The notes below the pieces were generated by a model. It was not told the origin of the DNA, made no database searches, and saw nothing but the letters and a program-made list of their open reading frames with translations. From IMG/VR virus record IMGVR_UViG_3300017527_001322, positions 1 to 64,000 of that record: DNA of 64,000 bases. One strand, written 5' to 3'. Both the position numbers and the translations under genes were made by a program. Shown here in pieces: positions 1-64,000 of the stretch (position 1 is the stretch's first letter; each line of letters opens with the position of its first letter). This DNA comes from a virus.

Positions 1-25
1 AGAACCAAGGTGGCCACGAGACGAA

Positions 26-364
26 ATGGAACGCAGGGTAAACCTGGCAATGGAGGCACTGGACAGGCTGAGAGAGGACAAGGGTCGCATTGCCGACCGC
101 ATTGAGGTCAAGGTCAAGCTACGCTGCGATGTCGGCACCAACTGGGAAGACATCGAGCCCGAGACCTGGGATGCCCGGGCACACAGCCCCGAGACCATCG
201 TCAACCACTTCTACATCAGGCCGGACAGGGTCATTGGCCAGCAAATCTGGGAGGTCCGCTGGAACTGGGAGGGCAGCAACCAGGGGCACTACGCTGCCGG
301 TGCCGGCCACTTCCACAACGCTGGTACCATGCCAGCGCATGTACGGCAAGGGAAGGAGAACTAG
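26..364 (+). CDS. hypothetical protein (112 aa)
   Basis: I do not recognise this family. The protein is soluble and charged, begins with a helix rich in Arg/Glu, and ends in a Trp/His-containing half. It is the first complete gene of a tightly packed rightward run: its stop is followed one base later by the next ATG, so the two are probably co-translated. Its promoter would lie outside the window. Confidence 0.7.
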   Translation: MERRVNLAMEALDRLREDKGRIADRIEVKVKLRCDVGTNWEDIEPETWDARAHSPETIVNHFYIRPDRVIGQQIWEVRWNWEGSNQGHYAAGAGHFHNAGTMPAHVRQGKEN

Positions 365-365
365 A

Positions 366-728
366 ATGCTAGACAGAAACGAGGCAATCAAGCGCATAAG
401 GGCCGCGCTGAAGGAAAAGACCGGGAAGCCATGGTCCGTCCGGGGTGGCCGGGGCACTGGGTGGGGCTGGATTACGGTATCCTCACCACCCAGGCGGAGA
501 GTATGCCACGACGAGAACCCTGATTATGACTGGAGGGCCTACCCCAGCACTTCCCCTTGCTACCTGGAACGACAGCCCAAAGAGGGAGAAGAGGGGTACT
601 ACATCAGCGATGCCGAGGCGCAGGAATTGGCCAACGCCTTTGGCATGGAGCGACCAGTGCATTGCCAGGGACTGAGCATCAGCCCTGACAACAGGGACTG
701 GCACGTGACGATGGTGGAGGGAGACTAG
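366..728 (+). CDS. hypothetical protein (120 aa)
   Basis: Unknown function. I chose the ATG at 366 because an AAGGAGAA Shine-Dalgarno lies just upstream and it follows the previous stop directly; the frame is open further upstream but would overlap that gene. A Gly/Trp-rich stretch near residues 30-40 precedes a region with spaced Cys and Tyr. The last base is shared with the next GTG start. Confidence 0.7.
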   Translation: MLDRNEAIKRIRAALKEKTGKPWSVRGGRGTGWGWITVSSPPRRRVCHDENPDYDWRAYPSTSPCYLERQPKEGEEGYYISDAEAQELANAFGMERPVHCQGLSISPDNRDWHVTMVEGD

Positions 729-982
729 TGGACACCTACCGAGCCAAGTATTACGGCGACATCCCCGAGCTGGCTGGTCAGGTTGGCAATGCCCAGCCAG
801 ACCCGTTCAGCGGGGTTTCAGGCCACCTATACGAAGCAGCATGGTGGTTCAAACCAGACGACTCCCAGGTCTACACCGAGTTCTGCGAGGGCGCACCGGT
901 GCTCATTGACGAAGACGACCTAGATATCCACATCCCTGACGATGGGGACCCGCCCCCGTGGGCAGAGGAGGCGACAGCATGA
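728..982 (+). CDS. hypothetical acidic protein (84 aa)
   Basis: Small acidic protein starting at a GTG that overlaps the previous stop by one base. The C-terminal third is dominated by Asp/Glu/Pro. No recognised domain. It is coupled at both ends (1-base and ATGA overlaps), so it belongs to the same early transcript. Confidence 0.65.
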   Translation: MDTYRAKYYGDIPELAGQVGNAQPDPFSGVSGHLYEAAWWFKPDDSQVYTEFCEGAPVLIDEDDLDIHIPDDGDPPPWAEEATA

Positions 983-1287
983 AGTACACCAAGGAAAAGA
1001 CCGTCGAAGGCTGGCTGGCCTGGATTGAGACCTGCCGGGCCGCACTAAGCCAGCACGAATTCTATCTGCGCAACGCCAGGGACTTTGGGACCACACAGGA
1101 GGAGTTCACCAAGGCATACAGCGAGGCCGCTGAGGCTGGGCTGGAGTCCTGGCTGGACACCGGACTGTTCGAGGGTGACATCGACATCCTGGGCGAGCTG
1201 CTGATTCACGGCAAGATTCAAGAGCCAGAGGGTGAGCCGATGGACGACTTCGAGGCCCAACTCATCAAGACGATTTTTGGAGGGTAA
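979..1287 (+). CDS. hypothetical protein (102 aa)
   Basis: Helical, Glu-rich protein without a recognised domain. The ATG at 979 overlaps the preceding TGA (ATGA) and has GAGGAGG in front, so I prefer it to the in-frame ATG at 958. Aromatic residues are regularly spaced in the first half. Confidence 0.7.
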   Translation: MKYTKEKTVEGWLAWIETCRAALSQHEFYLRNARDFGTTQEEFTKAYSEAAEAGLESWLDTGLFEGDIDILGELLIHGKIQEPEGEPMDDFEAQLIKTIFGG

Positions 1288-1289
1288 CC

Positions 1290-1490
1290 ATGGACAGAGA
1301 GACACAAGAGGCAATCCGGCAAGAGATGCACCGGGGCCTGCTGTTCGAGCCCAGGAGGGAAGATGTCATGGCCGACGAGTGGAACAACGGCGCGGTTGAG
1401 GCCGCTTGCCGGCGTGGCTGCATCGTTGAGCCTGATGGCTACTGCCAGCACGGACGCCCGAGCTGGATGTTGGTCTGGGGCGTAATCTAG
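1290..1490 (+). CDS. small protein with conserved-looking C-terminus (66 aa)
   Basis: The last third (EPDGYC, QHGRPSW, then a hydrophobic end) resembles a short C-terminal motif I associate with small proteins from environmental phages and Chloroflexota metagenomes; that link is from memory. Two Cys and one His could form a metal site. ATG at 1290 has GGAGGG nine bases upstream. Function unknown. Confidence 0.65.
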   Translation: MDRETQEAIRQEMHRGLLFEPRREDVMADEWNNGAVEAACRRGCIVEPDGYCQHGRPSWMLVWGVI

Positions 1491-1497
1491 AAGGGGA

Positions 1498-1563
1498 CGC
1501 TGGCCACCGTGGTCTGGGTAGCGCTGAGGGCCGACCCGAGGTGGGCGCCCAGGGTGGCCAGCG
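1498..1563 (+). ncRNA. long stable hairpin in the 1491-1607 gap
   Basis: Arms at 1498-1508 and 1553-1563 pair perfectly over 11 bp (CGCTGGCCACC with GGTGGCCAGCG). Further nested pairing lies inside, including CTGGG/CCCAG and GCGC/GCGC. There is no T-run after it, so it is not a simple intrinsic terminator. It may be an mRNA processing or protection element, or part of a small RNA. Strand assignment follows the flanking genes. Confidence 0.5.
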
Positions 1564-1564
1564 A

Positions 1565-1577
1565 TTTGACTGTCAAA
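1565..1577. promoter_or_regulatory. short palindrome TTTGAC-T-GTCAAA
   Basis: A 6-bp inverted repeat around a single T sits just after the large hairpin and 31 bp before the next gene. It could be an operator or a tight RNA stem. I see no convincing -10 box at the right distance. Confidence 0.3.
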
Positions 1578-1607
1578 CACGCTTAGCAAACACAACAGGA
1601 GGATATT

Positions 1608-1865
1608 ATGGGTGGTTGGGGCACAAAGCGTTCGATGGAAACAAGAATTGCAAAGCAGAATAAGAGCGGGGTTCGATTCGGAGACCTTGAACTAGGGAGT
1701 GAATTTGTTGTGACTATGGGTTGGTGGCCCTCAGGGGGCACAAAAGCCTACGTGACTTATCATGGGTTCAAAAGAGAAGATGGTTATGCAGACATGGCCA
1801 ACCCACCAGACGGATTCAAAAGCCTCATGTATATTAACGATGAACTGAAAGTCATACCACTGTGA
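1608..1865 (+). CDS. hypothetical protein (85 aa)
   Basis: Unknown small protein, probably all-beta, with a Gly/Trp-rich N-terminus. ATG at 1608 is preceded by AACAGGAGGATATT, an excellent Shine-Dalgarno. Codon use in this gene and the next two is visibly more AT-rich than in the neighbours, hinting at separate ancestry. Confidence 0.75.
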   Translation: MGGWGTKRSMETRIAKQNKSGVRFGDLELGSEFVVTMGWWPSGGTKAYVTYHGFKREDGYADMANPPDGFKSLMYINDELKVIPL

Positions 1866-1869
1866 GTGC

Positions 1870-1883
1870 TAACACACTATAAC
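1870..1883 (+). repeat. 14-bp direct repeat, copy 1
   Basis: TAACACACTATAAC occurs here and again, exactly, at 2297-2310. Each copy lies within a few bases of a gene stop, and the two copies bracket a pair of small AT-rich genes. It may mark a gained cassette or a repeated regulatory site. Confidence 0.55.
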
Positions 1884-1903
1884 GAACAGGAAAGGGGGCT
1901 AAC

Positions 1904-2065
1904 GTGGAGGAAAAAGAGGTTATAGAGACATTAGAAGATGCGGAGTTCATGCTCAAGATTGCCCGCGAGTGTTTGGGAAGTGATGATTTTGTACGCGCTC
2001 AACTCAAAGGCTCAATACAAAGGATCGAAAGGGTATTAGAAACGTTAACAGCCGAAGGAAGGTAA
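1904..2065 (+). CDS. small helical protein (53 aa)
   Basis: A GTG-start frame preceded by GGAAAGGGGG. The product is a Glu/Leu/Ile-rich, probably two-helix protein with heptad-like spacing (VIETLEDAEF, then IQRIERVLETL). Too small for firm assignment; a dimerising coiled coil is plausible. It lies between the two copies of the 14-bp repeat. Confidence 0.5.
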   Translation: MEEKEVIETLEDAEFMLKIARECLGSDDFVRAQLKGSIQRIERVLETLTAEGR

Positions 2066-2101
2066 CATGCCACGATATACAATAGAAAAGGGGAGGGGAA
2101 C

Positions 2102-2299
2102 GTGAATTACTTTTTCAAGTGTCATGTGTGTAAAGTAGAACATTCTGTTGATGGTACTTGGTCCCTATTGCCTAATGGCTGGCGCGTGGTTCACAGAGCG
2201 CAAATTGGCAGAATAGTTTGCGACCAGTGCGAAGCACCAAAAGGATACCATGAACCAAAGATGAATTTCAGATTGCAGCGTGCAAGTCATAAGCGATAA
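2102..2299 (+). CDS. zinc-ribbon-like protein (65 aa)
   Basis: Two CxxC pairs (Cys7/Cys10 and Cys40/Cys43) separated by about 30 residues form a classic small zinc ribbon; the C-terminus is basic. The start is GTG with AGGGGAGGGG upstream. It lies inside the AT-rich stretch bounded by the 14-bp repeats. A nucleic-acid-binding role is inferred only from fold and charge. Confidence 0.65.
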   Translation: MNYFFKCHVCKVEHSVDGTWSLLPNGWRVVHRAQIGRIVCDQCEAPKGYHEPKMNFRLQRASHKR

Positions 2300-2310
2300 C
2301 ACACTATAAC
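2297..2310 (+). repeat. 14-bp direct repeat, copy 2
   Basis: Exact second copy of TAACACACTATAAC, overlapping the end of the zinc-ribbon gene and immediately upstream of the operator palindrome at 2312. Confidence 0.55.
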
Positions 2311-2311
2311 T

Positions 2312-2328
2312 GTGACACCCGGTGTCAC
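2312..2328. promoter_or_regulatory. operator-like palindrome upstream of P1
   Basis: GTGACACC-C-GGTGTCAC is a perfect 8-bp inverted repeat about one central base, ending 15 bp before the -35 of the promoter at 2343. A near half-site (TGTGTCAC) follows at 2332. Related sequences occur at 8955-8969 and 13081-13095, also beside rightward promoters, so a shared regulator is likely. Confidence 0.65.
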
Positions 2329-2342
2329 GCCTGTGTCACAGG

Positions 2343-2371
2343 TTGACAATTGTTCCACCATGTGGTACAAT
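2343..2371 (+). promoter_or_regulatory. promoter P1 (extended -10)
   Basis: TTGACA at 2343-2348, 17-bp spacer, TACAAT at 2366-2371 preceded by TGG (extended -10). It fires rightward into the gene at 2396, which keeps a 5' leader with AAAGGGAGGGAG as ribosome-binding site. Confidence 0.85.
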
Positions 2372-2395
2372 CCAATTGAAAGGGAGGGAGTAAAC

Positions 2396-2713
2396 ATGCC
2401 ATTCATAATCAATATGACCGAGGCCGAGCAGAACGAACCAATCAAAACCAGGGACCTGAAGAAGGGTGACTGGGTCAAGCTGCGCAACGGCTGGTGTGCG
2501 CAGAAGGCGGACAACGTCCGCAACGTGGCCACGCCGATGTTCACGGTGTACGGTTTCTATACGGAGATTGGCTCCGTCTACGCCTGGGACATCGAGTTCA
2601 AGCTGGCCGACGACACCGACCCGGAGGGTATGATTTGGAATGCCACCAACCACATCGAGCTCACGCCCAAGCAGAAGAAGATACAGGCTGAGAACGAGGC
2701 ATTCTGGGGGTAG
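2396..2713 (+). CDS. hypothetical protein (105 aa)
   Basis: First gene after P1. The ATG at 2396 lies 25 bp past the -10 and has GGGAGGGAG upstream; a longer frame would start inside the operator and is rejected. The sequence looks like a small beta-barrel (LKKGDWVKLRNGW) followed by an acidic helix. Function unknown. Confidence 0.75.
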   Translation: MPFIINMTEAEQNEPIKTRDLKKGDWVKLRNGWCAQKADNVRNVATPMFTVYGFYTEIGSVYAWDIEFKLADDTDPEGMIWNATNHIELTPKQKKIQAENEAFWG

Positions 2714-2715
2714 AC

Positions 2716-2913
2716 ATGACTTTCACACTGGAAATCGACGGGTTGGACAATGAGGCATTTGACCCCTACATGGGCTTTGAGATAGCAAGATTGCTACGCA
2801 GGGCCGCTGACCGGATAGAAGACCTGCGCTACACCGATGACGACAACTGGGGCTTCGCCCTGATGGACGCCAACGGCAACAAGGTAGGGCGAGTCCTCAT
2901 GGAGGTGGACTGA
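2716..2913 (+). CDS. hypothetical acidic protein (65 aa)
   Basis: Asp-rich small protein with a central helix (MGFEIARLLRRAADRIEDL) and a beta hairpin at the end. It follows the previous gene after two bases. No recognised family. Confidence 0.7.
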   Translation: MTFTLEIDGLDNEAFDPYMGFEIARLLRRAADRIEDLRYTDDDNWGFALMDANGNKVGRVLMEVD

Positions 2914-2914
2914 G

Positions 2915-3175
2915 ATGCAGAGGCCAGATTGGTTGACAAGCGCAAAGCTGGCCGAGGCGACAAGTAATTGGCAGTCCTGGTTCCCGGTCTACGGCGGCTT
3001 AAACAAGCACCTGTGGCCCAATGACTGGAGCACAATGTGTGACAAGACCGGGCCAGGGGTTGGCAAGTCCTTTGACCAGCGCAAGAGCTACGGACGGACC
3101 GTGGAACTGCCGCCCTGCGAAATCTGCCTGGAGCGGGTGCGTATAGCCAAGGAGTGGGCCGATGCTCAGGAATGA
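2915..3175 (+). CDS. hypothetical protein (86 aa)
   Basis: Trp-rich N-terminal half, then three Cys (one alone and a CEIC pair near the end), which may hold a zinc ion. Starts one base after the previous stop and overlaps the next gene by 14 bp. Confidence 0.65.
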   Translation: MQRPDWLTSAKLAEATSNWQSWFPVYGGLNKHLWPNDWSTMCDKTGPGVGKSFDQRKSYGRTVELPPCEICLERVRIAKEWADAQE

Positions 3176-3422
3176 TGTCCAGCTAGAAGTGGACCGCATC
3201 ACCGCCGAGTTACTGAGCGCTGACGCCAGGCCGGTTAGCGGGGAGCCCTGGGACAATCATACAATCGACGAGTTGCCCATGACCTGCTGCTTCTACTGCG
3301 GTGAGTGCCGCACGAAACTGCTTATGGTAACCAAGATTCGGTTCTGGGGACCTGCATACCAGTGCAGGTCCCACAGTCTCTGCCGAAAGAGGAAAAACCA
3401 GGGGCATGGCTGCCTCTGGTGA
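3162..3422 (+). CDS. Cys-rich zinc-knuckle-like protein (86 aa)
   Basis: CCFYCGEC at residues 42-49 and later Cys68, Cys73 and Cys84 with nearby His give a likely one- or two-zinc binding pattern. Overlaps the previous gene by 14 bp with a different frame. No family recognised. Confidence 0.6.
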   Translation: MLRNDVQLEVDRITAELLSADARPVSGEPWDNHTIDELPMTCCFYCGECRTKLLMVTKIRFWGPAYQCRSHSLCRKRKNQGHGCLW

Positions 3423-3435
3423 GAGGAGGAAAAAC

Positions 3436-3819
3436 ATGCCGCACACAATTCAGAACCACAAGGAAGTCCAGGCCAAGAGCCGCAGGCACAAGGTCTGGTT
3501 CGTATGGGAGGACCCGGTCACCGGCCTCCGCCAGTACGGCGTGCGCTCCGGTGACAGCGACAGGGTCTACACAATCAGGGTCACCGAGGCCGAAGAGACC
3601 TTCACCTGCACCTGCGAGTGGGGTGGGTTCAAGACCTGGAGTGACCCCCGGACAGCCTGCTCCCACTCCCTGGCGGTTGACAACTTCCGCCAGAAAGAAG
3701 AGAAGGGCCGTGAGTCCAGCTCTGCCTGGGCCACGCTAGAGGATGCGCTGCGCCAGCACCGACCGAAGCGCGAGGTTGGCGATAACACCTGGCTGACCAG
3801 CCGGGCAGAGGGGACATAG
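3436..3819 (+). CDS. SWIM zinc-finger protein (127 aa)
   Basis: Cys58-x-Cys60 and Cys75-x-His77 form the CxC...CxH signature of SWIM zinc fingers, which usually bind DNA or protein partners in recombination or transcription factors. The rest is a short beta-rich N-terminus and a Lys/Glu helix. ATG at 3436 has GAGAGGAGG upstream; an in-frame ATG at 3406 lies inside the preceding gene and is less likely. Confidence 0.75.
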   Translation: MPHTIQNHKEVQAKSRRHKVWFVWEDPVTGLRQYGVRSGDSDRVYTIRVTEAEETFTCTCEWGGFKTWSDPRTACSHSLAVDNFRQKEEKGRESSSAWATLEDALRQHRPKREVGDNTWLTSRAEGT

Positions 3820-3821
3820 CC

Positions 3822-4133
3822 ATGCCATACCTGCACTACAAGTCAATGAGTGAGCTCCGGGCCATGGCCCGGGGCCACTTCTTCCACCCGGACACCATGA
3901 AGCACTGGGGCAGCACAGTCTACACCCAGGTCCGAACAGGGAGTACGGGATGGTTCTTCATCACGAGTGAGGGCCGAGCCTATGCCTGGATGCCCAGACT
4001 ATTCAAGGTCCGCAAGATGGACGAAGTGGGCAACGTGTCCACCATCGGCGAGCCTCACGTCACATTCGAAGAGGCACTGGAGGCAGCCACCGAAGCTGCC
4101 AGAAAGGACAAGGAAGAGAATGAAGGGCCGTAA
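3822..4133 (+). CDS. conserved phage-type hypothetical protein (103 aa)
   Basis: The N-terminus (SMSELRAMARGHFFHPDTM) resembles a small phage protein family whose members carry a conserved FHPDTM motif (I think of DUF7447-like proteins, from memory). Function unknown. It overlaps the next gene by 14 bp. Confidence 0.65.
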   Translation: MPYLHYKSMSELRAMARGHFFHPDTMKHWGSTVYTQVRTGSTGWFFITSEGRAYAWMPRLFKVRKMDEVGNVSTIGEPHVTFEEALEAATEAARKDKEENEGP

Positions 4134-4323
4134 GGTAATCCTGGTTGTCGTAATCCTGGTCATCATGTCGTTCTGCATCCTAGGTTGCTGGGGAGACGGT
4201 GATGTCAGGGGATGCTGGACCAACGAGTGTGTCAGGAACAGCACGGGCGCAGCCACATCATGCCCGACACTGACACCGGTCTACAAGGAAAGCGTCATCG
4301 AGCCGGCAGTGCCGGGCAAGTGA
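4120..4323 (+). CDS. small lipoprotein (67 aa)
   Basis: Basic start, about 17 hydrophobic residues (VILVVVILVIMSFCILGC) and a lipobox-like ILGC make this a bacterial-type lipoprotein signal. The mature part is short, with several Cys. ATG at 4120 overlaps the end of the previous gene. In an integrase-adjacent region such a gene may act in a lysogen at the host surface, for example in superinfection exclusion; that is inference. Confidence 0.65.
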   Translation: MKGRKVILVVVILVIMSFCILGCWGDGDVRGCWTNECVRNSTGAATSCPTLTPVYKESVIEPAVPGK

Positions 4324-4347
4324 AGGGGGAGTGAAGGGGGAGTGGTC

Positions 4348-5295
4348 ATGGACCTGAAAGATGCAATCCAGAAGTACATTGGTTTCCTGGCGGCCATCCA
4401 GAAGTCCATGGCCACCATCAACAACTACGACAGTGCCTTCAGGCAATTCGTAGGTTTCACGGGCAATATGCCCGTTAGTGAGCTAGGTCCCCGGCACGCC
4501 AAGAGCTTCATGGTCGAGCTGGGGACTCGTGGTCTGGCACCATCCACCGTCAAGGCCAGGATGGCTGCAATCACTGGGTTCTACGAGTACGTCGTTGATA
4601 CCTGGGGACCCCTCATCGACGAAGAGGGACGCCATACCTACATGACCAATGACCACATCCAGGCCATGAGACGCTGGCTCAAGAACAACAAGCCGAAACC
4701 CAAGAAGCGGGTACCCAGGGTGCCCAACGAGGCCCATGTCCAGACTGTCCGCCAGTACGCCCATCAGAGGGCAGCGGACAGGCCCGGTCCGTTCTCTTCC
4801 CGCAACGTGGCCATCCTTGAGATGCTGCTCTGCACCGGCTGCCGCCGCTCTGAGGTAGCGGCCCTGAAGTGGGACGACGTGGACCAGGTCAACCGGGTGG
4901 CCATTGTCAGGGGCAAGGGTGACAAAGAGCGGGTGGTGCCCCTCAGCAGGCAGGCCATGGACACCATGGAGCGCTACGCCAGGGAGTGGGCACCCAAGAA
5001 CGATGGAGCTGTCTTCCAGCGTCACAACAGCCTGGGTAAGCGGCCTGCTGGGCAAATGAGCCCTGAGTCAGTCGGCAACATCCTGGACAGGCTCTGTCTG
5101 GGTGCCGGAGTGCCAGCCATCACGGCACACCAGTACCGGCACCGAGCTGGCCAGATTATAGTCCAGGGAGCTGGGCTGGAGATGGCCAAAGAAATCATGG
5201 GCCACGAGAAAATCGAGACCACCATGGTCTACACTGATATGCAGTCCCTGGCGGTACAAGCGGCACACAGGCTGCAAGAGGAGGGTAAGCTGTAA
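4348..5295 (+). CDS. int: tyrosine recombinase / integrase
   Basis: The 315-residue protein has an N-terminal SAM-like core-binding domain (about residues 1-90) and a C-terminal catalytic domain with the full set of active-site residues: Arg166 in TGCRRSE, Lys190 in RGKGDKE, His261 and Arg264 in HQYRHR, His286 in GHEK, and nucleophile Tyr295 in MVYTDM. It would carry out site-specific integration and, with a directionality factor, excision. ATG 4348 lies 7 bp after AAGGGGG and is preferred over GTG 4342. The gene sits in the middle of the early block with no recognisable tRNA or att core beside it. The next start overlaps its stop. Confidence 0.93.
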   Translation: MDLKDAIQKYIGFLAAIQKSMATINNYDSAFRQFVGFTGNMPVSELGPRHAKSFMVELGTRGLAPSTVKARMAAITGFYEYVVDTWGPLIDEEGRHTYMTNDHIQAMRRWLKNNKPKPKKRVPRVPNEAHVQTVRQYAHQRAADRPGPFSSRNVAILEMLLCTGCRRSEVAALKWDDVDQVNRVAIVRGKGDKERVVPLSRQAMDTMERYAREWAPKNDGAVFQRHNSLGKRPAGQMSPESVGNILDRLCLGAGVPAITAHQYRHRAGQIIVQGAGLEMAKEIMGHEKIETTMVYTDMQSLAVQAAHRLQEEGKL

Positions 5296-5426
5296 TGGGG
5301 TGGAGAATCATCAAGAAGAAGCGTCGGACATCAACAAAGACCAAACTCAAACGAGCCGTTGGCTGGAAGCGCAGGGGTGGAGGCCGGCGCCGGAAGTTCA
5401 CCAGCTTCGGCATGAAGGGAGGGTAG
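5295..5426 (+). CDS. tiny arginine/lysine-rich protein (43 aa)
   Basis: An ATG overlapping the integrase stop (TAATG) opens a frame in which 18 of 43 residues are Arg or Lys, with Gly-rich linkers. Such a charge density suggests binding to DNA or RNA. Its coupling to integrase and to the HTH gene downstream makes a recombination accessory role possible. No family recognised. Confidence 0.6.
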   Translation: MGWRIIKKKRRTSTKTKLKRAVGWKRRGGGRRRKFTSFGMKGG

Positions 5427-5427
5427 T

Positions 5428-5838
5428 ATGGACCTACGAGAACGAAATGAAGCACGACTGACCCGGCAGGAGCTCCTGCTGGACCTGTTGCACTGGGCAA
5501 TATCCTACAACTTTTTCGTCTGCGATGACCAAGGAAGGAAGTCGATTCACCTCCTAGCCGTCGACGCCCAGGTGGCACTGCTGACAGAGGAACCCATGAG
5601 CAAGGAGTCAGAGGGCCAATTCAGAGACCTGATACGCTGCTCGGTGTTCCCACCAGTCATGGGCATCGAGGGTGCTGCCGCCTATCTAGGCCTGTCGGTG
5701 GGCAGTATCCGCTACCACATCCGGGTGGGCAACCTTCAGCCATTCAGGACCGAGAGGTCACACGCCTGGCTGTTCACACTCGACGACCTGGACCGGTTCA
5801 TCCGGGAGAAAGAGGGAGAAGAGGAGGAAGAAGCATGA
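5428..5838 (+). CDS. excisionase/MerR-type HTH protein (136 aa)
   Basis: The C-terminal half (residues 78-128) reads as a MerR/excisionase-type helix-turn-helix: GAAAYLGLSVGSIRYHI, then a wing, then FTLDDLDRFI. This is the layout of HTH_17 proteins used by phage excisionases and small regulators. The N-terminal half is helical and unknown. Its place next to integrase favours a directionality or lysogeny-control role. Ends in a poly-Glu tail; the next gene starts at ATGA. Confidence 0.75.
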   Translation: MDLRERNEARLTRQELLLDLLHWAISYNFFVCDDQGRKSIHLLAVDAQVALLTEEPMSKESEGQFRDLIRCSVFPPVMGIEGAAAYLGLSVGSIRYHIRVGNLQPFRTERSHAWLFTLDDLDRFIREKEGEEEEEA

Positions 5839-6224
5839 AACGAGGAGAAGCGCTGGTAGAGATGCTGGTCATGGTTGAGAACGGCGCCGGGGTCATCACC
5901 GGTGGCCGGGTCCATCCCGACATTCCCACCGGGCAAGAAATGTGCAACCGCACAAGCTGTGAGCACGCCGGCTACGGCATGTTCACGGGCATGGCTCCGA
6001 CCAGCCACCGTGTCATCTTTGACGGTGGCACAGCCATGCGCACTGCCGAGGCCGATGATGTAGGCGACCGCTTCAGTTGGTCACCACTCACTGCCGAGAG
6101 CAAGACACCGACCGAGATGATACGACCGACTCTGGAGTCAGTGGGCTTCGACTTCCAGAAGGTTGGCGATGCCCTCGTGGAAATGCTGGAGGAGTACGAA
6201 GGAAGGGAGGTGATAGAGGCATAG
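5835..6224 (+). CDS. hypothetical protein (129 aa)
   Basis: Last gene of the first rightward block, starting at an ATGA overlap. It begins and ends with similar short helices (GEALVEMLVM and GDALVEMLEEY), with a Gly-rich middle containing two Cys. Function unknown. Confidence 0.65.
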   Translation: MKRGEALVEMLVMVENGAGVITGGRVHPDIPTGQEMCNRTSCEHAGYGMFTGMAPTSHRVIFDGGTAMRTAEADDVGDRFSWSPLTAESKTPTEMIRPTLESVGFDFQKVGDALVEMLEEYEGREVIEA

Positions 6225-6247
6225 CCCTCACTCAGCTTGCATAGCTA

Positions 6248-6281
6248 GGCCCCACCCTGGTCAGGGGTGGGGCCGTTTTTT
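6248..6281 (+). terminator. intrinsic terminator of the early block
   Basis: GGCCCCACCC (6248-6257), 7-base loop, GGGTGGGGCC (6265-6274), then G and six T. A 10-bp GC-rich stem with a clear U-tract; it ends rightward transcription after the integrase block. Confidence 0.9.
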
Positions 6282-6322
6282 GCGTTAAAGACGGGGACGT
6301 ACTAGTTCTGGCTGCTTGTACT

Positions 6323-6395
6323 TCATTCCTGTAGGATTTGAACCCACTGCCATCAGTTTACGATACTGTTGCTCTGCCAATTGAGCTAAGGTTTG
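6323..6395 (-). tRNA. tRNA-Thr(CGU)-like gene, acceptor stem imperfect
   Basis: Read on the minus strand the 73 nt fold as a cloverleaf: U8-A9, D-stem GCTC/GAGC with GG in the loop, anticodon arm ACAGT-ATCGTAA-ACTGA with anticodon CGT, variable loop TGGCA, T-arm GTGGG-TTCAAAT-CCTAC. The acceptor (CAAACCT with AGGAATG) has two A-A mismatches, so it may be a decaying or specialised tRNA. CCA is not encoded. A promoter with extended -10 precedes it. Confidence 0.6.
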
Positions 6396-6433
6396 TAAGC
6401 ATCCACGGTTAGGGTACGCCCCCACCGTCAGTC

Positions 6434-6462
6434 ATTGTACCACAGCCTTATGACAAAAGCAA
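6434..6462 (-). promoter_or_regulatory. promoter P2 for the tRNA-like gene
   Basis: On the minus strand TTGCTT (6462-6457), 17 bp, TGG-TACAAT (-10 at 6439-6434). The -35 is weak but the extended -10 matches the other phage promoters. It lies 39 bp upstream of the tRNA-like gene. Confidence 0.55.
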
Positions 6463-6463
6463 A

Positions 6464-6499
6464 CCCCGGTCCTGTGGACGCAGGACCGGGGCCTTTTTT
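6464..6499. terminator. bidirectional intrinsic terminator
   Basis: An 11-bp perfect stem (6464-6474 with 6481-6491) has six T on the plus side (6494-6499) and a T-rich TTTGCTTTTG on the minus side. It closes the ncRNA and also backs up the terminator at 6248. Confidence 0.85.
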
Positions 6500-6637
6500 G
6501 CGTTGGGCACCTGGGGGGCGCGGCCCAGGCACCCTGTCTCGAAGGAGGTGCAATAAAGAATAAGGAATGAGACCCGGTCAAGCCCGGGGACCCCAGCCCC
6601 TGGACTCGACCTCCCAAAACCACCAAATGGAGAAGGT
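6464..6637 (-). ncRNA. candidate structured ncRNA with own promoter and terminator
   Basis: About 170 nt between promoter P3 and a strong terminator. On the minus strand: GGTCGAGTCC (6611-6602) pairs with GGGCTTGACC (6585-6576), 10 bp including two G-U pairs; GGGTGCCTGGG (6534-6524) pairs with CCCAGGTGCCC (6515-6505), 11 bp including two G-U pairs; then the terminator stem CCCCGGTCCTG/CAGGACCGGGG (6491-6464). The wobble pairs form only in the minus-strand RNA, which fixes the strand. A possible 37-codon plus-strand frame at 6566-6679 is thought unlikely because it lies behind a terminator. Confidence 0.7.
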
Positions 6638-6643
6638 AGCTCC

Positions 6644-6673
6644 ATTCTACCACAAAAGCGGGGCAAATGTCAA
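6644..6673 (-). promoter_or_regulatory. promoter P3 for the ncRNA
   Basis: Minus strand TTGACA (6673-6668), 18 bp, TGG-TAGAAT (-10 at 6649-6644). The -35 begins just past the stop codon of the HTH gene at 6677, so this is a dedicated promoter and not the end of that operon. Confidence 0.75.
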
Positions 6674-6676
6674 GTG

Positions 6677-6949
6677 CTAGAAGTCCACCTTGTTAGGGTC
6701 CTTGCCCTGCCCGTATGCATCCTCCCATTCAGGCATCCAGAACACAATGCCACGGCTACTGCCGAGCCTTGCCATCCGGCTCTGCAGTTTCGGGTTAGCC
6801 TGCATTCGTTGCCTGGCTGTCTTCGGTGAGCATCCCCAGCGCTTGGCCATCTCTGCCGGGGTGACCATGTAGAGCTCAGGTGGAACCAGGACCTCGACGG
6901 CATCGTCAATTGCCTCCAGCATCTTGTCACGGTTAAACGACATACTCAA
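6677..6949 (-). CDS. HTH DNA-binding protein (90 aa)
   Basis: Residues 30-75 read as a helix-turn-helix (TPAEMAKRWGCSPKTARQRM, a MerR/excisionase-like turn) followed by a short wing. Starts inside the end of the phosphoesterase gene (17-bp overlap); Met3 is an alternative start. As last gene of the leftward operon it may be a regulator of this locus. Confidence 0.7.
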   Translation of the reverse strand: MSMSFNRDKMLEAIDDAVEVLVPPELYMVTPAEMAKRWGCSPKTARQRMQANPKLQSRMARLGSSRGIVFWMPEWEDAYGQGKDPNKVDF

Positions 6950-7829
6950 CCTTCCTTCTCATATCCTCAATGTGAATGAATGGGTGAATCCCGAGGTTGC
7001 CATCCTCTATCTCGAAGGCATACATGCCCGTGTTCAGCTCCGGGTCACTCTTCGTCGCCTGCCGAGCGTGCCAGTTCACACCGCAGTATGAAGGTAGCCC
7101 AATGATGTGGCGCATGGTCCGGTCACCCAGCCAGTTGTCGCGCTTCACCTCGTGGATGTCCACATGGAAGTGACCACGGACGTACACCCTGGCCGGGACC
7201 TCACCTCTGGCCCTAGCCTTCATCATCCGGTCTTTCAAGTAGAGGAGCGCAGCGTTGCCTTCCGTCCACTTCCTGATGCCTTTCGAGGGGCCATGGTGGG
7301 CAATGTCAAAACCGACACCACCCAGGGTAGCGTCGGCGTGATGTACAACCTGTACATCTAGGTCTGGATAGCTGTGTCGTATGAGCTGGGATACCTTCAC
7401 CTCACTGGAGGTAGACATCCAGTCATGAGCCTCGGTGCCGGTGACCAGAATTAGCTTAGCCAGGTTGGGAACCTCCAGCCATGGTTGCAGATTCCAGAAC
7501 GCGATGGCCCACTGGTCATCAGGGGCCAGGCTCTTGAAGTGGCCAGGATACTTGTTGCCGTGTGTCAGGTCGCCTGCGTGAGACAGCACAATCGGGTCGT
7601 CGCCGGCCAGGTCCTGGACATCAGACCTGTGGTCCATGTAGTAGGACCAGAGGTACCTGCTCATCTCGTTGCCCTCGACCTGCCAGGCCTCGGGCTCTGC
7701 TGTTTTGGGATTCTCTCTCCAGAGGACATGATGCGGGTTCAGGAGACCAACGACACTGCCGCCATGACTGTCTGATATGGCAGCATGCACCATACGGCTC
7801 CCTCCCCGCCTAGGGAAGGGGATTCTCAT
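6933..7829 (-). CDS. calcineurin-like metallophosphoesterase (298 aa)
   Basis: All metal-binding motifs of the family are present: D-x-H in ISDSHGG (Asp20, His22), GD in HAGDLTHG (Asp87), GTEAHD (131-136) in place of the usual GNHE/D, AHHG (His178/179) and GHFH (219-222). It would hydrolyse a phosphoester using two metal ions; the substrate cannot be read from sequence. The GNH(D/E) Asn is replaced by Thr, which may alter catalysis. An alternative start at Met13 has a better Shine-Dalgarno. It is fourth in the operon behind three membrane proteins. Confidence 0.88.
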   Translation of the reverse strand: MRIPFPRRGGSRMVHAAISDSHGGSVVGLLNPHHVLWRENPKTAEPEAWQVEGNEMSRYLWSYYMDHRSDVQDLAGDDPIVLSHAGDLTHGNKYPGHFKSLAPDDQWAIAFWNLQPWLEVPNLAKLILVTGTEAHDWMSTSSEVKVSQLIRHSYPDLDVQVVHHADATLGGVGFDIAHHGPSKGIRKWTEGNAALLYLKDRMMKARARGEVPARVYVRGHFHVDIHEVKRDNWLGDRTMRHIIGLPSYCGVNWHARQATKSDPELNTGMYAFEIEDGNLGIHPFIHIEDMRRKVEYVV

Positions 7830-7841
7830 TTTGTTCAGCTC

Positions 7842-8258
7842 CTACTCACCGTTGTGAGTCTGCATTGCCTTCAGCAGTTCAGCGTGGCGCTCCTGGCTGC
7901 GCCCCTCTGCCTTTTCATGCGATTTACGAAGTTGAGAAATGGCACCGACTGCCTCTGTCTGGGTAACACTCAAAGCCTGGAGAGCGTCGGTGAAGACGGT
8001 GAGCTCTGCAGCCATGCGCTCCTGGCCCTGCCTGCGCTCCCCTGCCAACTTCTCTACCATGGCAACCCAGGCATCAGTCCTCTTCGAGCCCTCTTCACGA
8101 GATTGGTCTACCATGACTTTCAACCACTCGTCTCGCTTCTCCTCTCTCTCAGAGAACCACTTCCAGAAAACACGTGCCGCAAACCCAACGCCTACCAAGA
8201 CCAGGGCCAGGACAAACAGCTCGCCCCACTGGAGGCCGGGGACATTAGTCAGGTCCAC
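7842..8258 (-). CDS. membrane-anchored coiled-coil protein (138 aa)
   Basis: One N-terminal transmembrane helix (about residues 14-34) followed by a long Glu/Lys/Gln-rich coiled coil up to the C-terminus. The GTG start at 8258 has GGAGAGG upstream and lies inside the end of the upstream gene. This layout is seen in phage anti-holin, spanin-like and exclusion proteins; no specific family is recognised. Confidence 0.7.
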   Translation of the reverse strand: MDLTNVPGLQWGELFVLALVLVGVGFAARVFWKWFSEREEKRDEWLKVMVDQSREEGSKRTDAWVAMVEKLAGERRQGQERMAAELTVFTDALQALSVTQTEAVGAISQLRKSHEKAEGRSQERHAELLKAMQTHNGE

Positions 8259-8553
8259 TTACCTCTCCATTTCCCCGGAGGTACACTACATAAAGTGCGG
8301 TGCAAACTACTGCCACCACTCCGAACAGTATGGTAAGGGTTGCTGGCCGCCAGCGACCCACGTCCCCGGTAAAGAGCAGGTCTATGAGTAGGGCTCCGTT
8401 AACGCCAGAAATCGCAGCAACGCAAAGACAGAGGCCGCCGAACAGCCTCGCCAGGGCGTGGGGGGTGCGGAAAAGATGAGTCGCGAACGACACCATCACG
8501 ATGGCAACGTAGGCGTAAAGGGCTAGTCTCGTGACATTTAGGGGGTCTGGCAT
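8245..8553 (-). CDS. small polytopic membrane protein, holin-like (102 aa)
   Basis: Three predicted transmembrane segments (about 9-26, 38-60 and 72-92) with a short acidic tail. Size and topology fit class I phage holins, but a lysozyme gene is not nearby. Part of the P4 operon. Confidence 0.65.
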   Translation of the reverse strand: MPDPLNVTRLALYAYVAIVMVSFATHLFRTPHALARLFGGLCLCVAAISGVNGALLIDLLFTGDVGRWRPATLTILFGVVAVVCTALYVVYLRGNGEVSGPD

Positions 8554-8563
8554 ATCATGTCGC

Positions 8564-8896
8564 CTATGGCCTCAGCTCCAGCCTCTTCCGCTTCTTCCGC
8601 AGGTCGGTGACTCCATGCAGGCCCTGAGCTGCGATTATAGCGGTGGCCACCAGAGACCACAGCCGCTCTACCACCTGCTGCCAGGTAGTTGGCAGGGGCT
8701 CGTAGCCCATAAGCATGAAGGCACCCCAGGCCAGGATGGGCACCAGGGCCGCCAGGCCCCAGGAGACCCAGCGCTTGTAGTCAGGCATCAGAGCCTTCAG
8801 GAACTCGACGTTATCCATCAGCCACCAGACAACGACACCTCCCCCGCCGGCCATAAGGAACAACAGAACATCACGGAACACTGTAGGGTCGCTCAT
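8564..8896 (-). CDS. small polytopic membrane protein, holin-like (110 aa)
   Basis: Two or three hydrophobic segments (about 9-27, 43-62 and 79-93) and a very basic C-terminus (DLRKKRKRLELRP). ATG 8896 has GAGGAGG and sits 22 nt after the predicted start of transcription; an upstream ATG at 8953 lies within the promoter and is rejected. First gene of the leftward operon. A holin role is possible; certainty is low. Confidence 0.65.
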   Translation of the reverse strand: MSDPTVFRDVLLFLMAGGGGVVVWWLMDNVEFLKALMPDYKRWVSWGLAALVPILAWGAFMLMGYEPLPTTWQQVVERLWSLVATAIIAAQGLHGVTDLRKKRKRLELRP

Positions 8897-8924
8897 CCGC
8901 TCCTCCTCAAGAATAGTTGACAGT

Positions 8925-8953
8925 ATTATAGCACATATCTGGGCCGTAGTCAA
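8925..8953 (-). promoter_or_regulatory. promoter P4 for the membrane/phosphoesterase operon
   Basis: Minus strand TTGACT (8953-8948), 17 bp, TGC-TATAAT (-10 at 8930-8925). It is divergent from P5; the two -35 boxes are 18 bp apart with an operator-like sequence between them, so both can be controlled together. Confidence 0.8.
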
Positions 8954-8954
8954 T

Positions 8955-8969
8955 GTGACCCCCGGTTTC
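8955..8969. promoter_or_regulatory. operator-like site between divergent promoters
   Basis: GTGACCCCCGGTTTC matches 13 of 15 bases of the palindrome at 2312 (GTGACACCCGGTGTC). It lies between the -35 boxes of P4 and P5, an ideal place for a repressor. Confidence 0.5.
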
Positions 8970-8971
8970 CC

Positions 8972-9000
8972 TTGACATTCGTTTCAGGATATGGTACAAT
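8972..9000 (+). promoter_or_regulatory. promoter P5, predicted leaderless transcript
   Basis: TTGACA (8972-8977), 17 bp, TGG-TACAAT (8995-9000). The ATG at 9007 begins six bases after the -10, where transcription itself should start, and no Shine-Dalgarno fits in that space. Confidence 0.85.
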
Positions 9001-9006
9001 GATGGC

Positions 9007-9306
9007 ATGGACAACACCACACTGACAGACAGGGAAGAGGAAGTCTACATCGCACTGGCCACACTCGGGGCGCCCGAAAGCACCGGTGCCCTGGCCGAAA
9101 CCATTGGATGCGGTAACGCTACGGTGTCTCGAGCAATCAACTCCCTCCTGGAGAAGGGCGCAATTTCTGCTGAGAGGGATGGCCGGGGCATCCTGGTCCA
9201 CACAATCGAGACCGCTCACCCGGCGGACGTGATTGTGATGACCAAGAACAGCCGGCTCAGAGAGTGGTATCTGAGTGGCGAGGATGAACTGGAGGAGGAC
9301 GACTGA
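9007..9306 (+). CDS. winged-helix transcriptional regulator (99 aa)
   Basis: Residues 8-65 form a MarR/IclR-like winged helix: TDREEEVYIALATLG, then STGALAETIGCGNATVSRAI, then LLEKGAISAERDGRG as wing. The tail is acidic. Being the first gene after P5, leaderless and next to operator-like DNA, it is the best candidate for the lysis-lysogeny or early-operon regulator. An ATG at 9002 is in another frame. The next gene starts on its stop. Confidence 0.8.
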   Translation: MDNTTLTDREEEVYIALATLGAPESTGALAETIGCGNATVSRAINSLLEKGAISAERDGRGILVHTIETAHPADVIVMTKNSRLREWYLSGEDELEEDD

Positions 9307-10007
9307 TGAAGGCGACACAGACAGCTCTCGACGGAATTGGTACGACCAAGACAGTGAGTACGGCACGCTGCTCTAGTTGTGGCAGAACGCTCACCAACCC
9401 GGTGTCAATCGACGCTGGCATGGGGCCGGTGTGCAGGGGCAAGTCGGGCGCTGGGGTTGGGGTCGTTGCCGACGAAGATGGCATCGAGGATGAGTACCTA
9501 TCTGGCTACCCGCCAAGCAGGGATGGCTACATCTGGAAGAGGGAAAGAGGCAAGGTGCTGACCAACGTCCCGCACCACGTGGTTAGCCACTCCCCCACCG
9601 GTTACGAGTTTGGGCATGGTGGCTCAGGCCCTGCCGACCTGGCGCTGAACATCCTCCAGGACTACATGCTGAACAACGACTACGTCGGCCCACGCACAGA
9701 ATGCCGCAGCGGCTGGTGCTTTGCAGCAGCCTGGGCGCTGCATCACTACTTCAAATTCGAGTTCATTGGACCAACCGGGGGTGACGAAGGCGGGGTGGGC
9801 CTGGAAGAGATTCACACCTTTCTTCTGAAGACACAGGCCATGGGTGTGGTAAGCCCAAGCTGCATGGCCATGGCCACAGGCCTGGCCGACCACGCCGACT
9901 TCGACCCCGACCGGGACGCAGCCCACTATGCCAAGTGGCTGGCCGCCCTCAGTGTAAACAGGGGTTTCCAGCAAACCGTCAAGAAATCTGGCATTCTCGA
10001 CACATGA
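9306..10007 (+). CDS. DUF6011/DUF6166-like protein (233 aa)
   Basis: The N-terminal zinc-finger segment (Cys22, Cys25, Cys43 in RCSSCGRTL...GMGPVC) matches the pattern I know as DUF6011, and HSPTGYEFGHGGSGPADLALNIL around residue 98 matches DUF6166. Both are of unknown function and common in phages and mobile elements. Starts at the one-base overlap with the regulator gene; ends with ATGA into the next gene. Confidence 0.75.
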   Translation: MKATQTALDGIGTTKTVSTARCSSCGRTLTNPVSIDAGMGPVCRGKSGAGVGVVADEDGIEDEYLSGYPPSRDGYIWKRERGKVLTNVPHHVVSHSPTGYEFGHGGSGPADLALNILQDYMLNNDYVGPRTECRSGWCFAAAWALHHYFKFEFIGPTGGDEGGVGLEEIHTFLLKTQAMGVVSPSCMAMATGLADHADFDPDRDAAHYAKWLAALSVNRGFQQTVKKSGILDT

Positions 10008-11497
10008 CCAATACCGCAATAATCCCGCAGCAACCCGCAGCCCTGGAGGCAAGGGGCCGCACGATGTCCGACCTGGTCGCCGCCCTGCAGCATGACCCGC
10101 AGGTCACCAGGATTGACACCGTGCGTCTTGCAGAGGACTTCATCATCGAGCTGGGCCTGGCCTCCGAGTCGGGCTCACTCCCAGAACGTGAGATTGCGGA
10201 GACCGTTGGGGACTACATATCCCGGGTGTCGAAGTCCGAAGAGACCGCAGTTGAGAGGGCCATGCTCCGAGGATTGTACTCGACGAGGAGCCTGAACAAG
10301 GCACTGAGCAAGGCGCTACAGCAGAGGTTGTACAAGTTGGCCCTATCCGGTGCATGGTCTGAATCGGACGGCTTCAACTACATCCGGGACCAGGTGATTG
10401 ACGTGATAAGGGAAGAGCAGGGGATGGGCTACGACAACGCTGCGCGTTGGGCTGATGCCCTGCAGGTCATCATCTGGTTGTACACCGTGGGCAATCGGGA
10501 CAGGTACGGACTCACTCAAACACCAGCCCTTGCAGAGGAGTTTATCCACCTGTACTTCACCCGCCTGGCCCGAATTGCCTCACGGGTTTGGAAGCTCATC
10601 ATCAGGGCCACCCAGAACACCGAGCTGCCCCAGATTTCCTGGGCACAGCTCATCAGGATGGCCAAGAGCCCAGACTTCAATCCCCAGAACCCCGGTGATA
10701 CGAGGCCGGCAGCCGAGCTGTACCGGGCCATCGCCAGGATACACGACGCCCTGGGCATGGTGCTCAATCCCAAGTACAGCACCGCCGACATCGAGGCTGG
10801 GGCAAGGGCTGCGCTGCCGCCCATCAACCCCATCGAGTGGCCAGAGGATATTGAGCTCGACCCAGCGCAGAAGGCGCTGCTAAAGCGTGCTGTGGGCGCC
10901 GGCAAAATCATCTTCCCTGAAGAGAAGCCAGCCCTGGAAGACAGCTACGCTGTCCAGTACAAGTTGCTCCAATTGGGGGTATGCCCTGGCTGTGGCGGCC
11001 ACCTGAAAGCCCAGATACCGGAGGGTGACTGGTACTGCATTCACTGCCAGGATGTCATAGTGGCTCCGGCAACATGGGCCGACTACTGGGAGCGTAGGTA
11101 CCAGACCACCATGGGCACAATGAGCAAATGGGAGGTCTCGACCAGGCCACAGATGGAGGCCTGGAACCCAGAGATTGTAGAGGTGGACCACCGCTTCAAG
11201 GTCTACATCTTTAACACCGTAGAGAAGGCGTACAGAGAGGAGCCCGAGGTGGACGGCGAGATATGGCAAGACACATCCGGTGAGAAGTCATTGCACGACA
11301 AGCTAGTGGAGGGTATGGCCACATACGAGGAAAAGCACGGGCTGGCACCCCGGTACATCTACGTGAACAGGAATGAGTGGGACCAAGCCAAGAAATTGGA
11401 CATCGAGAATGTGACCATCCAGCCCTCCAAGACGGTCAGCTACAGATACCAATACCACCTTTACTACGAAGAACAGGAGGCAGGAAGTGGAGACTAA
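10004..11497 (+). CDS. large unknown protein with zinc ribbon (497 aa)
   Basis: Not recognised. The first about 200 residues are strongly helical and resemble a helical-repeat scaffold; a CPGCGG...CIHC zinc ribbon (Cys327, 330, 345, 348) follows, then a mixed alpha/beta C-terminal domain rich in Tyr. It sits between a regulator and the replication genes in one operon. A replication, transcription or RNA-related role is possible but unproven. ATG 10004 overlaps the previous TGA. Confidence 0.75.
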   Translation: MTNTAIIPQQPAALEARGRTMSDLVAALQHDPQVTRIDTVRLAEDFIIELGLASESGSLPEREIAETVGDYISRVSKSEETAVERAMLRGLYSTRSLNKALSKALQQRLYKLALSGAWSESDGFNYIRDQVIDVIREEQGMGYDNAARWADALQVIIWLYTVGNRDRYGLTQTPALAEEFIHLYFTRLARIASRVWKLIIRATQNTELPQISWAQLIRMAKSPDFNPQNPGDTRPAAELYRAIARIHDALGMVLNPKYSTADIEAGARAALPPINPIEWPEDIELDPAQKALLKRAVGAGKIIFPEEKPALEDSYAVQYKLLQLGVCPGCGGHLKAQIPEGDWYCIHCQDVIVAPATWADYWERRYQTTMGTMSKWEVSTRPQMEAWNPEIVEVDHRFKVYIFNTVEKAYREEPEVDGEIWQDTSGEKSLHDKLVEGMATYEEKHGLAPRYIYVNRNEWDQAKKLDIENVTIQPSKTVSYRYQYHLYYEEQEAGSGD

Positions 11498-11813
11498 GGG
11501 GAGGGAGTACAGAGTCGTCCTGAAGGACGGCACATCTGCACCAGTGCAGGTCGTGCGCTGGTGGCCAAAGAGGGCGGAGTGGCCAGATGGTTTCTGCCCC
11601 ATTCCGTACCACCTGGTGGAAGGCGCAATCCGGCGCAAGCGGCGGAACATGACCGTGGCCATGGTCCAGATGCCCGAGGGGTTGGTGTTTGGCTACACCG
11701 AGTGCGGCACCCCAATTAACGGAGTGGTGTCCAGGCGCATGGGTAAGAACATCGCTCTTGGCCGGCTGCGAAAGCAGGTCAACGAAATGGGCTACGGGAT
11801 GGTGAGGGCTTAA
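11487..11813 (+). CDS. hypothetical basic protein (108 aa)
   Basis: GTG start overlapping the previous gene by 11 bp with GGAGGCAGGAA upstream. Beta-rich, basic (RRKRRN at about 48-53), ending with a helix. No recognised family. Confidence 0.65.
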   Translation: METKGREYRVVLKDGTSAPVQVVRWWPKRAEWPDGFCPIPYHLVEGAIRRKRRNMTVAMVQMPEGLVFGYTECGTPINGVVSRRMGKNIALGRLRKQVNEMGYGMVRA

Positions 11814-12247
11814 TGGCAAGCACCTGGGGCGGCACTAGCTGGACGACTCCGGTAACCACCACCACTGGCGACACAATTTTCTACGAAAACGAGACAGTCT
11901 CCTGGCGCACCTGCCAGCTCTGTGGTGCAACATTTGACGTAAAAGTTGGGCACATGTGTATGAGTAGGCAATCATCCACGAAGTTCAAGCTGACGTGGAT
12001 AAAAGACGAAGAGGAGGAAGGCACTATGAACGACAAACTGAGGAAGTTTTTCACGAAGCTAGTTGCACGCAAGAGGCTGACCGAGGAAGCCCTTGAAGAG
12101 GTGGAGGCCATCATGGCATACCCGGACTGGGAGAAGCGCTTCCTGCTGTACCTCCTGGTCACCGAGAAGGATGTTCTCCTGGAGACCCTGGGCTACGAGC
12201 GTTCAGACGAAGATCGCCCGAACGTCATTGTTGCTCAAGTTTCCTAA
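11813..12247 (+). CDS. hypothetical protein with zinc knuckle (144 aa)
   Basis: N-terminal part carries Cys34-x2-Cys37 and His47-x-Cys49, a likely zinc knuckle. The C-terminal 73 residues form an independent helical domain that could be made separately: ATG at 12026 has GAGGAGGAAGG upstream. The gene begins on the last base of the previous one. Confidence 0.65.
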   Translation: MASTWGGTSWTTPVTTTTGDTIFYENETVSWRTCQLCGATFDVKVGHMCMSRQSSTKFKLTWIKDEEEEGTMNDKLRKFFTKLVARKRLTEEALEEVEAIMAYPDWEKRFLLYLLVTEKDVLLETLGYERSDEDRPNVIVAQVS

Positions 12248-12356
12248 CACAGGCACCGATGTGCTGGTGCCTGGCGGCTTCGGCTTTCACAGAAAAGGAC
12301 CGTACTACCACTTTGTGCGCAGCGTTCTCAAGGACCTCGGACATGAAGTAAAGTAG
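12228..12356 (+). CDS. possible 42-aa protein (TTG start)
   Basis: After the previous gene ends, a shifted frame encodes VLVPGGFGFHRKGPYY and a C-terminal amphipathic helix (FVRSVLKDLGHEV), which looks like real protein. The only starts are tandem TTG codons at 12228/12231 that would need translational coupling. It may also be the remnant of a longer gene. Confidence 0.35.
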   Translation: MLLKFPNTGTDVLVPGGFGFHRKGPYYHFVRSVLKDLGHEVK

Positions 12357-12361
12357 AATAA

Positions 12362-12450
12362 CCCTGGGTAGGCATTGCCGATGTTGGTAGTATAATCAAG
12401 CCCGTTGAAGAAACGTGGCGAGAACGGTGGTTCGATTCCATCCCCAGGGC
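12362..12450 (+). other. tRNA-like element
   Basis: CCCTGGG (12362-12368) pairs perfectly with CCCAGGG (12443-12449), and the T-arm GGTGG-TTCGATT-CCATC directly precedes the 3' strand, as in a tRNA. The 57-nt middle is as long as in type II tRNAs but I cannot fold a normal D-arm or an anticodon loop with U33; instead GCCCGTT-GAAGA-AACGTGGC makes one long stem. It could be a decayed tRNA, a tRNA mimic or an attachment-site relic. The gap 12357-12476 holds nothing else. Confidence 0.4.
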
Positions 12451-12476
12451 CAAGCATCAAATGAAAGGGAGAAGAG

Positions 12477-12746
12477 ATGGGCGTAGGCAAGGGAGACCCG
12501 GTAGAGAGAAAGCTGGCTGGTGACAGGGAACTTGTTGAGGCGCTAGAGGCGGCAGGGGTCAATGAATGGTTGTTCTTCGAGGCCCAGGGTACCGAGTCCA
12601 CAGGCACCAGGTCCAGATGCTATGGTGCAGGCAAGGTCATTGGCTACATGGTGGAGACAACCATCCGACATCACCGGGACGACCCTGACATCCCCGAGGG
12701 AACTTTCAGGATGTACTTCCGCAAAATAGGGAAGCGCACATCATGA
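12477..12746 (+). CDS. hypothetical protein (89 aa)
   Basis: Unknown small protein with GAAAGGGAGAAGAG upstream of its ATG. Helical start, Gly-rich middle, beta-strand end. ATGA overlap with the next gene. Confidence 0.65.
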   Translation: MGVGKGDPVERKLAGDRELVEALEAAGVNEWLFFEAQGTESTGTRSRCYGAGKVIGYMVETTIRHHRDDPDIPEGTFRMYFRKIGKRTS

Positions 12747-13075
12747 CCAAAACACACGATGTCCTGATAGATTTCGACCCCCTTCGCATTGCCCTGCCTG
12801 GCGCCGGGCCGTTCGTGGGCACGGTCAAGATAGTCCTGCCCGAAGTCCACGCAAAGCTAGTGGACCTCAGCATGGGCATGCACCTATTGCAGGGGGCGCA
12901 CATCGGGTCAGACGGTCGGCTGTGGTCCCTCGACATCAAGGACATCCAGGAGCCCGGGATGGAAGCTGGCGACCTGCTGAAATTCATCGCCAGTGCCGAG
13001 GGGGAGCTCCGAGAGATGCACAGGCTCATCCAAGAAGAGATGGACAAGCGGTATCTCCTGGACGACCCCCCATAA
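12743..13075 (+). CDS. hypothetical protein (110 aa)
   Basis: N-terminal part looks like a beta sandwich with alternating hydrophobics; C-terminal 45 residues are helical and acidic. Last gene before promoter P6. No recognised family. Confidence 0.65.
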   Translation: MTKTHDVLIDFDPLRIALPGAGPFVGTVKIVLPEVHAKLVDLSMGMHLLQGAHIGSDGRLWSLDIKDIQEPGMEAGDLLKFIASAEGELREMHRLIQEEMDKRYLLDDPP

Positions 13076-13078
13076 CGC

Positions 13079-13107
13079 TTGACATCCGGTGCCGCCTATG
13101 GTACAAT
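13079..13107 (+). promoter_or_regulatory. promoter P6 for the replication operon
   Basis: TTGACA (13079-13084), 17 bp, TGG-TACAAT (13102-13107). The start of the spacer (13081-13095) matches 12 of 15 bases of the palindrome at 2314-2328, so a repressor could sit directly on this promoter. Confidence 0.85.
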
Positions 13108-13294
13108 GAGGGTAATAGGATACTGGGACTTGTGGAGTGGCACCCACAGCAAGTGTAGTCCCGCCCGAAGCAACAGTGTGATGAGTGCGTTTCAACGACT
13201 CCTCTCGGGGGTGCGGTCCTTTGTAATCTGAGGGCCACGCCAAAGGCCCAATCTGTTGTCGGGCAGGGCCGTGTCCCCGAGAGGAGTTGTTTTC
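13108..13294 (+). promoter_or_regulatory. structured 187-nt leader that buries the ribosome-binding site
   Basis: Bases 13194-13210 pair with 13275-13291 over 17 bp (one G-U), and the second arm contains the GAGAGGAG Shine-Dalgarno of the gene at 13295. The 64-nt loop has alternative helices (GGGCC/GGCCC and CCTTTG/CAAAGG). The first about 85 nt after the promoter are also outside any gene. The layout fits translational control by a riboswitch-like, thermosensor-like, or protein- or antisense-triggered switch. Confidence 0.7.
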
Positions 13295-14278
13295 ATGATT
13301 ACTATCTTTGACGGCAGAAAGATTAGCCTGGACGGCACACAGGATGAAATCTACGCCACGGTTTCTGTGGCATTGCGCGACAGGCTGCACGAGTTCAATA
13401 CAGGGAAAAACCTCAACCCCTTTGCCATCTTCATGAAGATAGCCCTTCACATGGACCGAGATGGCTGGGCCTTCCCGGGCAGGGAGAGTATGAAGAAAAG
13501 CACCGGCCTGTCGAGTGACGCAGCCATATCTTCAGCCCTGAAGCACCTGGGCAAGATGCGCGTCGACGGACACCGAGTCCTGGCCATCTACCGGACTAAG
13601 AACAGTGAGGGGCAGTGGTCACAAACTTTGTACAGGGTATTCCCCGACGCTTTTCAGGATGGCCTGGCCAGTATGCCTGCCAGGTTTAGGTCACTTCAAT
13701 TGATTCCGTTTTATGGAGCCACCACAGACAACCCACCCCCAGATAATCTAGGGGTGGATAATCCACCCGTGGAAGATGTGGGTAATAAGGAAATCCATGA
13801 AGAGGAAGGACCACCATCTGAAAGTTCTCTGCCTCCGGCACTTTTCCCGAACTTTCCAAGCGTCCGTGAGGCCGTAGATGCGGAGTCAAACAAGAACACA
13901 AAAGCGTCTATACTTATCGGTTTGTATATGCAACTCTTCCCAGAGAAGAAGGAGCCCACCGTACCCTACGTTCACACAATGGCCGGGCGCACCGGTGGGT
14001 ACACGCTCCTCGCCAGGTATCTCTGGGATGTGAACAAGCTGCAAGTGGACGGGGATGATGTGATGGCCTACATCACCAACACTCACAAGGGAGGTGGCAA
14101 TGGACGACCAAATCACCAAGGAAAAAGCGAAGCGGCTGAAGCAGCTAGACGAGCTCGTGCAGAAGATGAGCGTAAAAAGCTCGACACAGAGTTCCCAGAC
14201 GGGCTCGTCGTCCCCAGCGTCAGCCCAGCCGAAGTGGCAGAACTGGCAAGAGCACGGCGTGCAGGTGCTAGAGCCTGA
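13295..14278 (+). CDS. replication-initiator-like winged-helix protein (327 aa)
   Basis: Residues 40-110 resemble the winged helix of phage initiator or DnaD/O-like proteins (FAIFMKIALHMDRDGWAFPGRESMKKSTGLSS, then KHLGKMRVDGHRVL). A Pro-rich linker follows, then a helical C-terminal domain with a basic, Ala-rich tail. It directly precedes a DnaC-like loader, the usual partner arrangement. ATG 13295 lies 8 bp after the Shine-Dalgarno locked in the leader stem. Its last 179 bp overlap the next gene in another frame. Confidence 0.75.
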   Translation: MITIFDGRKISLDGTQDEIYATVSVALRDRLHEFNTGKNLNPFAIFMKIALHMDRDGWAFPGRESMKKSTGLSSDAAISSALKHLGKMRVDGHRVLAIYRTKNSEGQWSQTLYRVFPDAFQDGLASMPARFRSLQLIPFYGATTDNPPPDNLGVDNPPVEDVGNKEIHEEEGPPSESSLPPALFPNFPSVREAVDAESNKNTKASILIGLYMQLFPEKKEPTVPYVHTMAGRTGGYTLLARYLWDVNKLQVDGDDVMAYITNTHKGGGNGRPNHQGKSEAAEAARRARAEDERKKLDTEFPDGLVVPSVSPAEVAELARARRAGARA

Positions 14279-14984
14279 GTGCTCTATCTGCCAGGACCGC
14301 CAGTATGTCCGGGAGGATTTACCGCCCGACCATCCCAGGTTCGGGAAGTTGACTCCCTGCTCCTGCCAGTTTGACGTGGTGTTCGAGCGGTTGAAGAAGC
14401 TAAGCCGGCTATCCGAGGAGATGCAGTACTGGTACCTGGACCAGTTCATCGACCGTGAGGGCAAGCTGGGCAAGGTGGTCACTGGTTTGAGTATGCTCCT
14501 GGAGGAACGTGCTGGTTGGGCTACGCTTACAGGACCTTTTGGCACAGGCAAGACCTACCTTCTCGCAGCCTTCGCAAATGAAGCCAGGCTGGACCAACGC
14601 AGGACGGTTTACACCACCACCGCTGACCTCCTGGCAGACCTCCGGGCCACCTTCGACCCGAAGTCCAAGGAATCTACAAGCGAGCTCTTCCAGCAGGTGC
14701 TGGATGCCGAGGTCCTCTGTATCGACGAGCTAGAGAAATTCAGGGCCACCGACTGGGCCATGGAACAGTTTTTCCGCCTGGTAGAACACAGGTACCGGCT
14801 GCAAGGTGAGGCCATCACCCTCTGGGCTACGAACAAGAGGCTCACCCGGGATGGCACCGAGGTCGTCATGGAGGTCGGCGACTGGGAGGGGTACCTGGAG
14901 TCACGGATGCGTGATGGGCGGTTTGAGATATACGACCAATTCTGGGGATTGTCGGACCTGAGGCCCAAGCTGAGAAAAGGATAA
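14100..14984 (+). CDS. dnaC: DnaC-like AAA+ helicase loader (294 aa)
   Basis: AAA+ ATPase of the DnaC/IstB type: Walker A GPFGTGKT (145-152), Walker B VLCIDE (205-210), sensor 1 ATN (243-245) and an ESRMRDGR segment as likely Arg finger. A zinc-binding segment (Cys61/64 and Cys87/89) precedes it as in other phage loaders. It would load the host replicative helicase onto origin DNA with the upstream initiator. ATG 14100 has GGGAGG 6 bp upstream; the GTG at 14094 is less likely. No helicase, primase or polymerase is encoded in the window. Confidence 0.88.
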   Translation: MDDQITKEKAKRLKQLDELVQKMSVKSSTQSSQTGSSSPASAQPKWQNWQEHGVQVLEPECSICQDRQYVREDLPPDHPRFGKLTPCSCQFDVVFERLKKLSRLSEEMQYWYLDQFIDREGKLGKVVTGLSMLLEERAGWATLTGPFGTGKTYLLAAFANEARLDQRRTVYTTTADLLADLRATFDPKSKESTSELFQQVLDAEVLCIDELEKFRATDWAMEQFFRLVEHRYRLQGEAITLWATNKRLTRDGTEVVMEVGDWEGYLESRMRDGRFEIYDQFWGLSDLRPKLRKG

Positions 14985-15011
14985 GATGCACAACACAGGA
15001 GCGGTAAAATC

Positions 15012-16121
15012 ATGGAAAGAGAGTTGGCACTCGGGGCAGGAATACTTGTCCTGGTCCCCCGCATCACTCCCAAGCAATGGGAAAAAGCGACAATCCGCAG
15101 GGTCAGCCCGATGCGCAAGAGTATCTACTACACCACCGAGGTCGGCAGAAAGAGTCACACCAGGGTCAGTGCCTACCGAAGTACGTGGGTATGGCCAGGA
15201 GACCCTGACCCCTACACCCCAGCCGAGACTGAGCATGGCGGGGGTCCTCGCACAGACTACACGCTGGGCAGGTACAACTATCCGATTGACAAGCGAAATT
15301 CTCACGAGCTGGGCATCGGCATTACTGGCTGCGCCTTTCGTGGTAGTCTCATGTGTCATGTATGCTATCTTTCCTGGGACATACCGGTCGAATGTAGCTG
15401 GAACTGCTGGCAATGCGAGCACAAGGGTACCTGTCCCTGCAGTATGCCTGGCCAGGAACTTATCATCGGCTGGAAGATGGCAGAAGAAATCGCCGAGGGG
15501 GTGGTAGGATGGAAGGCCAGGGGTATTCTTATGGAAGCTGCCGACCAGGGAGTCCAGTGGGACAAAAAGGGTCCGTTCGGTTGCATGAAATGCCTGGACA
15601 CCGGCCTGGTCAACGGAGAATGGTGCGAATGTATCCGCAGCACACTAGTGAGAGGAGTGTTCACCATGTCGTCAGGAATTAACGGAGAAGTACACGAGGG
15701 ATTGCTGGAGGAGTTCAACAGATGCCGAGCGGAGATGCTGAGAATCCGAGGAGAGGAGTTTCCAATATCAGAGACCCAGGTAACCTGGAAGGCGGACGGT
15801 GGGCACATTGGAACTTTGGTGGACCACTTCAACAGGCGCATTTTGCTGAACGTCCCCATACGCATTGTCGACCAGTGGGACGGAGACAAAGGAGCGCGAA
15901 TGCACGCCTTGTCCGTGCTCTGTGGCAGGCCGTTAAAGAGCACCAAGGAGATGTATTACTTTGAGCTCCATGGCTGGCATGCCTGGGCCGTGAACCATGA
16001 CGAGGAAACAGACACCTGGTCTCTACACGAAGGGCCGCAAGAGGTCATGAAGGCACTCATCTGGGACCCGTCATTCAGAGCGCTGGCCGAGGCCCAGCCG
16101 GCCATGGAACCGGTGGCGTGA
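15012..16121 (+). CDS. Cys-rich multi-zinc protein of unknown function (369 aa)
   Basis: Three Cys clusters stand out: CHVCYLSW and CSWNCWQCEHKGTCPC around residues 115-143, and CMKCLDTG...CEC around 193-210. The first resembles a treble-clef or ferredoxin-like knuckle; the last resembles a DnaJ-type zinc finger. The N-terminal 70 residues look like an SH3-like barrel and the C-terminal part is alpha/beta. Not recognised as a whole. Shine-Dalgarno AGGAG lies upstream of ATG 15012. Confidence 0.75.
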   Translation: MERELALGAGILVLVPRITPKQWEKATIRRVSPMRKSIYYTTEVGRKSHTRVSAYRSTWVWPGDPDPYTPAETEHGGGPRTDYTLGRYNYPIDKRNSHELGIGITGCAFRGSLMCHVCYLSWDIPVECSWNCWQCEHKGTCPCSMPGQELIIGWKMAEEIAEGVVGWKARGILMEAADQGVQWDKKGPFGCMKCLDTGLVNGEWCECIRSTLVRGVFTMSSGINGEVHEGLLEEFNRCRAEMLRIRGEEFPISETQVTWKADGGHIGTLVDHFNRRILLNVPIRIVDQWDGDKGARMHALSVLCGRPLKSTKEMYYFELHGWHAWAVNHDEETDTWSLHEGPQEVMKALIWDPSFRALAEAQPAMEPVA

Positions 16122-16122
16122 T

Positions 16123-16392
16123 ATGTGGAAACTAAAGAAAGCGTCAGTGGTGCTCAGGCCTAGTGGTGGCTTCCGAACCATATCAGGAGAGTTTGAGGCC
16201 ACAGAAACAACCAGTGACGGGAAAACGACCTCAATCAAAACCCATACAGCCTCCGTCCTAATCAGTGCAAACGAGAGTCATGAACGAGCATGGAATATAC
16301 TGGAGAGACTGTTGCTAAAAACAGTCCTGGACCACACACCGACGCCTGGCCATCAGGATGATGAGAAACACTACGAGAAGGAGGCAGAATGA
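16123..16392 (+). CDS. hypothetical protein (89 aa)
   Basis: Probable small beta sheet (alternating Thr/Val/Ser strands) with a C-terminal helix. One base after the previous stop; four-base overlap with the next gene. No family recognised. Confidence 0.65.
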   Translation: MWKLKKASVVLRPSGGFRTISGEFEATETTSDGKTTSIKTHTASVLISANESHERAWNILERLLLKTVLDHTPTPGHQDDEKHYEKEAE

Positions 16393-17063
16393 GAACAAAG
16401 TACTACCTGGAAGAAACAAGGGTTCCGAGTGAGCAGTTCGACGCTGTGTTTGGTGACGGGTACGAGCCCAAGAAGGATGTCGGTGATGGCACAGACGACG
16501 ATTTCTCAGACATCCTAAAAGCGCAGATTGATGAGATACACCAAAAGGACTCTCTGTCCATACGCTGCTGGCTGCAAATGCTTGACGGCTCGGTCCCGGA
16601 CAGTGTGTACAAATACGAGTTCGTTGTCTACAATCACGGGGATTACTGGAGATCAAAATTCAATATGGTGAGTGGCCGGGCCGAGGCAGAGATAATCATG
16701 GGGTATGACGGCTGGGACTACACCGGGCAAAGGGAGGGCACGGCAACTTGCTTTATTGGACGCACAGACGGCACGCTGCATTCGGAGCAAGTGCGGGGCG
16801 TAGGCTGGCTCTCGCATCCAGATTATGGTAGGTACTGCAGTGCCAACCTGGTCTTCGTCATAGAACCAGCCGTCGAGCCAGAACCGGAGCCTGAGCCAGA
16901 ACCGGAGCCTGAGCCAGAACCGGAGCCTGAGCCGGACGACCTGAAACAGGTCCTCATGCTTGCTGCCTGGAACGCGACATGGCTGGCAACCTATCTGAAC
17001 AAGGCAATTGAGATACTGGATGAGTCAGGAGGTGGTGTAAATGAAGAAGGGCGACCTGGTTGA
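16389..17063 (+). CDS. hypothetical protein with Glu-Pro repeat hinge (224 aa)
   Basis: A globular N-terminal domain (about 1-160, beta-rich, many aromatic residues) is joined by ten or more consecutive Glu-Pro dipeptides to a C-terminal helix. Glu-Pro runs form rigid extended spacers, as in TonB-like and some surface proteins. No signal peptide. Possible role in bridging two partners; inference only. Confidence 0.7.
   Translation: MRTKYYLEETRVPSEQFDAVFGDGYEPKKDVGDGTDDDFSDILKAQIDEIHQKDSLSIRCWLQMLDGSVPDSVYKYEFVVYNHGDYWRSKFNMVSGRAEAEIIMGYDGWDYTGQREGTATCFIGRTDGTLHSEQVRGVGWLSHPDYGRYCSANLVFVIEPAVEPEPEPEPEPEPEPEPEPEPDDLKQVLMLAAWNATWLATYLNKAIEILDESGGGVNEEGRPG
16875..16928 (+). repeat. 18-bp tandem repeat encoding Glu-Pro
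   Basis: Three exact, head-to-tail copies of GAGCCAGAACCGGAGCCT inside the preceding gene. Copy number is likely to vary between relatives by slippage. Confidence 0.85.
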
Positions 17064-17175
17064 ATGTGGGAGCTGCGAGGTACAGTGGGTCTACAACGGG
17101 CGAGATATGTGCCCAATCTGCTACCAGCGGGACGTGAGGCCGGCCAATGAAGCAAAGACAGAAGTCACAAGCTGA
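17041..17175 (+). CDS. tiny zinc-ribbon protein (44 aa)
   Basis: Cys9-x2-Cys12 and Cys24-x2-Cys27 form a compact zinc ribbon. ATG 17041 has GGAGGTGG upstream and overlaps the end of the Glu-Pro gene; the stop lies inside the HNH gene. Small zinc ribbons beside nucleases are common in phages; the function is unknown. Confidence 0.6.
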   Translation: MKKGDLVECGSCEVQWVYNGRDMCPICYQRDVRPANEAKTEVTS

Positions 17176-17650
17176 GCTAGACATCGAGAAGCGGCAACGC
17201 TTCGCGATTCGCAGAGCTCGCTTCAATGTCAAGTGGGAACTGGCCTACCGGGGCGCTCGCTGCCCGGGGTGCTGGAAGCCGGTGTATCCCAGCGACGGAG
17301 AGTTCCACCACGCCCTGTTCCGAGAGCGGGACGCCATCACCCACGAGCAGAAACTGTTGCTGTATGATGTCAGGAATGGCCTGGTCGTGCATCACGCCTG
17401 CCACCTCGGGGAGAACAAGCCCGGGTTTCGCACTAACAGCGCCATCATCGTCATTCACCAGGCCGGTGGGCCAGAGAACATACGGCAATACTGCGCAGGC
17501 TTAGCCGAGCACTTTGAGGTGCTGACTATACCCAAGCTCTGGGTTGAACTACTGGACGACTGGTACAGCTTGGGCGGACCGTGCCCTACTTGCCTCGGGG
17601 ACAGGGTCCGCGACGGAACATGCCTGAGCTGCCTGTGGAGGATGGTGTGA
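17147..17650 (+). CDS. HNH endonuclease (167 aa)
   Basis: The HNH core is intact: Cys39-x2-Cys42, FHHAL with His54/His55, Asn77 in VRNGLVV, and HHACH with His82/83, Cys85 and His86. A second zinc knuckle (CPTC...CLSC, Cys146-162) follows. It would nick or cut DNA; it may be a homing endonuclease or a replication or packaging nuclease. Position upstream of the Gp3-like gene favours DNA metabolism. Confidence 0.85.
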   Translation: MKQRQKSQAELDIEKRQRFAIRRARFNVKWELAYRGARCPGCWKPVYPSDGEFHHALFRERDAITHEQKLLLYDVRNGLVVHHACHLGENKPGFRTNSAIIVIHQAGGPENIRQYCAGLAEHFEVLTIPKLWVELLDDWYSLGGPCPTCLGDRVRDGTCLSCLWRMV

Positions 17651-19023
17651 GGGACTATGAGCGAGAGCGCGACTGGATGCTCGTGCGTGGCAGGTGGCAC
17701 AAGCACAGAGAGCTGGAAAAATGGTGGGAGTGCCGGTGTGGGAGCAGCCTTGTGCTCAAGTTCCGGGACGGGTGGGTCACAGAATGCGCTGCCGACCTAA
17801 GCCATAGTCCAGACACACACTTCATCACCCAGACGGTGGCGCACGAAGAGAAAGCCAAGATGATGGAGTACCAGGGATGGTACGACCAAGGGAAGGAGAA
17901 CAGAATGGCATTTGTAAAGGACAGGCACACAGAAGACGGCGCACTCCGGGGTCAGCCCAGGGTCCGCCGAGCTGGGCGCATAGCGCTTGGCGAGAAGCGT
18001 CAGGGTGGCGGGGCAAGGTCGTTGCCCTACTTCAGGTTTGTTCCCTTTGAGGAGACTGATGCCGGGCTAGCAATGATGCAGCAGGTACAGACAGTCCTTG
18101 AAGAATACGGCATAGACTCAGAGCAGCCGAAGGCGCTGCCGGCCTACCTGCCAGCAAACGCCGTAGAGCTGTTTGCATCCAGTTCTTACAAGCTGGCCGG
18201 CAATGAGGGCCGTCCCCGGTGTGTTGGTGATGGCCAGAACATCAACTTCAAGCTGGGACCCCAGAACAAGCTGGAGGTCTCCCACGATGAGGTCTCTGCC
18301 TTCACGGTGAACATCGACGGCACGGAGTTCAAGAAGGGTGAACAGATACCATGCCCGGGCCGCGCCCAGGAGGGCAGGTGGTCACACTGTGAGAAATGTG
18401 GTCTCAAGCTGTCAATCGACCTGCAAATTGCCCACCTGCCGTACATCTGGCAACTGACGACCGGCGACCAGGCATTCTACGACCAGTTCTTCACAGTGCT
18501 AGCCATGTGCCAGGACTACGTGCGCCAGGGAGATGCCCGGTTCTTGACCGAGATTCCATTGCTGCTGCGCAGGGAGCCAGGCATGAAGGCCAGACCGGAA
18601 GAGAGACAGGGAGAAACATACCTGAAGTGGCAGGAGATGCCCACGCTATCAATCGAGGTCCATCCCATCTGGACGGCCACCGTCGCAGCAAGCCGTGTTG
18701 CTAGCCTTACTCCAGGCGGGGCACTGAAGGCTTTGCCCGAGGGAGAAACCGGGGACCAGGAACCCGAGGAGAAGATTGTCGGCACGGGTTCACCACTGGA
18801 CAAATTAGACTGGGCCGAAGGTGTCAACAAAGACCCGGTGGACAAAGAGTTCTGGCCAGAGTTCTACAAGCACGTGATAGCGCAGATGGGCTACCCGGAC
18901 GAAAAGTCAATCAACCAGGTGCTGCAGGAGGAATTCAAGACAGGGAAGAATACCCAGAGCCAGCCGGCTGGGGTGTTGTGGTCAACACTGCAGAGACGTA
19001 TCACCCCTCCGCCAGAGGGGTAG
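17647..19023 (+). CDS. Gp3-like recombination-directionality-family protein (458 aa)
   Basis: The order of features matches the Gp3-like (phiC31 RDF) family as I know it: RRAGRIALGEK near residue 106, PYFRFVP, then LPAYLPANAVELFASSSYK, a GDG loop, an IPCPG...HCEKCG zinc site and a strand pair with LPYIWQL. Members bind DNA or single-strand intermediates, and a few control serine integrases; here the integrase is a tyrosine recombinase, so a replication-associated role is more likely. GTG 17647 with GGAGG 5 bp upstream makes a GTGA overlap; ATG 17620 is an alternative. The C-terminal 100 residues are disordered and acidic. Confidence 0.6.
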   Translation: MRDYERERDWMLVRGRWHKHRELEKWWECRCGSSLVLKFRDGWVTECAADLSHSPDTHFITQTVAHEEKAKMMEYQGWYDQGKENRMAFVKDRHTEDGALRGQPRVRRAGRIALGEKRQGGGARSLPYFRFVPFEETDAGLAMMQQVQTVLEEYGIDSEQPKALPAYLPANAVELFASSSYKLAGNEGRPRCVGDGQNINFKLGPQNKLEVSHDEVSAFTVNIDGTEFKKGEQIPCPGRAQEGRWSHCEKCGLKLSIDLQIAHLPYIWQLTTGDQAFYDQFFTVLAMCQDYVRQGDARFLTEIPLLLRREPGMKARPEERQGETYLKWQEMPTLSIEVHPIWTATVAASRVASLTPGGALKALPEGETGDQEPEEKIVGTGSPLDKLDWAEGVNKDPVDKEFWPEFYKHVIAQMGYPDEKSINQVLQEEFKTGKNTQSQPAGVLWSTLQRRITPPPEG

Positions 19024-19047
19024 ATTGCTTAGCCGTAAATAGTATAT

Positions 19048-19076
19048 AGCAGGGGCCTATTCGGTCCCTGCTTTTT
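19048..19076 (+). terminator. terminator between converging operons
   Basis: AGCAGGGGCC (19048-19057) pairs with GGTCCCTGCT (19063-19072) including one G-U, then TTTTT. It ends the replication operon; the stem also covers the 3' end of the oppositely oriented tail-fibre operon. Confidence 0.85.
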
Positions 19077-19269
19077 CTTCCTCGTCCTTCTTTTTGTTGC
19101 CCACGAGCCACAGGCCGTCAGGCCGCTGCTCTAGCCGGAAGTCATCGCTGAGGCCGCCGCTCGCGCCATATGTCGTCATCAACTCCTCGATGTCTGCTCC
19201 GAGCTCTTCACGTTCGTTGATGAGCGTCGCCAGTGCGAGCGCTCGACCCTTACTCAGCTTCAGTTCCAA
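19057..19269 (-). CDS. small protein after the tail fibre (70 aa, TTG start)
   Basis: TTG at 19269 is preceded by GGAGG six bases upstream, inside the end of the fibre gene. The product has a helical N-terminus (LALATLINEREELGADIEELM) and a Lys/Glu tail. Small proteins here are often fibre-assembly chaperones; this is inferred from position only. Confidence 0.6.
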   Translation of the reverse strand: MELKLSKGRALALATLINEREELGADIEELMTTYGASGGLSDDFRLEQRPDGLWLVGNKKKDEEEKAGTE

Positions 19270-22200
19270 TATTTTCCTCCAGCAGTCTCTTGTATCCCTC
19301 GACCTCAGACATGAGGGATTCCATTTCCTCGCGCATTGCCCGGCGCTCTTCGTATGCCTGCCAGATTGCGCCTGCATATAGACGCTGTAGCTGTGCGCCG
19401 TTGACTAGCCCACCCTCTGCCCGAGGGGCGCCGAGGATGCCGGCCTCAACCAGGTCTGCCTCATTATACCTCAAAAAGTCATCAAACTGCGAACGAATCA
19501 TGGTGTCCGGGCTGGTGACCCTGGTGAACGTCCGAGCCAGGTGGGCGTCATCATACTCATCAAACGCTGACCCGGTGCCGTCGTAGTGATAGTCTCCATT
19601 GCCCTCAATGAGAAACGCAGTTGTGTCGTAGTTCCTGACAACAAGGATATTCGCGTTTGAGGCGTGGTTGGTCCGGGTCGTCGTGCTTTTCAGCGCGGGT
19701 CCAAGTATGATATTGCCCAGGCTGGATGTGCTCTTGGCGGCTGTGTCTTCCGTCGTAGCGACCGAATTCACGACAAAGCTGTAGGTTGCCTCAGACGCAG
19801 ACAGAACCTGAAGGCCGCCACCTGTGGCGCCTCCAATTGATTTCAAGAAAGCTCCATAGGTGTCCGTCTCCATAAATGCCGTTACGCCATGGCCTACGTC
19901 AGAAGACTTTAGTGCCAGGATGTGGTTGTCAGCACCGCCCTGGTTGATGCTGATTCCAGAAGTCATATCCCCGTTGGCGTTGTCGTTGATGTACATCTTG
20001 CCTGCACTGGTGAACGCGAAATCGGAGGCATCGACCAGAGTTGTGGAAGCATTAAATTTCAGTGCATCACCATCGCTGTCATCAATCCCAATGGTCCAGT
20101 CAGTGCCACCAGTATCAAAGGTGATGATTGGGTCATCTGCATTGTAGATGTAGACTGTACCAGTGGCGGGGTCGGTGCCAGTTCCCCCAACGTAGATACC
20201 GCCACCAACCCTGACATCATTTGATGTCCACAAGTCACCATCGCTTGCGGTGGTGCTTGTACCACCAACATAAACTCCATCCTGCACGCCAAGATTACCG
20301 TTCGCACCACTAATGATGACCCCGACTGCTGTGCCAGCGGCAAGTGTAGTCAATCCATCATTTGTGCTTATGAAGAGAATTTTGGGAGAAGCAGACGCCG
20401 TATTGGAAATCTCCAAGCCCTCAACACTTGTTCCAATAGACCAATCCGGGGTTGCGGTGTCTCCAAAGAATAGGTATGGAGAGTCTATGTATAAGCCAGC
20501 CTCATTTATTATAACCTGGCCACTACCGCCCGACAGCTCGAAACCTCCATCTGTATCGTATTTCAAGTAGTTGCTGCCACTATAGTCGCCAATCCCGATT
20601 CCGTAGTAGTCATTTGCGCCAATGCCATAGGCATTCCGCATGTTCCCTATGCGAGTAACCTCTGTCTGCCCGTTGTAGGTGGTCCCAACCTCTTGAATGC
20701 TGATGCGTGGAACCTCTTGGTCTGTCCCAGCATCATAGGACATCATTTCAATCCAGCCATCACCATCATAGCCAAGCAGCCCAAAGGGAGCACCTTGCGC
20801 CCAGGTATTAGCCCCGCTTCCGTCCTCGTCTCTATCAAAGTTCCAGGTGGTGCCACTCACAAAAGATGTAAGCTGAATATACTCCACCTGGAGAGAGCTG
20901 CGAAGAATGATAAAATCATCTACAGCACCAATATCTTCATTAAAGCCCAGGTCAGCCTGAGTAGCCACATCGCTGATAGCAGCAGGTAATGAACTGGCAT
21001 ACTTGGGAATCATGTGCCAGCCACCCGTGAGGGTGATAGTATTGAGGGCAAAGACTATAGTATCAAGCTCAGAGAGCCAGCCTTTGCGCCAGAGTAAAGT
21101 TGAGCTGCCTAAGTCATAGGTGTCCGTTGTAGTTGGATAAGCATGCCCCGTAACATAGAGGTTATCCGAAGGAGCCAGAGTTAAATCATTTGCTGTGGTA
21201 CTGATTGTCTGGGCATCCTGGAACTCCAAGTCTCCGTCGATATCCACATTACCACTGACATCAAGAGCTACTGTGGGGGCGACAATGTTGATGCCAATCC
21301 TGTTGTTTGACAGGTCGCCATACAAGACGCCACCGATGTTCATTTCGTAGGTGGCATCAACGGCAGAAGGCTCAAGGTCATAGCCGATGAGAATGCAATT
21401 GCTGGCCGTGGTAATATCAGCGCCAGTAGAGCCACCTATCAGAATATTGTAGGAGTACGAATTGGCTGAGGTTCCTTCTCCTGCCGCGAAGCCAATGCAA
21501 ACGTTGTAGTCTCCATCTACATTGTACCTGCCTGCGAGACTGCCGAGGTTCATGTTGTAATTTCCAGTCTCGTTGTACTGCCCCGCGCCTCGGCCTCCAG
21601 CAAAGTTGTTCACGCCCATGGTCACACTTTCAAGGCTGGTAGCACCAACGGCCGTATTGTATGCCCCGGTAGTAATGGCCTCAAGGGCGCTGTAGCCGAC
21701 ACCCGTATTGTACAATCCTGTATCGCCAATCGCATGTGTCAAGTTCCCTAGCCCAACTACCCCCTGGCCTAGAAGTGTATTGGTTGCGCTTTCTGCCCAT
21801 CGGTCAGTGACCAGGTCGCCATCAGCAGCCACGGCAAGAATCATATCCCCGCCATCATCCTGCCACTCTGTAGCGTAGGCAGTTTGAGAGGCATATTGCT
21901 GGATGATGAGGGACTCAACTGCTGTCCCGCTAGATTGAATGTGAACCTGGCCACCAGGTGTGGCGTTATTCACCCCAACATAGGCGTCCATAATATTCAC
22001 TTCATCTGGAGTCTGGTCATCGAAAACAATGCGGCCAGCGGCTGCGCCTAATCCAATCCACTCATCATCAGCCATGGTGATATTGCCACCAGAGAGGCTA
22101 CCGACAGACAGTGCGCCGGCAACAGTCAGGTCCCCGTCGATATCCACATTGCAATCGTAGGTGGCCTCACTATTCTTGATGTAGAGAGTGGTATCCGCTG

Positions 22201-22360
22201 AATCATCTGTGGCGTCAATAGTCATGTCGCCGGCGTATGTCCAGGTCGAGCCACCAAGTGTGCCGGCAGTAGCCGTGCCCACGCCACGACGGGTCAGGAG
22301 GACAGCGATTTTTTGTGCATCTTTCTCTATGTTCGCCCTACCCAATGGGTCATTTGTCAT
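19250..22360 (-). CDS. tail fibre / receptor-binding protein (1036 aa)
   Basis: Long, Gly/Ser/Thr/Asp-rich structural protein. Residues about 200-310 hold repeats such as GYSALEAITTGAYNTAVGATSLESV, the pattern of YadA-head-like left-handed beta rolls. The middle has repeated DLYVGGTGT/TWTIGIDD-like beta segments, and the last 100 residues are alpha-helical with a coiled coil (EERRAMREEMESLMSEVEGYKRLLEENIG), as in trimerising tail spikes. It probably forms a trimer that contacts the host surface. ATG 22360 has GGAGG upstream and overlaps the stop of the preceding gene. It uses more A and T than the head genes. Confidence 0.8.
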   Translation of the reverse strand: MTNDPLGRANIEKDAQKIAVLLTRRGVGTATAGTLGGSTWTYAGDMTIDATDDSADTTLYIKNSEATYDCNVDIDGDLTVAGALSVGSLSGGNITMADDEWIGLGAAAGRIVFDDQTPDEVNIMDAYVGVNNATPGGQVHIQSSGTAVESLIIQQYASQTAYATEWQDDGGDMILAVAADGDLVTDRWAESATNTLLGQGVVGLGNLTHAIGDTGLYNTGVGYSALEAITTGAYNTAVGATSLESVTMGVNNFAGGRGAGQYNETGNYNMNLGSLAGRYNVDGDYNVCIGFAAGEGTSANSYSYNILIGGSTGADITTASNCILIGYDLEPSAVDATYEMNIGGVLYGDLSNNRIGINIVAPTVALDVSGNVDIDGDLEFQDAQTISTTANDLTLAPSDNLYVTGHAYPTTTDTYDLGSSTLLWRKGWLSELDTIVFALNTITLTGGWHMIPKYASSLPAAISDVATQADLGFNEDIGAVDDFIILRSSLQVEYIQLTSFVSGTTWNFDRDEDGSGANTWAQGAPFGLLGYDGDGWIEMMSYDAGTDQEVPRISIQEVGTTYNGQTEVTRIGNMRNAYGIGANDYYGIGIGDYSGSNYLKYDTDGGFELSGGSGQVIINEAGLYIDSPYLFFGDTATPDWSIGTSVEGLEISNTASASPKILFISTNDGLTTLAAGTAVGVIISGANGNLGVQDGVYVGGTSTTASDGDLWTSNDVRVGGGIYVGGTGTDPATGTVYIYNADDPIITFDTGGTDWTIGIDDSDGDALKFNASTTLVDASDFAFTSAGKMYINDNANGDMTSGISINQGGADNHILALKSSDVGHGVTAFMETDTYGAFLKSIGGATGGGLQVLSASEATYSFVVNSVATTEDTAAKSTSSLGNIILGPALKSTTTRTNHASNANILVVRNYDTTAFLIEGNGDYHYDGTGSAFDEYDDAHLARTFTRVTSPDTMIRSQFDDFLRYNEADLVEAGILGAPRAEGGLVNGAQLQRLYAGAIWQAYEERRAMREEMESLMSEVEGYKRLLEENIGTEAE

Positions 22361-24042
22361 CACGGCCTCCAAATCATAGGCTCAAAGTCACGCTCGAACG
22401 GGTCTTCTATCTCAAACTCCAGGGCCTGGGCCTGCGCAGCCCAGATATCAGCCTCGCTCAGAGTAGAGGTCTTGGGCACAATTCGCCCATCCGAGTACAC
22501 CACAACCTCGTCGACCCAGCTATCCCTAATGTCCAAAAAGGGCGAATCATACGGCGTGCTGGAAACCACATAGTCCATATCTCGGAAAATCGCTGGCTGG
22601 ACCGCCCATGGATTCACCGGCTCAGTGTCAGCCAGCTTGGTGTAGATTTTCCCGCTCCGAATGTAGTACCATGGAGTAAATCCAACCTGGTCAAGGTTCA
22701 GGCGCCTATCAGTTGTCACGTAGGCCCGGTAGTTGTTTTGCGATGCGTCACCCAGCACAACGTTATTCATGATTTCGTCCCAGGCCCTGGAATCCATCGA
22801 CGGTTTCATGTTCACCTGGGTTGTGTTTAGCGCCAGCCTCCCTCGGCGAAGATACTGGCAGTCACCGGCGCCTTCGTCAGTCCCGCCATGAAGAGGAGCA
22901 AGGCCGGCAGTGGTACCTACCATGTCTTCAATCCATTCGTAAAGATTGCCAGTGCTGTTGTCCCCATGCTTGACGTACATCCAGTTGGCTGTGTGGACAT
23001 AGCCAAGGACGGTCACTCGCAACTCAGACCTTGTCGATTGGCCAATAGCCATCGCCCGAGGCCAAGAATCCTTGGTGAGCTTGAGTTGCGACTGGGCATA
23101 GTTATCAGCAGCCACCTTTGGCAAGTTATCAGATGTGAGACGGAGCTCCTTCTTGCCATATTTCGCAATGGAATTCTTTATGTTTCCACTGTCATCAATG
23201 AGGTCTGTGTGTTCATCAGTCTCGAACACAGAGGGGCCCCACTCCAACACCTCCGCATCGTCAAAGTATGCAGCCTGGCCTGACTGTGGGCCGCCATAGC
23301 AATAGAGAAGAATCTCCCCGCCTGATGGCCCAAACACCGGAGCGTATGTCACCTGCCCCCAGGTCGTGCCAGAGGTGACGCTAGAGGGCTTGATAATCCA
23401 GTCGGAGTCATTTGGGTCCCTAATCCCAAACCTGGCCGGGCCAGCCTCACCACCCGCCCCGCCCCGGCACCATATGGAGACCTGATAAACTCCACCACCG
23501 GACACATTGATGTTCTGTCGCAAGAAATTGCTCTGGTCATGCCCGTCATCTAGGCTGCCGGAACCAGTCACTTTCGCTGACCAGGTCCCGGGGTCTGTGT
23601 GGTCTGTCACCTCCTCTGTGGCAGAAACCGTACCTTCCGAATACCAACCAGACAGGTTCCCCTCTTCAAAGTCATGATTGCTGACCATATTGTCCCCACC
23701 ATACGCCATTTCAGTATAAGTGGTTGACACAGAATTGAACATGTCGTCGAGGGAAACCCGCCGCCTGACACCGTAATGGTTCAGGTCCATCTCAAAGACC
23801 ATCCCCTCCCAGGTGGTCATGCCGCCAGCACGCTCCACTACATGAGAGCCGAGCCAAGTATAGAAATAGTCCAACTTCTCCTCGTCAGTGCCCTCAACAG
23901 TGAAGGTCCCCTTCCAGAATCCACCGTTCGCTCTTGTGGAGCGCTTCCAGTCCCTGGCTTTGGTGGTCAGGCTTGTAAAAGTCCTTGTCCCACCAGTCAG
24001 GCCCAGGATGTTTGGGAAGAGCATCAGGTCGTAATTGTACAT
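22360..24042 (-). CDS. tail tip protein with carbohydrate-binding-like insert (560 aa)
   Basis: N-terminal about 110 residues and C-terminal part look like distal-tail/hub material (FPNILGLTGGTRTFTSL start). Between residues about 115 and 270 lies a jelly-roll insert beginning NMVSNHDFEEGNLSGWYS, the hallmark start of CBM4/9-like or related carbohydrate-binding modules. The insert would help hold the phage on surface glycans. Shine-Dalgarno TAGGAG upstream of ATG 24042. Confidence 0.75.
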   Translation of the reverse strand: MYNYDLMLFPNILGLTGGTRTFTSLTTKARDWKRSTRANGGFWKGTFTVEGTDEEKLDYFYTWLGSHVVERAGGMTTWEGMVFEMDLNHYGVRRRVSLDDMFNSVSTTYTEMAYGGDNMVSNHDFEEGNLSGWYSEGTVSATEEVTDHTDPGTWSAKVTGSGSLDDGHDQSNFLRQNINVSGGGVYQVSIWCRGGAGGEAGPARFGIRDPNDSDWIIKPSSVTSGTTWGQVTYAPVFGPSGGEILLYCYGGPQSGQAAYFDDAEVLEWGPSVFETDEHTDLIDDSGNIKNSIAKYGKKELRLTSDNLPKVAADNYAQSQLKLTKDSWPRAMAIGQSTRSELRVTVLGYVHTANWMYVKHGDNSTGNLYEWIEDMVGTTAGLAPLHGGTDEGAGDCQYLRRGRLALNTTQVNMKPSMDSRAWDEIMNNVVLGDASQNNYRAYVTTDRRLNLDQVGFTPWYYIRSGKIYTKLADTEPVNPWAVQPAIFRDMDYVVSSTPYDSPFLDIRDSWVDEVVVYSDGRIVPKTSTLSEADIWAAQAQALEFEIEDPFERDFEPMIWRP

Positions 24043-24048
24043 AGTCTC

Positions 24049-25425
24049 CTACCTGTAAGAAGTCCAGCGAGATTGGTATGTGGCCGCCAGGGTGACCGTC
24101 TCCCCTGCGACGTGAGAGCTCGCACCTTGGCCAGCGAACACAAAGACCCCGCCTTCAACAGGTAGCCGCCAATTCCTCGCAGCTATACTTGGACCCTCGT
24201 AGACATTGGCAGGAGATGGCTGGGTGCCGGCTGAAATAAGCGTCCCTCCCTCAAGGGTCTGAACATTGGCTATGTTGCCACTACCGATTACCGCATCGGT
24301 GAGATACAGCATCCGCTCGCTTGGTATCATCACCAACTCTTCTATGTAGAGGGTCCCAGAGCCAGTTATCAACTCAGCATAAAAGCTCAGCTGGAAAAGC
24401 CTGCACCAGGATGCAGTATAACCGGCACTGTAATGTGACCAGCCAGGAATCTGTATCTCGCCCACGGGCACGTACTTATAACTGCTGTTGTCAACAAAGA
24501 CCTCATTGTGAGGTATCTCATCATTGTAGCCGCTGTACACCTTTATGCCTGCAGTGCCGCCGCCGCTGATGTAGCTCCTGGCCAAAACGAGATAGCGCCC
24601 TGTTTGGTGGTCAAAGTCTGTGTGAGCACATACGTCGTCGACGGTCACGTAAAAACGCTTAATCAAACTGGCGTCATTGGCAAAATCTATCTCCGCAGCA
24701 CCACCAGAAAATGTGGTATCATCAGTGTCTTCCACGGTCCCATCATCGACATCCCAGACAGGCTCGAAGTTCGTGTGCCCATCGTATATCGGCCTGACCC
24801 CAAGCCAGGCCTCTGTCAGCGAGCCGGCAACGGTAAGGTCGGTAATTGTCGTGGTGGATATTCTGGCCGGAGCATTCCCGCCGACTGCAGTATAGGTTTG
24901 TGTGCCTCCCCCAGTACTGGTGGAACCAGTGAAAAGGCTGGCCGGAGACGCAGTAGGCTCCCAGAGCGGATGCCGAGACAGACTGAGCACTATCTTGGAC
25001 ACCTTGTTTCCATCACTGCCACCAGAGAGCATAGAATTAACACCCGGCATCGTTGGCATATAGAAGGAGCCCTCGTAAAGAAGGGTTCTCTTGGCCGTCT
25101 CTCCGTCAACATTCCACTCAAGCCACCAAGACTCGTTGAATGGCTCCGAATGGTTTTTCCTGATACCTTCGAGGGCATCGGCTATTGCATCCAGGCCAGA
25201 GCGAATATTGGCTGGGGTGTCAATGGCAACCAGTGTCATCGTTTCCACTACAATTTGGTAATTCTTGAAGTTCTGTACTGGGTTCATCGGGTCTTTGTAG
25301 CTATACTGGTTGTTCATCGCCGGAGTTCTTGTACGCCAAGAGCCCGGCTCAAGAATAAATGTCCCAGCCAGAAGGTCAACTGTGGTGCCCTGACTCTCAG
25401 TGGCAAGTCTCAGTACGTCGGCCAT
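24049..25425 (-). CDS. distal tail protein-like (458 aa)
   Basis: First gene after the tape measure, where siphoviruses keep the distal tail (Dit) protein. N-terminal part has a Dit-like pattern (LAGTFILEPGSWRTRTP, then KNYQIVVETMTLVA), followed by two beta-sandwich regions that could be carbohydrate-binding or insertion domains. Assignment rests on position plus fold impression. Confidence 0.7.
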   Translation of the reverse strand: MADVLRLATESQGTTVDLLAGTFILEPGSWRTRTPAMNNQYSYKDPMNPVQNFKNYQIVVETMTLVAIDTPANIRSGLDAIADALEGIRKNHSEPFNESWWLEWNVDGETAKRTLLYEGSFYMPTMPGVNSMLSGGSDGNKVSKIVLSLSRHPLWEPTASPASLFTGSTSTGGGTQTYTAVGGNAPARISTTTITDLTVAGSLTEAWLGVRPIYDGHTNFEPVWDVDDGTVEDTDDTTFSGGAAEIDFANDASLIKRFYVTVDDVCAHTDFDHQTGRYLVLARSYISGGGTAGIKVYSGYNDEIPHNEVFVDNSSYKYVPVGEIQIPGWSHYSAGYTASWCRLFQLSFYAELITGSGTLYIEELVMIPSERMLYLTDAVIGSGNIANVQTLEGGTLISAGTQPSPANVYEGPSIAARNWRLPVEGGVFVFAGQGASSHVAGETVTLAATYQSRWTSYR

Positions 25426-25426
25426 G

Positions 25427-28400
25427 CTAACCTCCCATAAAGGTGTTCAGGCGCTCTTCTCTTTGCTGCTCGACAATCGCCAGGGCCAGACCGGCAGCGC
25501 CGGCACTGTTGACATTCCAGTTGTGATACTCGGTATGTTGCACCTGCTGGCCTGGGTATTGACCTGCGCCTGGCAGGCCAGACATCTGCAGCGATGGCGT
25601 CAGGCTGCCCAGAGACCTATTCATAGACGCAGATAGAGCGCCAAACGAGTTCTCCCAGCCCATCTTCAGGCCGGCAACCCAGTTTGCAGACTCTTCGGCC
25701 ATGAGCTTTGAGGGCGAGTCGGACTTGAAGAAGTCCCTTATCCCCTGGATGATGCTGGGCAACTGGCCGACAACCCACTTGACAAAATTGTCCCACTCAT
25801 CCTCGATTCCTTGCTTGATGCCCTTGACAAAGTCCCCACCAAGGTCGACGAGCTTCTGTATCTCCCCCTCGACAGCAGAGGCAATGTCCCCAGGCATAGC
25901 CTTGAAAGCATCGATGATGTCATCTATCATGTCCGGGATGATGCTTTCGCCGATTAGCTCTTTGTAGAGACCCTCAAACAGCGCAATCGCATCAGCGACA
26001 AAGTCAATTATCGGCTGGATAGCCTCATCTATCGTGATGGACTCTTCGAGGTCACCCCAGAACAAGTCCCATAAGGCCTTGACTTCTTCAATTAGGGGTG
26101 AGCTCTCCCACCAGCCCTTGACTCCCTCCAGGAAAGAGTTCATTGCAGATTCACCAGCAGGACCCAGGTCTATGCCGGACTCGCCAGTGAACTGCTCATT
26201 TATTTTCTGGACAATCCCACTTGCAAATCCGGCAAACCACTCGCCAAGAGACTCCAGGGCCTCGTCTATTGTTATCCATTCGCCTATGCCGCCCCAGAAG
26301 AGTCGCCATGTAATCTTAACCTCTTCAAGAACCTTGTCCCAATCTATATTTATTGGCTCCAACTCAAGCGCAGCAATCTCAGATTGAAGAAGCGCCTCGG
26401 CTCCACTTATGAAATTCTTGATATGCGGTATAGCACTTTGCTCATCACTCGCTGTATCCACCAGGCTCTTCCAGAATTCATCACTCCAGCCTTCTGGGAA
26501 CACCTCATCCCAATTTATATCCGGGAGAGCCGTCAAGAAACCCTGCATACTTTGCCTTAGAGCCTCTTGCTGCTCCTCACCAGTTCCAAATCGGTCCTCC
26601 TCCCAGACACCACCGAGCTCTTCGAGCAACCATTTGTCTATTTTTGCGCCGAGATTGAGATGTTCCAGGTCCGGGTCGGCAAACACGGCAGCGAACCTCT
26701 CCCAGTCACCAGCAGCAGCTTCCATCATAGCGGCCAGCTTGGAAAGGTCTGCCTTGGCCAGGTCTGCCAGCGTTATTACGAGGTCGCCCAGAATGTCGCC
26801 GAAGGTTCCCAGGACTGAATTGCCCTCTGGAAGGTTGTCTAGGACATAATCAAATAGCACCTTGAGCGAATCTCCCATTCGCCCCAGAGAGTCGCCAATG
26901 GATGACAGTGAATCTGTTAAGTCGTCCTTGTTGTCAGTGAACCAGGCAACAATTTTCTCCCATGCCCCACCGATGACAACATCGTAGGCATTCTCTATGG
27001 CAGCCATGGCAGTATCGACGGCTGTCGCAAAGGCCCCCAACCCGTTCACGATATCGGTGGCAATCGCCTCCAGGTCTACGTCTGTCCCAAATAGGGCATT
27101 GATTGTTTCGGTGCCCCAGCCCAGGAGCTCCTTGGCGAGAGTCTCCAACTTGGGCTTTATCAGGGTCCAGATACCATCAAGCGCTTCACCGATTTTTGTC
27201 TTGATGGTGGGCCACAGTTCCTTGAATTCCTCGATTGCCCCTGCAACACCCTCATCCTGGAAGGCGGTGATGATGTCCCCGAAGAGGGCGGATATGGTAT
27301 TGAGAACACCGGCGACACCGCTCTCTTCAAAGTCATTGACAATGTCCTCGAAGAAGCCGGTGATTTTAGAGATGGCATCCTTGATGTCGTCTTCCCAAAT
27401 CACAGCGATGGCGCCGATGGCGGCACCGAGGCCAATCAGAAGCGCGATTGGCGATGCCAGGGCACTGGCAAGCGTGAGAAGTATGCCAATAATGGCTCCG
27501 CCGGCAAGGACGGCACCGACCCCCTTGAGCATCCCGGAGAATATGTCCCAGTTCTCATTTGCCCACTCCAGCGCATCTGTGAGCTTGGGCAAGATGTCAT
27601 TGGCCAGGTCCGTCAAGAACTCTGCAATCCCACCACCCTCTGACTCGGCGTCCAGGCCAAATAGGTTCTTGAAGAATTTGTATAGCTCTACTACAAATCC
27701 GGTTACGGCCTCACGGTCTAGGCCCATGGCCAGCAGCAGCTCCCTAAACCCGGCAGCTATGTTCAGGAAGAAGTCCTTGACATCGAGCTGCACGAGCTCG
27801 CCGAGGGCAACCATGAATGGCCCAAGAACCTTGGTCAGCTTCTCGCCGATTTCCGCAATCTTGCCTGACTCCAGCGCATTCCTCAGTTTGTCAAAGGCAA
27901 CGACCAGTATCTTGGACAGCTTGTCCAGGGTGGGGCCAAGAAGGTCTGCGCCGAGAAAGAAGAACAGGTCCTTCAGGTTATTGCGCATTCCGGTGAATGT
28001 CTGCGTCATGCGCTCCGCAGCGCCACCGAAGTATTTCTGGGTGTAGTCCTGGAACGCCTGGGCCAGGTCCTTGTAGTCTAGCTTGCCGGCCTTCATCTGG
28101 TCCCGAACCTGCTGGATGCTCATACCCAGCGTGTCTTCGAAGACAGCCGCCAGGTCAACACCAACCAGCTTGAGCTGCCGGAGGTTGATGTTGGTCAAGT
28201 CGCCGGCAATCACAGCCTGGGCAAGGTTATACTGCATCCTGTCCAACTGCTCGTTGTTCAGGCCAAGGGCGGCAGCCATGTCGGTGACTGATTCGGTCAT
28301 CCCAACAGCCTCACTGCTGGTGGCGCCGAGCGCCATGGCGAAACGGAATGTATCAGCTATCTGATTGAACTGGTACGGAGACAGCAGGGATAGGTCGCGC

Positions 28401-29005
28401 AACTGGTTCAGGAGCTCCAGCGCAGGGCCCTTGGCCTGCTCCAGCGCAACATTCAGGTCCATCTGATTTACCCTGACCTTCTCAGAGGTGGTTGCCCAGG
28501 AGCCCTCCTTGTCCTGTAGCTCCCCGATGCGTGCGCCGAGCTCGCCAAGGTTGTATTCCATCTCAGCCAAGTCTGCAGTGTGCCGCTTCACATCCAGGCG
28601 GTCCAGACCACCATCTGCCTGGGAAAGCTCAATAATTCTTTGCCTTGTCTCTTGAATTCTGGCGGCGAGCTGGTCGTAGTCCAGCATCTTTTTCTGGAGC
28701 TCTTTGCGCTCGCCCTTGGAGAGCTGGACCATTACCCTGGAGGTGACTAGTGCCTCATCTCCCCTGGCCATCTCCCTGGCCAGCAAGGTTTCGAGGGCGA
28801 TGGTAAGCTCCTGGAGCTGGGAGGCAGCGTCAATGCTCTCAAAGGCAATCTTGCCTATGCCTACAGCAACAAGACCGAGGCCGGCAGCGAGGGCTGCGAG
28901 AGAAATCCTGCCTAGAGTTTTCAGGCTTTTCCCTAGATTGTTTATCGTCTTGACGCCAGATTTGTCCTGGCCCTCAACGACAATTCTCAGAACATATTCA
29001 GCCAT
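25427..29005 (-). CDS. tail tape measure protein (1192 aa)
   Basis: Longest gene of the window. Residues 60-300 hold coiled coils and the conserved tape-measure core (LLSPYQFNQIADTFRFAMALG, then GMTESVTDMAAALG and AQAFQDYTQKYFGGAAERM). Several Gly/Ala-rich hydrophobic helices near residues 500-550 fit the membrane-active segment. At about 1.5 angstrom per residue the predicted tail is about 180 nm. ATG has AGGAG upstream. A long antisense frame in this gene is a shadow. Confidence 0.93.
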   Translation of the reverse strand: MAEYVLRIVVEGQDKSGVKTINNLGKSLKTLGRISLAALAAGLGLVAVGIGKIAFESIDAASQLQELTIALETLLAREMARGDEALVTSRVMVQLSKGERKELQKKMLDYDQLAARIQETRQRIIELSQADGGLDRLDVKRHTADLAEMEYNLGELGARIGELQDKEGSWATTSEKVRVNQMDLNVALEQAKGPALELLNQLRDLSLLSPYQFNQIADTFRFAMALGATSSEAVGMTESVTDMAAALGLNNEQLDRMQYNLAQAVIAGDLTNINLRQLKLVGVDLAAVFEDTLGMSIQQVRDQMKAGKLDYKDLAQAFQDYTQKYFGGAAERMTQTFTGMRNNLKDLFFFLGADLLGPTLDKLSKILVVAFDKLRNALESGKIAEIGEKLTKVLGPFMVALGELVQLDVKDFFLNIAAGFRELLLAMGLDREAVTGFVVELYKFFKNLFGLDAESEGGGIAEFLTDLANDILPKLTDALEWANENWDIFSGMLKGVGAVLAGGAIIGILLTLASALASPIALLIGLGAAIGAIAVIWEDDIKDAISKITGFFEDIVNDFEESGVAGVLNTISALFGDIITAFQDEGVAGAIEEFKELWPTIKTKIGEALDGIWTLIKPKLETLAKELLGWGTETINALFGTDVDLEAIATDIVNGLGAFATAVDTAMAAIENAYDVVIGGAWEKIVAWFTDNKDDLTDSLSSIGDSLGRMGDSLKVLFDYVLDNLPEGNSVLGTFGDILGDLVITLADLAKADLSKLAAMMEAAAGDWERFAAVFADPDLEHLNLGAKIDKWLLEELGGVWEEDRFGTGEEQQEALRQSMQGFLTALPDINWDEVFPEGWSDEFWKSLVDTASDEQSAIPHIKNFISGAEALLQSEIAALELEPINIDWDKVLEEVKITWRLFWGGIGEWITIDEALESLGEWFAGFASGIVQKINEQFTGESGIDLGPAGESAMNSFLEGVKGWWESSPLIEEVKALWDLFWGDLEESITIDEAIQPIIDFVADAIALFEGLYKELIGESIIPDMIDDIIDAFKAMPGDIASAVEGEIQKLVDLGGDFVKGIKQGIEDEWDNFVKWVVGQLPSIIQGIRDFFKSDSPSKLMAEESANWVAGLKMGWENSFGALSASMNRSLGSLTPSLQMSGLPGAGQYPGQQVQHTEYHNWNVNSAGAAGLALAIVEQQREERLNTFMGG

Positions 29006-29014
29006 GACTGGCTC

Positions 29015-29902
29015 CTATGAAAACGCCATCGCCACCCAGATTGCGCTGGGTAGCATAATCCTTGTCTCACGTGCCCTGACCATGGTCCAAGCAGCCAGGA
29101 CCCAGACCAACGCGAGCCATGATGTCTGCGCCAGAGGTGTGCCCCAGGTGGAAAGCGCCACGATAACGATGGCCACTGTCCACAGCAACGACATCATCAT
29201 GCCTGTGTCTCGTCTTTTCATCATCTGCTTCAGGTCACTGGCGTTGTAGACACCGGACGCAAGAATAGACACAATTCCAATCCAATAAAGCAAGAGTGGC
29301 GGCCTGTTTGCCTGGCCGCGCCATGCCCTAAGACGTATGACGCGACCTCCCCAGCGCTCATAGTATAGACCCGCTTTCCCCTGCCTTATATGCACAAGCC
29401 CCCAGACGACGACACCTGCCACTGTAGCCATAACGAGGGTTGGGCCGCCTACGAACAGAGCAATTACTGGAGCCAGCAGCACGGTTTCCTTGCTGAATGC
29501 CCACAGAGTTGCCCCAACCAAAGCCATGACCGGCTCACCGCTGAGAATCATAGCCACAGCGGCCACCTCTACATAGCAGTCCCAGTAGTCGAACTCAAAG
29601 GTGGCCGCCATGGCAATGGCGAAAACCAACAGGCCTGCACTGCTCACCAGTGGCTCTACAGCCAGAATGGCAAGCAGTATAAGCAAGGCTTTGATGGCAA
29701 GATACACCTGCAGCCGCACACGCCTCGGGATGGCCCACAGTAACCATGGAACAAGCACCCTGTAGCGCATCGGTGCGCTGGATGTGCGGGTCAGAACCCC
29801 CTGTATAGCACCGTAGCCATTGAAGGTTGTCCCGATGTTGCCCTGGCTGGCCCTGAATTCCAGAAGAGCCAGGACTGAGACCAGGAGGATTATACTCATC
29901 AT
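29015..29902 (-). CDS. polytopic membrane protein, GT-C glycosyltransferase-like (295 aa)
   Basis: Seven or more hydrophobic helices. The N-terminal MRYRVLVPWLLW resembles the RYRVLVPW segment of bacterial GT-C-type or DUF2029-like membrane glycosyltransferases, and EFDYWDCYVEV...FSKET recalls their acidic and (R/K)ET loops. It starts on the stop of the chaperone frameshift frame and ends just before the tape measure, an unusual place for a membrane enzyme. Its role may be to modify host surface sugars or lipid carriers, or to block superinfection; substrate unknown. It lacks the large C-terminal domain of full GT-C enzymes. Confidence 0.6.
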   Translation of the reverse strand: MMSIILLVSVLALLEFRASQGNIGTTFNGYGAIQGVLTRTSSAPMRYRVLVPWLLWAIPRRVRLQVYLAIKALLILLAILAVEPLVSSAGLLVFAIAMAATFEFDYWDCYVEVAAVAMILSGEPVMALVGATLWAFSKETVLLAPVIALFVGGPTLVMATVAGVVVWGLVHIRQGKAGLYYERWGGRVIRLRAWRGQANRPPLLLYWIGIVSILASGVYNASDLKQMMKRRDTGMMMSLLWTVAIVIVALSTWGTPLAQTSWLALVWVLAAWTMVRARETRIMLPSAIWVAMAFS

Positions 29903-30123
29903 CTCCCCCTGGCCCCAGCTCTCTGGCGCTCTAGTATCTCGCGCTTTTCACGCACGAAACCCTCCGCGCTTAGGAACTGCAGATGTTTAAGGACTGTGCT
30001 GAAGGGGACCTCCCGGAACTGCACCGGTGTGCAGTGGTATACATCCCGGCAGAACACGAATTCTATGTACTCGGTGGGCGGGGCACCGTGTCCCCAAAGG
30101 TACTCGATTACCCGCCCTCTGAG
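29899..30123 (-). CDS. tail assembly chaperone, frameshift extension (T part)
   Basis: Read by a -1 shift at the slippery heptamer 30129-30123, this frame adds 74 residues (RVIEYLWGHGAPPTEYIEFVFC...) to the first 80 of the upstream chaperone, making a 154-residue fusion. It has no good start of its own and ends in a basic helix. This is the gpG-gpT arrangement of lambda-like phages; the fusion coats the tape measure while the tube is built. The stop overlaps the start of the membrane protein gene. Confidence 0.85.
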   Translation of the reverse strand, partial: LRGRVIEYLWGHGAPPTEYIEFVFCRDVYHCTPVQFREVPFSTVLKHLQFLSAEGFVREKREILERQRAGARGR

Positions 30124-30362
30124 TTTCCCTCATCGTCCTCAAAGTTGACCGCTCCAGTGATAGCGGCGATGATGTCTTTTAGCTTGGTGATTGGCAACTC
30201 GCGAAAGTTGTCAACACCCTCGATGGTGGCCACCCTGTCGATGAGTCCGTAGAACGTACCGATGCCGCCAGGCTCAGACATACTCGCTGTCTGCTCCAGC
30301 GTCTCAAGGTCGCCAATGGTCATTTTGTCCAGGTCAACGTGAACGACGATTTCTTCAGGCAT
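30108..30362 (-). CDS. tail assembly chaperone (G part, 84 aa)
   Basis: Small acidic helical protein directly between the tail tube and tape measure genes, where lambda gpG-type chaperones sit. Its last codons contain G-GGA-AAC, a canonical X-XXY-YYZ slippery site, followed four codons later by the stop. The unshifted product ends in an Asp/Glu/Gly tail. Confidence 0.85.
   Translation of the reverse strand: MPEEIVVHVDLDKMTIGDLETLEQTASMSEPGGIGTFYGLIDRVATIEGVDNFRELPITKLKDIIAAITGAVNFEDDEGNSEGG
30123..30129 (-). promoter_or_regulatory. programmed -1 frameshift site GGGAAAC
   Basis: In the zero frame it reads GAG-GGA-AAC; slipping back one base on both codons gives access to the T frame, which stays open for 74 codons. 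The heptamer obeys the X-XXY-YYZ rule and is close to lambda's GGGAAAG. Confidence 0.85.
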
Positions 30363-30383
30363 TCATCCTCCGTTATTGGTCGA

Positions 30384-30845
30384 CTAGCTGATGGCTGTCT
30401 TGGTGACTGACTGCGTGCGGACAGTAAAACTGAACACAGTCGGGTCACCGGAGCCAGGGTCGGTCGAAGGCGGCAGGCAAGCCAACACCACACATACTCC
30501 CGTGGTGAACAGCCAGTCACCAGCCGTGCCCGTGTCAGGGGAGTACCGAACGTACAGGTCCCCTCCGCCAGCAGCCGTTTGCTGGGTCCAGATGGTGTCG
30601 AAGGGTGAGTTTGCATCCTCAGTGTAGAGGCCGACACATTCGAGCTCGTAGGGTTCCATCTTCCCTACGGTCGGAATGCCGGTTTCCCCGTCGTGAGTAT
30701 ACACCTCACCAGTCATGCGAGCACCACCGGATACATTTACCTGGAAGCCGTAACCAGAGATGTCGTCCCAATCGCTGTCGTTGGTCGAGATTTCGATTTT
30801 TCCAACAGCCATGGATACAGCTTCGGATGCGCTAACTTGCGCCAT
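30384..30845 (-). CDS. major tail tube protein (153 aa)
   Basis: Position between tail terminator and tail chaperones, size, and a beta-rich sequence (VGKIEISTNDSDWDDISGYG, then TGEVYTHDG) fit the phage tube fold. AGGAGGATACC precedes the ATG. Many copies would stack as hexamer rings. Confidence 0.75.
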   Translation of the reverse strand: MAQVSASEAVSMAVGKIEISTNDSDWDDISGYGFQVNVSGGARMTGEVYTHDGETGIPTVGKMEPYELECVGLYTEDANSPFDTIWTQQTAAGGGDLYVRYSPDTGTAGDWLFTTGVCVVLACLPPSTDPGSGDPTVFSFTVRTQSVTKTAIS

Positions 30846-30858
30846 GGTATCCTCCTAT

Positions 30859-31578
30859 TTATCGTACAGTAGGTGCTTTGTTTTTCCAGTCAGTTATCCT
30901 GTCCCATGCCAGAAAGTCCAATGCGCTGATGCCGAGCCTGCCGACCTGGTGGGCCGCCATCACAGAGAGGTCCACGTATGCCGGGAACCCCGCCTCGCCT
31001 AGCTTTCTGAAAAAGTACAGGTCCTCACCCCGGCCCCTACCCGCTTTCGGGTTGACTTTGAACCAGGGTGGCTCCATTGACTCTAGTACTACACGGTTGA
31101 TTAGTAGGCAGTGACCACCGGTAGCTGCCACTGGGAACAGTGCGTCGTCTGGCCGACTCCGCAACACTGCAGCTCCGTTCGTGTGTAGCTCCTTGTGATT
31201 GATGACCCACTCCCGGGTCTCATCCAGGGCCATTACGGCTTCCTGGGTGTCTGCCCACCGGTTATATACAACCGGAGTCGTTGGCTTACTGGCCGTAAAA
31301 CACAACGCTCCGACTACCGGCTCATCCCATTCCATCAAGCGCAGAAGAGTCTGCGGATGGAAAACTGCGTCCGAGTCCACGAAGAAGAGCCAATCGAAGC
31401 CCTCCTCCAGGAACTGATTGACCAGGTAATTCCTGGCCAAATCGACGGCCAGGCCGTGTGCCCGTCGAACCCAGTACTTACTCTTGGGGGCGACAAGCCC
31501 CAACAGGCTATCAAGATAGCCCCATTCAGGCGGACCTGCCGCCGGCGTGGCGAGCATAACGCTCCCAGGTTCCATCAT
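30859..31578 (-). CDS. GT-A-like glycosyltransferase in the tail operon (239 aa)
   Basis: RNYLVNQFLEEG, then DWLFFVDSDAVFHP with a DSD metal motif (68-70), a substrate loop ending in GGHCLLI, and GEDLYFFRKL near 184-193 form the usual GT-A order (nucleotide-sugar fold, DxD, acidic catalytic ED). No signal or membrane segment, so it acts in the cytoplasm. It overlaps the tail terminator by 4 bp and precedes the tube gene, so it is expressed with virion proteins; glycosylation of a virion protein is the simplest hypothesis. Confidence 0.8.
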   Translation of the reverse strand: MMEPGSVMLATPAAGPPEWGYLDSLLGLVAPKSKYWVRRAHGLAVDLARNYLVNQFLEEGFDWLFFVDSDAVFHPQTLLRLMEWDEPVVGALCFTASKPTTPVVYNRWADTQEAVMALDETREWVINHKELHTNGAAVLRSRPDDALFPVAATGGHCLLINRVVLESMEPPWFKVNPKAGRGRGEDLYFFRKLGEAGFPAYVDLSVMAAHQVGRLGISALDFLAWDRITDWKNKAPTVR

Positions 31579-32012
31579 CCTAGCACCTCCACGACCAACG
31601 GTATCAACTCCCTGATGTATGGAACCCCGCCAATCTTGACGTCAAAGACGGTCGAGACATCCTGGTAGCGGAGGTTGCGCCAGTTGGCAGTGTTGGCGTT
31701 GGCCTCCACCACCCCGGCTACCTCGGCCTCAATGTCATCGAGCCGGTCTTCAGCATCCTCTTCAGTGTAGGCGCCGTCAGCCGTCAGCGAGACAAAGACA
31801 TCCACCCAGATGTGCATTTCTGTGCCATGGCCAACCAGCGTGGCCTGCGGCCTGTTGGACCCACCGCTGTAAATCAGGACAACGGGGCTCTCACCCTCGA
31901 ATTCCTGATTCTGGAAGTCGTAGATAGACTGCACCAGCCTTGGGTCGCCATCGACCAGCGCTGTGGTAAGGAGCGTCCTCAATTGGCCCCTCGTATCTTT
32001 CCTGCTTATCAT
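31575..32012 (-). CDS. tail terminator-like protein (145 aa)
   Basis: N-terminal helix, then a VVLIYSG and MHIWVDVFVSL sheet and an acidic helix (EEDAEDRLDDIEAEVAGVV) match the tail-terminator/neck fold and its position after the HK97-gp10-like protein. It would close the tail tube at the head end. Confidence 0.7.
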   Translation of the reverse strand: MISRKDTRGQLRTLLTTALVDGDPRLVQSIYDFQNQEFEGESPVVLIYSGGSNRPQATLVGHGTEMHIWVDVFVSLTADGAYTEEDAEDRLDDIEAEVAGVVEANANTANWRNLRYQDVSTVFDVKIGGVPYIRELIPLVVEVLG

Positions 32013-32425
32013 CCTCTAGGCAGGCTCCTGGCCAGGATGGTCCCGGCACGTTTGATTATCCGTGGACCAGCCTCATAGTACGTTCTCTCGTAGAATGCGT
32101 GGCTCCCACCCCTCTGGTGCTCTACCGGCCCATACTTTCGTGGCGGGATGCCATGCTTCGGATTCCTTGTGTATGGGTTGATGTCGACAATACCCCGAGC
32201 TTTGTTGTGCGATTCCCGATATGACATCTGGTGCGACCGGCGCAAAGCACTGGTGTCCACATGGGTGATTCTGACCACGTACCTGTGGACGGCAGTCGTG
32301 GCCCACCGCACAGCCCGGCCCAGAGCATTACTAGGCTTGAGAGCGTGAATCATCTTGACGTTGGCCGTCTGCAGGGCCTGAATCCCATGGATGTCGACGG
32401 CTATCTTCGGTCCAAAAAGTGGCAT
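32009..32425 (-). CDS. HK97 gp10-like neck/tail-completion protein (138 aa)
   Basis: Basic alpha/beta protein with YRESHNKARGIVDINPYTR and GSHAFYERTYYEAG, resembling the gp10-like family whose members end in a (F/Y)xx(T/A)xxE-type segment. Four-base overlaps with both neighbours put it in the standard connector order. Confidence 0.7.
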   Translation of the reverse strand: MPLFGPKIAVDIHGIQALQTANVKMIHALKPSNALGRAVRWATTAVHRYVVRITHVDTSALRRSHQMSYRESHNKARGIVDINPYTRNPKHGIPPRKYGPVEHQRGGSHAFYERTYYEAGPRIIKRAGTILARSLPRG

Positions 32426-32766
32426 TACTTGTGTTCCTCCAGAACCAGCAGCATAGAGTCGGCAGCGTCCGCTCGCCAGTAGAGGTCCTCTACTGCCCGG
32501 ATAGCGTACTCTGAGCTGCCCACTACCAGAATGTCACCCTCTTTGATGTCAAGACCGTTCCGCACCATACACTGCAACAGCTCGCTCGCTGCAGCAAGCC
32601 CCGGGATGGTCTCTCGTAGCTCTGCGTCCACCGGGTCAAGTGGCGTGCAGGTCAAACTAGACAGATTAGTTGTCGGACTGCCAACACGGCCACCGGAGGC
32701 AGCCGGCCTGCGCTTCGTACTGGCCGAGACAGAGGCCATTCTTTTGAAGCTAGCACTGGTGCCCAT
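32425..32766 (-). CDS. head closure / connector protein (113 aa)
   Basis: Located between the head-tail adaptor and gp10-like protein. Basic N-terminus, then LDIKEGDILVVGSSEYAIRAVEDLYW, a beta-barrel pattern typical of head-closure proteins (SPP1 gp16-like). Assignment mostly by position. Confidence 0.65.
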   Translation of the reverse strand: MGTSASFKRMASVSASTKRRPAASGGRVGSPTTNLSSLTCTPLDPVDAELRETIPGLAAASELLQCMVRNGLDIKEGDILVVGSSEYAIRAVEDLYWRADAADSMLLVLEEHK

Positions 32767-33155
32767 TATTCGTCCGTCCTGATGTCATCGCTGTAGCCGT
32801 CAACCGGTGTCGGAAAGACGGTTCCGGCGCCACCCGTAATGCCAGTCGCGCCAACCTTCCTCCGCCAGTCCCTGCCTAGGTACTGATATCTCTCAGCCGC
32901 CTGACTGTACATTTCCCGACGTGGCCCCACCTGTGTGTCGACGTACTGGGCCCACTCTCCGGCCAGGGCCTCGTAGCAAGCGGCCACTGCCGATTGCCAG
33001 GACCCCTCGGTGGTGACAAGGCCCAGGAGCTCCTCGTCAGAGAAGTTGCTGTGGTCATCGTCCGGGCGAGGACCACTTCCGCTGACAACGTCACGAACGT
33101 AAAACCTGACCCTTTCCAGGTCGGTGTCCAGCTCTTCTTGATATGTGAATGTCAT
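32766..33155 (-). CDS. head-tail adaptor protein (129 aa)
   Basis: LERVRFYVRDV, then FSDEELLGLVTTEGSWQSAVAACYEALAGEWA is the helical pattern of gp6-like adaptors that bind under the portal. Position before the head-closure gene agrees. Confidence 0.75.
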   Translation of the reverse strand: MTFTYQEELDTDLERVRFYVRDVVSGSGPRPDDDHSNFSDEELLGLVTTEGSWQSAVAACYEALAGEWAQYVDTQVGPRREMYSQAAERYQYLGRDWRRKVGATGITGGAGTVFPTPVDGYSDDIRTDE

Positions 33156-33162
33156 GGCCCTC

Positions 33163-33498
33163 CTATGTCACAGCCGGCAGGTTGTGAATGAAGAACTGAA
33201 CCTGGTCCTTCAGCTTCAGCCCAGAACCGGCGTCTGAGTTGTAGTCAGCTTCGAGAGTCAGGATTCTGACTGAAGAGCCAGCCACAACCAGGTCGTCGCC
33301 CGTCAGAACAAAGTCCTCAGACGTGGAGGGAGAAGACACCACCACGTCCTCACGGCTGTTCACAATGTTCCCGTCACCGTCAGTTAGTGTCCAGGTCAAG
33401 CTGTTTGGCGACACATAGTCATCGTCTTCATCGGTGAATGTAGCAGTAACGATGAAGGTCGACTCCTCGACTGCCCGGGTTGTCAGGTCTGTCGGCAT
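33163..33498 (-). CDS. beta-sandwich virion protein (111 aa)
   Basis: STFIVTATFTDEDDDYVSPNSLTWTLTDGDGNIVNS reads like an Ig-like or BppU-like N-terminal strand set. It lies between decoration-type genes and the connectors. Probably a small surface or accessory virion protein. Confidence 0.6.
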   Translation of the reverse strand: MPTDLTTRAVEESTFIVTATFTDEDDDYVSPNSLTWTLTDGDGNIVNSREDVVVSSPSTSEDFVLTGDDLVVAGSSVRILTLEADYNSDAGSGLKLKDQVQFFIHNLPAVT

Positions 33499-33521
33499 AA
33501 CTCCCCCTAGTTATTGTCAAC

Positions 33522-34337
33522 TCAGTCCAGAGTGCAATCGAGGTCGCCAATTGGAAAACTGACGGTATCTCCGTTACCAACGGCCTGGTCCGCCATCGTG
33601 TTGTCGTAGAGTAGTAAGTTGCCGGCGCTGGCAGCATCACAGATGACTACACCGACCACTGTGCCCCACGAGGCCGTAGCAGTCGTAAAGCTAATGGCAT
33701 GAGTGTTGTCCACCAGACCGGAAGCGGCCAGGTCCCAGGTGGGGCTGGCTCCGCCGTTGACGTTGACCTGTACCCGGGCGTAGGACCCGCCAGACACCTC
33801 GGTAATGGTACTGCCCGTGTCATCATCGGCGCTCACTGCCGTGACCAGGCCAACGTAGGTATCCGGCGCCGTGTAGGCGGCATTGCGGAATGCGTGGTCC
33901 AGCAACTCGTCGGCCAGGTGGTCAGAAATCTCCCCGGCGCTGAACGTCACGTCAATCTCCGAAGAGGCCACAGACGGGGTGTTGCCATTGACGATGGCCT
34001 TGGACTCAGAGAACTCACCATGAGCCAGCATGTTGCCTGCCCCATGGGTACCCGAGTCCAGAATGGCCCAGTGGGTGACCGTGCCCCAGGACCCGCTGGC
34101 CTGGTCGAACGTCACCACGCCATCCTGGTCTACAACCCGGCTTGATGCCGCTGCAAAGGCGATGGCCTTGCGAGCATAGGCGTTGGCGTCGGCGCACTCA
34201 TTCATGCTCGCACCAGTCCCGGCGTCGGTGGGGTCTGCCGTCGCGAGCGCCAGGTAGATGGTCGCAGCCGGCGTGTAGGTTGCGTTGCATATATGGTCTA
34301 GCAACTCTAGCTCAAGGAAATCTGATAGAGAACCCAT
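33522..34337 (-). CDS. tandem-domain structural protein (271 aa)
   Basis: Two copies of the same about 135-residue domain: LLDHICNATYTPAATIYLALATADP in the first, LLDHAFRNAAYTAPDTYVGLVTAVS in the second, each followed by strands ending in SWGTVxxxxICD-like text. I have seen this domain in phage head decoration or fibre proteins; function unknown. Duplication within one gene suggests a dimeric or elongated surface protein. Confidence 0.65.
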   Translation of the reverse strand: MGSLSDFLELELLDHICNATYTPAATIYLALATADPTDAGTGASMNECADANAYARKAIAFAAASSRVVDQDGVVTFDQASGSWGTVTHWAILDSGTHGAGNMLAHGEFSESKAIVNGNTPSVASSEIDVTFSAGEISDHLADELLDHAFRNAAYTAPDTYVGLVTAVSADDDTGSTITEVSGGSYARVQVNVNGGASPTWDLAASGLVDNTHAISFTTATASWGTVVGVVICDAASAGNLLLYDNTMADQAVGNGDTVSFPIGDLDCTLD

Positions 34338-34340
34338 TTC

Positions 34341-37136
34341 TTATCCTCCAATCGTGAAGGCCACACTAGGGGCCTTGCTGGTGAACGTTGTGGCTGGGGC
34401 CTTGGATGACCAGGCCACGTCTATCAGCCCTGCAATGAGGGCCGTAACAAGCTCCGCATTGGTCGGAGTTGTGCTCTGTGCGGCCAAAATCGCTGCCAAC
34501 TCCCTACTCACTGCCAGAGTTGCTGCCGGGGTAGCCGCTTCCCCTGCCAGAATGGCTGACAGCTGCCGCGCCACAGCCATGTCAATGCTGGGCGTGGTCG
34601 TGGTCCCAGCCACAATGGCACTGAGTGCTATAATGAGGTCAAGGACTGCTGATGGCGTGACCGTGGTCCCTGCTAGGACTGCGGCCATTTCTCGTGCTAC
34701 CGCCATGCTGGCACTGGGCGTCACCGTCTGGCCCAGAATGGTGGCCAGAAGCTCAATCTGCCCGGCGATACTGAGCGTGACGCTTGGGGTCGCTGTCACC
34801 CCTGCTAAAACTGCTGTAAGCTCTCTAAGTACCGCAAGAGCAGTGCTAGGCGTGGTCGTGGTCCCCGCGCACTCAGCCGCGATGGTCCTTGCTGCTACCA
34901 GGGCCGCTGAGGGAGTTGTCACCGTCCCTGCCAGCACCGCGCTCACTTCTCGGGCTATTGCCGCCGACACGGAAGGTGTGACTGTCACACCCGCGCACAC
35001 CGCTGCGAACTCGACAATGCCGGTAATACTGAGTACCACATCGTCTGGGGTCAGTGCCTCCCCCGCCATGACAGCGGCCATGGTCCGGGCAACGGCTATG
35101 GCTGCACTTGGCGTGACTGTGGTCCCTGCCAGAATAGCAGCCATGCCCCTGGCAACAGCCAGAGCTGCGCTTGGCGTTGTTGTCACACCACCCAAAGCAG
35201 CCACCATCTCCACAGCCATGACCAACTCGGCGCTAGGCGTAGTGGTGGCACCGGCTAGTACTGCGTCCATCTCCCGGTCTACTGCCACGCTGGCACTGGG
35301 GGTAGCTGCCACACCACCAAGTGAGGCATCCATCTCCCTCGCCACATTTACGGCTGCACTGGGCGTTGTGGCCTGTCCAGCAAGAGCGGCCAACATCTCA
35401 ATTGCGGTGGCCAAGCTGACGCTGGGTGTGCTAGTTGCACCCGCTAGAATCGCCTGCAACTCACGACTTACAGAAAGAGTAGAAGAGGGGGTGAGTGTTG
35501 TCCCTGCGACAATGGCGTCAATCTCACGACCTACAGCCACCGCTGCGCTAGGGGTTGTCGCAACCCCAGCCAGAATCGCGGCCAACTCGTAGGCAGCGCC
35601 ACCCGCCGCTGCCAAGCCAGCCCAATGTGGTATTGCCCTTGGCTTAATCTTCTGCGGCCCCAGTCCCCAGCTTGGCGTATTGTAGGCGGTCATGTCGTAC
35701 TGGCCTACGATGTCCCGGTCGCCGTATTCCTTTGTCAAAGGCCAGTAGGCGACAAGGTTCTGCCTACGAATGTCTAGTGGGATTGCGCCGTGAGCGAGTG
35801 CCCATACTTCGGCGTCAGATAGGGCAGAATTGTAAATAGCGGCGTGGGCGATACGACCGGACGTGTACGTCACTGGTTTAGACGAACCAGTGCGACCAAT
35901 AGCCGTTGCATCAATGCCAGCGGGTACTTGGCTCGTGGTGTTGGTTCCCTTTCCTCCGCCATCAATGAAAGCAGCGCGGCTGGTTGCATTGGTGTAGACT
36001 GCGCAGGCATGGTGCCAGGTGCTGACTGAATAGCCAGTGGCAGAAAAGGCATAAACACCAGGACCAGCGTGACGTGCCGCTGCAAAAACTTTGTCTAGTG
36101 CGGCTCCAATCCAAAGAGTAAACTCGTCCTGGAAACCAGCCGTATCCCCAAGCCATAGCAGGGTCTGATTCACTGCTGCTGAGTCGCTATTGAACCAACA
36201 GGCCATAGTCAGCGGCGTAGTCGTCGCCACAGCGGACGCATTTTGCAGATATTCACTCGACCCGTCATCAAACTCACGGACGAGTTTATTCTGCAACGAA
36301 TCAGTATGGCTTATGACGTTTAGGCCCAAGCTGTCTTTGTAGCGGCGAACCCTAAACGCCTTGGCTTCTTCTTCTGCCTCGGCCCAACCAGCCCAGGTGC
36401 GCTGTACTGGCTTGTATAGGTCCCACGGCTTGCTATAGAGATTGTAGACCTCGGCGTCGCTCAGGGCACGGTTGTAGATGCGGGCGTCGGAAATGCGGCC
36501 TGACATATAATCGGTGAGTAGGGCAGGGTGCGTACCTATGCGAGTAGTATCCAACCCGGCAGGCGCACGTGCTACTGCTGATGTTCCTTTCGATCCTCCG
36601 TCAATGAATACAGCACGATCATCGGCTGCGGCAGCCACGGCTGCTATATGGTGCCATGTATTTGCGCTATAGCCCGTCGTAGTGCTAGTGATCGTTCCAC
36701 CACCACCATCCGTCACCTGAAAACGAACAGGATCGCCAGGTGCAGTGCCATGCAGATATAAACGACTATACTGAAAGCCACCCCCGATCCCCACACCCAA
36801 TACAGTCTGATTTACTCCAGCATTATCACTGTTGACCAAAGCCGCATACGTGTACGGCGCTGCTGATACAACAGCGTTACCGTTTTCTAGGTATTCGCTT
36901 GACCCGTCATCAAACTCAAGCGAGAAGCCCCGCTCACCATCGGTCACCCACTCGGGCGTCCCGCTTTCGGTGAATCGCATCCCCCGTACCCGGTCGATGT
37001 GGCTCTGCCCCGTTTGGCGATTGACGCCCATAGGCAACCACATCACAAGCCCCTTCGCTTGTGGGCTGTCCTGATTCAGTTCAAAGTCCTGGTTGGGAGG
37101 GTAGCTATGCGGCCACCCTCCCCGGTAGATTGGCAT
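34341..37136 (-). CDS. LamG-domain surface protein with 18 tandem 21-residue repeats (931 aa)
   Basis: Two concanavalin/LamG-like domains come first (about residues 75-240 and 285-455), each opening with EFDDGSSEYL and containing W-HH and FIDGG. From about residue 517 to 900 run about 18 repeats of consensus RELAAILAGTTTTPSAALAVA, a 63-bp unit, ending in a short hydrophobic tail. The repeats should form an elongated rod, the LamG domains a glycan-binding head. It is encoded between the capsid decoration genes and connectors, so it may be a whisker or head fibre. Confidence 0.8.
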   Translation of the reverse strand: MPIYRGGWPHSYPPNQDFELNQDSPQAKGLVMWLPMGVNRQTGQSHIDRVRGMRFTESGTPEWVTDGERGFSLEFDDGSSEYLENGNAVVSAAPYTYAALVNSDNAGVNQTVLGVGIGGGFQYSRLYLHGTAPGDPVRFQVTDGGGGTITSTTTGYSANTWHHIAAVAAAADDRAVFIDGGSKGTSAVARAPAGLDTTRIGTHPALLTDYMSGRISDARIYNRALSDAEVYNLYSKPWDLYKPVQRTWAGWAEAEEEAKAFRVRRYKDSLGLNVISHTDSLQNKLVREFDDGSSEYLQNASAVATTTPLTMACWFNSDSAAVNQTLLWLGDTAGFQDEFTLWIGAALDKVFAAARHAGPGVYAFSATGYSVSTWHHACAVYTNATSRAAFIDGGGKGTNTTSQVPAGIDATAIGRTGSSKPVTYTSGRIAHAAIYNSALSDAEVWALAHGAIPLDIRRQNLVAYWPLTKEYGDRDIVGQYDMTAYNTPSWGLGPQKIKPRAIPHWAGLAAAGGAAYELAAILAGVATTPSAAVAVGREIDAIVAGTTLTPSSTLSVSRELQAILAGATSTPSVSLATAIEMLAALAGQATTPSAAVNVAREMDASLGGVAATPSASVAVDREMDAVLAGATTTPSAELVMAVEMVAALGGVTTTPSAALAVARGMAAILAGTTVTPSAAIAVARTMAAVMAGEALTPDDVVLSITGIVEFAAVCAGVTVTPSVSAAIAREVSAVLAGTVTTPSAALVAARTIAAECAGTTTTPSTALAVLRELTAVLAGVTATPSVTLSIAGQIELLATILGQTVTPSASMAVAREMAAVLAGTTVTPSAVLDLIIALSAIVAGTTTTPSIDMAVARQLSAILAGEAATPAATLAVSRELAAILAAQSTTPTNAELVTALIAGLIDVAWSSKAPATTFTSKAPSVAFTIGG
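34437..35592 (-). repeat. about 18 degenerate 63-bp tandem repeats
   Basis: DNA encoding the 21-residue units of the LamG protein. Units are diverged at the DNA level, so they are held by protein selection and are not a recent expansion. The complementary strand is also open over this stretch, which is a by-product of the repeat. Confidence 0.85.
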
Positions 37137-37148
37137 GGTCTACCCCTG

Positions 37149-37664
37149 TTACTGTACCTCGTCCGGCACTGGCGACAGCATGAACCCGTTCTCGTCCACG
37201 TCGTTGGTCAGGGCGTCTGCGGTTGAATTCCACATCACAACATTGAACGCCCTGGCGGTGATGTACACCGTGCCGCTGGCCACCATTTCAACGTCTGCAA
37301 CGGCTTCGTCCACGACGATGCTACCCAGGTAGTGCAGGTTTTTGAGTTTGTCCTCTGCGGATACCGCTGCCGATGTCGTGCCATCGTCGTTGTCGGGATG
37401 AGCTGTGGCAGAGTCCGAACTGCCAGCAGTTTTGAGGTAGAAATCTACCGTCTCGCCCAACACTGGCGTAGTCGCAAACTGGACAAAGGCACGCCATTCG
37501 TAGATTTGCGAGACCGCACCCTCCCCAAGGTCACATTGCGCTGATTGTCGCCCCGCGCCTGACGCGATGTTGTGCATCTCGAAGGCGTAGTCCTCTGCCT
37601 GTGCTGCCGCAGCAGGCACGAACCACAGAGTTGTTTCCCGATTGCGATATATCAAATTAGCCAT
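37149..37664 (-). CDS. structural protein, unknown (171 aa)
   Basis: Beta-rich protein with ETTLWFVPAAAAQ at the start and alternating Thr/Val strands later; a C-terminal ENGFMLSP. Looks like a virion accessory protein of the decoration block. No family recognised. Confidence 0.65.
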   Translation of the reverse strand: MANLIYRNRETTLWFVPAAAAQAEDYAFEMHNIASGAGRQSAQCDLGEGAVSQIYEWRAFVQFATTPVLGETVDFYLKTAGSSDSATAHPDNDDGTTSAAVSAEDKLKNLHYLGSIVVDEAVADVEMVASGTVYITARAFNVVMWNSTADALTNDVDENGFMLSPVPDEVQ

Positions 37665-37674
37665 CGACTACCCC

Positions 37675-38160
37675 CTAGAGGTTGGCTGCGTGCGCCACCT
37701 CGCTGATACTTACTACCTTACCCTCACCCCACAGCACTTCGGCCCGACTTCCCTGACGCTGTAGCGTGCTCTGGATGTTGGCCCGAGACGTGCCGCGAAA
37801 GCCAGGACGTGCACCCTCAGTGGGAAACACATCCAACAGACCAGCGAATACCTCGGGGTCGTTAGCGTCCACGATATTATCTCGAAGTAACATCGACAGC
37901 CACCAACGTTCTGTGTCGCTGAACACACCGTCTGGAGGCGTGTCGCCCGAAGTCTGAACACATTCAGATGTCTCAATGCCATAGATGATTTCGTTGCGTG
38001 CAATCAGCTTCCGGGTGATGACCTCACCGCCTGCTGGGTCATTGATCAGCCCCACGATTACCGCATCCTCTTTCCACTCCCCGCCGACTTCCTTGTACCC
38101 CAGGTCTTCCGGGTCTGCCTCAATCTCGTCGTGCAATGCCTGCAAACTGAACTCTGCCAT
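37675..38160 (-). CDS. hypothetical structural protein (161 aa)
   Basis: DLGYKEVGGEWKEDAVIVGLINDPA and a C-terminal QSTLQRQGSRAEVLWGEGKVVS segment recall a small phage protein family encoded near capsid genes. Mostly helical; function unknown. Confidence 0.65.
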   Translation of the reverse strand: MAEFSLQALHDEIEADPEDLGYKEVGGEWKEDAVIVGLINDPAGGEVITRKLIARNEIIYGIETSECVQTSGDTPPDGVFSDTERWWLSMLLRDNIVDANDPEVFAGLLDVFPTEGARPGFRGTSRANIQSTLQRQGSRAEVLWGEGKVVSISEVAHAANL

Positions 38161-38170
38161 CTTGCCTCCT

Positions 38171-38542
38171 CTACTGTCTAATCCACACAGTCACATCGCA
38201 GTAATCTGCGTCGTTGGCCTGGGCGATAGTTGCCTCAAGCCGGCCATGAACTACAAACGGGACGAAGGCATCAGTGCCGTCAGTGCCATCATTGGCCTCG
38301 GCAAGATGCCGGGGGTAAAGTTTGATATCCGTCGCCGCATCCACCAAGCTGACAATAAGGTCAGATGCCGGGTCTGACTCATCGGACAGGGTAAAGTCGG
38401 TCGTGCCTGCCGGCGGAGAGCCAAGATAGGCGACATGGACTGCCAAAACCTCACCCCTGACGACTCCGCTGTATCCAGTTGCGGTGGCCACTCCAGCACC
38501 GCCAGCGGCAGCCCCCGTTGTGATTTCTACTCTATTTATCAT
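38171..38542 (-). CDS. hypothetical structural protein (123 aa)
   Basis: Gly/Ala/Thr-rich beta protein (ITTGAAAGGAGVATATGYSGVVRGEVLAVHVAYL), likely a surface or decoration subunit. First gene downstream of a pair of intergenic hairpins. Confidence 0.65.
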   Translation of the reverse strand: MINRVEITTGAAAGGAGVATATGYSGVVRGEVLAVHVAYLGSPPAGTTDFTLSDESDPASDLIVSLVDAATDIKLYPRHLAEANDGTDGTDAFVPFVVHGRLEATIAQANDADYCDVTVWIRQ

Positions 38543-38562
38543 TGCCCCTCCACAAAACTAGA

Positions 38563-38648
38563 GCAGGGGTCGCAGAAGCGCGAAGCGTCTCTACACCCCT
38601 GCCCCACCATTGCCTGCAACCAAGGGTGGAGCTAACCCCACCCTTGGT
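38563..38648 (-). terminator. two intergenic hairpins in the head operon
   Basis: ACCAAGGGTGG/CCACCCTTGGT (38619-38629 with 38638-38648, 11 bp) is followed on the minus strand by GCAGGGGT/ACCCCTGC (38602-38563 outer arms, with nested stem). The second is followed by TCTAGTTTTG, a poor U-tract. Either partial terminators or mRNA stabilisers separating the capsid block from the decoration block. Confidence 0.5.
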
Positions 38649-38651
38649 ATA

Positions 38652-38888
38652 TTACTCCTCCGTGATTTGGAGGGTTGGCAAGGCTGCGCTTTTCGCAGCC
38701 TTGATGGCTGCCTGCAAGGCAGCGATAGAAGCAAGGCCAACATCTGTGTCAGAGCGAGCCAGCTCCTGAAACCGCTCACCGGCAATTTCAAGCATAGCCT
38801 GGTATTGCCAGGCATCCTTCAATTGCTGCTTGGTCGGGATGTCCAGCTCTGCCACGTAGCCAGAAGCAACGGCCTTGATGCTAGCCAT
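38652..38888 (-). CDS. small helical protein (78 aa)
   Basis: Ala/Glu/Gln-rich helices with KQQLKDAWQYQAMLEIAG; begins on the last base of the beta-helix gene. Probably a structural or assembly partner of it. No family recognised. Confidence 0.65.
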   Translation of the reverse strand: MASIKAVASGYVAELDIPTKQQLKDAWQYQAMLEIAGERFQELARSDTDVGLASIAALQAAIKAAKSAALPTLQITEE

Positions 38889-39850
38889 TAGGCTGCCGTG
38901 CTAGCCTGGTACAGGCCGGCGTATCCACCGGCAGTGGCCGTGCCACCGCTAACGAACAACACCCCCCGGTCATCCGGGTCCCAGTCAGTAAAGCCGTAAC
39001 CCCAGCAGTCCTTTAGGAAGATGGGGCCACGGGGCGGACTCATCCCAGCAGGAATGACGAAGGCGGCGTCCATGGCGGTCGCGCTTGGATTGATGAACTG
39101 GCAGTTGTCAAAGATGGTGTAGCGGTCGATGCCAGTTGCGTCTACAACCTCGACAAACATGGCGCCGGAATTGCCGGCGTACATCGTGAAGTTGCAACCC
39201 TTGAAGATGTTGCGCTTGGCCTCGGTGTCTAGCAACAGACCGGCCATCCCAGTCGCCGCAGCGACAGTGTCAACACCTACGGTGCAGTTGACGAACGTGT
39301 TCTCCTCAGCGCCAGCCAAGGAAAGGGACGCCCCACCATTGACAGCCTGGGTGGCGTGCCCACCACCAGCGAAGTGGATGTTCTCGAAGTAGTTGCGGCC
39401 ACCGGTGACCTGCCAGTTGATGAGGCTGGTCGCATCGTCGACACCCTGGAAGGTGTAGATGTTCTTGAAGATGCAACCAGACGCCGTGACGTTAATCAAC
39501 GGCGAAGCGCCGGTCAGGGTTGAGAGCTGGAACAGCCTCGCCCTCTGAGCGACCATCGTTGGTGCGGCAATGCCGATGAGGTGGGTATAGCCCTTGTCCC
39601 ACGTCAGGGCTGCCGTCATGTTGATGCCAGACGAGCCGGCCATGTAGAACACAGTGTCGTGCTGGTTAGCCACGCACTTGTCCTCGGCAGCGATGACGGT
39701 GGCGAGGGCATGGTCTGGAGTGAGTCCGGTATTGCCGTCGGAACCGTTCGCCGAGTCGACGAAGTAGTACTTCGCGCTCGCGCTGAATGGAACACCAGCC
39801 ATGACCGGAAGGCCGCCAAGGTGATAGAGCATGTCAGAAACAGTAGTCAT
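38888..39850 (-). CDS. right-handed beta-helix (pectate-lyase-like) virion protein (320 aa)
   Basis: VDSANGSDGNTGLTPDHALATV near residue 31 is the usual entry to parallel beta-helix proteins, followed by repeated coils such as NVTASGCIFKNIYTF, NYFENIHFAGGG, ENTFVNCTVGV and NIFKGCNFTMY. No clear catalytic Asp/Lys cluster is visible, so it may bind rather than degrade polysaccharide. Encoded just downstream of the capsid gene, so a head-associated fibre is possible. Confidence 0.75.
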   Translation of the reverse strand: MTTVSDMLYHLGGLPVMAGVPFSASAKYYFVDSANGSDGNTGLTPDHALATVIAAEDKCVANQHDTVFYMAGSSGINMTAALTWDKGYTHLIGIAAPTMVAQRARLFQLSTLTGASPLINVTASGCIFKNIYTFQGVDDATSLINWQVTGGRNYFENIHFAGGGHATQAVNGGASLSLAGAEENTFVNCTVGVDTVAAATGMAGLLLDTEAKRNIFKGCNFTMYAGNSGAMFVEVVDATGIDRYTIFDNCQFINPSATAMDAAFVIPAGMSPPRGPIFLKDCWGYGFTDWDPDDRGVLFVSGGTATAGGYAGLYQASTAA

Positions 39851-39859
39851 TTCACTCTC

Positions 39860-39967
39860 CTAAATCCTTGCTAGGCGAGGCCGGGAACGAAGCCCGGCCC
39901 CACCTTTTGGCGGAGCCCCCGCCATGATTGGACCTAAGCAGTATTCACATTGTTTAGGTGCAATCAT
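39860..39967 (-). CDS. possible 35-aa zinc-knuckle protein inside a hairpin
   Basis: ATG at 39967 has AAAGGAG eight bases upstream and opens 35 codons beginning MIAPKQCEYCLG, with a CxxC pair, then Gly/Arg/Pro-rich text. The coding DNA is the same 19-bp inverted repeat described for 39912-39979, so the frame may be a coincidence of the hairpin. Confidence 0.35.
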   Translation of the reverse strand: MIAPKQCEYCLGPIMAGAPPKGGAGLRSRPRLARI

Positions 39968-39979
39968 GGCGGGGGCTCC
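39912..39979 (-). terminator. very strong 19-bp hairpin after the capsid gene
   Basis: 39912-39930 and 39961-39979 are perfect inverted repeats (19 bp, GC-rich), with six more pairs inside (ACCTAA/TTAGGT). A second stem GGCCGGG-CTTCGT-TCCCGGCC lies just downstream on the minus strand. No U-tract follows, so RNase protection of the capsid mRNA is more likely than termination. Confidence 0.65.
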
Positions 39980-40002
39980 TTTCAGCCAAATTGCAAAGGT
40001 AT

Positions 40003-40920
40003 TTACGTTACGGCATGACCGTACACAAATCTCCAATCGCTCCAGCCATAGCTGTACCTCATATATCCGCGATACTTCGCACGGAGGTTGAAGTTCGAAG
40101 CGGGGTCCATAGAGAACTCGACAGGGACACGGTCTAGCCACAGCAGGTGAAGCCTGGCCAGAGCGGTGTCAATCATGAACCAGTCGTTCGCGTCAGTCAA
40201 GTAGTCCCACACCAGGTACTGCAGGCCCTGACGGCCAGGGAGGCTGTCATGATAGTCGGCAGTGTCGGGCTTTTGAGGCTGGCCACTCTGCATCGTATTC
40301 ACGATGGCGTTGGCCGTCTCCTCCAGCTCGGGCGGAATGAGAATCAGGTTGGGATTGACAGCAATCAACTTCCCCCTGTCGTCCTTGGTCTCGCGCATGA
40401 GCCTGCGGGTCGAGACCACAGCGTCGTAAGACAGCGCGGTCGTGCCTTTGTTGTCGTGCGCAGTGGTGTTGCTAGGACTTCTGGGGTGGTCATCGGCGCA
40501 AAGCGCCTTGGAGTCCCCGCCGAGGTAGCTGCCGGAGAATGCGTTGTTAAACACAGACGCAGCGTGCTCCTCACGGGTCCTTGCAGCGCCCATGCCCAAC
40601 TGCTTGGGCCGGGGCGTGATTAGATTATACTGGTCATCGTCGACGAGCGAGCGCTCTACGACGAAGCCACGGGCGTACTGGACGTGCGTCAGAGTAGTCT
40701 TATGGCCCTCTTCAGGGTCATCGTACTCAATCGCGCCTTTGTACTCCTCCCAGTTTCCGAGGCCACCAACACCCAGGTAGTGCTCCGATGCTTTAGACGA
40801 AGTTTCGACGTTGAAGAGCATCGGAATCCTGGAGGCGTCAGCCAGCTCCGAGAACGCTACAAAGAAGAGTTGGCGCAGGCCGGGCTCAAGCAAGTTGGCC
40901 CATTGTTCACTGATAGCCAT
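40003..40920 (-). CDS. major capsid protein, Mu gpT-like (305 aa)
   Basis: The sequence pattern matches Mu-gpT-type major head proteins of HK97 fold: LRQLFFVAFSELADASRIPMLFNVETSSKASEHYLGVGGLG at the N-arm, GFVVERSLVDDDQYN, then AVNPNLILIPPELEETANAIV and a C-terminal NFNLRAKYRGYMRYSYGWSDWRFVYG. It follows scaffold and decoration-type genes as expected. Very common in the virion, which suits the hairpin that follows its mRNA. Confidence 0.88.
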   Translation of the reverse strand: MAISEQWANLLEPGLRQLFFVAFSELADASRIPMLFNVETSSKASEHYLGVGGLGNWEEYKGAIEYDDPEEGHKTTLTHVQYARGFVVERSLVDDDQYNLITPRPKQLGMGAARTREEHAASVFNNAFSGSYLGGDSKALCADDHPRSPSNTTAHDNKGTTALSYDAVVSTRRLMRETKDDRGKLIAVNPNLILIPPELEETANAIVNTMQSGQPQKPDTADYHDSLPGRQGLQYLVWDYLTDANDWFMIDTALARLHLLWLDRVPVEFSMDPASNFNLRAKYRGYMRYSYGWSDWRFVYGHAVT

Positions 40921-40933
40921 GATTTATCTCCTC

Positions 40934-41392
40934 TTATGCGTTCCCAAAGGTCGTGTCAGAAAACACGACATAGGCCCAGACATTTCCCTCATCGTCGAGG
41001 AGGGAAGCGTCGAACAGGATTGCAGCACCGTTCGTGCCATCGTCGGCATCGAGCGTATTGGCGTCTACCGTATCGCACTTTTTGGTATATCCTACAACCA
41101 AAGCAGTCGTGGCAGCATCCATCGAACAGCGCCAAACCTGATTCCTGGTGATGATAGCAACCTTGCCCTTGGTCGTGCCGGCAGTGATGTCAGCAGCAGC
41201 AATCGCCTCCATCATGACACCGGTCACCTCGGTCGTGGTACCGGTTACCTGGTCCACGTACCCGTCAGACTGCATGAGCACAAGGTCACCGACCTTATGA
41301 GCTGCAGCCGCACCAAGGGTGAAGTCTTGGATTAGGGGAGTAGCATTGGAACCGTCTAGCATGTAGGCAAATTCGAAGCCACGTGAACTCAC
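40934..41392 (-). CDS. capsid decoration/stabilisation-like protein (152 aa)
   Basis: Beta-barrel pattern with LGAAAAHKVGDLVLMQSDGYVDQVTGTTTEVTGVMMEAI, as in small head-stabilising or DUF2190-like proteins. GTG at 41392 has AAAGGAG eight bases upstream and follows the scaffold stop; a longer frame upstream is rejected. Confidence 0.65.
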   Translation of the reverse strand: MSSRGFEFAYMLDGSNATPLIQDFTLGAAAAHKVGDLVLMQSDGYVDQVTGTTTEVTGVMMEAIAAADITAGTTKGKVAIITRNQVWRCSMDAATTALVVGYTKKCDTVDANTLDADDGTNGAAILFDASLLDDEGNVWAYVVFSDTTFGNA

Positions 41393-41405
41393 GGTATCTA
41401 CTCCT

Positions 41406-42083
41406 TTACTTGAATTTACTGTAGTCTTCCGGCGACATGCCCATCTTCTTTGCGATTTCAAGCTCGTCGTCACTCAGCTTGACTGGCTTGTCTCCTGGCC
41501 TGTCCCCCCCGCCTGCGCCAGCATCTAGTGTTGGCGCCTGCGGCTTGCCCACTAGGGGTAGCCTACCGGATTCCACGAGCGCCTTGACCGCAGTATCGAC
41601 TCCTTCAACCTCCCCATTGTCACCGGTGGTGACGCTGGAGCGGTCGGCCAGATTGAAGGCGTCGTCCGGGTATTTAGCACCCTGGCGTCCGGCTTCGGCT
41701 AGGAACGCAGCCCTGATAAGCGTCTCCTGAGCTTGTGCGAGAGCTTCATCTCGCTCAGCCTGGGCTTTCATCGCCGTCTGTTGTGCTTCCAGAACCTGAG
41801 CTTCAACCCGCTCCTGCTCCGACATCTGCGACTGCTTGAACTCCTTGAGCTCCTTCAGCGCTGCCTGCAGGCCCTCCGGGTCGTCGAAACCAAGCCCCGT
41901 GATGAACTGGTTGACGAAGCGCTTTCCACGCTTGGACACCTGCTCATTCAGAATGGCCTGGTGCTCTTCTTCAGTAAGCACTCGCCCCGCTGCCTGTTGA
42001 CCGCCGGCAGGAGCGTCATCTTGGGGCGCTTCTGGGGTCTCCTGACCCCCCTCTGTGCCCTGTTCATTGGGCTCTTCTGGCAT
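41406..42083 (-). CDS. capsid scaffold protein (225 aa)
   Basis: Acidic, Gln/Glu/Ala-rich, central coiled coil (QERVEAQVLEAQQTAMKAQAERDEALAQAQ), Gly-rich C-terminal hinge, and a short basic end for capsid contact: the layout of GP20/DUF4355-type scaffolds. ATG 42083 has GGGAGG upstream. It directly precedes the decoration and major capsid genes. Confidence 0.85.
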   Translation of the reverse strand: MPEEPNEQGTEGGQETPEAPQDDAPAGGQQAAGRVLTEEEHQAILNEQVSKRGKRFVNQFITGLGFDDPEGLQAALKELKEFKQSQMSEQERVEAQVLEAQQTAMKAQAERDEALAQAQETLIRAAFLAEAGRQGAKYPDDAFNLADRSSVTTGDNGEVEGVDTAVKALVESGRLPLVGKPQAPTLDAGAGGGDRPGDKPVKLSDDELEIAKKMGMSPEDYSKFK

Positions 42084-42124
42084 TTCTACCTCCCGAGATT
42101 TGACCGTGCTCGTCACGTGTAATG

Positions 42125-42159
42125 AAAAAGGGGCCACCCGCACAAATGCGGATGACCCC
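42125..42159 (-). terminator. intrinsic terminator upstream of the scaffold gene
   Basis: On the minus strand GGGGTCATCCGCA (42159-42147), loop TTTG, TGCGGGTGGCCCC (42142-42130), then TTTTTC. The 13-bp stem contains two G-U pairs that exist only in the minus-strand RNA. It lies in mid-operon, so it must be leaky, antiterminated or paired with the promoter at 42284. Confidence 0.8.
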
Positions 42160-42210
42160 GTGTTTCCTGTGGTCCTGAGGTCCTGTCCTGGGTATGATGG
42201 CCCAGTGCAG

Positions 42211-42399
42211 TTATTTAGCTTTTTCCGGCTGAGTGCCGAAGAGTATACTCCATTCCCACTCGTCGGCTTTCCTCTTGTTTAGGATTATAACATAAACCGA
42301 GTCTGATTGCAAGTTCTCCACTCTTCTGGCTAACTTCAAGGCCGGGCTAGACAGAAACTCATCCTTACCCACCCGGTGTGACGATGTGCGCTCCGCCAT
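42211..42399 (-). CDS. hypothetical basic protein (62 aa)
   Basis: Helix of SSPALKLARRVENLQ followed by a short sheet (SVYVIILNKRK, then EWSILFG). Starts inside the zinc-ribbon gene. Promoter P11 lies inside it. No family recognised. Confidence 0.6.
   Translation of the reverse strand: MAERTSSHRVGKDEFLSSPALKLARRVENLQSDSVYVIILNKRKADEWEWSILFGTQPEKAK
42284..42312 (-). promoter_or_regulatory. internal promoter P11
   Basis: Minus strand TTGCAA (42312-42307), 17 bp, TGT-TATAAT (-10 at 42289-42284). Transcription would start near 42277 and meet the terminator at 42159-42125 after about 150 nt, giving either a short RNA or, by read-through, extra capsid mRNA. Confidence 0.65.
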
Positions 42400-42586
42400 A
42401 GTCCGCCTTTTCAGATAGAATTTGGATGTTCTCCTCGTCAGTGCCACAGAAGCTACACCCCTTGGTGTCAGCCCCTGTCGGCGACTTGACCTGCCACTGG
42501 TGGCCGCAAACACTGCAAACAGCATACTCGCCTGTCACATATGGTGCGCTGTCCGATGGACCGTGCACGTCAGTTGGAAATGTCAT
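42365..42586 (-). CDS. zinc-ribbon protein (73 aa)
   Basis: Cys24-x2-Cys27 and Cys44-x2-Cys47 around a beta hairpin (CSVCGHQWQVK...GCSFCGTD) make a rubredoxin-like knuckle. Encoded in the head operon between membrane-protein genes and scaffold. Function unknown. Confidence 0.65.
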   Translation of the reverse strand: MTFPTDVHGPSDSAPYVTGEYAVCSVCGHQWQVKSPTGADTKGCSFCGTDEENIQILSEKADYGGAHIVTPGG

Positions 42587-43040
42587 CTTTCACCTCTTCT
42601 CGCAGAACTGGAACTATCCAGCCGATAGAGAGCGCAACGGCAAAGGCCCAGAGCGCAACCACTGCCCACACGAGCCACCCGCTCAGCCCCATCAAAAGCC
42701 ACGCTATGACGAAAAGACCAGCAAACACACTAATGCCAATGGTTATGAGTATCATTGCATTCGCGTACTTCTCTTTGCCTATGGCCATGCTGGCGACATA
42801 TCCCACCAGATATGCACCAACAACGCCGCTGAGAAGGAGAGCGAGATACAGAACAGGTAGGTGGAGGAAGCGACTGCCGCAGGTGTGAATCTCCCAGAGG
42901 ACAGGCGCTCTACCAAGGGTAAGACGACACTGGACAGCATGGTCCAGGTCAAGAAGAAAACCAGCGCCGATGCCACAAGCCCCAATAAGGACTGCATCAA
43001 CAAGTCGAAAGGGGCGTTTAGATAGTACCTCGTGCTCCAT
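42570..43040 (-). CDS. polytopic membrane protein with DLDH motif (156 aa)
   Basis: Four hydrophobic segments (about 13-30, 58-85, 94-116, 119-143). GFLLDLDHAVQ...LWEIHTCGSRFLH recalls the metal-binding DxDH/H pattern of membrane-bound metal-dependent hydrolases (DUF457-like), from memory. ATG 43040 has TAGGAG upstream. The first 262 bp overlap the next gene in another frame; a later Met at 42788 would avoid the overlap but has no Shine-Dalgarno. Confidence 0.6.
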   Translation of the reverse strand: MEHEVLSKRPFRLVDAVLIGACGIGAGFLLDLDHAVQCRLTLGRAPVLWEIHTCGSRFLHLPVLYLALLLSGVVGAYLVGYVASMAIGKEKYANAMILITIGISVFAGLFVIAWLLMGLSGWLVWAVVALWAFAVALSIGWIVPVLREEVKDDISN

Positions 43041-43321
43041 ACCGCTTCTCCTATTTGCTCTTGCAGCTCAGGCAGTACAGCCTGAATCTGTAGTGGGAAA
43101 TCAGGCGGAAGAACCTGCTCTGTGTTTGCCAGCACCTCTCCAAGCCACTCAGAGGTGGGGGTTGGGGTAGAAACACCAACCACAGCGGTCGCCGTTTCGG
43201 ATGGCTCCATCTGCTGGCCATACAACGGTGCATGCCCAGTGACATCATGAAAGAACCACCAGATATCCTCTGGGACGAGTGGAAGCTGTACCGGCGCAGG
43301 CGTAGGTGTTGGCCCTGTCAT
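42779..43321 (-). CDS. Thr/Pro-rich membrane protein (180 aa)
   Basis: N-terminus MTGPTPTPAPVQLPLV is extended and Pro/Thr-rich. Two membrane helices follow (about 110-132 and 152-172). It starts on the stop of the minor head gene. The C-terminal half is encoded by the same DNA as the start of the DLDH membrane protein. Possibly a virion-associated or lysis-type membrane protein; unknown. Confidence 0.65.
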   Translation of the reverse strand: MTGPTPTPAPVQLPLVPEDIWWFFHDVTGHAPLYGQQMEPSETATAVVGVSTPTPTSEWLGEVLANTEQVLPPDFPLQIQAVLPELQEQIGEAVWSTRYYLNAPFDLLMQSLLGLVASALVFFLTWTMLSSVVLPLVERLSSGRFTPAAVASSTYLFCISLSFSAALLVHIWWDMSPAWP

Positions 43322-44163
43322 GCCTTCCTCCTTGCCAGCTCGGCCCGGGCATCCTCCAGCATGACGGCTGTGAGGTCCAGGTCAAACTCCTTGATATACA
43401 GAGCCAGGGCTGTCCGGCACCATGTGTGAAATGGCGGGGCATCCATCCTGTCTGCATACCGGGGCGTACCCCTCAAAACAAACCTGTCGTCGATTTCCTG
43501 AATCTGGCCATGCACTCGCAAGCAGCAGTTGGTGGTCTTATTATCAATGTGTGCAATAGCCTGTTTCTTTATTTCCAAATCAGGTGGCAGGCGATAGTTG
43601 CCATCGCCATCCTTGCGACCGAAGAGCCAAAGAAGGAAGGCAATAATGGACGCCATGGCCAGCCACTTCGTTCCGTCCCTATTTATCGGAGCCGGCTGCA
43701 GGGCGCCTAACCGATACTCATCGCCGTAGATAAGAGCCGGGTCCGCATCGGCAGCCATGAGCGCCTGGACACCATTGAGCTGGCCATCCACCGTGGCTAC
43801 CCAGCCTGTAGAAGCGTCGAATGGCACCTCGCCAATGCCGGCTGGGCCGAGGTCCACACCGGCCACGGTATAGTACCCTGCCTGCCTTATGGCCGACTCC
43901 TGGCCAATCTTGGCCGCCTCGACGGTGGACTCGGCAATAATCATGTGAAGCTCTGTCCGCAGAACAGTCATGGCCTCCCACCTGGCCACCTCGTCGCCGT
44001 CCCGGTACGAGGCCATTATAGCCTTCCTGGCCCTTCTGTAGGAGCTCAACACTCCTCCACGTGGGTGTTGGGAGTTACCAAGGTAACGGTCGAACATAAC
44101 GCCCATCTGCCGATTGGTACGCTGGGCGTCTGCTATCGCCCTTCTCAGTGGGTTAGGGGGCAT
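43318..44163 (-). CDS. minor head protein, Mu gpF-like (281 aa)
   Basis: The C-terminal segment DNKTTNCCLRVHGQIQ...DAPPFHTWCRTALALY matches the conserved end of Mu-F/SPP1-gp7-type capsid morphogenesis proteins (D-x-x-C...PP-H-x-x-CR). A hydrophobic stretch AMASIIAFLLWLFG in the middle is unusual. Position after portal fits. Confidence 0.85.
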   Translation of the reverse strand: MPPNPLRRAIADAQRTNRQMGVMFDRYLGNSQHPRGGVLSSYRRARKAIMASYRDGDEVARWEAMTVLRTELHMIIAESTVEAAKIGQESAIRQAGYYTVAGVDLGPAGIGEVPFDASTGWVATVDGQLNGVQALMAADADPALIYGDEYRLGALQPAPINRDGTKWLAMASIIAFLLWLFGRKDGDGNYRLPPDLEIKKQAIAHIDNKTTNCCLRVHGQIQEIDDRFVLRGTPRYADRMDAPPFHTWCRTALALYIKEFDLDLTAVMLEDARAELARRKA

Positions 44164-44755
44164 ACGCTCTCATCCAGACCTCTCCCGGAAGGCCGGGGAC
44201 CTCACCCTTGTTTTCCACCCACAGCCCCAGGTCCTCAAGCATCTGCTTGTACTGCCAGTACGAACGCCTCATAGTCGGGAATCCCTGCCAGTTGTTAACG
44301 TTCACATTGTACGGCTTGCCACACAGTGCATTGGCGAACAGTTGTCCCCCCTCCGCAAGGGGCATAACCATGCCGTGAATCACGCCCTCAAGCTCGTCAT
44401 TCGGCACGTAATGTAGCACGGAGAAGGCCCACACAAAATCGAACTCTGGGGCGAGTATGTTGGAGGCGACACTCTCTTCATACAGCCCAGGGTTCTTTAC
44501 CTCCAGGCCGGCCTCCAGAACGACCTTCTCTGCGACCTCGATAACCTCACCACGAACATCAATGCCTGTGTAATTGCCTGTATCCAGGTAGTCTATTACC
44601 CACTCACCTAGCGCCAGGGAGCCACAGCCCACATCGAGAAACTTGTGGTGTGGCTTGAGCCCGACATTTATGGCCTCAGAAAATTGCCACTCCCGAATGA
44701 CATCCCACTTAGCTACTGGATGAGACAGTTTCTTCTCTTCGTCCGTCAGAGCCAT
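44153..44755 (-). CDS. class I SAM-dependent methyltransferase (200 aa)
   Basis: Motif I FLDVGCGSLALG (39-50) with acidic post-I GIDV (Asp66), then FDFVWAFSVLHYVP (motif IV/post) and PLAEGGQLFANAL. This is a Rossmann methyltransferase of the small-molecule/protein type, not a typical DNA methylase (no DPPY). The ATG at 44755 has GGGAGG six bases upstream and lies inside the portal gene end. Encoded between portal and minor head protein: it may modify a virion protein or host cell-surface component. Confidence 0.82.
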   Translation of the reverse strand: MALTDEEKKLSHPVAKWDVIREWQFSEAINVGLKPHHKFLDVGCGSLALGEWVIDYLDTGNYTGIDVRGEVIEVAEKVVLEAGLEVKNPGLYEESVASNILAPEFDFVWAFSVLHYVPNDELEGVIHGMVMPLAEGGQLFANALCGKPYNVNVNNWQGFPTMRRSYWQYKQMLEDLGLWVENKGEVPGLPGEVWMRAYAP

Positions 44756-46169
44756 CATTATCCTCCCGTGCAGGAGCGCCCATAGTGCCAAGCTCCAGGG
44801 CCATCTTCTGCATCTCCATCATGTTTTGGTACTCTGGAGAATCTTTCATCTTCTCAATCTGCTGAGGCGTGTACCCCATTTCCTCCCAGAGTGTTGGTGT
44901 GGGGATTCCCAAGGCCTCCCTCTTGATTGCCGCCGTTTCCGCAGCAGCTTTTTCATTCCTTGTCTCTGGGTCAGCCCACACAGTTGAGATGGTGACATCC
45001 GTGTCCAGTTCCCCCGTCTCACCCGTCTCCGTTTCGCCAAAGATATTCCAAAGCCTCCGTGCAACAGCCATCACATCTTCCCAGGCATTCCCAATGGTAA
45101 CCTGCCGGTTCTCAACCTTACCAATTAGACCACTTTCTTCCTGCTTCAGTGTGCCCTCTGCAGCCCGGTACGAACTGACCTGGAACCGCGAGAGTGGGGT
45201 CCTGGACACACGGGCAATCTCAATGACAAAGCTGTCCATGAATTCCTTGAGATTGGAGAGGTCTTCACCAGGAAAGTAACCAATAGCCACAGCGTCCTCC
45301 CCCTCGGGTGGATGGTTCGAGTGAATCCAGACCCCGGGCGCAACCTCGACACCACTAGGGTCATCCCCAAGCATGTAGTAAATGCGGAATGCTGTGGTGT
45401 CGGCTGCGGCAATGAGGTCGATGACAGCCTTGTTCAAGGCGTCCTGCAAGGGGGTGATGTCCTTCAGCTCCGACTTGCCCCAGTTGTAGCCAGTGTCCTT
45501 GTTCCTGAAGTGAATGACCGGAATGCCAATAGGGGTGCCGTCCATGTCTCGCCAATCAGCCAACCAGGGCTGACCATCTTCAATGTAGGGGAGCCATCCC
45601 CCCTGGCCTCTGTAATAGCGCTCCATCCGGTCTGGGTAGTACAAGTTCAGGCGCCTTTGGCCCCAGTCATTCTCCCAGCGCTTGGAGGCAAAGCGAACAA
45701 CACTGCGCTGGCCACGTGAGTAGTGACACTTCACGCCCTCCTCACCATCGAAGGCCAGCTCGTAATCGAATCTGGGGATGCCCTTGACTGGGTCCCAGGA
45801 GATGATGACATATGCGTCACCGTCCCTGCAGGCCGCAGTGTGGACAACGCCCTGCTGGTGGTCCATCCTATTTTCGGCCCACCAATCCCAGAACACCTTG
45901 GGCTGCTCAAGCTCGTCGTCGGCTGCGAACCCGGTGACCTGCATCTTCTCGGCAACAGCATCCACGACGATAGGGCAGTAGTTTGACCTGAAAACGTCTG
46001 CCCCAGGTCCCAAATTCAGGTACTGGCGTTGACGTTTTGTAATCTGTGTCTGGTGCTCGCCGTCATAATACTCTCGGAACTTCTCGTAGCCGTCCTCCCT
46101 GGAGCCAGTATCATTGTCGATGATTCCCAAGGCCCAGGGGGTGCCCATAACCACTGCTTCCTCAGACAT
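44709..46169 (-). CDS. portal protein, SPP1 gp6-like (486 aa)
   Basis: Matches phage_portal/gp6-like order: REYYDGEHQTQITKRQRQYL at the N-terminus, RSNYCPIVVDAVAEKMQVTGF, VIHFRNKD-x-GYNWGKSELKDI (clip/stem), the long VIEIARVSRTPLSRFQ helix and a disordered acidic tail. Twelve copies would form the DNA entry channel. Eight-bp overlap with terminase. Confidence 0.93.
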   Translation of the reverse strand: MSEEAVVMGTPWALGIIDNDTGSREDGYEKFREYYDGEHQTQITKRQRQYLNLGPGADVFRSNYCPIVVDAVAEKMQVTGFAADDELEQPKVFWDWWAENRMDHQQGVVHTAACRDGDAYVIISWDPVKGIPRFDYELAFDGEEGVKCHYSRGQRSVVRFASKRWENDWGQRRLNLYYPDRMERYYRGQGGWLPYIEDGQPWLADWRDMDGTPIGIPVIHFRNKDTGYNWGKSELKDITPLQDALNKAVIDLIAAADTTAFRIYYMLGDDPSGVEVAPGVWIHSNHPPEGEDAVAIGYFPGEDLSNLKEFMDSFVIEIARVSRTPLSRFQVSSYRAAEGTLKQEESGLIGKVENRQVTIGNAWEDVMAVARRLWNIFGETETGETGELDTDVTISTVWADPETRNEKAAAETAAIKREALGIPTPTLWEEMGYTPQQIEKMKDSPEYQNMMEMQKMALELGTMGAPAREDNDGSDGRREETVSSSS

Positions 46170-47442
46170 ACGGAACCGCCTTTGCTGTGCCGTAGTTCCG
46201 GTGTGAAAGCAACAGCTTCCACACGGCCCAAACTACGGCATCGAGTCTATTGGGAGAGGGCATTCTGCCACCTGGTATCCAGTTGCACATTTCATCCTCC
46301 AGCAACGGGAACGCACCAACATGATGCACCCTCCCCCTCTCATAGAGACTACTGACTGGTCCGGCCCTAATCTTCTTTCCCCTACTTGCACGCACTTCAC
46401 CTATCGGAATGAAGTTACCACCAGCCACCGTTCTCATTGTGTTGGCGACCATGTCGCCACCAAAGTTGGTCTCAGCCACCAGCATGTCCGCCTCGTGGGT
46501 GTCATAGGCATCCACCGAGGCTCCACCCCACGCTTGGGGCAGGCCGGCCATGCTCAGGTCATCGAGAACAAAGGCGTGAGTTTCACCGTCAACCGTGGCT
46601 GAGCCGGCTACCACGATGCCACACTCACCGGTCTCAGCGCCGGGCGGGTCGACCCCCACAACAATGGTATCCATCGGAGGAGCCTCAAATACACGGCTCT
46701 GCTCAAGCATGGCCCTTCTCCACAGCGCCCCGGGATGCTCGTCGACCTCTTCGGCCAGAATCTCCATGCGGTAGGCGATGTTCGACATGTCGTCAACGAT
46801 GTCGTCGAGAGCCTCTTGATTGAGAAATGGGTTGTCCAGGCTAGAGAAGGAGAAGGCCTCCCATCGGGGCACCTCGCCGGCCTCGATGGCTTCCTGGTAC
46901 CTAATCTCCGCCTTCTTGAATAGCTTCCTGGCATGGTCACCCCTGGCTCCCTGGCGGGTCGTGTAGATGAAGTAAGCATCGCCGCCATTGTCGAGGAGCA
47001 TGGGCGCCCCGACCTCCTCCCAGGCAGACGGATTCATGTTTTGGTACTCGTCGAGGATAAGGCGGTCGGCCCAACCACCACGCAATGTCTCTGCATCGTA
47101 TGCTGACTTTGCCTTTATTCTTGCCGACTGCCTCGGCCCAGGCCTGTCGATGAAGCGCTTTGTTTCGTTTTTAATGAGAACGCCACCCTCAATGGCGTCC
47201 CAGAGGGCGTCCTTGACCTCTGACCAGAATGTTTCTACCTGGAAGTCAGTGGGCGCGGCATACAGCACCCGGTAGCCCTCCAGAAATGACATAACGGCTA
47301 TGAGAGCCATCAGTAAGGTTTTGCCGCCACGCCTCCCGGCTCGAACTACCTTCCGTTTCGCAGGAGATACAATGATTTCCTGCTGTTTCTTGTGCGGCCT
47401 CCTAAGGCGAACTTCTATCTCGATATTTGGGTCTAAGCTCAT
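46162..47442 (-). CDS. terL: terminase large subunit (426 aa)
   Basis: ATPase: Walker A AGRRGGKT (35-42), Walker B RLILDE (127-132) with Asp/Glu131-132, motif III near YFIYTT. Nuclease: VGVDPPG with Asp265, VAETN with Glu324, and RLDAVVWA near 400. Both domains are complete. It packages DNA into the prohead through the portal. Overlaps the upstream gene by 41 bp. Confidence 0.93.
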   Translation of the reverse strand: MSLDPNIEIEVRLRRPHKKQQEIIVSPAKRKVVRAGRRGGKTLLMALIAVMSFLEGYRVLYAAPTDFQVETFWSEVKDALWDAIEGGVLIKNETKRFIDRPGPRQSARIKAKSAYDAETLRGGWADRLILDEYQNMNPSAWEEVGAPMLLDNGGDAYFIYTTRQGARGDHARKLFKKAEIRYQEAIEAGEVPRWEAFSFSSLDNPFLNQEALDDIVDDMSNIAYRMEILAEEVDEHPGALWRRAMLEQSRVFEAPPMDTIVVGVDPPGAETGECGIVVAGSATVDGETHAFVLDDLSMAGLPQAWGGASVDAYDTHEADMLVAETNFGGDMVANTMRTVAGGNFIPIGEVRASRGKKIRAGPVSSLYERGRVHHVGAFPLLEDEMCNWIPGGRMPSPNRLDAVVWAVWKLLLSHRNYGTAKAVPYV

Positions 47443-47800
47443 AGCGTGCCAGACTGCGAGCTATCGGCCAGCTCTTGGCAATAACCCGCAAACCAGTTTT
47501 TTCTCCGACCGCCCTTACAATCTTTTCTGCCAGCTCCCTGGCATCGGGCGCCATGACAAGGGCGCGAACGGACAGTTGCCCGTCGCGCTCGCTGTCTCGA
47601 TACGTGCCTCCGGCTGGATAGGGCTTGGAACCAATCGCGAGCTCCAAGCGTGGGGGAAAATCCTCGACTGACACCTCCCAGACCAGGTCTCCCAACTCCG
47701 CCATGCGAGCAACTCGCTGGCAGGCGACCGGGAGCGCCCTGGCCACTTCCCGCCCGGCTGCTTCCCAATCTACGCTCTTTCCTCGCCCATGTGCCGACAC
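47402..47800 (-). CDS. hypothetical protein (132 aa)
   Basis: Alpha/beta protein with a basic C-terminus, placed between a 66-aa protein and terminase. SVDWEAAGREVARALPVACQRVA looks helical, followed by strands. No family recognised; may be a packaging accessory. Confidence 0.65.
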   Translation of the reverse strand: MSAHGRGKSVDWEAAGREVARALPVACQRVARMAELGDLVWEVSVEDFPPRLELAIGSKPYPAGGTYRDSERDGQLSVRALVMAPDARELAEKIVRAVGEKTGLRVIAKSWPIARSLARYELRPKYRDRSSP

Positions 47801-47970
47801 AACTCCACCATAGCCTCACCAGGCGTGTCTGCCACGAAGTGGGGGATTGGCTCTATTACTCCCTGCTCCCCAGGCCCTTTCTTGACCTCCTCATAGCAAA
47901 CGAACCTATCATCGGCCTGCCGAATTACCACAAATGTATGTCTGGAAACGTCATCTCCCAGAGTGACCAT
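47770..47970 (-). CDS. hypothetical protein, predicted leaderless mRNA (66 aa)
   Basis: Small alpha/beta protein (HTFVVIRQADDRFVCYEEV, then a helix AMVELCRHMGEE). Its ATG is exactly six bases after the TATAAT of P7, and no Shine-Dalgarno precedes it, so the mRNA should begin at the start codon. First gene of the main structural operon. Confidence 0.7.
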   Translation of the reverse strand: MVTLGDDVSRHTFVVIRQADDRFVCYEEVKKGPGEQGVIEPIPHFVADTPGEAMVELCRHMGEERA

Positions 47971-47976
47971 GTGACC

Positions 47977-48005
47977 ATTATATCATAAAACGAAAGGGCA
48001 GGCAA
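47977..48005 (-). promoter_or_regulatory. promoter P7 of the main structural operon
   Basis: Minus strand TTGCCT (48005-48000), 17 bp, TGA-TATAAT (-10 at 47982-47977). The -35 lies inside a 13-bp hairpin terminator for the upstream terS transcript, so the two signals share DNA. Confidence 0.75.
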
Positions 48006-48020
48006 CATGCCTGCCCTTTC
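47985..48020 (-). terminator. terminator after terS, overlapping P7
   Basis: GAAAGGGCAGGCA (48020-48008 on the minus strand) pairs with TGCCTGCCCTTTC (48004-47992), 3-base loop, then GTTTTATG. It should end most transcripts that come from P8 through terS. Confidence 0.8.
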
Positions 48021-48083
48021 ACAGGGAAGAGAGATTGAGACCGACGAGGTAGTCTCAACCAGATTATAGCCCAAAAGCCAGCA

Positions 48084-48431
48084 CTAGTCAAGCTCGATTG
48101 TTTTTTGGTTGATAGCGACTTCTGGCTGGCCTGGGGCTGTGTCAGCATAGGTGATGTTAAACTGAACCAACTGATTACCCCTGCGCTCTGCGTTAACCAC
48201 CGACTCCGGGGTGCCGATTGCCCACTTGGACAGCCACTCACGGGACCAACGGTCCCCCTTCTTGGCATCCATTATGGCTGCTTCGATTATCTCATCCCAG
48301 TGGTCCTCCGTTGCAAGGATATCCTGCAGCCGGGCAACGAACCGATTCTTTTTGGCGAGAGGCTTCTCTACGGCCTTGACGATACTAGCACCTTTAGGAT
48401 TGCCACTCTTGCCCTTGTCCCACTTTGCCAT
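48084..48431 (-). CDS. terS: terminase small subunit, DUF5681-like (115 aa)
   Basis: KGKSGNPKG at residues 6-14 is the signature of the DUF5681/terS-like N-terminus; the rest is helical (EDHWDEIIEAAIMDAKKGDRWSREWLSKW) with a beta-hairpin tail. It recognises packaging-site DNA. Located upstream of terL but in a separate transcription unit. Confidence 0.8.
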   Translation of the reverse strand: MAKWDKGKSGNPKGASIVKAVEKPLAKKNRFVARLQDILATEDHWDEIIEAAIMDAKKGDRWSREWLSKWAIGTPESVVNAERRGNQLVQFNITYADTAPGQPEVAINQKTIELD

Positions 48432-48755
48432 TCTGTCTCCTATAAGAGAACGAGCACCAGGGTTGCCAACCCGTGCTCGTCACTCGACTGCCACTCAACA
48501 CGCACGCCTACATGCCATTTTTTGTAGGCATTTCCTATGATTTTAGATTTTAGCACTCTCTCCAAAGTGTGCTGTGGTCAGGGGACCTTGGCCTGCAAGA
48601 GCAAAATCCCCAAGATTACGTTTCTGTGGCATGACCCTCCCTTCCCGGTACTAGTCAATCGAAACGGATACCCAGCGCTACCAGTCCGTCCGTTTTGCCG
48701 TAAAACAGCACTGGGCACTCGGTCAGCAACCGTGCCGGCTGCCTAACTTAAGAAC
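48432..48755 (-). promoter_or_regulatory. structured 320-nt leader of the terS transcript
   Basis: Between P8 and terS lie several stems on the minus-strand RNA: CCCAGTGCT/AGCGCTGGG (one G-U) with inner GTTTT/AAAAC; AAACGGA/TCCGTTT as an alternative; GCCTACA/TGTAGGC (48529-48506); and ACGAGCAC/GTGCTCGT with inner GGTT/AACC (48480-48450) just before the ATG. It contains one possible 29-codon gene. Candidate antitermination or translational-control leader. Confidence 0.55.
48543..48632 (-). CDS. possible leader peptide/mini-gene (29 aa)
   Basis: ATG at 48632 behind GGGAAGGGAGG starts 29 codons (MPQKRNLGDFAL...). The good ribosome-binding site in an otherwise non-coding leader suggests that translation here may matter for the leader fold or for terS. 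Confidence 0.35.
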   Translation of the reverse strand: MPQKRNLGDFALAGQGPLTTAHFGESAKI

Positions 48756-48784
48756 AGTATATCACAAAAGGCAGTGGTCGTCAA
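48756..48784 (-). promoter_or_regulatory. promoter P8 of the terS transcript
   Basis: Minus strand TTGACG (48784-48779), 17 bp, TGA-TATACT (-10 at 48761-48756). The -35 overlaps the stop codon of the preceding gene. Confidence 0.75.
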
Positions 48785-48990
48785 TCTCGATTCGGAGGCA
48801 CCAGGACCGGACACCAGTCCGGTGTGATGATTCCATGAGTTGGCCGCCCCTTACCCTTCGTTTGCCTTGGCGCATCTGGGTTGTAGCACCGATGCGACCT
48901 AGTGCGGAAGTGATAGCACTTCCAGCACGAATTCACGCTTGGCATCCACGCCGCTGGCCCAGGCCCTATCTGCTTTTCATCCGTCGACAT
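48781..48990 (-). CDS. Cys-rich zinc-binding protein (69 aa)
   Basis: Cys22-x2-Cys25, Cys35 and Cys60 (CWKCYHFRTRSHRC...WCP) suggest one zinc site. Starts inside the end of the upstream membrane protein gene. Unknown function. Confidence 0.6.
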   Translation of the reverse strand: MSTDEKQIGPGPAAWMPSVNSCWKCYHFRTRSHRCYNPDAPRQTKGKGRPTHGIITPDWCPVLVPPNRD

Positions 48991-49699
48991 AATCAATGTC
49001 CTCATCTGGTATATGTTCTAGGAGTGGGACCATCTCACTGTTCTCTACCCACGCACCAAAGGCACGCTTGCCACGTTCCGTAAGTATGAACCCGGCAGCG
49101 AGGCTGTCCTCTGATTTCTGGACAATCATCTTGGCCTGCAGCAGCTTAGGCCGGATAACGACGGTCCACTGCCGGCCACCACCCTCGGCAGGGCCGAAGA
49201 ATGGGTCCCAGATGCGACTCCCGAGGCCTTCTTTCATCACCAGTGCCCTGTAACAGAACGCTTTCCAGCGTTCTTCCGAAGAGCAGAGGTCATGCAGTGT
49301 GTACTGGGACTTGCCATCGGTCACCTGGGCGGTTATCAGACCACCCGTGCCCCTGGGCGCCCCATGGCCCAGGGCACCTGCCGACTTGATGGTCTCATTG
49401 ACATCCAGGATACGGAGCCCCTTCCATGCCTCTCTGGTCATCCAGAGAGCGTTGCCGACAGCCGTGAGCGCACCAAAGGCAACGGCTGCCCAGAAAATTA
49501 CCTTAGGCTCAACATCCCAATCAAGCACAACGGTCGTCAGGATAAAGATGGCCAACGCGCTGGCAGCGGAGACGGCACCCACGAATGCAACCCAGCCAAT
49601 GAACAGGCCGAGGTCTCCCCTCGTGCCTGGGCGGGTCGCCTTCTTCTCATAGGTGACCGGAACCACCGAATTCCTGAAGTCGTGCAGCCCTCTCTTCAT
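48977..49699 (-). CDS. two-TM membrane protein with soluble C-terminal domain (240 aa)
   Basis: Two adjacent membrane helices (about 30-57 and 68-84), then about 150 cytoplasmic residues that look like a winged helix (LHDLCSSEERWKAFCYRALVMKEGLG, then a FILTERGKRAF-type wing). The ATGA overlap fixes the start at 49699. It may sense or signal at the membrane and bind DNA; no family recognised. Confidence 0.65.
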   Translation of the reverse strand: MKRGLHDFRNSVVPVTYEKKATRPGTRGDLGLFIGWVAFVGAVSAASALAIFILTTVVLDWDVEPKVIFWAAVAFGALTAVGNALWMTREAWKGLRILDVNETIKSAGALGHGAPRGTGGLITAQVTDGKSQYTLHDLCSSEERWKAFCYRALVMKEGLGSRIWDPFFGPAEGGGRQWTVVIRPKLLQAKMIVQKSEDSLAAGFILTERGKRAFGAWVENSEMVPLLEHIPDEDIDYVDG

Positions 49700-49884
49700 A
49701 GGTCCCACAACCTTGCCAGATGGAGCAGGATGCCGATGGCAAGGGAGGTTAGAGGCAGCAGAGAAACGATTATCATGTGTGCGATGTCAAGAGGGTCAAA
49801 CGGCTCGCGCATGACCTCCAAGAATTCCTCTAGCTGCCCCTGCTGAAGCATTCGCTCCAGCTCCCTACCCTCGATTTTTCTCAT
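49696..49884 (-). CDS. small single-TM protein (62 aa)
   Basis: Amphipathic N-terminal half (KIEGRELERMLQQGQLEEFLEVM) and a C-terminal membrane helix (IIVSLLPLTSLAIGILLHLA). Coupled to the downstream membrane protein by ATGA. A tail-anchored partner of that protein is likely. Confidence 0.65.
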   Translation of the reverse strand: MRKIEGRELERMLQQGQLEEFLEVMREPFDPLDIAHMIIVSLLPLTSLAIGILLHLARLWDL

Positions 49885-50245
49885 TCCACGCCTCGGAGAA
49901 TTCCATGGCTCTCGCCCTGCCAAACTTCCGCCCAATCTCGATTAAGACATCGTCAAACATATCATCCCTGGCATTCTTTTTTGCCTGCTCAACAAGCCGG
50001 CCAGAGATACCAACCTGGGCTACGCCGTCTTCGCTCATGTGGATTTTTAGGTCGGCCTCATCGACGACGCTCGTCGGCTTCCCAAAAACCTCCAGGTACT
50101 CTGCCCAAAGCTGACGAATCTGCTCTGGGTAGAGCGTGGCCAGAGGATAATCTAGCCAGGTGTCGGTCCCGTCAAACAGGATAAAGCCTGTCTCACCATC
50201 CGTGCCGTCAAACGTCCTTATCTGCAGTTCCCTGCTCTTGCTCAT
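49865..50245 (-). CDS. hypothetical protein (126 aa)
   Basis: Alpha/beta protein with a C-terminal basic helix (ARDDMFDDVLIEIGRKFGRARAMEF). ATG 50245 lies inside the upstream gene with GAGGAAGAGG before it. Unknown function. Confidence 0.65.
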   Translation of the reverse strand: MSKSRELQIRTFDGTDGETGFILFDGTDTWLDYPLATLYPEQIRQLWAEYLEVFGKPTSVVDEADLKIHMSEDGVAQVGISGRLVEQAKKNARDDMFDDVLIEIGRKFGRARAMEFSEAWNEKNRG

Positions 50246-50558
50246 CCTCTTCCTCCATCTCGGGCTCCTCGCCCTGAATTTCCCTGCCACACCATGGGCA
50301 GAGATTCATCATGAGGCGCAACTGGCTAGACCTACTGACAGCCCCGCCCTTTGTCTTGTTGGCCAGCAGTATATCCATGCCGATGACAGCAAGCCCCCCG
50401 GTAGACATCTTCCACTGGATAGAGTCGGATATTGGGAAGGTATATGACCTAGCCTTCATCATCCCAATACAACAGTATTCCCTGTCATCCTCACCCACAA
50501 CCGGCTCGCCGGCCTTGCTGCCAACACGGATAACTTCAAGCCTCACCACTTTCGCCAT
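50208..50558 (-). CDS. hypothetical protein with CPWCG motif (116 aa)
   Basis: First half is a small beta fold; residues about 85-92 hold CPWCGRE, a half zinc-ribbon, and the rest is a run of Glu. Second gene after P9. Confidence 0.65.
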   Translation of the reverse strand: MAKVVRLEVIRVGSKAGEPVVGEDDREYCCIGMMKARSYTFPISDSIQWKMSTGGLAVIGMDILLANKTKGGAVSRSSQLRLMMNLCPWCGREIQGEEPEMEEEDEQEQGTADKDV

Positions 50559-50576
50559 CTCTTCCCTCTCTCTGTT

Positions 50577-50846
50577 TTATTCTACAGCCTCGGAGAAGGC
50601 CTCGCTACCACTGGACACTCTAATCACACCGTCCAGTAGCTGGACATGCACCCTGCCACCACTCATCCTATCAAAGATTAGGTTGAGTGCAGTGACCACA
50701 GCTTCCATCCCCCGACGCCGTTCCTTAGATGCTCTCGGTGGCACTTGGCCATCACGGTAAATCTGCTGGTAACATGTACCGCACAGACCCCTCGCCTTGT
50801 GTGCTTTCTCCTTATGGCACCCAGAGCATTCAACGATTCTAGCCAT
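50577..50846 (-). CDS. zinc-ribbon protein (89 aa)
   Basis: Cys7-x2-Cys10 and Cys22-x2-Cys25 (ECSGCHKEKAHKARGLCGTC) form a short zinc ribbon of the kind found in phage HNH-like and transcription-related small proteins. ATG has AAGGAGTACG upstream. First gene after P9. Confidence 0.7.
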   Translation of the reverse strand: MARIVECSGCHKEKAHKARGLCGTCYQQIYRDGQVPPRASKERRRGMEAVVTALNLIFDRMSGGRVHVQLLDGVIRVSSGSEAFSEAVE

Positions 50847-50876
50847 CGTACTCCTTCTTGTATAGTATACCTGTAG

Positions 50877-50905
50877 AGTATACCACAGATTGTGGCACCT
50901 GTCAA
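50877..50905 (-). promoter_or_regulatory. promoter P9
   Basis: Minus strand TTGACA (50905-50900), 17 bp, TGG-TATACT (-10 at 50882-50877). Two AGTATACC direct repeats (plus strand) lie at the -10 and just downstream, a possible control site. It drives 50846 leftward. Confidence 0.85.
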
Positions 50906-51561
50906 GTGATACCCTGGCGCCACTCATACATGAAGCTGTCGAAGTTCAGCCGGTCACCCCAGAACACATTCAGGTCAACTGGGCCATGGTGGAACGGTGT
51001 CTGGCTCACCGCCATCTGCCACAATTCATAGGGTCTTTTCATTTTTCTCCAAGGATATGGAACCCAGGGGTGCCACCGGGCGTTGTGGTGAGCAACCCAG
51101 AGGTAGTAGTCTATCGCCCAGTCAGCGTCTGTGCCGATGAGCCGGTGCCAGAGCGTCCGGCTGGTGTATATCATCGGCTTGACATCCCATCTGCCCCTGA
51201 ACGCTTCGAGGTGCCCTCTCACCTTATCCTCAGTGAGACCGGCCTTTTCCACATCACATACCGGTGGCAGGTCCATCTCGCCGAACCGTTCTTGGGCCAT
51301 CATGATGGCATTGTAGAAAACCTGGGCCTGCCGGCCAACACCGGGCTGGAGAGCATGGTAGCCGCCCCATGGCATCCCGACCATGCAGGCCTCTTCGACA
51401 AAGAACATGGCATCCCGGTCCAGCTTATCCCCCGTGGTGAGCCTGATGTAGGCCAGGTCCATCCCCTTGTTCTTGGCCCTGGCCAGGCGGAGCGGCTTGC
51501 TGCTGCCGCCCTGGGCCTGCGATATGTCGATTCCCCATATTTCGTGTTTAAGGTGTGACAT
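50902..51561 (-). CDS. endolysin, GH25 lysozyme (219 aa)
   Basis: Glycoside hydrolase family 25 (muramidase): GIDISQ (Asp12), PPVCDVEKAG (Asp103, Glu105 pair), PMIYTSRTLW, LWVAHH and DLNVFWGD in the correct order across the whole protein. It would cleave peptidoglycan at cell lysis. There is no N-terminal signal, so it needs a holin or other export. No cell-wall-binding domain is visible. Confidence 0.92.
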   Translation of the reverse strand: MSHLKHEIWGIDISQAQGGSSKPLRLARAKNKGMDLAYIRLTTGDKLDRDAMFFVEEACMVGMPWGGYHALQPGVGRQAQVFYNAIMMAQERFGEMDLPPVCDVEKAGLTEDKVRGHLEAFRGRWDVKPMIYTSRTLWHRLIGTDADWAIDYYLWVAHHNARWHPWVPYPWRKMKRPYELWQMAVSQTPFHHGPVDLNVFWGDRLNFDSFMYEWRQGIT

Positions 51562-52435
51562 TGTCCAACTCCTCCTGTGCTTCCATCAACTTCAAGTCAG
51601 CACTGGCCATGTCCACTCTGGCGCCGGTAATGAGCGCATCCACCTTTTCCAGGTCTGGCTCATCACCATTCTCTGCCTCGAACACAGCACCAACAGTGCA
51701 GTCGTAGGCAGGCATGGTAAACTCCACCGGGTTCTCGCTGGTCTCGATTTCTCCACGCCAGGTGAGGAACCTCCAGTTCTGGTAGGTGACTGCATTCAGC
51801 CAAACCTTCTCCTCGGGCCTGTAGGTTTCCTTTTCTGGGGTTTTGGTGACCGCTCCGCGCTCTGGGTCGGCCCATATCTGGAGCCTGTATTCATCAAGTG
51901 GCGGTTCGTCGGGAACCAACACGTACATAACTGCGCACGAGCAGTGGTCTCCGTACTCGCTGGGCCACCAGCCAACATTCGCAATCCTCCTGGCCGGCAT
52001 GATAAAGTCCTTGCTCTCAACGTAGAGAATTGGATGGCCAGGATAAGGGTCAAACCGGTCTGGTTTCAGGCTCCAGTCTTTGGCGGAACCCATGGCGAAC
52101 TTGGCAGCCGCCATGAGGCTGCCATCTGGCGTGATGTGCGGCGTGAAGTCGACGACCCACTTATTACCCCAGGCTTCCACTACCAGGTGGTAGCTGGAAC
52201 GATTTGATGGCATGTCGCCGCTGCTGTCCTCAAGCCTAACCCAGAGCTCATGGCTGTCTATCTGCATTATAGCGGCGACCTGGGCTGTTAACGGAGAGCC
52301 GCTGACAGGGTCGCCAGGCAGGAATGCCTGCCCCATTTCCTCTCTAAAAACCTCTTCAGTTACCGGTACCGGCTGTCCGTTTTCGAAACCCAGGTGGTAC
52401 ACGGGCTCTGAGTTCTGCTTTTGATATTCCTGCAT
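51548..52435 (-). CDS. protein with InlB-like repeat and helical tail (295 aa)
   Basis: Residues about 205-250 resemble a bacterial InlB-type repeat (EKVWLNAVTYQNWRFLTWRGEI...FTMPAYDCTVGAVFE). Upstream are beta-rich segments; the last 35 residues (DLEKVDALITGARVDMASADL) form a helix that closely resembles the end of the TIM-barrel protein at 56200. No signal peptide. Overlaps the endolysin gene by 14 bp, so it may act with it on or in the cell wall, or be part of the virion. Confidence 0.65.
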   Translation of the reverse strand: MQEYQKQNSEPVYHLGFENGQPVPVTEEVFREEMGQAFLPGDPVSGSPLTAQVAAIMQIDSHELWVRLEDSSGDMPSNRSSYHLVVEAWGNKWVVDFTPHITPDGSLMAAAKFAMGSAKDWSLKPDRFDPYPGHPILYVESKDFIMPARRIANVGWWPSEYGDHCSCAVMYVLVPDEPPLDEYRLQIWADPERGAVTKTPEKETYRPEEKVWLNAVTYQNWRFLTWRGEIETSENPVEFTMPAYDCTVGAVFEAENGDEPDLEKVDALITGARVDMASADLKLMEAQEELDNVTP

Positions 52436-52715
52436 ATTCTATCTCTCCTAATGCATATTTCGTCTCTAGTGTCTTTAACTCGATTATCTCGTGCGTGGTT
52501 CTTGACCCCCTACTAGAGCGAACGAAGACCTTTCCATAGTCCTCATCGACGGCCAGAATATTGTAAACAGTGATATTCGAACCTGGGGGGTCGCCGGGCT
52601 TAGCCCAGCGCACAAGACGAATGCGACGGCCAGGAGAGAACATCACCTCCGGGCCATGTATCGGCGTCCTAATCCCTCTAGGACGCCCAGGACCTTTACC
52701 TTCGGCTCTTCCCAT
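52356..52715 (-). CDS. basic hypothetical protein (119 aa)
   Basis: Arg/Gly/Pro-rich N-terminus (GKGPGRPRGIRTP, an AT-hook-like GRPRG) followed by a beta domain and a basic C-terminus. It overlaps both neighbours. May bind DNA; not recognised. Confidence 0.6.
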   Translation of the reverse strand: MGRAEGKGPGRPRGIRTPIHGPEVMFSPGRRIRLVRWAKPGDPPGSNITVYNILAVDEDYGKVFVRSSRGSRTTHEIIELKTLETKYALGEIEYAGISKAELRARVPPGFRKRTAGTGN

Positions 52716-53337
52716 TTAGAGCTCTCCTTGCTGTGCTGGTGCTGACCGACGCCTTTAGGGCCAGCTCTTCCACAGTAATCCCAGGCTCCATGACGAGCAC
52801 TGTCTGTGCTCGCTGCAACTTTGTCATTCCGCTTTCAAATTGGGGGGCTTCCTCCTCCTCTTTTTGTTCCTGGGCAGTCGGCTGGTACTGGCCAATCACC
52901 TCGGCCAGGGCAAAGGTTATCAGGGAGATGAGCCCGGTGGCCAGCAAGCCAACAACTGCCTGGATAGGGTCGATGTCCGACACATTGGCTACGGTGAGCT
53001 GTTCACCGTACCTGATATAGTGTCCCTCGACGACGTTTGCGACGAAGGATACACCCACAAGGGTGGCGAGCACAGCATAGAAGAAGACCGTGTCAAGGGT
53101 CTTCTCTCTGCGCTCCCCAATCTGGAGACTCATGACCACGACGGTGACCTCTACAGCCAGGGCCGCCCCGTAGCCAACCCATGGCTCCATTGAGTACCGG
53201 GCGAGGAGTGCTCCCGTGTGAAACAGGTTGTAGTTGAGAAGAAGAATCAGTGCAAAGAAGCCGCCCAGGACCTTAACATAGAATCTGGGCTGGCTTGTAA
53301 TAGCCAATCTCCACCGTTGCAACATACCCATTGCCAA
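52696..53337 (-). CDS. membrane protein with C-terminal HTH (213 aa)
   Basis: Four membrane helices (about 22-42, 55-72, 85-104, 126-146) followed by a cytoplasmic part with a helix-turn-helix at the end (ITVEELALKASVSTSTARRAL). This layout resembles DUF2637/SpdB-like actinobacterial proteins, but only loosely. TTG 53337 has AGGAG seven bases upstream; ATG 53331 or 53325 are alternatives. It could couple membrane state to transcription. Confidence 0.7.
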   Translation of the reverse strand: MAMGMLQRWRLAITSQPRFYVKVLGGFFALILLLNYNLFHTGALLARYSMEPWVGYGAALAVEVTVVVMSLQIGERREKTLDTVFFYAVLATLVGVSFVANVVEGHYIRYGEQLTVANVSDIDPIQAVVGLLATGLISLITFALAEVIGQYQPTAQEQKEEEEAPQFESGMTKLQRAQTVLVMEPGITVEELALKASVSTSTARRALNGKSRR

Positions 53338-53653
53338 TCTCTCTCTCCTGCTGCGCCCAATCTACCCAGCAATCATTCGGGAAAACTATACCCTGTGCAG
53401 AATCTTCGATGGCCTTCATCGAGTTGGTCAAGTCCCTTCTATGCAGGTTCTTCCTGACAACAAACTTGACCTTAATCCAGATTGGCCGACGCTCCAACAT
53501 TTCCCAGCCGTTCTCCAGCATTTGAATCTTGTACTGCCAGGCCACCGCTTCTTGGGAATCCAGGTATCGCTGGGCATCCCCTCTGACCCACTTGCCCCTC
53601 TGCGTCATCCTTGTGTACGGAACGACATCACCCTCGATGATAAAACGGTACAT
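53273..53653 (-). CDS. RusA-like Holliday junction resolvase (126 aa)
   Basis: MYRFIIEGDVVPYTRMTQRG at the N-terminus and RRDLTNSMKAIEDSAQGIVFPNDCWVDW (RusA D-D-N-x-x-K-x-x-x-D...D-D region) plus a C-terminal sheet are the RusA family layout, and the length is right. The first Asp is in RRDLTN. It would resolve recombination or replication intermediates before packaging. The ATG overlaps the stop of the upstream gene. Confidence 0.82.
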   Translation of the reverse strand: MYRFIIEGDVVPYTRMTQRGKWVRGDAQRYLDSQEAVAWQYKIQMLENGWEMLERRPIWIKVKFVVRKNLHRRDLTNSMKAIEDSAQGIVFPNDCWVDWAQQEREIGNGYVATVEIGYYKPAQILC

Positions 53654-53916
53654 CAGTCCTCGTGCGTCGGATTCCTGACGCCTATGTCGTAGTAGTTGAA
53701 GAGATACTGGGCTCGACGGGAAGTACCCTCTTGGACAACGATGAAAAGTCCTCCGTCGAAGTGCCCACAGCCATGTACCACGACATCGTTCTCGGTAAGG
53801 ATGTCGCACAGCTCGTCGTGGTCGAACCCCGAGTCGACCACATAGAACGTGTAGGTTGGGCCATACACGATTTCCAGATGTTCGATTTTGTCATGGTCAA
53901 TCCAGTTGTGCATCAC
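53653..53916 (-). CDS. hypothetical protein (87 aa)
   Basis: Small alpha/beta protein with several His/Asp residues (HDKIEHLEIVYG, then VHGCGHFDGGLFIVV). Overlaps the lipoprotein gene start region by 20 bp. Unknown function. Confidence 0.65.
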   Translation of the reverse strand: MMHNWIDHDKIEHLEIVYGPTYTFYVVDSGFDHDELCDILTENDVVVHGCGHFDGGLFIVVQEGTSRRAQYLFNYYDIGVRNPTHED

Positions 53917-54859
53917 ATTCTGGCATGGTAGACCACCAATCGCCCATGGCGGTACGTTTCCACGTCAGACTTCCGTCCCTTTCTTGCCACTGAAAGTTTA
54001 GTGGCACCCAGGATTCTCCTGGCCTGCCTGGAATCCAATGGCCATAGTACTTGAAGCCAGAGGTCCAGTAGGCGTAACGCTCGATGCTGTCATTCTGCTC
54101 CATCCAGCAGAGGAACCTTGTGTTCTCCTCAATCAATCGGTCGTACGAGCGGGTCATCCCCGGTATGGCACCCAACTCAGTTACCCACGATTCTGTCAGC
54201 CCGTAGAGCGCCATCTCATTGGCTAGAGTATCGACGAGATACGAGCAGGGCACGAAATCTCCATAGCAGTGGAAGCAGTTCCTGAAAAGCGCCGGGTCCG
54301 GTCCCTTCCCGGTGAGCTGTGTGTAAATCGTCCAAAATGTTTGAAGGTATTGCACTGCGTCAGTCGTACCAGCAGGACATGGAGCCACAATCACCTGGTC
54401 ATCGCCGAGGTATTCCCTGAGTCGAATGACAAGCCGTACTTGCTCCTCAATCGAGGGACACTCAAAGACAGCGGCGTTGCACTCGTTGAGCGCCATTACA
54501 AAGTCGCCGGTCACCAGGAGCTCTTCTTCTATCACCCGGTCGATAAGGTATGGCCTGTCAAAGTATCGGACAAACTCAACATCCTCATATCCGTGGTCAT
54601 ACCAGCCGTAGTACCACGAGGAATGCCGCAAAGCAACCTCAGGGCTTACCTGGCCAATACTTAAACCCTTCTTGGGGCTACGGCGCTCTAGGCCGGCCTC
54701 TTTGCCCACAAGCGGCAGATAGATTGGCGACAGGAATTCTGTGCGAACGAACCCCGAGGTGGGTAGTGGGCTAACGCTAGAAGGCGCCTCGCCGGGCAGG
54801 CTGCAGGCGCCTGCAAGCAGAATAATGATAAGCGCTAATGCCACATTGGTCTTTTCCAT
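53897..54859 (-). CDS. lipoprotein with Asl1-like TIM-barrel glycosidase fold (320 aa)
   Basis: Signal peptide with lipobox LAGAC (lipid Cys19), then a Ser/Pro/Thr linker with IYLPLVGK. The body (SSWYYGWYDHGYEDVEFVRYFDRPYLIDRV...VMALNECN...WVTELGAIPG...WMEQN) fits the Glyco_hydro_cc/Asl1-like fold, with NEC and TELG as likely acid/base and nucleophile. It should be anchored outside the host membrane. As a phage-encoded surface enzyme it may alter surface glycans during lysogeny or infection. Confidence 0.75.
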   Translation of the reverse strand: MEKTNVALALIIILLAGACSLPGEAPSSVSPLPTSGFVRTEFLSPIYLPLVGKEAGLERRSPKKGLSIGQVSPEVALRHSSWYYGWYDHGYEDVEFVRYFDRPYLIDRVIEEELLVTGDFVMALNECNAAVFECPSIEEQVRLVIRLREYLGDDQVIVAPCPAGTTDAVQYLQTFWTIYTQLTGKGPDPALFRNCFHCYGDFVPCSYLVDTLANEMALYGLTESWVTELGAIPGMTRSYDRLIEENTRFLCWMEQNDSIERYAYWTSGFKYYGHWIPGRPGESWVPLNFQWQERDGSLTWKRTAMGDWWSTMPECDAQLD

Positions 54860-54990
54860 GTATCGTCCTCTTCAGTGGACTTGTCGGCCTCTTTTAAGCC
54901 AAGAAAGATTACGGCCAGGCCGACGAGAGCGTACAACATTGGGCTCAGGCAGCACAATCCCCCAAGCACCCCCAACAGAAATTCATGCAT
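54835..54990 (-). CDS. small membrane protein (51 aa)
   Basis: GGGAGG six bases upstream of ATG 54990 starts a 51-codon frame with one or two hydrophobic helices (FLLGVLGGLCCLSPMLYALV, then AVIFLGL) and an acidic tail. It overlaps the lipoprotein start by 25 bp. Unknown function. Confidence 0.6.
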   Translation of the reverse strand: MHEFLLGVLGGLCCLSPMLYALVGLAVIFLGLKEADKSTEEDDTWKRPMWH

Positions 54991-55002
54991 TAGCCACCTC
55001 CC

Positions 55003-55272
55003 TCACAGTGTCGGCCCTTGCTGCTCGAACATCTGAGACATGCACCACATGACAAAGGAGATGAACACAATAAACACAGCACCGCCAACGATAATACCGA
55101 TGGAGTCTGTGCTGACGTGGCTCTCTTCCACATACTGCACCTGGTCGATGTCGTTGCCAATAGCAACCTGCGAGCCGCACCCGGACAGCACGAAGAGAAT
55201 TATTCCGCACACCACTGCTACCCACAGAAGCATAAAGATACCTGCAAATGTCCGACGCTCTTCAGAATGCAT
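55003..55272 (-). CDS. membrane protein with lipobox-like LSGC (89 aa)
   Basis: Hydrophobic segment 9-30 ends in VLSGCGS, a lipobox; a second membrane helix (58-78) precedes a short polar tail. Either a lipoprotein with an extra helix or a two-helix membrane protein. Neighbour of other envelope genes. Confidence 0.6.
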   Translation of the reverse strand: MHSEERRTFAGIFMLLWVAVVCGIILFVLSGCGSQVAIGNDIDQVQYVEESHVSTDSIGIIVGGAVFIVFISFVMWCMSQMFEQQGPTL

Positions 55273-55639
55273 CTCTTTCTCCCATCAGCACCTCATCCTG
55301 CAATATGTGCCGGACGGCCATGCTCACCAGGCCGATGCCGGCGGCTGCCGCATTAGCCTCGTTATCAAAGTAACTTGGCACCCTGTTCGTAATACCATCC
55401 ACATCGACCATGAAGCCCTTGCCAGGAACGTAGACGATAGCCGCCGGCAGCTTCAGTTCCCTGGAAAGACCAAAAAACTGGCGCACGTAGTCATTCGGGT
55501 GCTCATAGCGCACCCTGCGGAGAGCCACCCTGGCCCGGCATCCAAGGCAGTCACACTCAGTCTGTGAAGCGCTGGACACCTGGTTCAGAACGCTGTTGAT
55601 ATTGATTGCGATTGTCTCCTGGTCAACTATGAACGCCAC
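55262..55639 (-). CDS. hypothetical protein (125 aa)
   Basis: Alpha/beta protein with CDCLGC near residue 29 and a GxGF loop. No signal peptide. Overlaps both neighbours by about 11-13 bp. Not recognised. Confidence 0.6.
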   Translation of the reverse strand: MAFIVDQETIAININSVLNQVSSASQTECDCLGCRARVALRRVRYEHPNDYVRQFFGLSRELKLPAAIVYVPGKGFMVDVDGITNRVPSYFDNEANAAAAGIGLVSMAVRHILQDEVLMGERDAF

Positions 55640-55839
55640 GACTCGTTCCTTTCCCTTGAGGCAAAAATCATCTCCCTAAGGGCTCCCAATAGCCCAATCT
55701 GGGCTGCCACCTCTGCACGCCTCAGGGCCAGTGCTGTGGATGCCTCTTGCGCATCCCGGTCAAATGCCATCCTGTAGTACTTTTCCGCCTCCTCCGACCA
55801 GTTTATGAGTTTGTGCGGAGCATCCCATGGTAGCGCCAT
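55627..55839 (-). CDS. hypothetical helical protein (70 aa)
   Basis: First gene after promoter P10, with CAGGAGGTACAG as ribosome-binding site. Ala/Glu/Arg-rich, mostly helical. Not recognised. Confidence 0.7.
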   Translation of the reverse strand: MALPWDAPHKLINWSEEAEKYYRMAFDRDAQEASTALALRRAEVAAQIGLLGALREMIFASRERNESWRS

Positions 55840-55867
55840 TCTGTACCTCCTGTATCGTTACATGTAG

Positions 55868-55896
55868 AGTATACCATAAAAGAGCAATGCGGTCAA
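55868..55896 (-). promoter_or_regulatory. promoter P10
   Basis: Minus strand TTGACC (55896-55891), 17 bp, TGG-TATACT (-10 at 55873-55868). Drives the lysis/envelope block from 55839 leftward. The sequence just downstream (TCTACATGTAACG) is similar to that after P9. Confidence 0.8.
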
Positions 55897-56198
55897 GGTA
55901 TCTTCTCAAGCCACCTGGCCACTTCGCTCTGTGGCTTCGATTGGTAGTGCGCCAGGCACCAGGTGTAGCAGCCTGCTGTATACACCTCGCCATCATCGCG
56001 CCAGAAGGCCACAACGACGGTCTCGTCGATGTTGGGCGACTCCTCCAGAACCCCGGTTACAAACCCAAACTCGGTTTCTGGGTGACTGATGTCCTGTGGG
56101 TTGTGTGGCGCGAAGTAGGCGACCTGGTCGCCACGTTTAAAAGCCCCTGACCTTCCCTGCTCGGCACCTGCTGCCGGCTGAACTCTTTCATAGACCAT
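55893..56198 (-). CDS. hypothetical protein, SH3-like (101 aa)
   Basis: A small barrel-like sequence (GAFKRGDQVAYFAPHNP, then ETEFGFVTGV...VVVAFWRDDGEVYTA). ATG 56198 has GGAGGATAAA before it. Follows the TIM-barrel gene by one base. Not recognised. Confidence 0.65.
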   Translation of the reverse strand: MVYERVQPAAGAEQGRSGAFKRGDQVAYFAPHNPQDISHPETEFGFVTGVLEESPNIDETVVVAFWRDDGEVYTAGCYTWCLAHYQSKPQSEVARWLEKIP

Positions 56199-56199
56199 T

Positions 56200-57597
56200 T
56201 TATCCTCCAAGCTCCTTGGTAGCAGCGTCAAGCCTGGCCACGCCCGAGGCCAGGTCAACCCTAGAGCTGGCGACAAGGGCTTGCAGCTTTTCGAGGTCCC
56301 CCTGGGCATTCTTTAATTCCTCTAGGGCAGCTATGATTGGCTTCTCGTACTCGTATGGCGGCATGTGCCAGGAGCTAACCCAGGCGTCCCACTCCCAGCC
56401 AACACTGCCGGCAGTACACATGGCACCGTCAGCCAGAATCCAGGGGCAGTAGGCAAAGTATGGGTGTGGCTGGCTGAGTACTTCCACAGTCCTCTTGGCA
56501 ACCATGTCTGGAGAGGTGTATGGCATCCGGTAGTCGATTCCGGCACCAGAGCCAGGCCGGTCCTTTGGACACCACCCACCCTCGCCAAGCATCATCGGAA
56601 CCACGTAGCCAAAGACATCAATGGAATAGGCGATAGTACGCTCGTGGCCACGGTGGCACACATCGTCGGCCACTGCGTTGGTCCAGTTCACCGGGTCGGC
56701 CAGTTGGCGTCGAAGAGTATTGATTCGCCCCAAACTTAGAGCCAGTGTAAGTTCTTCGTCGGTCACCGGCCAGCCATTCTCGTCGTACACGAGGTTGCCG
56801 TTGCCATCCCTGAGCTGGACCCAAATCTCCATCCAGTCCTTATGCATCCAGTACGGTCCCAGGGCTTCACGGTACTCCTGGGGAGTAAGCGGCGTGCCCT
56901 CTCTGGTCGCCGAGTCATATGGGTAGTCCTTGTGACGCCCCTTGGCATAGTTGTGGGCGACGTAGAAGCCCAGGCCTTCGTCGAATATCCAGCGCTCCTG
57001 AGCGCCGGCAAACCAGGCGAAGGGGTTGATTGACCAGGAGGGGCCATCCGGTAGGCCAAAGAGCCCACCGTTGTTGACGATTTGCTTGGCCGCCTCCCGG
57101 AGGTTCTTGCCAATGATGGCCAAGGCTTCTTCCTTGGGCGGTCTCTTCTGGTTGGGCCATTCCCTGGGGTCAAGTGGCTCGTTGCCGGCCTTAATCATTG
57201 GCCTGAGGCCATACTTGGCATAGATTGGCACCATCTGCTTCAGCGTGTCTACCCCCTGGTAGCCTGGGCCAAACTGCATGGACTCACGGACCATCGGGAT
57301 AACGCCAGCCTGAAGCAAGCGCTCGATTGGCGACAAGCCATCAATGGGCTTGACGGCAGAATCACCCACGTTGATGAGTTCGGCAAAGCTGATGCCTGTG
57401 CGCTCGAAGAGGTCTGCCCAGTACGGAAACTTCTCGTTGGTAGCCCAGCCGCCATGATAGCCAAACGGCACCAAGTGGGCACCCACCGGTGTCACCGGGC
57501 GCCCACTGACTGCAGATGGCAGGTCGAGTTGCATGTACTCAAACGTATGGAGCAGCGCCGGGTCCCACCAAGCTGACAATTCCTGAAGTGTTCTCAA
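56200..57597 (-). CDS. clan GH-A-like TIM-barrel glycosidase (465 aa)
   Basis: A TIM-barrel sequence with clan GH-A hallmarks: acid/base in KAGNEPLDP (Asn139-Glu140-Pro141) and a candidate nucleophile in MMLGEGGW (Glu339). No signal peptide, so it is cytoplasmic, virion-borne or released by lysis. The last about 45 residues (DLEKLQALVASSRVDLASGVARLD) are helical and resemble the C-terminus of the protein at 51548. Four-base overlap with the upstream gene. Confidence 0.75.
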   Translation of the reverse strand: MRTLQELSAWWDPALLHTFEYMQLDLPSAVSGRPVTPVGAHLVPFGYHGGWATNEKFPYWADLFERTGISFAELINVGDSAVKPIDGLSPIERLLQAGVIPMVRESMQFGPGYQGVDTLKQMVPIYAKYGLRPMIKAGNEPLDPREWPNQKRPPKEEALAIIGKNLREAAKQIVNNGGLFGLPDGPSWSINPFAWFAGAQERWIFDEGLGFYVAHNYAKGRHKDYPYDSATREGTPLTPQEYREALGPYWMHKDWMEIWVQLRDGNGNLVYDENGWPVTDEELTLALSLGRINTLRRQLADPVNWTNAVADDVCHRGHERTIAYSIDVFGYVVPMMLGEGGWCPKDRPGSGAGIDYRMPYTSPDMVAKRTVEVLSQPHPYFAYCPWILADGAMCTAGSVGWEWDAWVSSWHMPPYEYEKPIIAALEELKNAQGDLEKLQALVASSRVDLASGVARLDAATKELGG

Positions 57598-57890
57598 TGC
57601 CTAACCTCCTCGCCGGCGCACTCCCTAACGTCTTCAGGGAGAAAGTAGAATGGCCACGTGACCTCATTCCGCCGGAGCCCACTCGGGCACAGCTTGACCT
57701 CCATGGCTCTAGCGGCGTCCATGACCCGCTGCGGGAAGGCTGTACCCGTCAGCATGAGGAACCAGGCAACCAGGTCCTGAAAGCGAACGGTCTCATCCAG
57801 AATCTTCTGGACTTCAGGATGCTGGCACTGGCTCCGGTTGACACCAATTATGCCCCCACGATGAATACAGTTTGCACAATCTGGCTTCAT
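57594..57890 (-). CDS. Cys-rich protein (98 aa)
   Basis: Cys5, Cys8 and Cys22 (DCANCIHRGG...QCQH) and a Cys near the end, with a WPFYFLPEDVRECAG end, resemble a family of small phage proteins with an N-terminal CxxC-x-H and C-terminal WPF motif. Function unknown. Confidence 0.65.
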   Translation of the reverse strand: MKPDCANCIHRGGIIGVNRSQCQHPEVQKILDETVRFQDLVAWFLMLTGTAFPQRVMDAARAMEVKLCPSGLRRNEVTWPFYFLPEDVRECAGEEVRH

Positions 57891-57893
57891 GAC

Positions 57894-58229
57894 TCACCAC
57901 ATGTAGGCGCAGATGAATATCTTGGCCTCTTGGTCAAACACCCTTTTGAAGATGACCTTCGCCAGGGCAATCTCTATCCCCGGGTCGGAAATCTCCTTGT
58001 ACGAGTAAGACCCAGAGTCTGCAATCTCGAAGCCGAAGATACCACGGTCCCAGTTCTCGGCGCGAAGATGGCGAAGTGACAGGCCAGTGCCCTTGATTTG
58101 CGGATGGTTCCAGTAGCCGTCTGCCTCAGCCAGCTCGCTGAGGGAATCGAGCTCAAGCTCGACCCCCTCCCAATTGAAATCCTCTTCGCGGACTCCGACC
58201 ATTATCTTGCCGTTAATGTCGACACCCAT
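57894..58229 (-). CDS. hypothetical protein (111 aa)
   Basis: Acidic alpha/beta protein, strand-rich start (DINGKIMVGVREEDF). Not recognised. Gap 58230-58255 holds only its leader. Confidence 0.65.
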   Translation of the reverse strand: MGVDINGKIMVGVREEDFNWEGVELELDSLSELAEADGYWNHPQIKGTGLSLRHLRAENWDRGIFGFEIADSGSYSYKEISDPGIEIALAKVIFKRVFDQEAKIFICAYMW

Positions 58230-58255
58230 CAGTTTGCACTCTCCTTTGGTTTTGG

Positions 58256-58807
58256 TTATCGCCCTGTTTTACTGCCCAGGGCTGGCAGCCCTTCCTGCTG
58301 CTTGATACGCATCTGGCCCTCGCTGAACCAGCGTCGAAGACCGTGGGAGAAACTCTGAATCCGGTTCTCCTCCATCTGCTCTCTGGTCGCCCAGCCGACC
58401 ACCCTGCCCTGCTTGTTCTCCATGTCGATGAACATCAGAATCAGGATGTCGGCAACGATGTGTTTGCGCCACTGGCCCTTTTCGCGCCTCGGGTCATCCG
58501 GTTCAAGGTACTCCATCAGGTAGATACCGCCGTACTCGTCTTCATAGGTCGTCGCCTTTATGTCGTAGCCGACTTCTCCAATCCTGAAGTCTACCCCACC
58601 GTCGCCCTCCGGTCGCATCGCCTTGTCCATCGGCACCCCAGTGAGCTCTTCAAAGACCTGCTCCCCCAGAAACCCAACGAAGTTGGTATCGTGCCGCGAG
58701 TAGCGCCTGGTGGACTTGTAGTTCCGCTTGACCTCAGTCCAGAGGCGGCCCCTCTCGCTATGCTCGTCCAAGAAGGGAGCAAGGTCAACCCAGTGCCCGT
58801 CACCCAC
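58256..58807 (-). CDS. PD-(D/E)XK nuclease-like protein (183 aa)
   Basis: GEQVFEELTG (Glu49), GGVDFRIG (Asp73) and YDIKAT (Asp82-Ile-Lys84) form the E...D...(D/E)xK pattern of restriction-endonuclease-like nucleases; the final helix and VVGWATREQM fit the rest of the fold. GTG 58807 with CGGAGGGG upstream is the likely start. It may process phage DNA or degrade host DNA. Confidence 0.75.
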   Translation of the reverse strand: MGDGHWVDLAPFLDEHSERGRLWTEVKRNYKSTRRYSRHDTNFVGFLGEQVFEELTGVPMDKAMRPEGDGGVDFRIGEVGYDIKATTYEDEYGGIYLMEYLEPDDPRREKGQWRKHIVADILILMFIDMENKQGRVVGWATREQMEENRIQSFSHGLRRWFSEGQMRIKQQEGLPALGSKTGR

Positions 58808-59696
58808 CGTACCCCTCCGAATACAGCGTATCAGCATTGATGCTCATGAGCAGTTCCTGGACCCTCTTCACATTGGGCGACTTTGGCAAAACCGTGCCCA
58901 TGTTGTACAGCGTCTGCCTCTCGGCCTCGGCCCACCCAAGTAAGTAGTCGTACTTGAATTCACCATGGAGCGTCTTGAGCACATATTCTTTCGTGCTGGC
59001 GTCAAGCACGGGGTTGAAGGAACCGGTTGCCAGCAAGGTGCGTCCTTGCAGAATCATCCTGACCAGGTTGGCGGCATGTTTGGTGTCATAGCCGTAGGCT
59101 GCTTCCAGCTTGGCACGAGCTGGGTTGCGCTCCTTCTTCCAGGTCTGGTAGTTTTTCCAGGTTCTGACAGCAGAGTTGTACCCGTTCTTGGCGTCGATGT
59201 GTGGAAACTCCAGCTTCTGGCCACCCTTTTCACCGGCGACAACCTTGCCACCATACTCCCCCGGCACTGGCCGGTGAGTAGGCGGATTCTGGAGCCAGGC
59301 GTAGTGACGTTGGAGCCGCTTGAGCTGCGATGTGGCGTAGCCTGGAAACGTCCGGCGCACCCGCTGGCTCAGGAAGTCATGCCTGGCATGGTAGATGTCA
59401 TGCCAGGCGCCAGATTCGACCTGCCAGGTTTCAGGTGGCGCGAACAAGAGCTCCAGAATGTTCGGGTTGGAGCCAAGGGCCAGCTTGGTGAACTTGTTGA
59501 TGGCGTAGATGACGGTGTCTGACTCCTTCTCCTGGTACTGCTCGAAGTTGTCGAGACCCAGAAGAACCGTGGGCGGCATCAAAGTCACGCCCCTGGTGTC
59601 ATAGTCGGAATCCTCCCGCTCGGTGCCGTAGAGCCGGCTGCCGGCGTAGATTCGGTGGATTGTGTTTTCGAGAGCCCATTCCTTGTAGTCCATCAC
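58800..59696 (-). CDS. predicted nucleotidyltransferase, RlaP/PF10127-like (298 aa)
   Basis: AGSRLYGTEREDSDYDTRG at residues 18-36 is the pol-beta-type nucleotidyltransferase motif GS-x(n)-DxD (Asp31, Asp33), and the following LGLDNFEQYQEKESDT with a helical C-terminal domain is the RlaP-like pattern. Members occur in phages such as T4, and substrates are mostly unknown. It could add nucleotides to an RNA, protein or small molecule, possibly to change host defence or tRNA. Confidence 0.82.
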   Translation of the reverse strand: MMDYKEWALENTIHRIYAGSRLYGTEREDSDYDTRGVTLMPPTVLLGLDNFEQYQEKESDTVIYAINKFTKLALGSNPNILELLFAPPETWQVESGAWHDIYHARHDFLSQRVRRTFPGYATSQLKRLQRHYAWLQNPPTHRPVPGEYGGKVVAGEKGGQKLEFPHIDAKNGYNSAVRTWKNYQTWKKERNPARAKLEAAYGYDTKHAANLVRMILQGRTLLATGSFNPVLDASTKEYVLKTLHGEFKYDYLLGWAEAERQTLYNMGTVLPKSPNVKRVQELLMSINADTLYSEGYGG

Positions 59697-59908
59697 GCCC
59701 CCTCGTGGTCAATGAATCTGGTCGTGGTCCAGCAGGCATCTCCTACGTACCAACTGAATTCCTCTTCCCACTTGGCATGCACCAGCCAGCGAGTCTCCCT
59801 GAGGGTGAATTCACCAACGTGCACTAAGATAGACCTTGGCAGCCAGAGAAAACCAGAACGGATTCTTTTGTCGCCGTTCTTCCAGACCCTATTTGTCGTC
59901 TTCAACAA
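59693..59908 (-). CDS. hypothetical protein (71 aa)
   Basis: Basic, Trp-rich small beta protein (WKNGDKRIRSGFLWLPRSILVHVGEF). Four-base overlap with the nucleotidyltransferase gene. Not recognised. Confidence 0.65.
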   Translation of the reverse strand: MLKTTNRVWKNGDKRIRSGFLWLPRSILVHVGEFTLRETRWLVHAKWEEEFSWYVGDACWTTTRFIDHEGA

Positions 59909-60161
59909 TCACCCTCCTCAGGTTTGAAGCAGTGAACACAACGGTACCAAAGCCACAATGGTCATCCGGTGCCACATGAATCCAAGGGCGGCCATGTGGG
60001 TTGTAGACCTCCACCACGGTGCCTGTGTTGCCATCGGAAAACCGGAACTCCGCATGCAAGACATCGCCCTCGTGATAGCCTGTGTAGCCACCGGTACGTG
60101 GCTCGCCAGAGCCCCTGTTGATGACCTGCACCCGCTCGCCAACTTTTGCGTTACGAATCAT
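59889..60161 (-). CDS. KOW/SH3-like small protein (90 aa)
   Basis: KVGERVQVINRGSGEPRTGG and GNTGTVVEVYNPHGRPWIHVA form a KOW-like barrel pattern. Such small barrels often bind nucleic acids. Overlaps both neighbours. Confidence 0.65.
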   Translation of the reverse strand: MIRNAKVGERVQVINRGSGEPRTGGYTGYHEGDVLHAEFRFSDGNTGTVVEVYNPHGRPWIHVAPDDHCGFGTVVFTASNLRRVIVEDDK

Positions 60162-60436
60162 ACCACCAACCTCACCCCAAAGACATGGAACACCATGCCG
60201 TGTGGGGCCTGAACGGTACCCAGGAAGCGATGGTAGTCAAAATCGCCATCTTCGCCGGTCCAGTAGACGTTGACCCGGTGTTTGGCTTTGCGCCCCAGAG
60301 GGTCAACGATGGCCCAGAGAACCAGGCCCTCGCCCTCCTGCCAGCCGGTAGAAAGTGGCCTGTTCTTGATGGGCATCTCGATGATGTTCTCACCGTGGCT
60401 AAGCCTGTACTTCCAGATGGTACCTTCTATCTTCAT
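60158..60436 (-). CDS. DUF7352-like conserved phage protein (92 aa)
   Basis: The order GTIWKYRL...IEMPIKNRPLSTGWQEGEGLVLWAIVDP...FLGTVQ...MVFHVF matches a small conserved phage family I associate with DUF7352 (from memory). Beta-rich. Function unknown. Confidence 0.7.
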   Translation of the reverse strand: MKIEGTIWKYRLSHGENIIEMPIKNRPLSTGWQEGEGLVLWAIVDPLGRKAKHRVNVYWTGEDGDFDYHRFLGTVQAPHGMVFHVFGVRLVV

Positions 60437-60606
60437 TCGTCCTCCAGCATTCCGCCGATAAGGGTAACAGAGAAGCCAACCAGAAGGCCGGCCAAGAGCA
60501 AGAAGCCCAGACCAGCAACAATGCCCTCAGGTGCCAATTCGCCGATGGCGTAGCCGGCCAGGATGGCAAGTGCCAGGACGATGGTCGTGATTGCCACGTC
60601 TCTCAC
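60433..60606 (-). CDS. small two-TM membrane protein (57 aa)
   Basis: GTG at 60606 (GTGA overlap with the upstream stop) opens 57 codons with two hydrophobic helices (VAITTIVLALAILAGYAI, then GLGFLLLAGLLVGFSVTLIG) and an acidic C-terminus; the stop is inside the ATG of the next gene. Phage-type small membrane protein of unknown role. Confidence 0.65.
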   Translation of the reverse strand: MRDVAITTIVLALAILAGYAIGELAPEGIVAGLGFLLLAGLLVGFSVTLIGGMLEDE

Positions 60607-60917
60607 TTTGCCCCCGCTTCCTGATTGGCCGTGACTTCATCAAAGGCACGTTTGGCGGCTTCGTCCTGGCGCTCGGCGGCTTCGTCCAGGGCGTCATACA
60701 GCTTGATGCGCAACTTCAGGGAGAGACGTTTGCGCTGGCCGGCGTGATAGGTGGCCTGGTCGTTGTCGGTAGTTACTTGCTCCTGCGCCCTCTCCGCATC
60801 CATGCCAGACAGGGCGTACATGGTCAACTTGCCGATAGCCTGGTAGGTAGGCTCTCGCTCCCAGGAATCGAGAGCTTCGAGAATGATGTCGATTTCGCTT
60901 GCCGTGAAGTTACTCAT
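60603..60917 (-). CDS. hypothetical helical protein (104 aa)
   Basis: Helical, with long Lys/Glu/Ala stretches (LYDALDEAAERQDEAAKRAF). Overlaps its upstream neighbour by 8 bp. Not recognised. Confidence 0.65.
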   Translation of the reverse strand: MSNFTASEIDIILEALDSWEREPTYQAIGKLTMYALSGMDAERAQEQVTTDNDQATYHAGQRKRLSLKLRIKLYDALDEAAERQDEAAKRAFDEVTANQEAGAK

Positions 60918-61266
60918 TCTTCACCCCGTTCCACAGGGCCATCAGGTTGGCCTGGCTGACATGGGACCAACCCTCGCCCTTGCGTATCTCCACCCACAGC
61001 TCCATTGCGGCGAGGAGCTTGTCTGGATTGTCATAATCCCAGCCCTCTTCCAGGTCATTGTCCGGGTCTTGGGCGGCCTGCTCCATAATCATGCCACTGA
61101 TGACTTTCTTGTAGAAGGGCACGATGATTCGCATGTCCTTCTCGTAGCCAGCACGACCGAAGCCTGCTGCGGTAGTAGATCCCCAGAAATCACACCTGGG
61201 AAAGGGCACAGCGCCCAGCAGGTCATTCAGGCGAAATAGGCGCAAACGGTCATTCTTGTTCAGCAT
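60910..61266 (-). CDS. hypothetical protein (118 aa)
   Basis: Helical protein with aromatic-rich segments (ELWVEIRKGEGWSHVSQANL). Not recognised; same early operon as the vWA protein. Confidence 0.65.
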   Translation of the reverse strand: MLNKNDRLRLFRLNDLLGAVPFPRCDFWGSTTAAGFGRAGYEKDMRIIVPFYKKVISGMIMEQAAQDPDNDLEEGWDYDNPDKLLAAMELWVEIRKGEGWSHVSQANLMALWNGVKNE

Positions 61267-61604
61267 TCCCCACCCCCAAAGATTTCCATGGCCTCCTCGA
61301 TGATGGCAACCCTGGACTTGACGAATTCGAACGCCTTGATGACCGTCCCGGCAACAGCCTCCATCGGCGTGTCGTAGACCTCACGGTCAAGCCAGTAGCC
61401 CGGGGCTGAATTGGGGTGCTCTGGATTGCCGCTGAGCATGGCATGATACTTTCCGCCAATGCTGGGCATAACCGTCAAGAGGCCGTTCCTGGCCTTGTAG
61501 TGCCAGCCGAGGTTCTCCCAGACCTCCCCGGTCCAGCCTTCACCGGAGAGGTCCTCCAACATCTCAGCCAGGGCTTCTTCTGCCTCGTATCTGCTTTTCA
61601 TCAA
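61260..61604 (-). CDS. hypothetical protein (114 aa)
   Basis: Helical start, then a beta-rich Gly/Trp section (ENLGWHYKARNGLLTVMPSIGGKYHAML) and a helical end. Coupled to the vWA gene by a 4-bp overlap. Not recognised. Confidence 0.65.
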   Translation of the reverse strand: MMKSRYEAEEALAEMLEDLSGEGWTGEVWENLGWHYKARNGLLTVMPSIGGKYHAMLSGNPEHPNSAPGYWLDREVYDTPMEAVAGTVIKAFEFVKSRVAIIEEAMEIFGGGEC

Positions 61605-63706
61605 ATCTTCACGTCGACTTGGCGCAGGTCCCAGTTCACGGTGTAGTTCTCGCCGTCGTAGGGAACCGTGGTTGTGGTTTCTGCCCGTGATTTGCCCGGG
61701 AACCAGGCTTTGGTCATGGCCATGACGAACTTTTGCTGCTGAACCGCATCGTCAAGAGCCTTCTTGATACCTTCCAGCCTGTCAATCTCGGTCTTCAGCC
61801 AGTTGACCTGCTCTTTGAGCGGAGCGTTTTCCACATTGTGGTCGAAGTCAATCAGGCCCTCGTAAACAAGCCCTTCACGGGTGGTGAGCTTCTTCCCGGC
61901 CTCTATTTTCTTGCGAACATGGTTCAGGCTGGGCAGCGAGGCCATGCCGGCAATCTTGACCTGGAACTCGCGCATCGGCAGCACGTCAGTGGCCTCTTCT
62001 TGCTCAGTCGGCGGTGAGAAGGTGCCATTCCAGCTTATGCCGTTGGCCTTCAGCACTGCTTCCTGGTCTGGTGTGAGCGGTGTCTTCCTGAGAGCATCAT
62101 CCGGGTCGATTTCCTTGAGAATGGTGCGCAGGCCCTTTAGCTTGCCTGCCAGGAACTGGCTCTTGACAGCCATCTCACCAAGGACAACATCGCTCATCAG
62201 GTCGCCCCGCTTGCCCCTGGAAAGCACCGGCACCCGGTCGAGATGGAGAGTGAAGTAGGGGCGTTCGGCGATGCTGAGCACACCCATCTTGTCCAGCACG
62301 GCCCAGGTGACAGGGCCGCAGGTGACAGGCAGCGAGTCCATGTTGGGGTAGCCATTTGCTACAAGGGTATAATTGCGGAAGGTGGTGGTTGGCCACCATG
62401 GACTGAAGCCGACACCCTCGTAGGTCTTGCCATCCTCGGTGGCAACCTGCAGAGGAACCTGGCCATTAAAGCTGGCTCGGACACTGAGGTTCATGCGGTC
62501 CTGGTTCCACACCAGGTCTGTGAACGGCACACCGGGATTCCGCTCTTCCCTCACGAACTCCGGGTAACCCTCCTTGACCTTCGACTTGCGGCCAATGCGG
62601 CGGTACTCAAAGTCATCGTGGAATGGGTAGAACCTGGCTTCTGGGTCGGCGGCCAGGATGTCCAGAACGTCCAGCAGGTCTGGCGCGTTGGGGTCCGGGG
62701 CGCAGCCTATTCGGCGACCCTTCATAAACCGGTTCTCGGGCCTGAAGGCTGCCATAATTGCGGCCTCCGCACGGCCAAACTCGTCGAGCGTGATAGCGCT
62801 GCCCAGCATGTCGGCAATGGCCACATCTCCGATATCGGAGATGATGTCCAGGGCGTCATCGGTCTTCCCGGTCTGCATGGCCACGAGGGCCGAGGCGTAC
62901 ATGGGCAGAACCTGGTCAGGTAGCTCATCAACCTCCACTGGGTCCGGCGAGGAGTAGTAGACATCGGCGCCGGTCGGGACGCTGGCCTTGCCATCGTCCA
63001 CACTGTGGATGTTGACCCCAGAGTCTGTAAAGGTGAAGACCACCTCAGCGTCGGACGGGATGGTGATGACGGTACGCTTCGTCCCACGGCTGACCGTCAC
63101 CTTGCCAACCTCGTGGCCAAAGTCGGTGATGCGGTTGGCGTGCTGCATGATGCCGCCGAGCGTCTTGGCCATCATGGTGCAGAGGTCTCGGTTGTAGTAG
63201 TTGCCGTAGCCGACCACCAAAGCAGAGACGATGTCATCCTTGACCCCATTGAGGGCCTTGAATATCATCTCCCGCTCCGTGCGCTGGTTCCTGACAACCG
63301 GGTGACCATCGGTAAGCAGTGAGAAGGTGATGCCATCTGCGCGGCCCTTCGTGTGCTCGATGACCGTAGCCATGTCTGTCAGAATCTCCGAGAAGCAGGT
63401 CGTGTTGCGACCGTAGGCATAGCGCCTGATAATTTCGGCCACATACTGGCGGTCACTGTCAGTGTCGAGCCTCACGCCCTTGACATACCAGTTCCAGTCA
63501 CCCTCTCCAGAAAAGTCCCCGATGGACACAAAGTCACCATCAGGGATGTCTTTGAGTGCGTTGATAACATCCTCAGCGCACTGCTTGGCCACCCAGGACA
63601 TCGAGCCCGAACGGTCAAGCACAATTATGTGATGCAAGACGCCGGCAACCACCCCGGCCACCGCAGCCCTCACCACTCCCAAGAAATTCTTCCCAATCGT
63701 CAGCAT
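61601..63706 (-). CDS. von Willebrand factor A-domain protein (701 aa)
   Basis: VLDRSGSMS (Asp31, Ser33, Ser35), GRNTTCF (Thr102/103) and LLTDGHP (Asp133) form a complete MIDAS metal site of a vWA domain at residues 25-210. About 490 residues follow with no domain I recognise: a mixed alpha/beta middle and a C-terminal helix bundle with coiled coil (VNWLKTEIDRLEGIKKALDDAVQQQ). vWA proteins mediate protein contacts, often with a MoxR ATPase, but no MoxR is in the window. Confidence 0.82.
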   Translation of the reverse strand: MLTIGKNFLGVVRAAVAGVVAGVLHHIIVLDRSGSMSWVAKQCAEDVINALKDIPDGDFVSIGDFSGEGDWNWYVKGVRLDTDSDRQYVAEIIRRYAYGRNTTCFSEILTDMATVIEHTKGRADGITFSLLTDGHPVVRNQRTEREMIFKALNGVKDDIVSALVVGYGNYYNRDLCTMMAKTLGGIMQHANRITDFGHEVGKVTVSRGTKRTVITIPSDAEVVFTFTDSGVNIHSVDDGKASVPTGADVYYSSPDPVEVDELPDQVLPMYASALVAMQTGKTDDALDIISDIGDVAIADMLGSAITLDEFGRAEAAIMAAFRPENRFMKGRRIGCAPDPNAPDLLDVLDILAADPEARFYPFHDDFEYRRIGRKSKVKEGYPEFVREERNPGVPFTDLVWNQDRMNLSVRASFNGQVPLQVATEDGKTYEGVGFSPWWPTTTFRNYTLVANGYPNMDSLPVTCGPVTWAVLDKMGVLSIAERPYFTLHLDRVPVLSRGKRGDLMSDVVLGEMAVKSQFLAGKLKGLRTILKEIDPDDALRKTPLTPDQEAVLKANGISWNGTFSPPTEQEEATDVLPMREFQVKIAGMASLPSLNHVRKKIEAGKKLTTREGLVYEGLIDFDHNVENAPLKEQVNWLKTEIDRLEGIKKALDDAVQQQKFVMAMTKAWFPGKSRAETTTTVPYDGENYTVNWDLRQVDVKI

Positions 63707-63729
63707 CTCTACCTCCCTTTTAGGTTCTC

Positions 63730-63936
63730 TTAACAGCTTCCATATCGAAAAGAAATAAAGCTCTCGTCACTCTCGAAAAAGCCCAACTTGTCTAGTGCAG
63801 CCCAGTCTTCGTCCGAGACCTCGGACGAGTCAACGTCTCATATATAGAGCGTGTCACGCTCACAATGGAACGGGCGTGCCCAGTCGCCCTTCACGTACTT
63901 GCGGAAAATCTCCATCGCCTTCAGAAACTCGTCCAT
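63730..63936 (-). pseudogene. conserved small phage protein interrupted by in-frame TGA
   Basis: From ATG 63936 the frame encodes 32 residues (MDEFLKAMEIFRKYV...FHCERDTLYI), then TGA at 63840-63838, then 35 more residues in the same frame (DVDSSEVSDEDW...FRYGSC) to TAA. Together they match a single small phage family I know, with FLKAMEIF, HCEHD and a C-terminal F-x-S-(Y/F)-R-(F/Y)-GSC. The TGA is either a nonsense mutation, a sequencing error or recoding. Confidence 0.65.
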
Positions 63937-63957
63937 CTATACCCCCCCCTTCAATGA

Positions 63958-63986
63958 TTTGTACCATCTCTGGTACTGTCTTAGAA
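63958..63986 (-). promoter_or_regulatory. weak promoter candidate P12
   Basis: Minus strand TTCTAA (63986-63981), 17 bp, TGG-TACAAA (-10 at 63963-63958). The extended -10 fits the family but the -35 is poor. If active it would start the right-end operon from 63936. Confidence 0.35.
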
Positions 63987-64000
63987 ACTCACCTATCCCC

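Follow-up and report, generated by a model that had tools for sequence, protein, structure and literature searches.

Upstream of the replication-initiator gene of an uncultured temperate tailed phage, the ribosome-binding site lies within the longest predicted RNA helix of the phage DNA analysed. We asked whether this leader is, as an earlier note on the sequence had proposed, a new RNA switch controlling phage replication, at which level it would act, and what might open it. The window, that is, the whole stretch of DNA analysed, comprises 64.0 of the 65.8 kb of IMG/VR virus record IMGVR_UViG_3300017527_001322 and carries an integrase gene (4342-5295) together with terminase, portal and capsid genes. 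No close relative of the phage was found in the collections searched.

The initiator leader and its hairpin

The early operon of the phage lies on the + strand and spans 9007 to 19023. Internal to this operon is a sigma-70 promoter (13079-13107, +; TTGACA-17-TACAAT with TG before the -10; predicted start ~13114), which at a score of 17.5 is joint best in the window. A gap of 187 nt separates it from a gene for a replication-initiator-like protein (13295-14278, +) with an N-terminal winged HTH, for which the domain matches are weak (HTH_36 below cut-off, phrog_12720 and phrog_1032). The initiator-like gene adjoins that of a DnaC-like AAA+ helicase loader (14100-14984, +). Within the initiator gene, three 15-bp iteron-like repeats at 13727-13771 (GACAACCCACCCCCA, GATAATCTAGGGGTG and GATAATCCACCCGTG) constitute a candidate replication origin comparable to that in lambda O.

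The leader promoter is one of a set of near-identical strong promoters in this phage, located at 2343, 8972, 13079 and other positions. It had been described as repressible, a label left without sequence support since no operator dyad was seen; its spacer is also not common to the other promoters of the phage. For the promoter at 8972, the last base of the -10 element is 9000, and a gene for a 99-aa TrmB/MarR-like HTH protein begins with its ATG at 9007 (region 8972-9306), which places the transcript start at or beside the start codon and makes this a likely leaderless gene. A divergent strong promoter (8953-8925) lies opposite, and the pair is a possible lysis-lysogeny switch. In the region 6248-6462, a phage tRNA-Thr(CGT) gene (6323-6395, minus strand) has its own promoter (6462-6434), with the same -10 as the early promoters (TGTGGTACAAT). 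Toward the other end of the window, an RlaP-like RNA-repair nucleotidyltransferase gene (58800-59696) is found near that of a 701-aa VWA-domain protein (61601-63706, phrog_2426), and the region 58800-63706 is possibly an RNA-repair or sensing cassette.

Judging from the promoter position, transcription would produce a structured leader RNA of ~180 nt up to a U-rich tract (13114-13294, +). Its predicted fold has a free energy of -92.7 kcal/mol and a z-score of about -4.5 to -4.6, with none of 200 shuffled sequences folding as well. Arms 13194-13210 and 13275-13291, which had been suggested to form a 17-bp stem, pair as claimed through 16 Watson-Crick pairs and G13197-U13288, and the helix is in fact longer, continuing unbroken to 13220/13265. 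The complete 5′ arm (13194-13220, +) and 3′ arm (13265-13291, +) form 27 unbroken RNA pairs, 5 of them G-U, around a 44-nt loop (13221-13264) that contains a small hairpin (13232-13249); the whole hairpin measures 98 nt. No other helix in the window, whichever the strand, is as long (the next reaches 19), and the longest helices in 60 random 64-kb sequences (first-order Markov, same dinucleotide composition) were 13-18 pairs each. The structure of the stem is thus real. Hairpin free energy is -60.4 kcal/mol in the sense orientation vs. -47.3 kcal/mol on the antisense strand, and because the G-U pairs form in sense RNA only and the antisense fold is weaker, the evidence points to RNA rather than DNA as the level at which the stem almost certainly acts. 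Further long inverted repeats (16-19 bp) cluster at 29418-29919 on the minus strand, in and beside a structural gene.

Two features occupy the 3′ side of the hairpin. The Shine-Dalgarno sequence AGGAG (13282-13286, +, within GAGAGGAG at 13279-13286) lies 8 nt before the ATG at 13295 and is buried in the 3′ arm. It is fully paired in the predicted fold, with a probability of being unpaired of 0.0001 at 37 °C, and freeing it would cost 14.9 kcal/mol, the highest value among 40 gene starts of the phage (the next is 8.3); the proposal that the stem covers the ribosome-binding site is thereby upheld. The second feature is the U-rich tract UUGUUUUC (13287-13294, +), which together with the 98-nt hairpin forms a predicted terminator-like element in the initiator leader, beside the start codon. 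Its terminator score, calculated with the d'Aubenton-Carafa formula, is +5.3.

Recurrence of the leader architecture

Direct relatives of the leader or the initiator were not found in IMG/VR, GTDB genomes or phage records, peptide-based initiator searches included, and queries with the loader alone, the VWA protein or a two-sequence loader profile returned none or one relative. Portal relatives (11 records) have replication genes of other kinds. A degenerate DNA pattern for the Walker B stretch of the loader (D-E-L-E-K-F...T-x-W-A) was specific; two scans with it recovered L006 along with other homologues of the loader, and L008 came from a profile scan. The loader-motif search gave 12 distant loci with ~25-35% loader identity, and 10 initiator leaders, that of the window included, could be read.

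The same architecture, consisting of a promoter, a 96-99-nt hairpin, an initiator and a loader, is present without alignable sequence in two of these loci, L050 and L055. The L050 hairpin (IMGVR_UViG_3300035144_000007, ~45636-45734, minus strand) has a 28-bp stem and a 43-nt loop and measures 99 nt; that of L055 (IMGVR_UViG_3300005832_000025, ~18526-18621, minus strand) has a 17-bp stem and a 62-nt loop and measures 96 nt. Relative to the start codon, the promoters occupy -216 to -188 in the window (TTGACA-17-TACAAT), -211 to -183 in L050 (TTGACA-17-TACAAT) and -198 to -170 in L055 (TTGACG-17-TAATAT), and the distance from the strong promoter to the hairpin is 52-55 nt in L050 and L055 and 86 nt in the window. 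Fold z-scores of the three leaders are -4.5 (window), -4.4 (L050) and -5.3 (L055). The initiators themselves differ in type, being winged HTH in the window and DnaD-like in L050 and L055. The leader architecture recurs in these two distant phages.

The hairpin is absent from the remaining 7 of the 10 leaders, including those of L052 and L057 despite their long intergenic leaders. L052 has a z-score of -3.3 and a short hairpin, and the other six leaders lie between -1.1 and +1.3. Stems of at least 17 bp occur in 3 of 10 real leaders vs. 2 of 3000 shuffled leaders, and no helix of at least 13 bp was found upstream of the initiator in 9 known phage loci with DnaD- or DnaC-type replication genes. 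When stem (at least 14 bp, loop 25-75), terminator score (> -10) and promoter (score at least 12 within 200 nt) were required jointly, only three loci were recovered in 992 kb of strand, all of them loader-adjacent initiator leaders, a count that is descriptive since the thresholds were set after L050 and L055 had been seen.

We then compared what the three hairpins have in common. Sense-strand terminator scores are +5.3 in the window, -4.3 in L050 and +9.5 in L055, and the corresponding antisense strands score -42.5, -26.4 and -27.7; as the score was designed for short hairpins, these values are support rather than proof. Among 32 control long helices in the window, the median score is -52 and a single helix exceeds 0. 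That helix (39912-39979) is a 19-bp intergenic hairpin separating the major capsid gene from the structural gene that follows, and its terminator-like tail is found on the opposite strand from the operon. The ribosome-binding-site mask is distributed differently. The hairpin stops 31 nt short of the start codon in L050 and 18 nt short of it in L055, and opening the ribosome-binding site is predicted to cost 0.4 kcal/mol in one of the two relatives and 2.5 kcal/mol in the other. With the site accessible in both, the lock appears particular to the window phage and is not a conserved function of the hairpin, whereas the hairpin and U-rich tail are common to all three and look like a transcription attenuator.

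The loop had also been said to offer competing helices. An upstream segment of the window leader (13160-13176, +) could pair with loop positions 13253-13268, as judged from the sequence and from nascent-RNA folds. Such upstream leader-to-loop pairing was equalled in 5 of 300 shuffles for the window and in 8 of 300 and 44 of 300 for the relatives, a nominal significance and weak evidence, and a whole-duplex measure did not exceed shuffles; the proposal of competing helices is not confirmed. Pairing of this kind would be the candidate counterpart of the pre-emptor pairing that excludes the terminator in attenuators of the pT181/pIP501 type. In L050, a stretch of ~33 nt in the upstream leader (about -164 to -131, minus strand) could pair almost completely with the loop and the first part of the 3′ arm. 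The two long folds that result exclude each other, and the nascent RNA is predicted to adopt the alternative one first. A competing helix is plausible in L050 and nominal outside it.

Models for leader function

We lean, at somewhat less than even confidence, toward an attenuator hairpin in the leader, one that additionally covers the ribosome-binding site in this phage, on the model of pT181 repC. Transcription would start at the strong promoter (13079-13107), and once polymerase has arrived at about 13287-13294, the 98-nt hairpin is predicted to form in the RNA, followed by UUGUUUUC. The hairpin may then serve as an inefficient or conditional terminator that releases a short leader RNA of ~180 nt, such that only a fraction of transcripts would enter the initiator-loader operon. 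Because the initiator AGGAG lies in the 3′ arm, a read-through transcript in its ground-state fold is predicted to be translationally silent as well in this phage, and the two layers together would keep the dose of initiator low. Release could come from some factor, or from nascent-RNA kinetics, that delays closure of the hairpin. Against attenuation, stem and loop are far longer than those of typical intrinsic terminators, the L050 score (-4.3) falls slightly under 0, the hairpin is missing from 7 of the 10 leaders, and neither an antisense promoter nor another effector was found.

A purely translational lock, as the earlier note had it, is the less likely reading: polymerase would pass the hairpin, and the stem would keep ribosomes off the mRNA until some factor opened it. 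This reading is favored by the burial of AGGAG (0.0001 unpaired) and by an opening cost above that of every other gene start among the 40. The lock is missing, however, from both hairpin-bearing relatives, it leaves the U-rich tail unexplained, and no opener was found for it. Of the openers that had been proposed, temperature is unlikely, as the calculated probability that AGGAG is unpaired rises from 0.0001 at 37 °C to 0.0013 at 65 °C and only about 0.03 at 85 °C, which speaks against an RNA thermometer. Nor does an antisense RNA find support, since no antisense promoter stands out opposite the leader: the best candidates score 6-8 vs. 15-17 for the phage's own promoters, at a level expected ~1-2 times per kb.

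RNase III is known to process the lambda N and T7 early mRNAs, and a comparable site, at which a long duplex in an early leader is cut and the mRNA is thereby matured, stabilised or activated, is an improbable explanation here. The three leaders offer 27, 28 and 17 (extended) pairs, a suitable duplex length, and the position of such a site would be independent of the ribosome-binding site. RNase III processing would account for the long stem as well as attenuation does. It leaves the U-rich tail of all three leaders unexplained, however, and a cut in mid-stem would still leave AGGAG under a remnant of the 3′ arm duplex in the window.

P4-type immunity relies on a leader RNA that, once processed, pairs with the nascent leader to bring about termination. 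The terminated leader of our phage could likewise be a trans-acting small RNA, either of this kind or an activator like IsrK, with the read-through product as replication mRNA, a reading to which we also assign a low probability. Promoter, hairpin and U-tract make up a complete small-RNA unit in three phages, the upstream leader and the loop are partially complementary, and the terminated and read-through isoforms of the prophage RNA IsrK offer a precedent (PMC4825925). That complementarity is weak, however, and a covariance-model search of Rfam 15 returned nothing relevant for the window, L050 or L055.

Coupling to a leader peptide is more doubtful still. A ribosome on a 16-codon ORF (13181-13231, +), or one arriving from a TTG at 13130, would open the 5′ arm and expose the ribosome-binding site; the ORF does pass through the 5′ arm, and a ribosome held on codons 13187-13217 raises the computed accessibility of AGGAG to ~0.3. 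Its ATG lacks a Shine-Dalgarno sequence, though, an ORF of this kind is likely to arise by chance, no equivalent was seen in L050 or L055, and the stem is computed to be closed again once the ribosome has moved on to the stop codon. Neither the leader-peptide candidate nor translation as the opener is thus supported. Finally, a non-regulatory reading, be it an inverted repeat that arose by chance or an element acting as DNA, is very hard to reconcile with 27 pairs including sense-only G-U, a length far beyond chance and recurrence in relatives, even though the searched collections contain no alignable relatives in which conservation of pairing could be seen.

Comparison with plasmid and prophage leaders

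RNA attenuators that set the level of initiator synthesis are textbook knowledge for plasmids. The closest parallel to the attenuator that we favor is repC of the Staphylococcus plasmid pT181, where AGGAG lies in the 3′ half of the attenuator terminator (Novick et al. 1989, after PMC5435934 and PMC5703833). Both systems have a terminator-like hairpin in the initiator mRNA leader, directly before the start codon and with AGGAG in its 3′ half, so that transcription and translation can be blocked together. They also differ: in pT181 the switch is operated by a cis-encoded antisense RNA together with pre-emptor pairing, and the initiator is a rolling-circle Rep, whereas the phage leader is without an evident antisense promoter and precedes an initiator and a helicase loader, and the phage stem and loop appear much longer. 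Since an antisense promoter was sought and not found, the leader would work like the pT181 attenuator yet stand outside the antisense-driven family.

The leader-peptide-coupled initiator genes of R1 (tap-repA) and ColIb-P9 (repY-repZ) likewise have an initiator ribosome-binding site closed by RNA structure, with a possible upstream ORF in the phage as a counterpart. In our leader, the peptide and its stop position are unconvincing, there is no antisense gene, and the repZ pseudoknot is without an established equivalent. Hairpins in rep leaders also control initiator synthesis by termination in pIP501 repR and by ribosome-binding-site masking in pSK41 rep (PMC5703833); the phage shares the hairpin in the initiator leader, whereas antisense RNAs are demonstrated for these plasmids and none was detected for the phage leader. 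Gifsy-1 IsrK resembles it in having a phage-borne promoter, a short terminated RNA and a translationally inactive read-through isoform (PMC4825925), and differs in the genes concerned and in that the phage leader has no Rfam match. Among the open-access papers searched, none was found to describe such an attenuator for a tailed-phage initiator operon.

Taken together, the proposal of a new RNA switch stands as far as an RNA element with its own promoter before the replication operon, recurring in two relatives, is concerned, and falls short in that the lock is not conserved. Such an element should lower initiator synthesis, and since two distant relatives have a similar hairpin at the same place, phage replication is probably held back by it in earnest, whether as a switch or as a constant brake. 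More tentatively, the three leaders may belong to a class of conditional leader RNAs (attenuators) that has not been described before. Members would be recognised not by sequence but by an architecture in which a strong promoter, a hairpin of 96-99 nt and a U-tract precede the initiator and loader genes. The class would control the replication operons of a group of uncultured temperate phages with a DELEKF-type helicase loader and would be switched by something other than cis-antisense RNA. As the architecture recurs without sequence similarity, RNA searches that rely on sequence would overlook leaders of this kind. If it works as proposed, the element would be a compact natural part uniting transcription and translation control, and would equip temperate phages, in addition to their repressor, with a second check on replication that resembles the copy-number brakes of plasmids.
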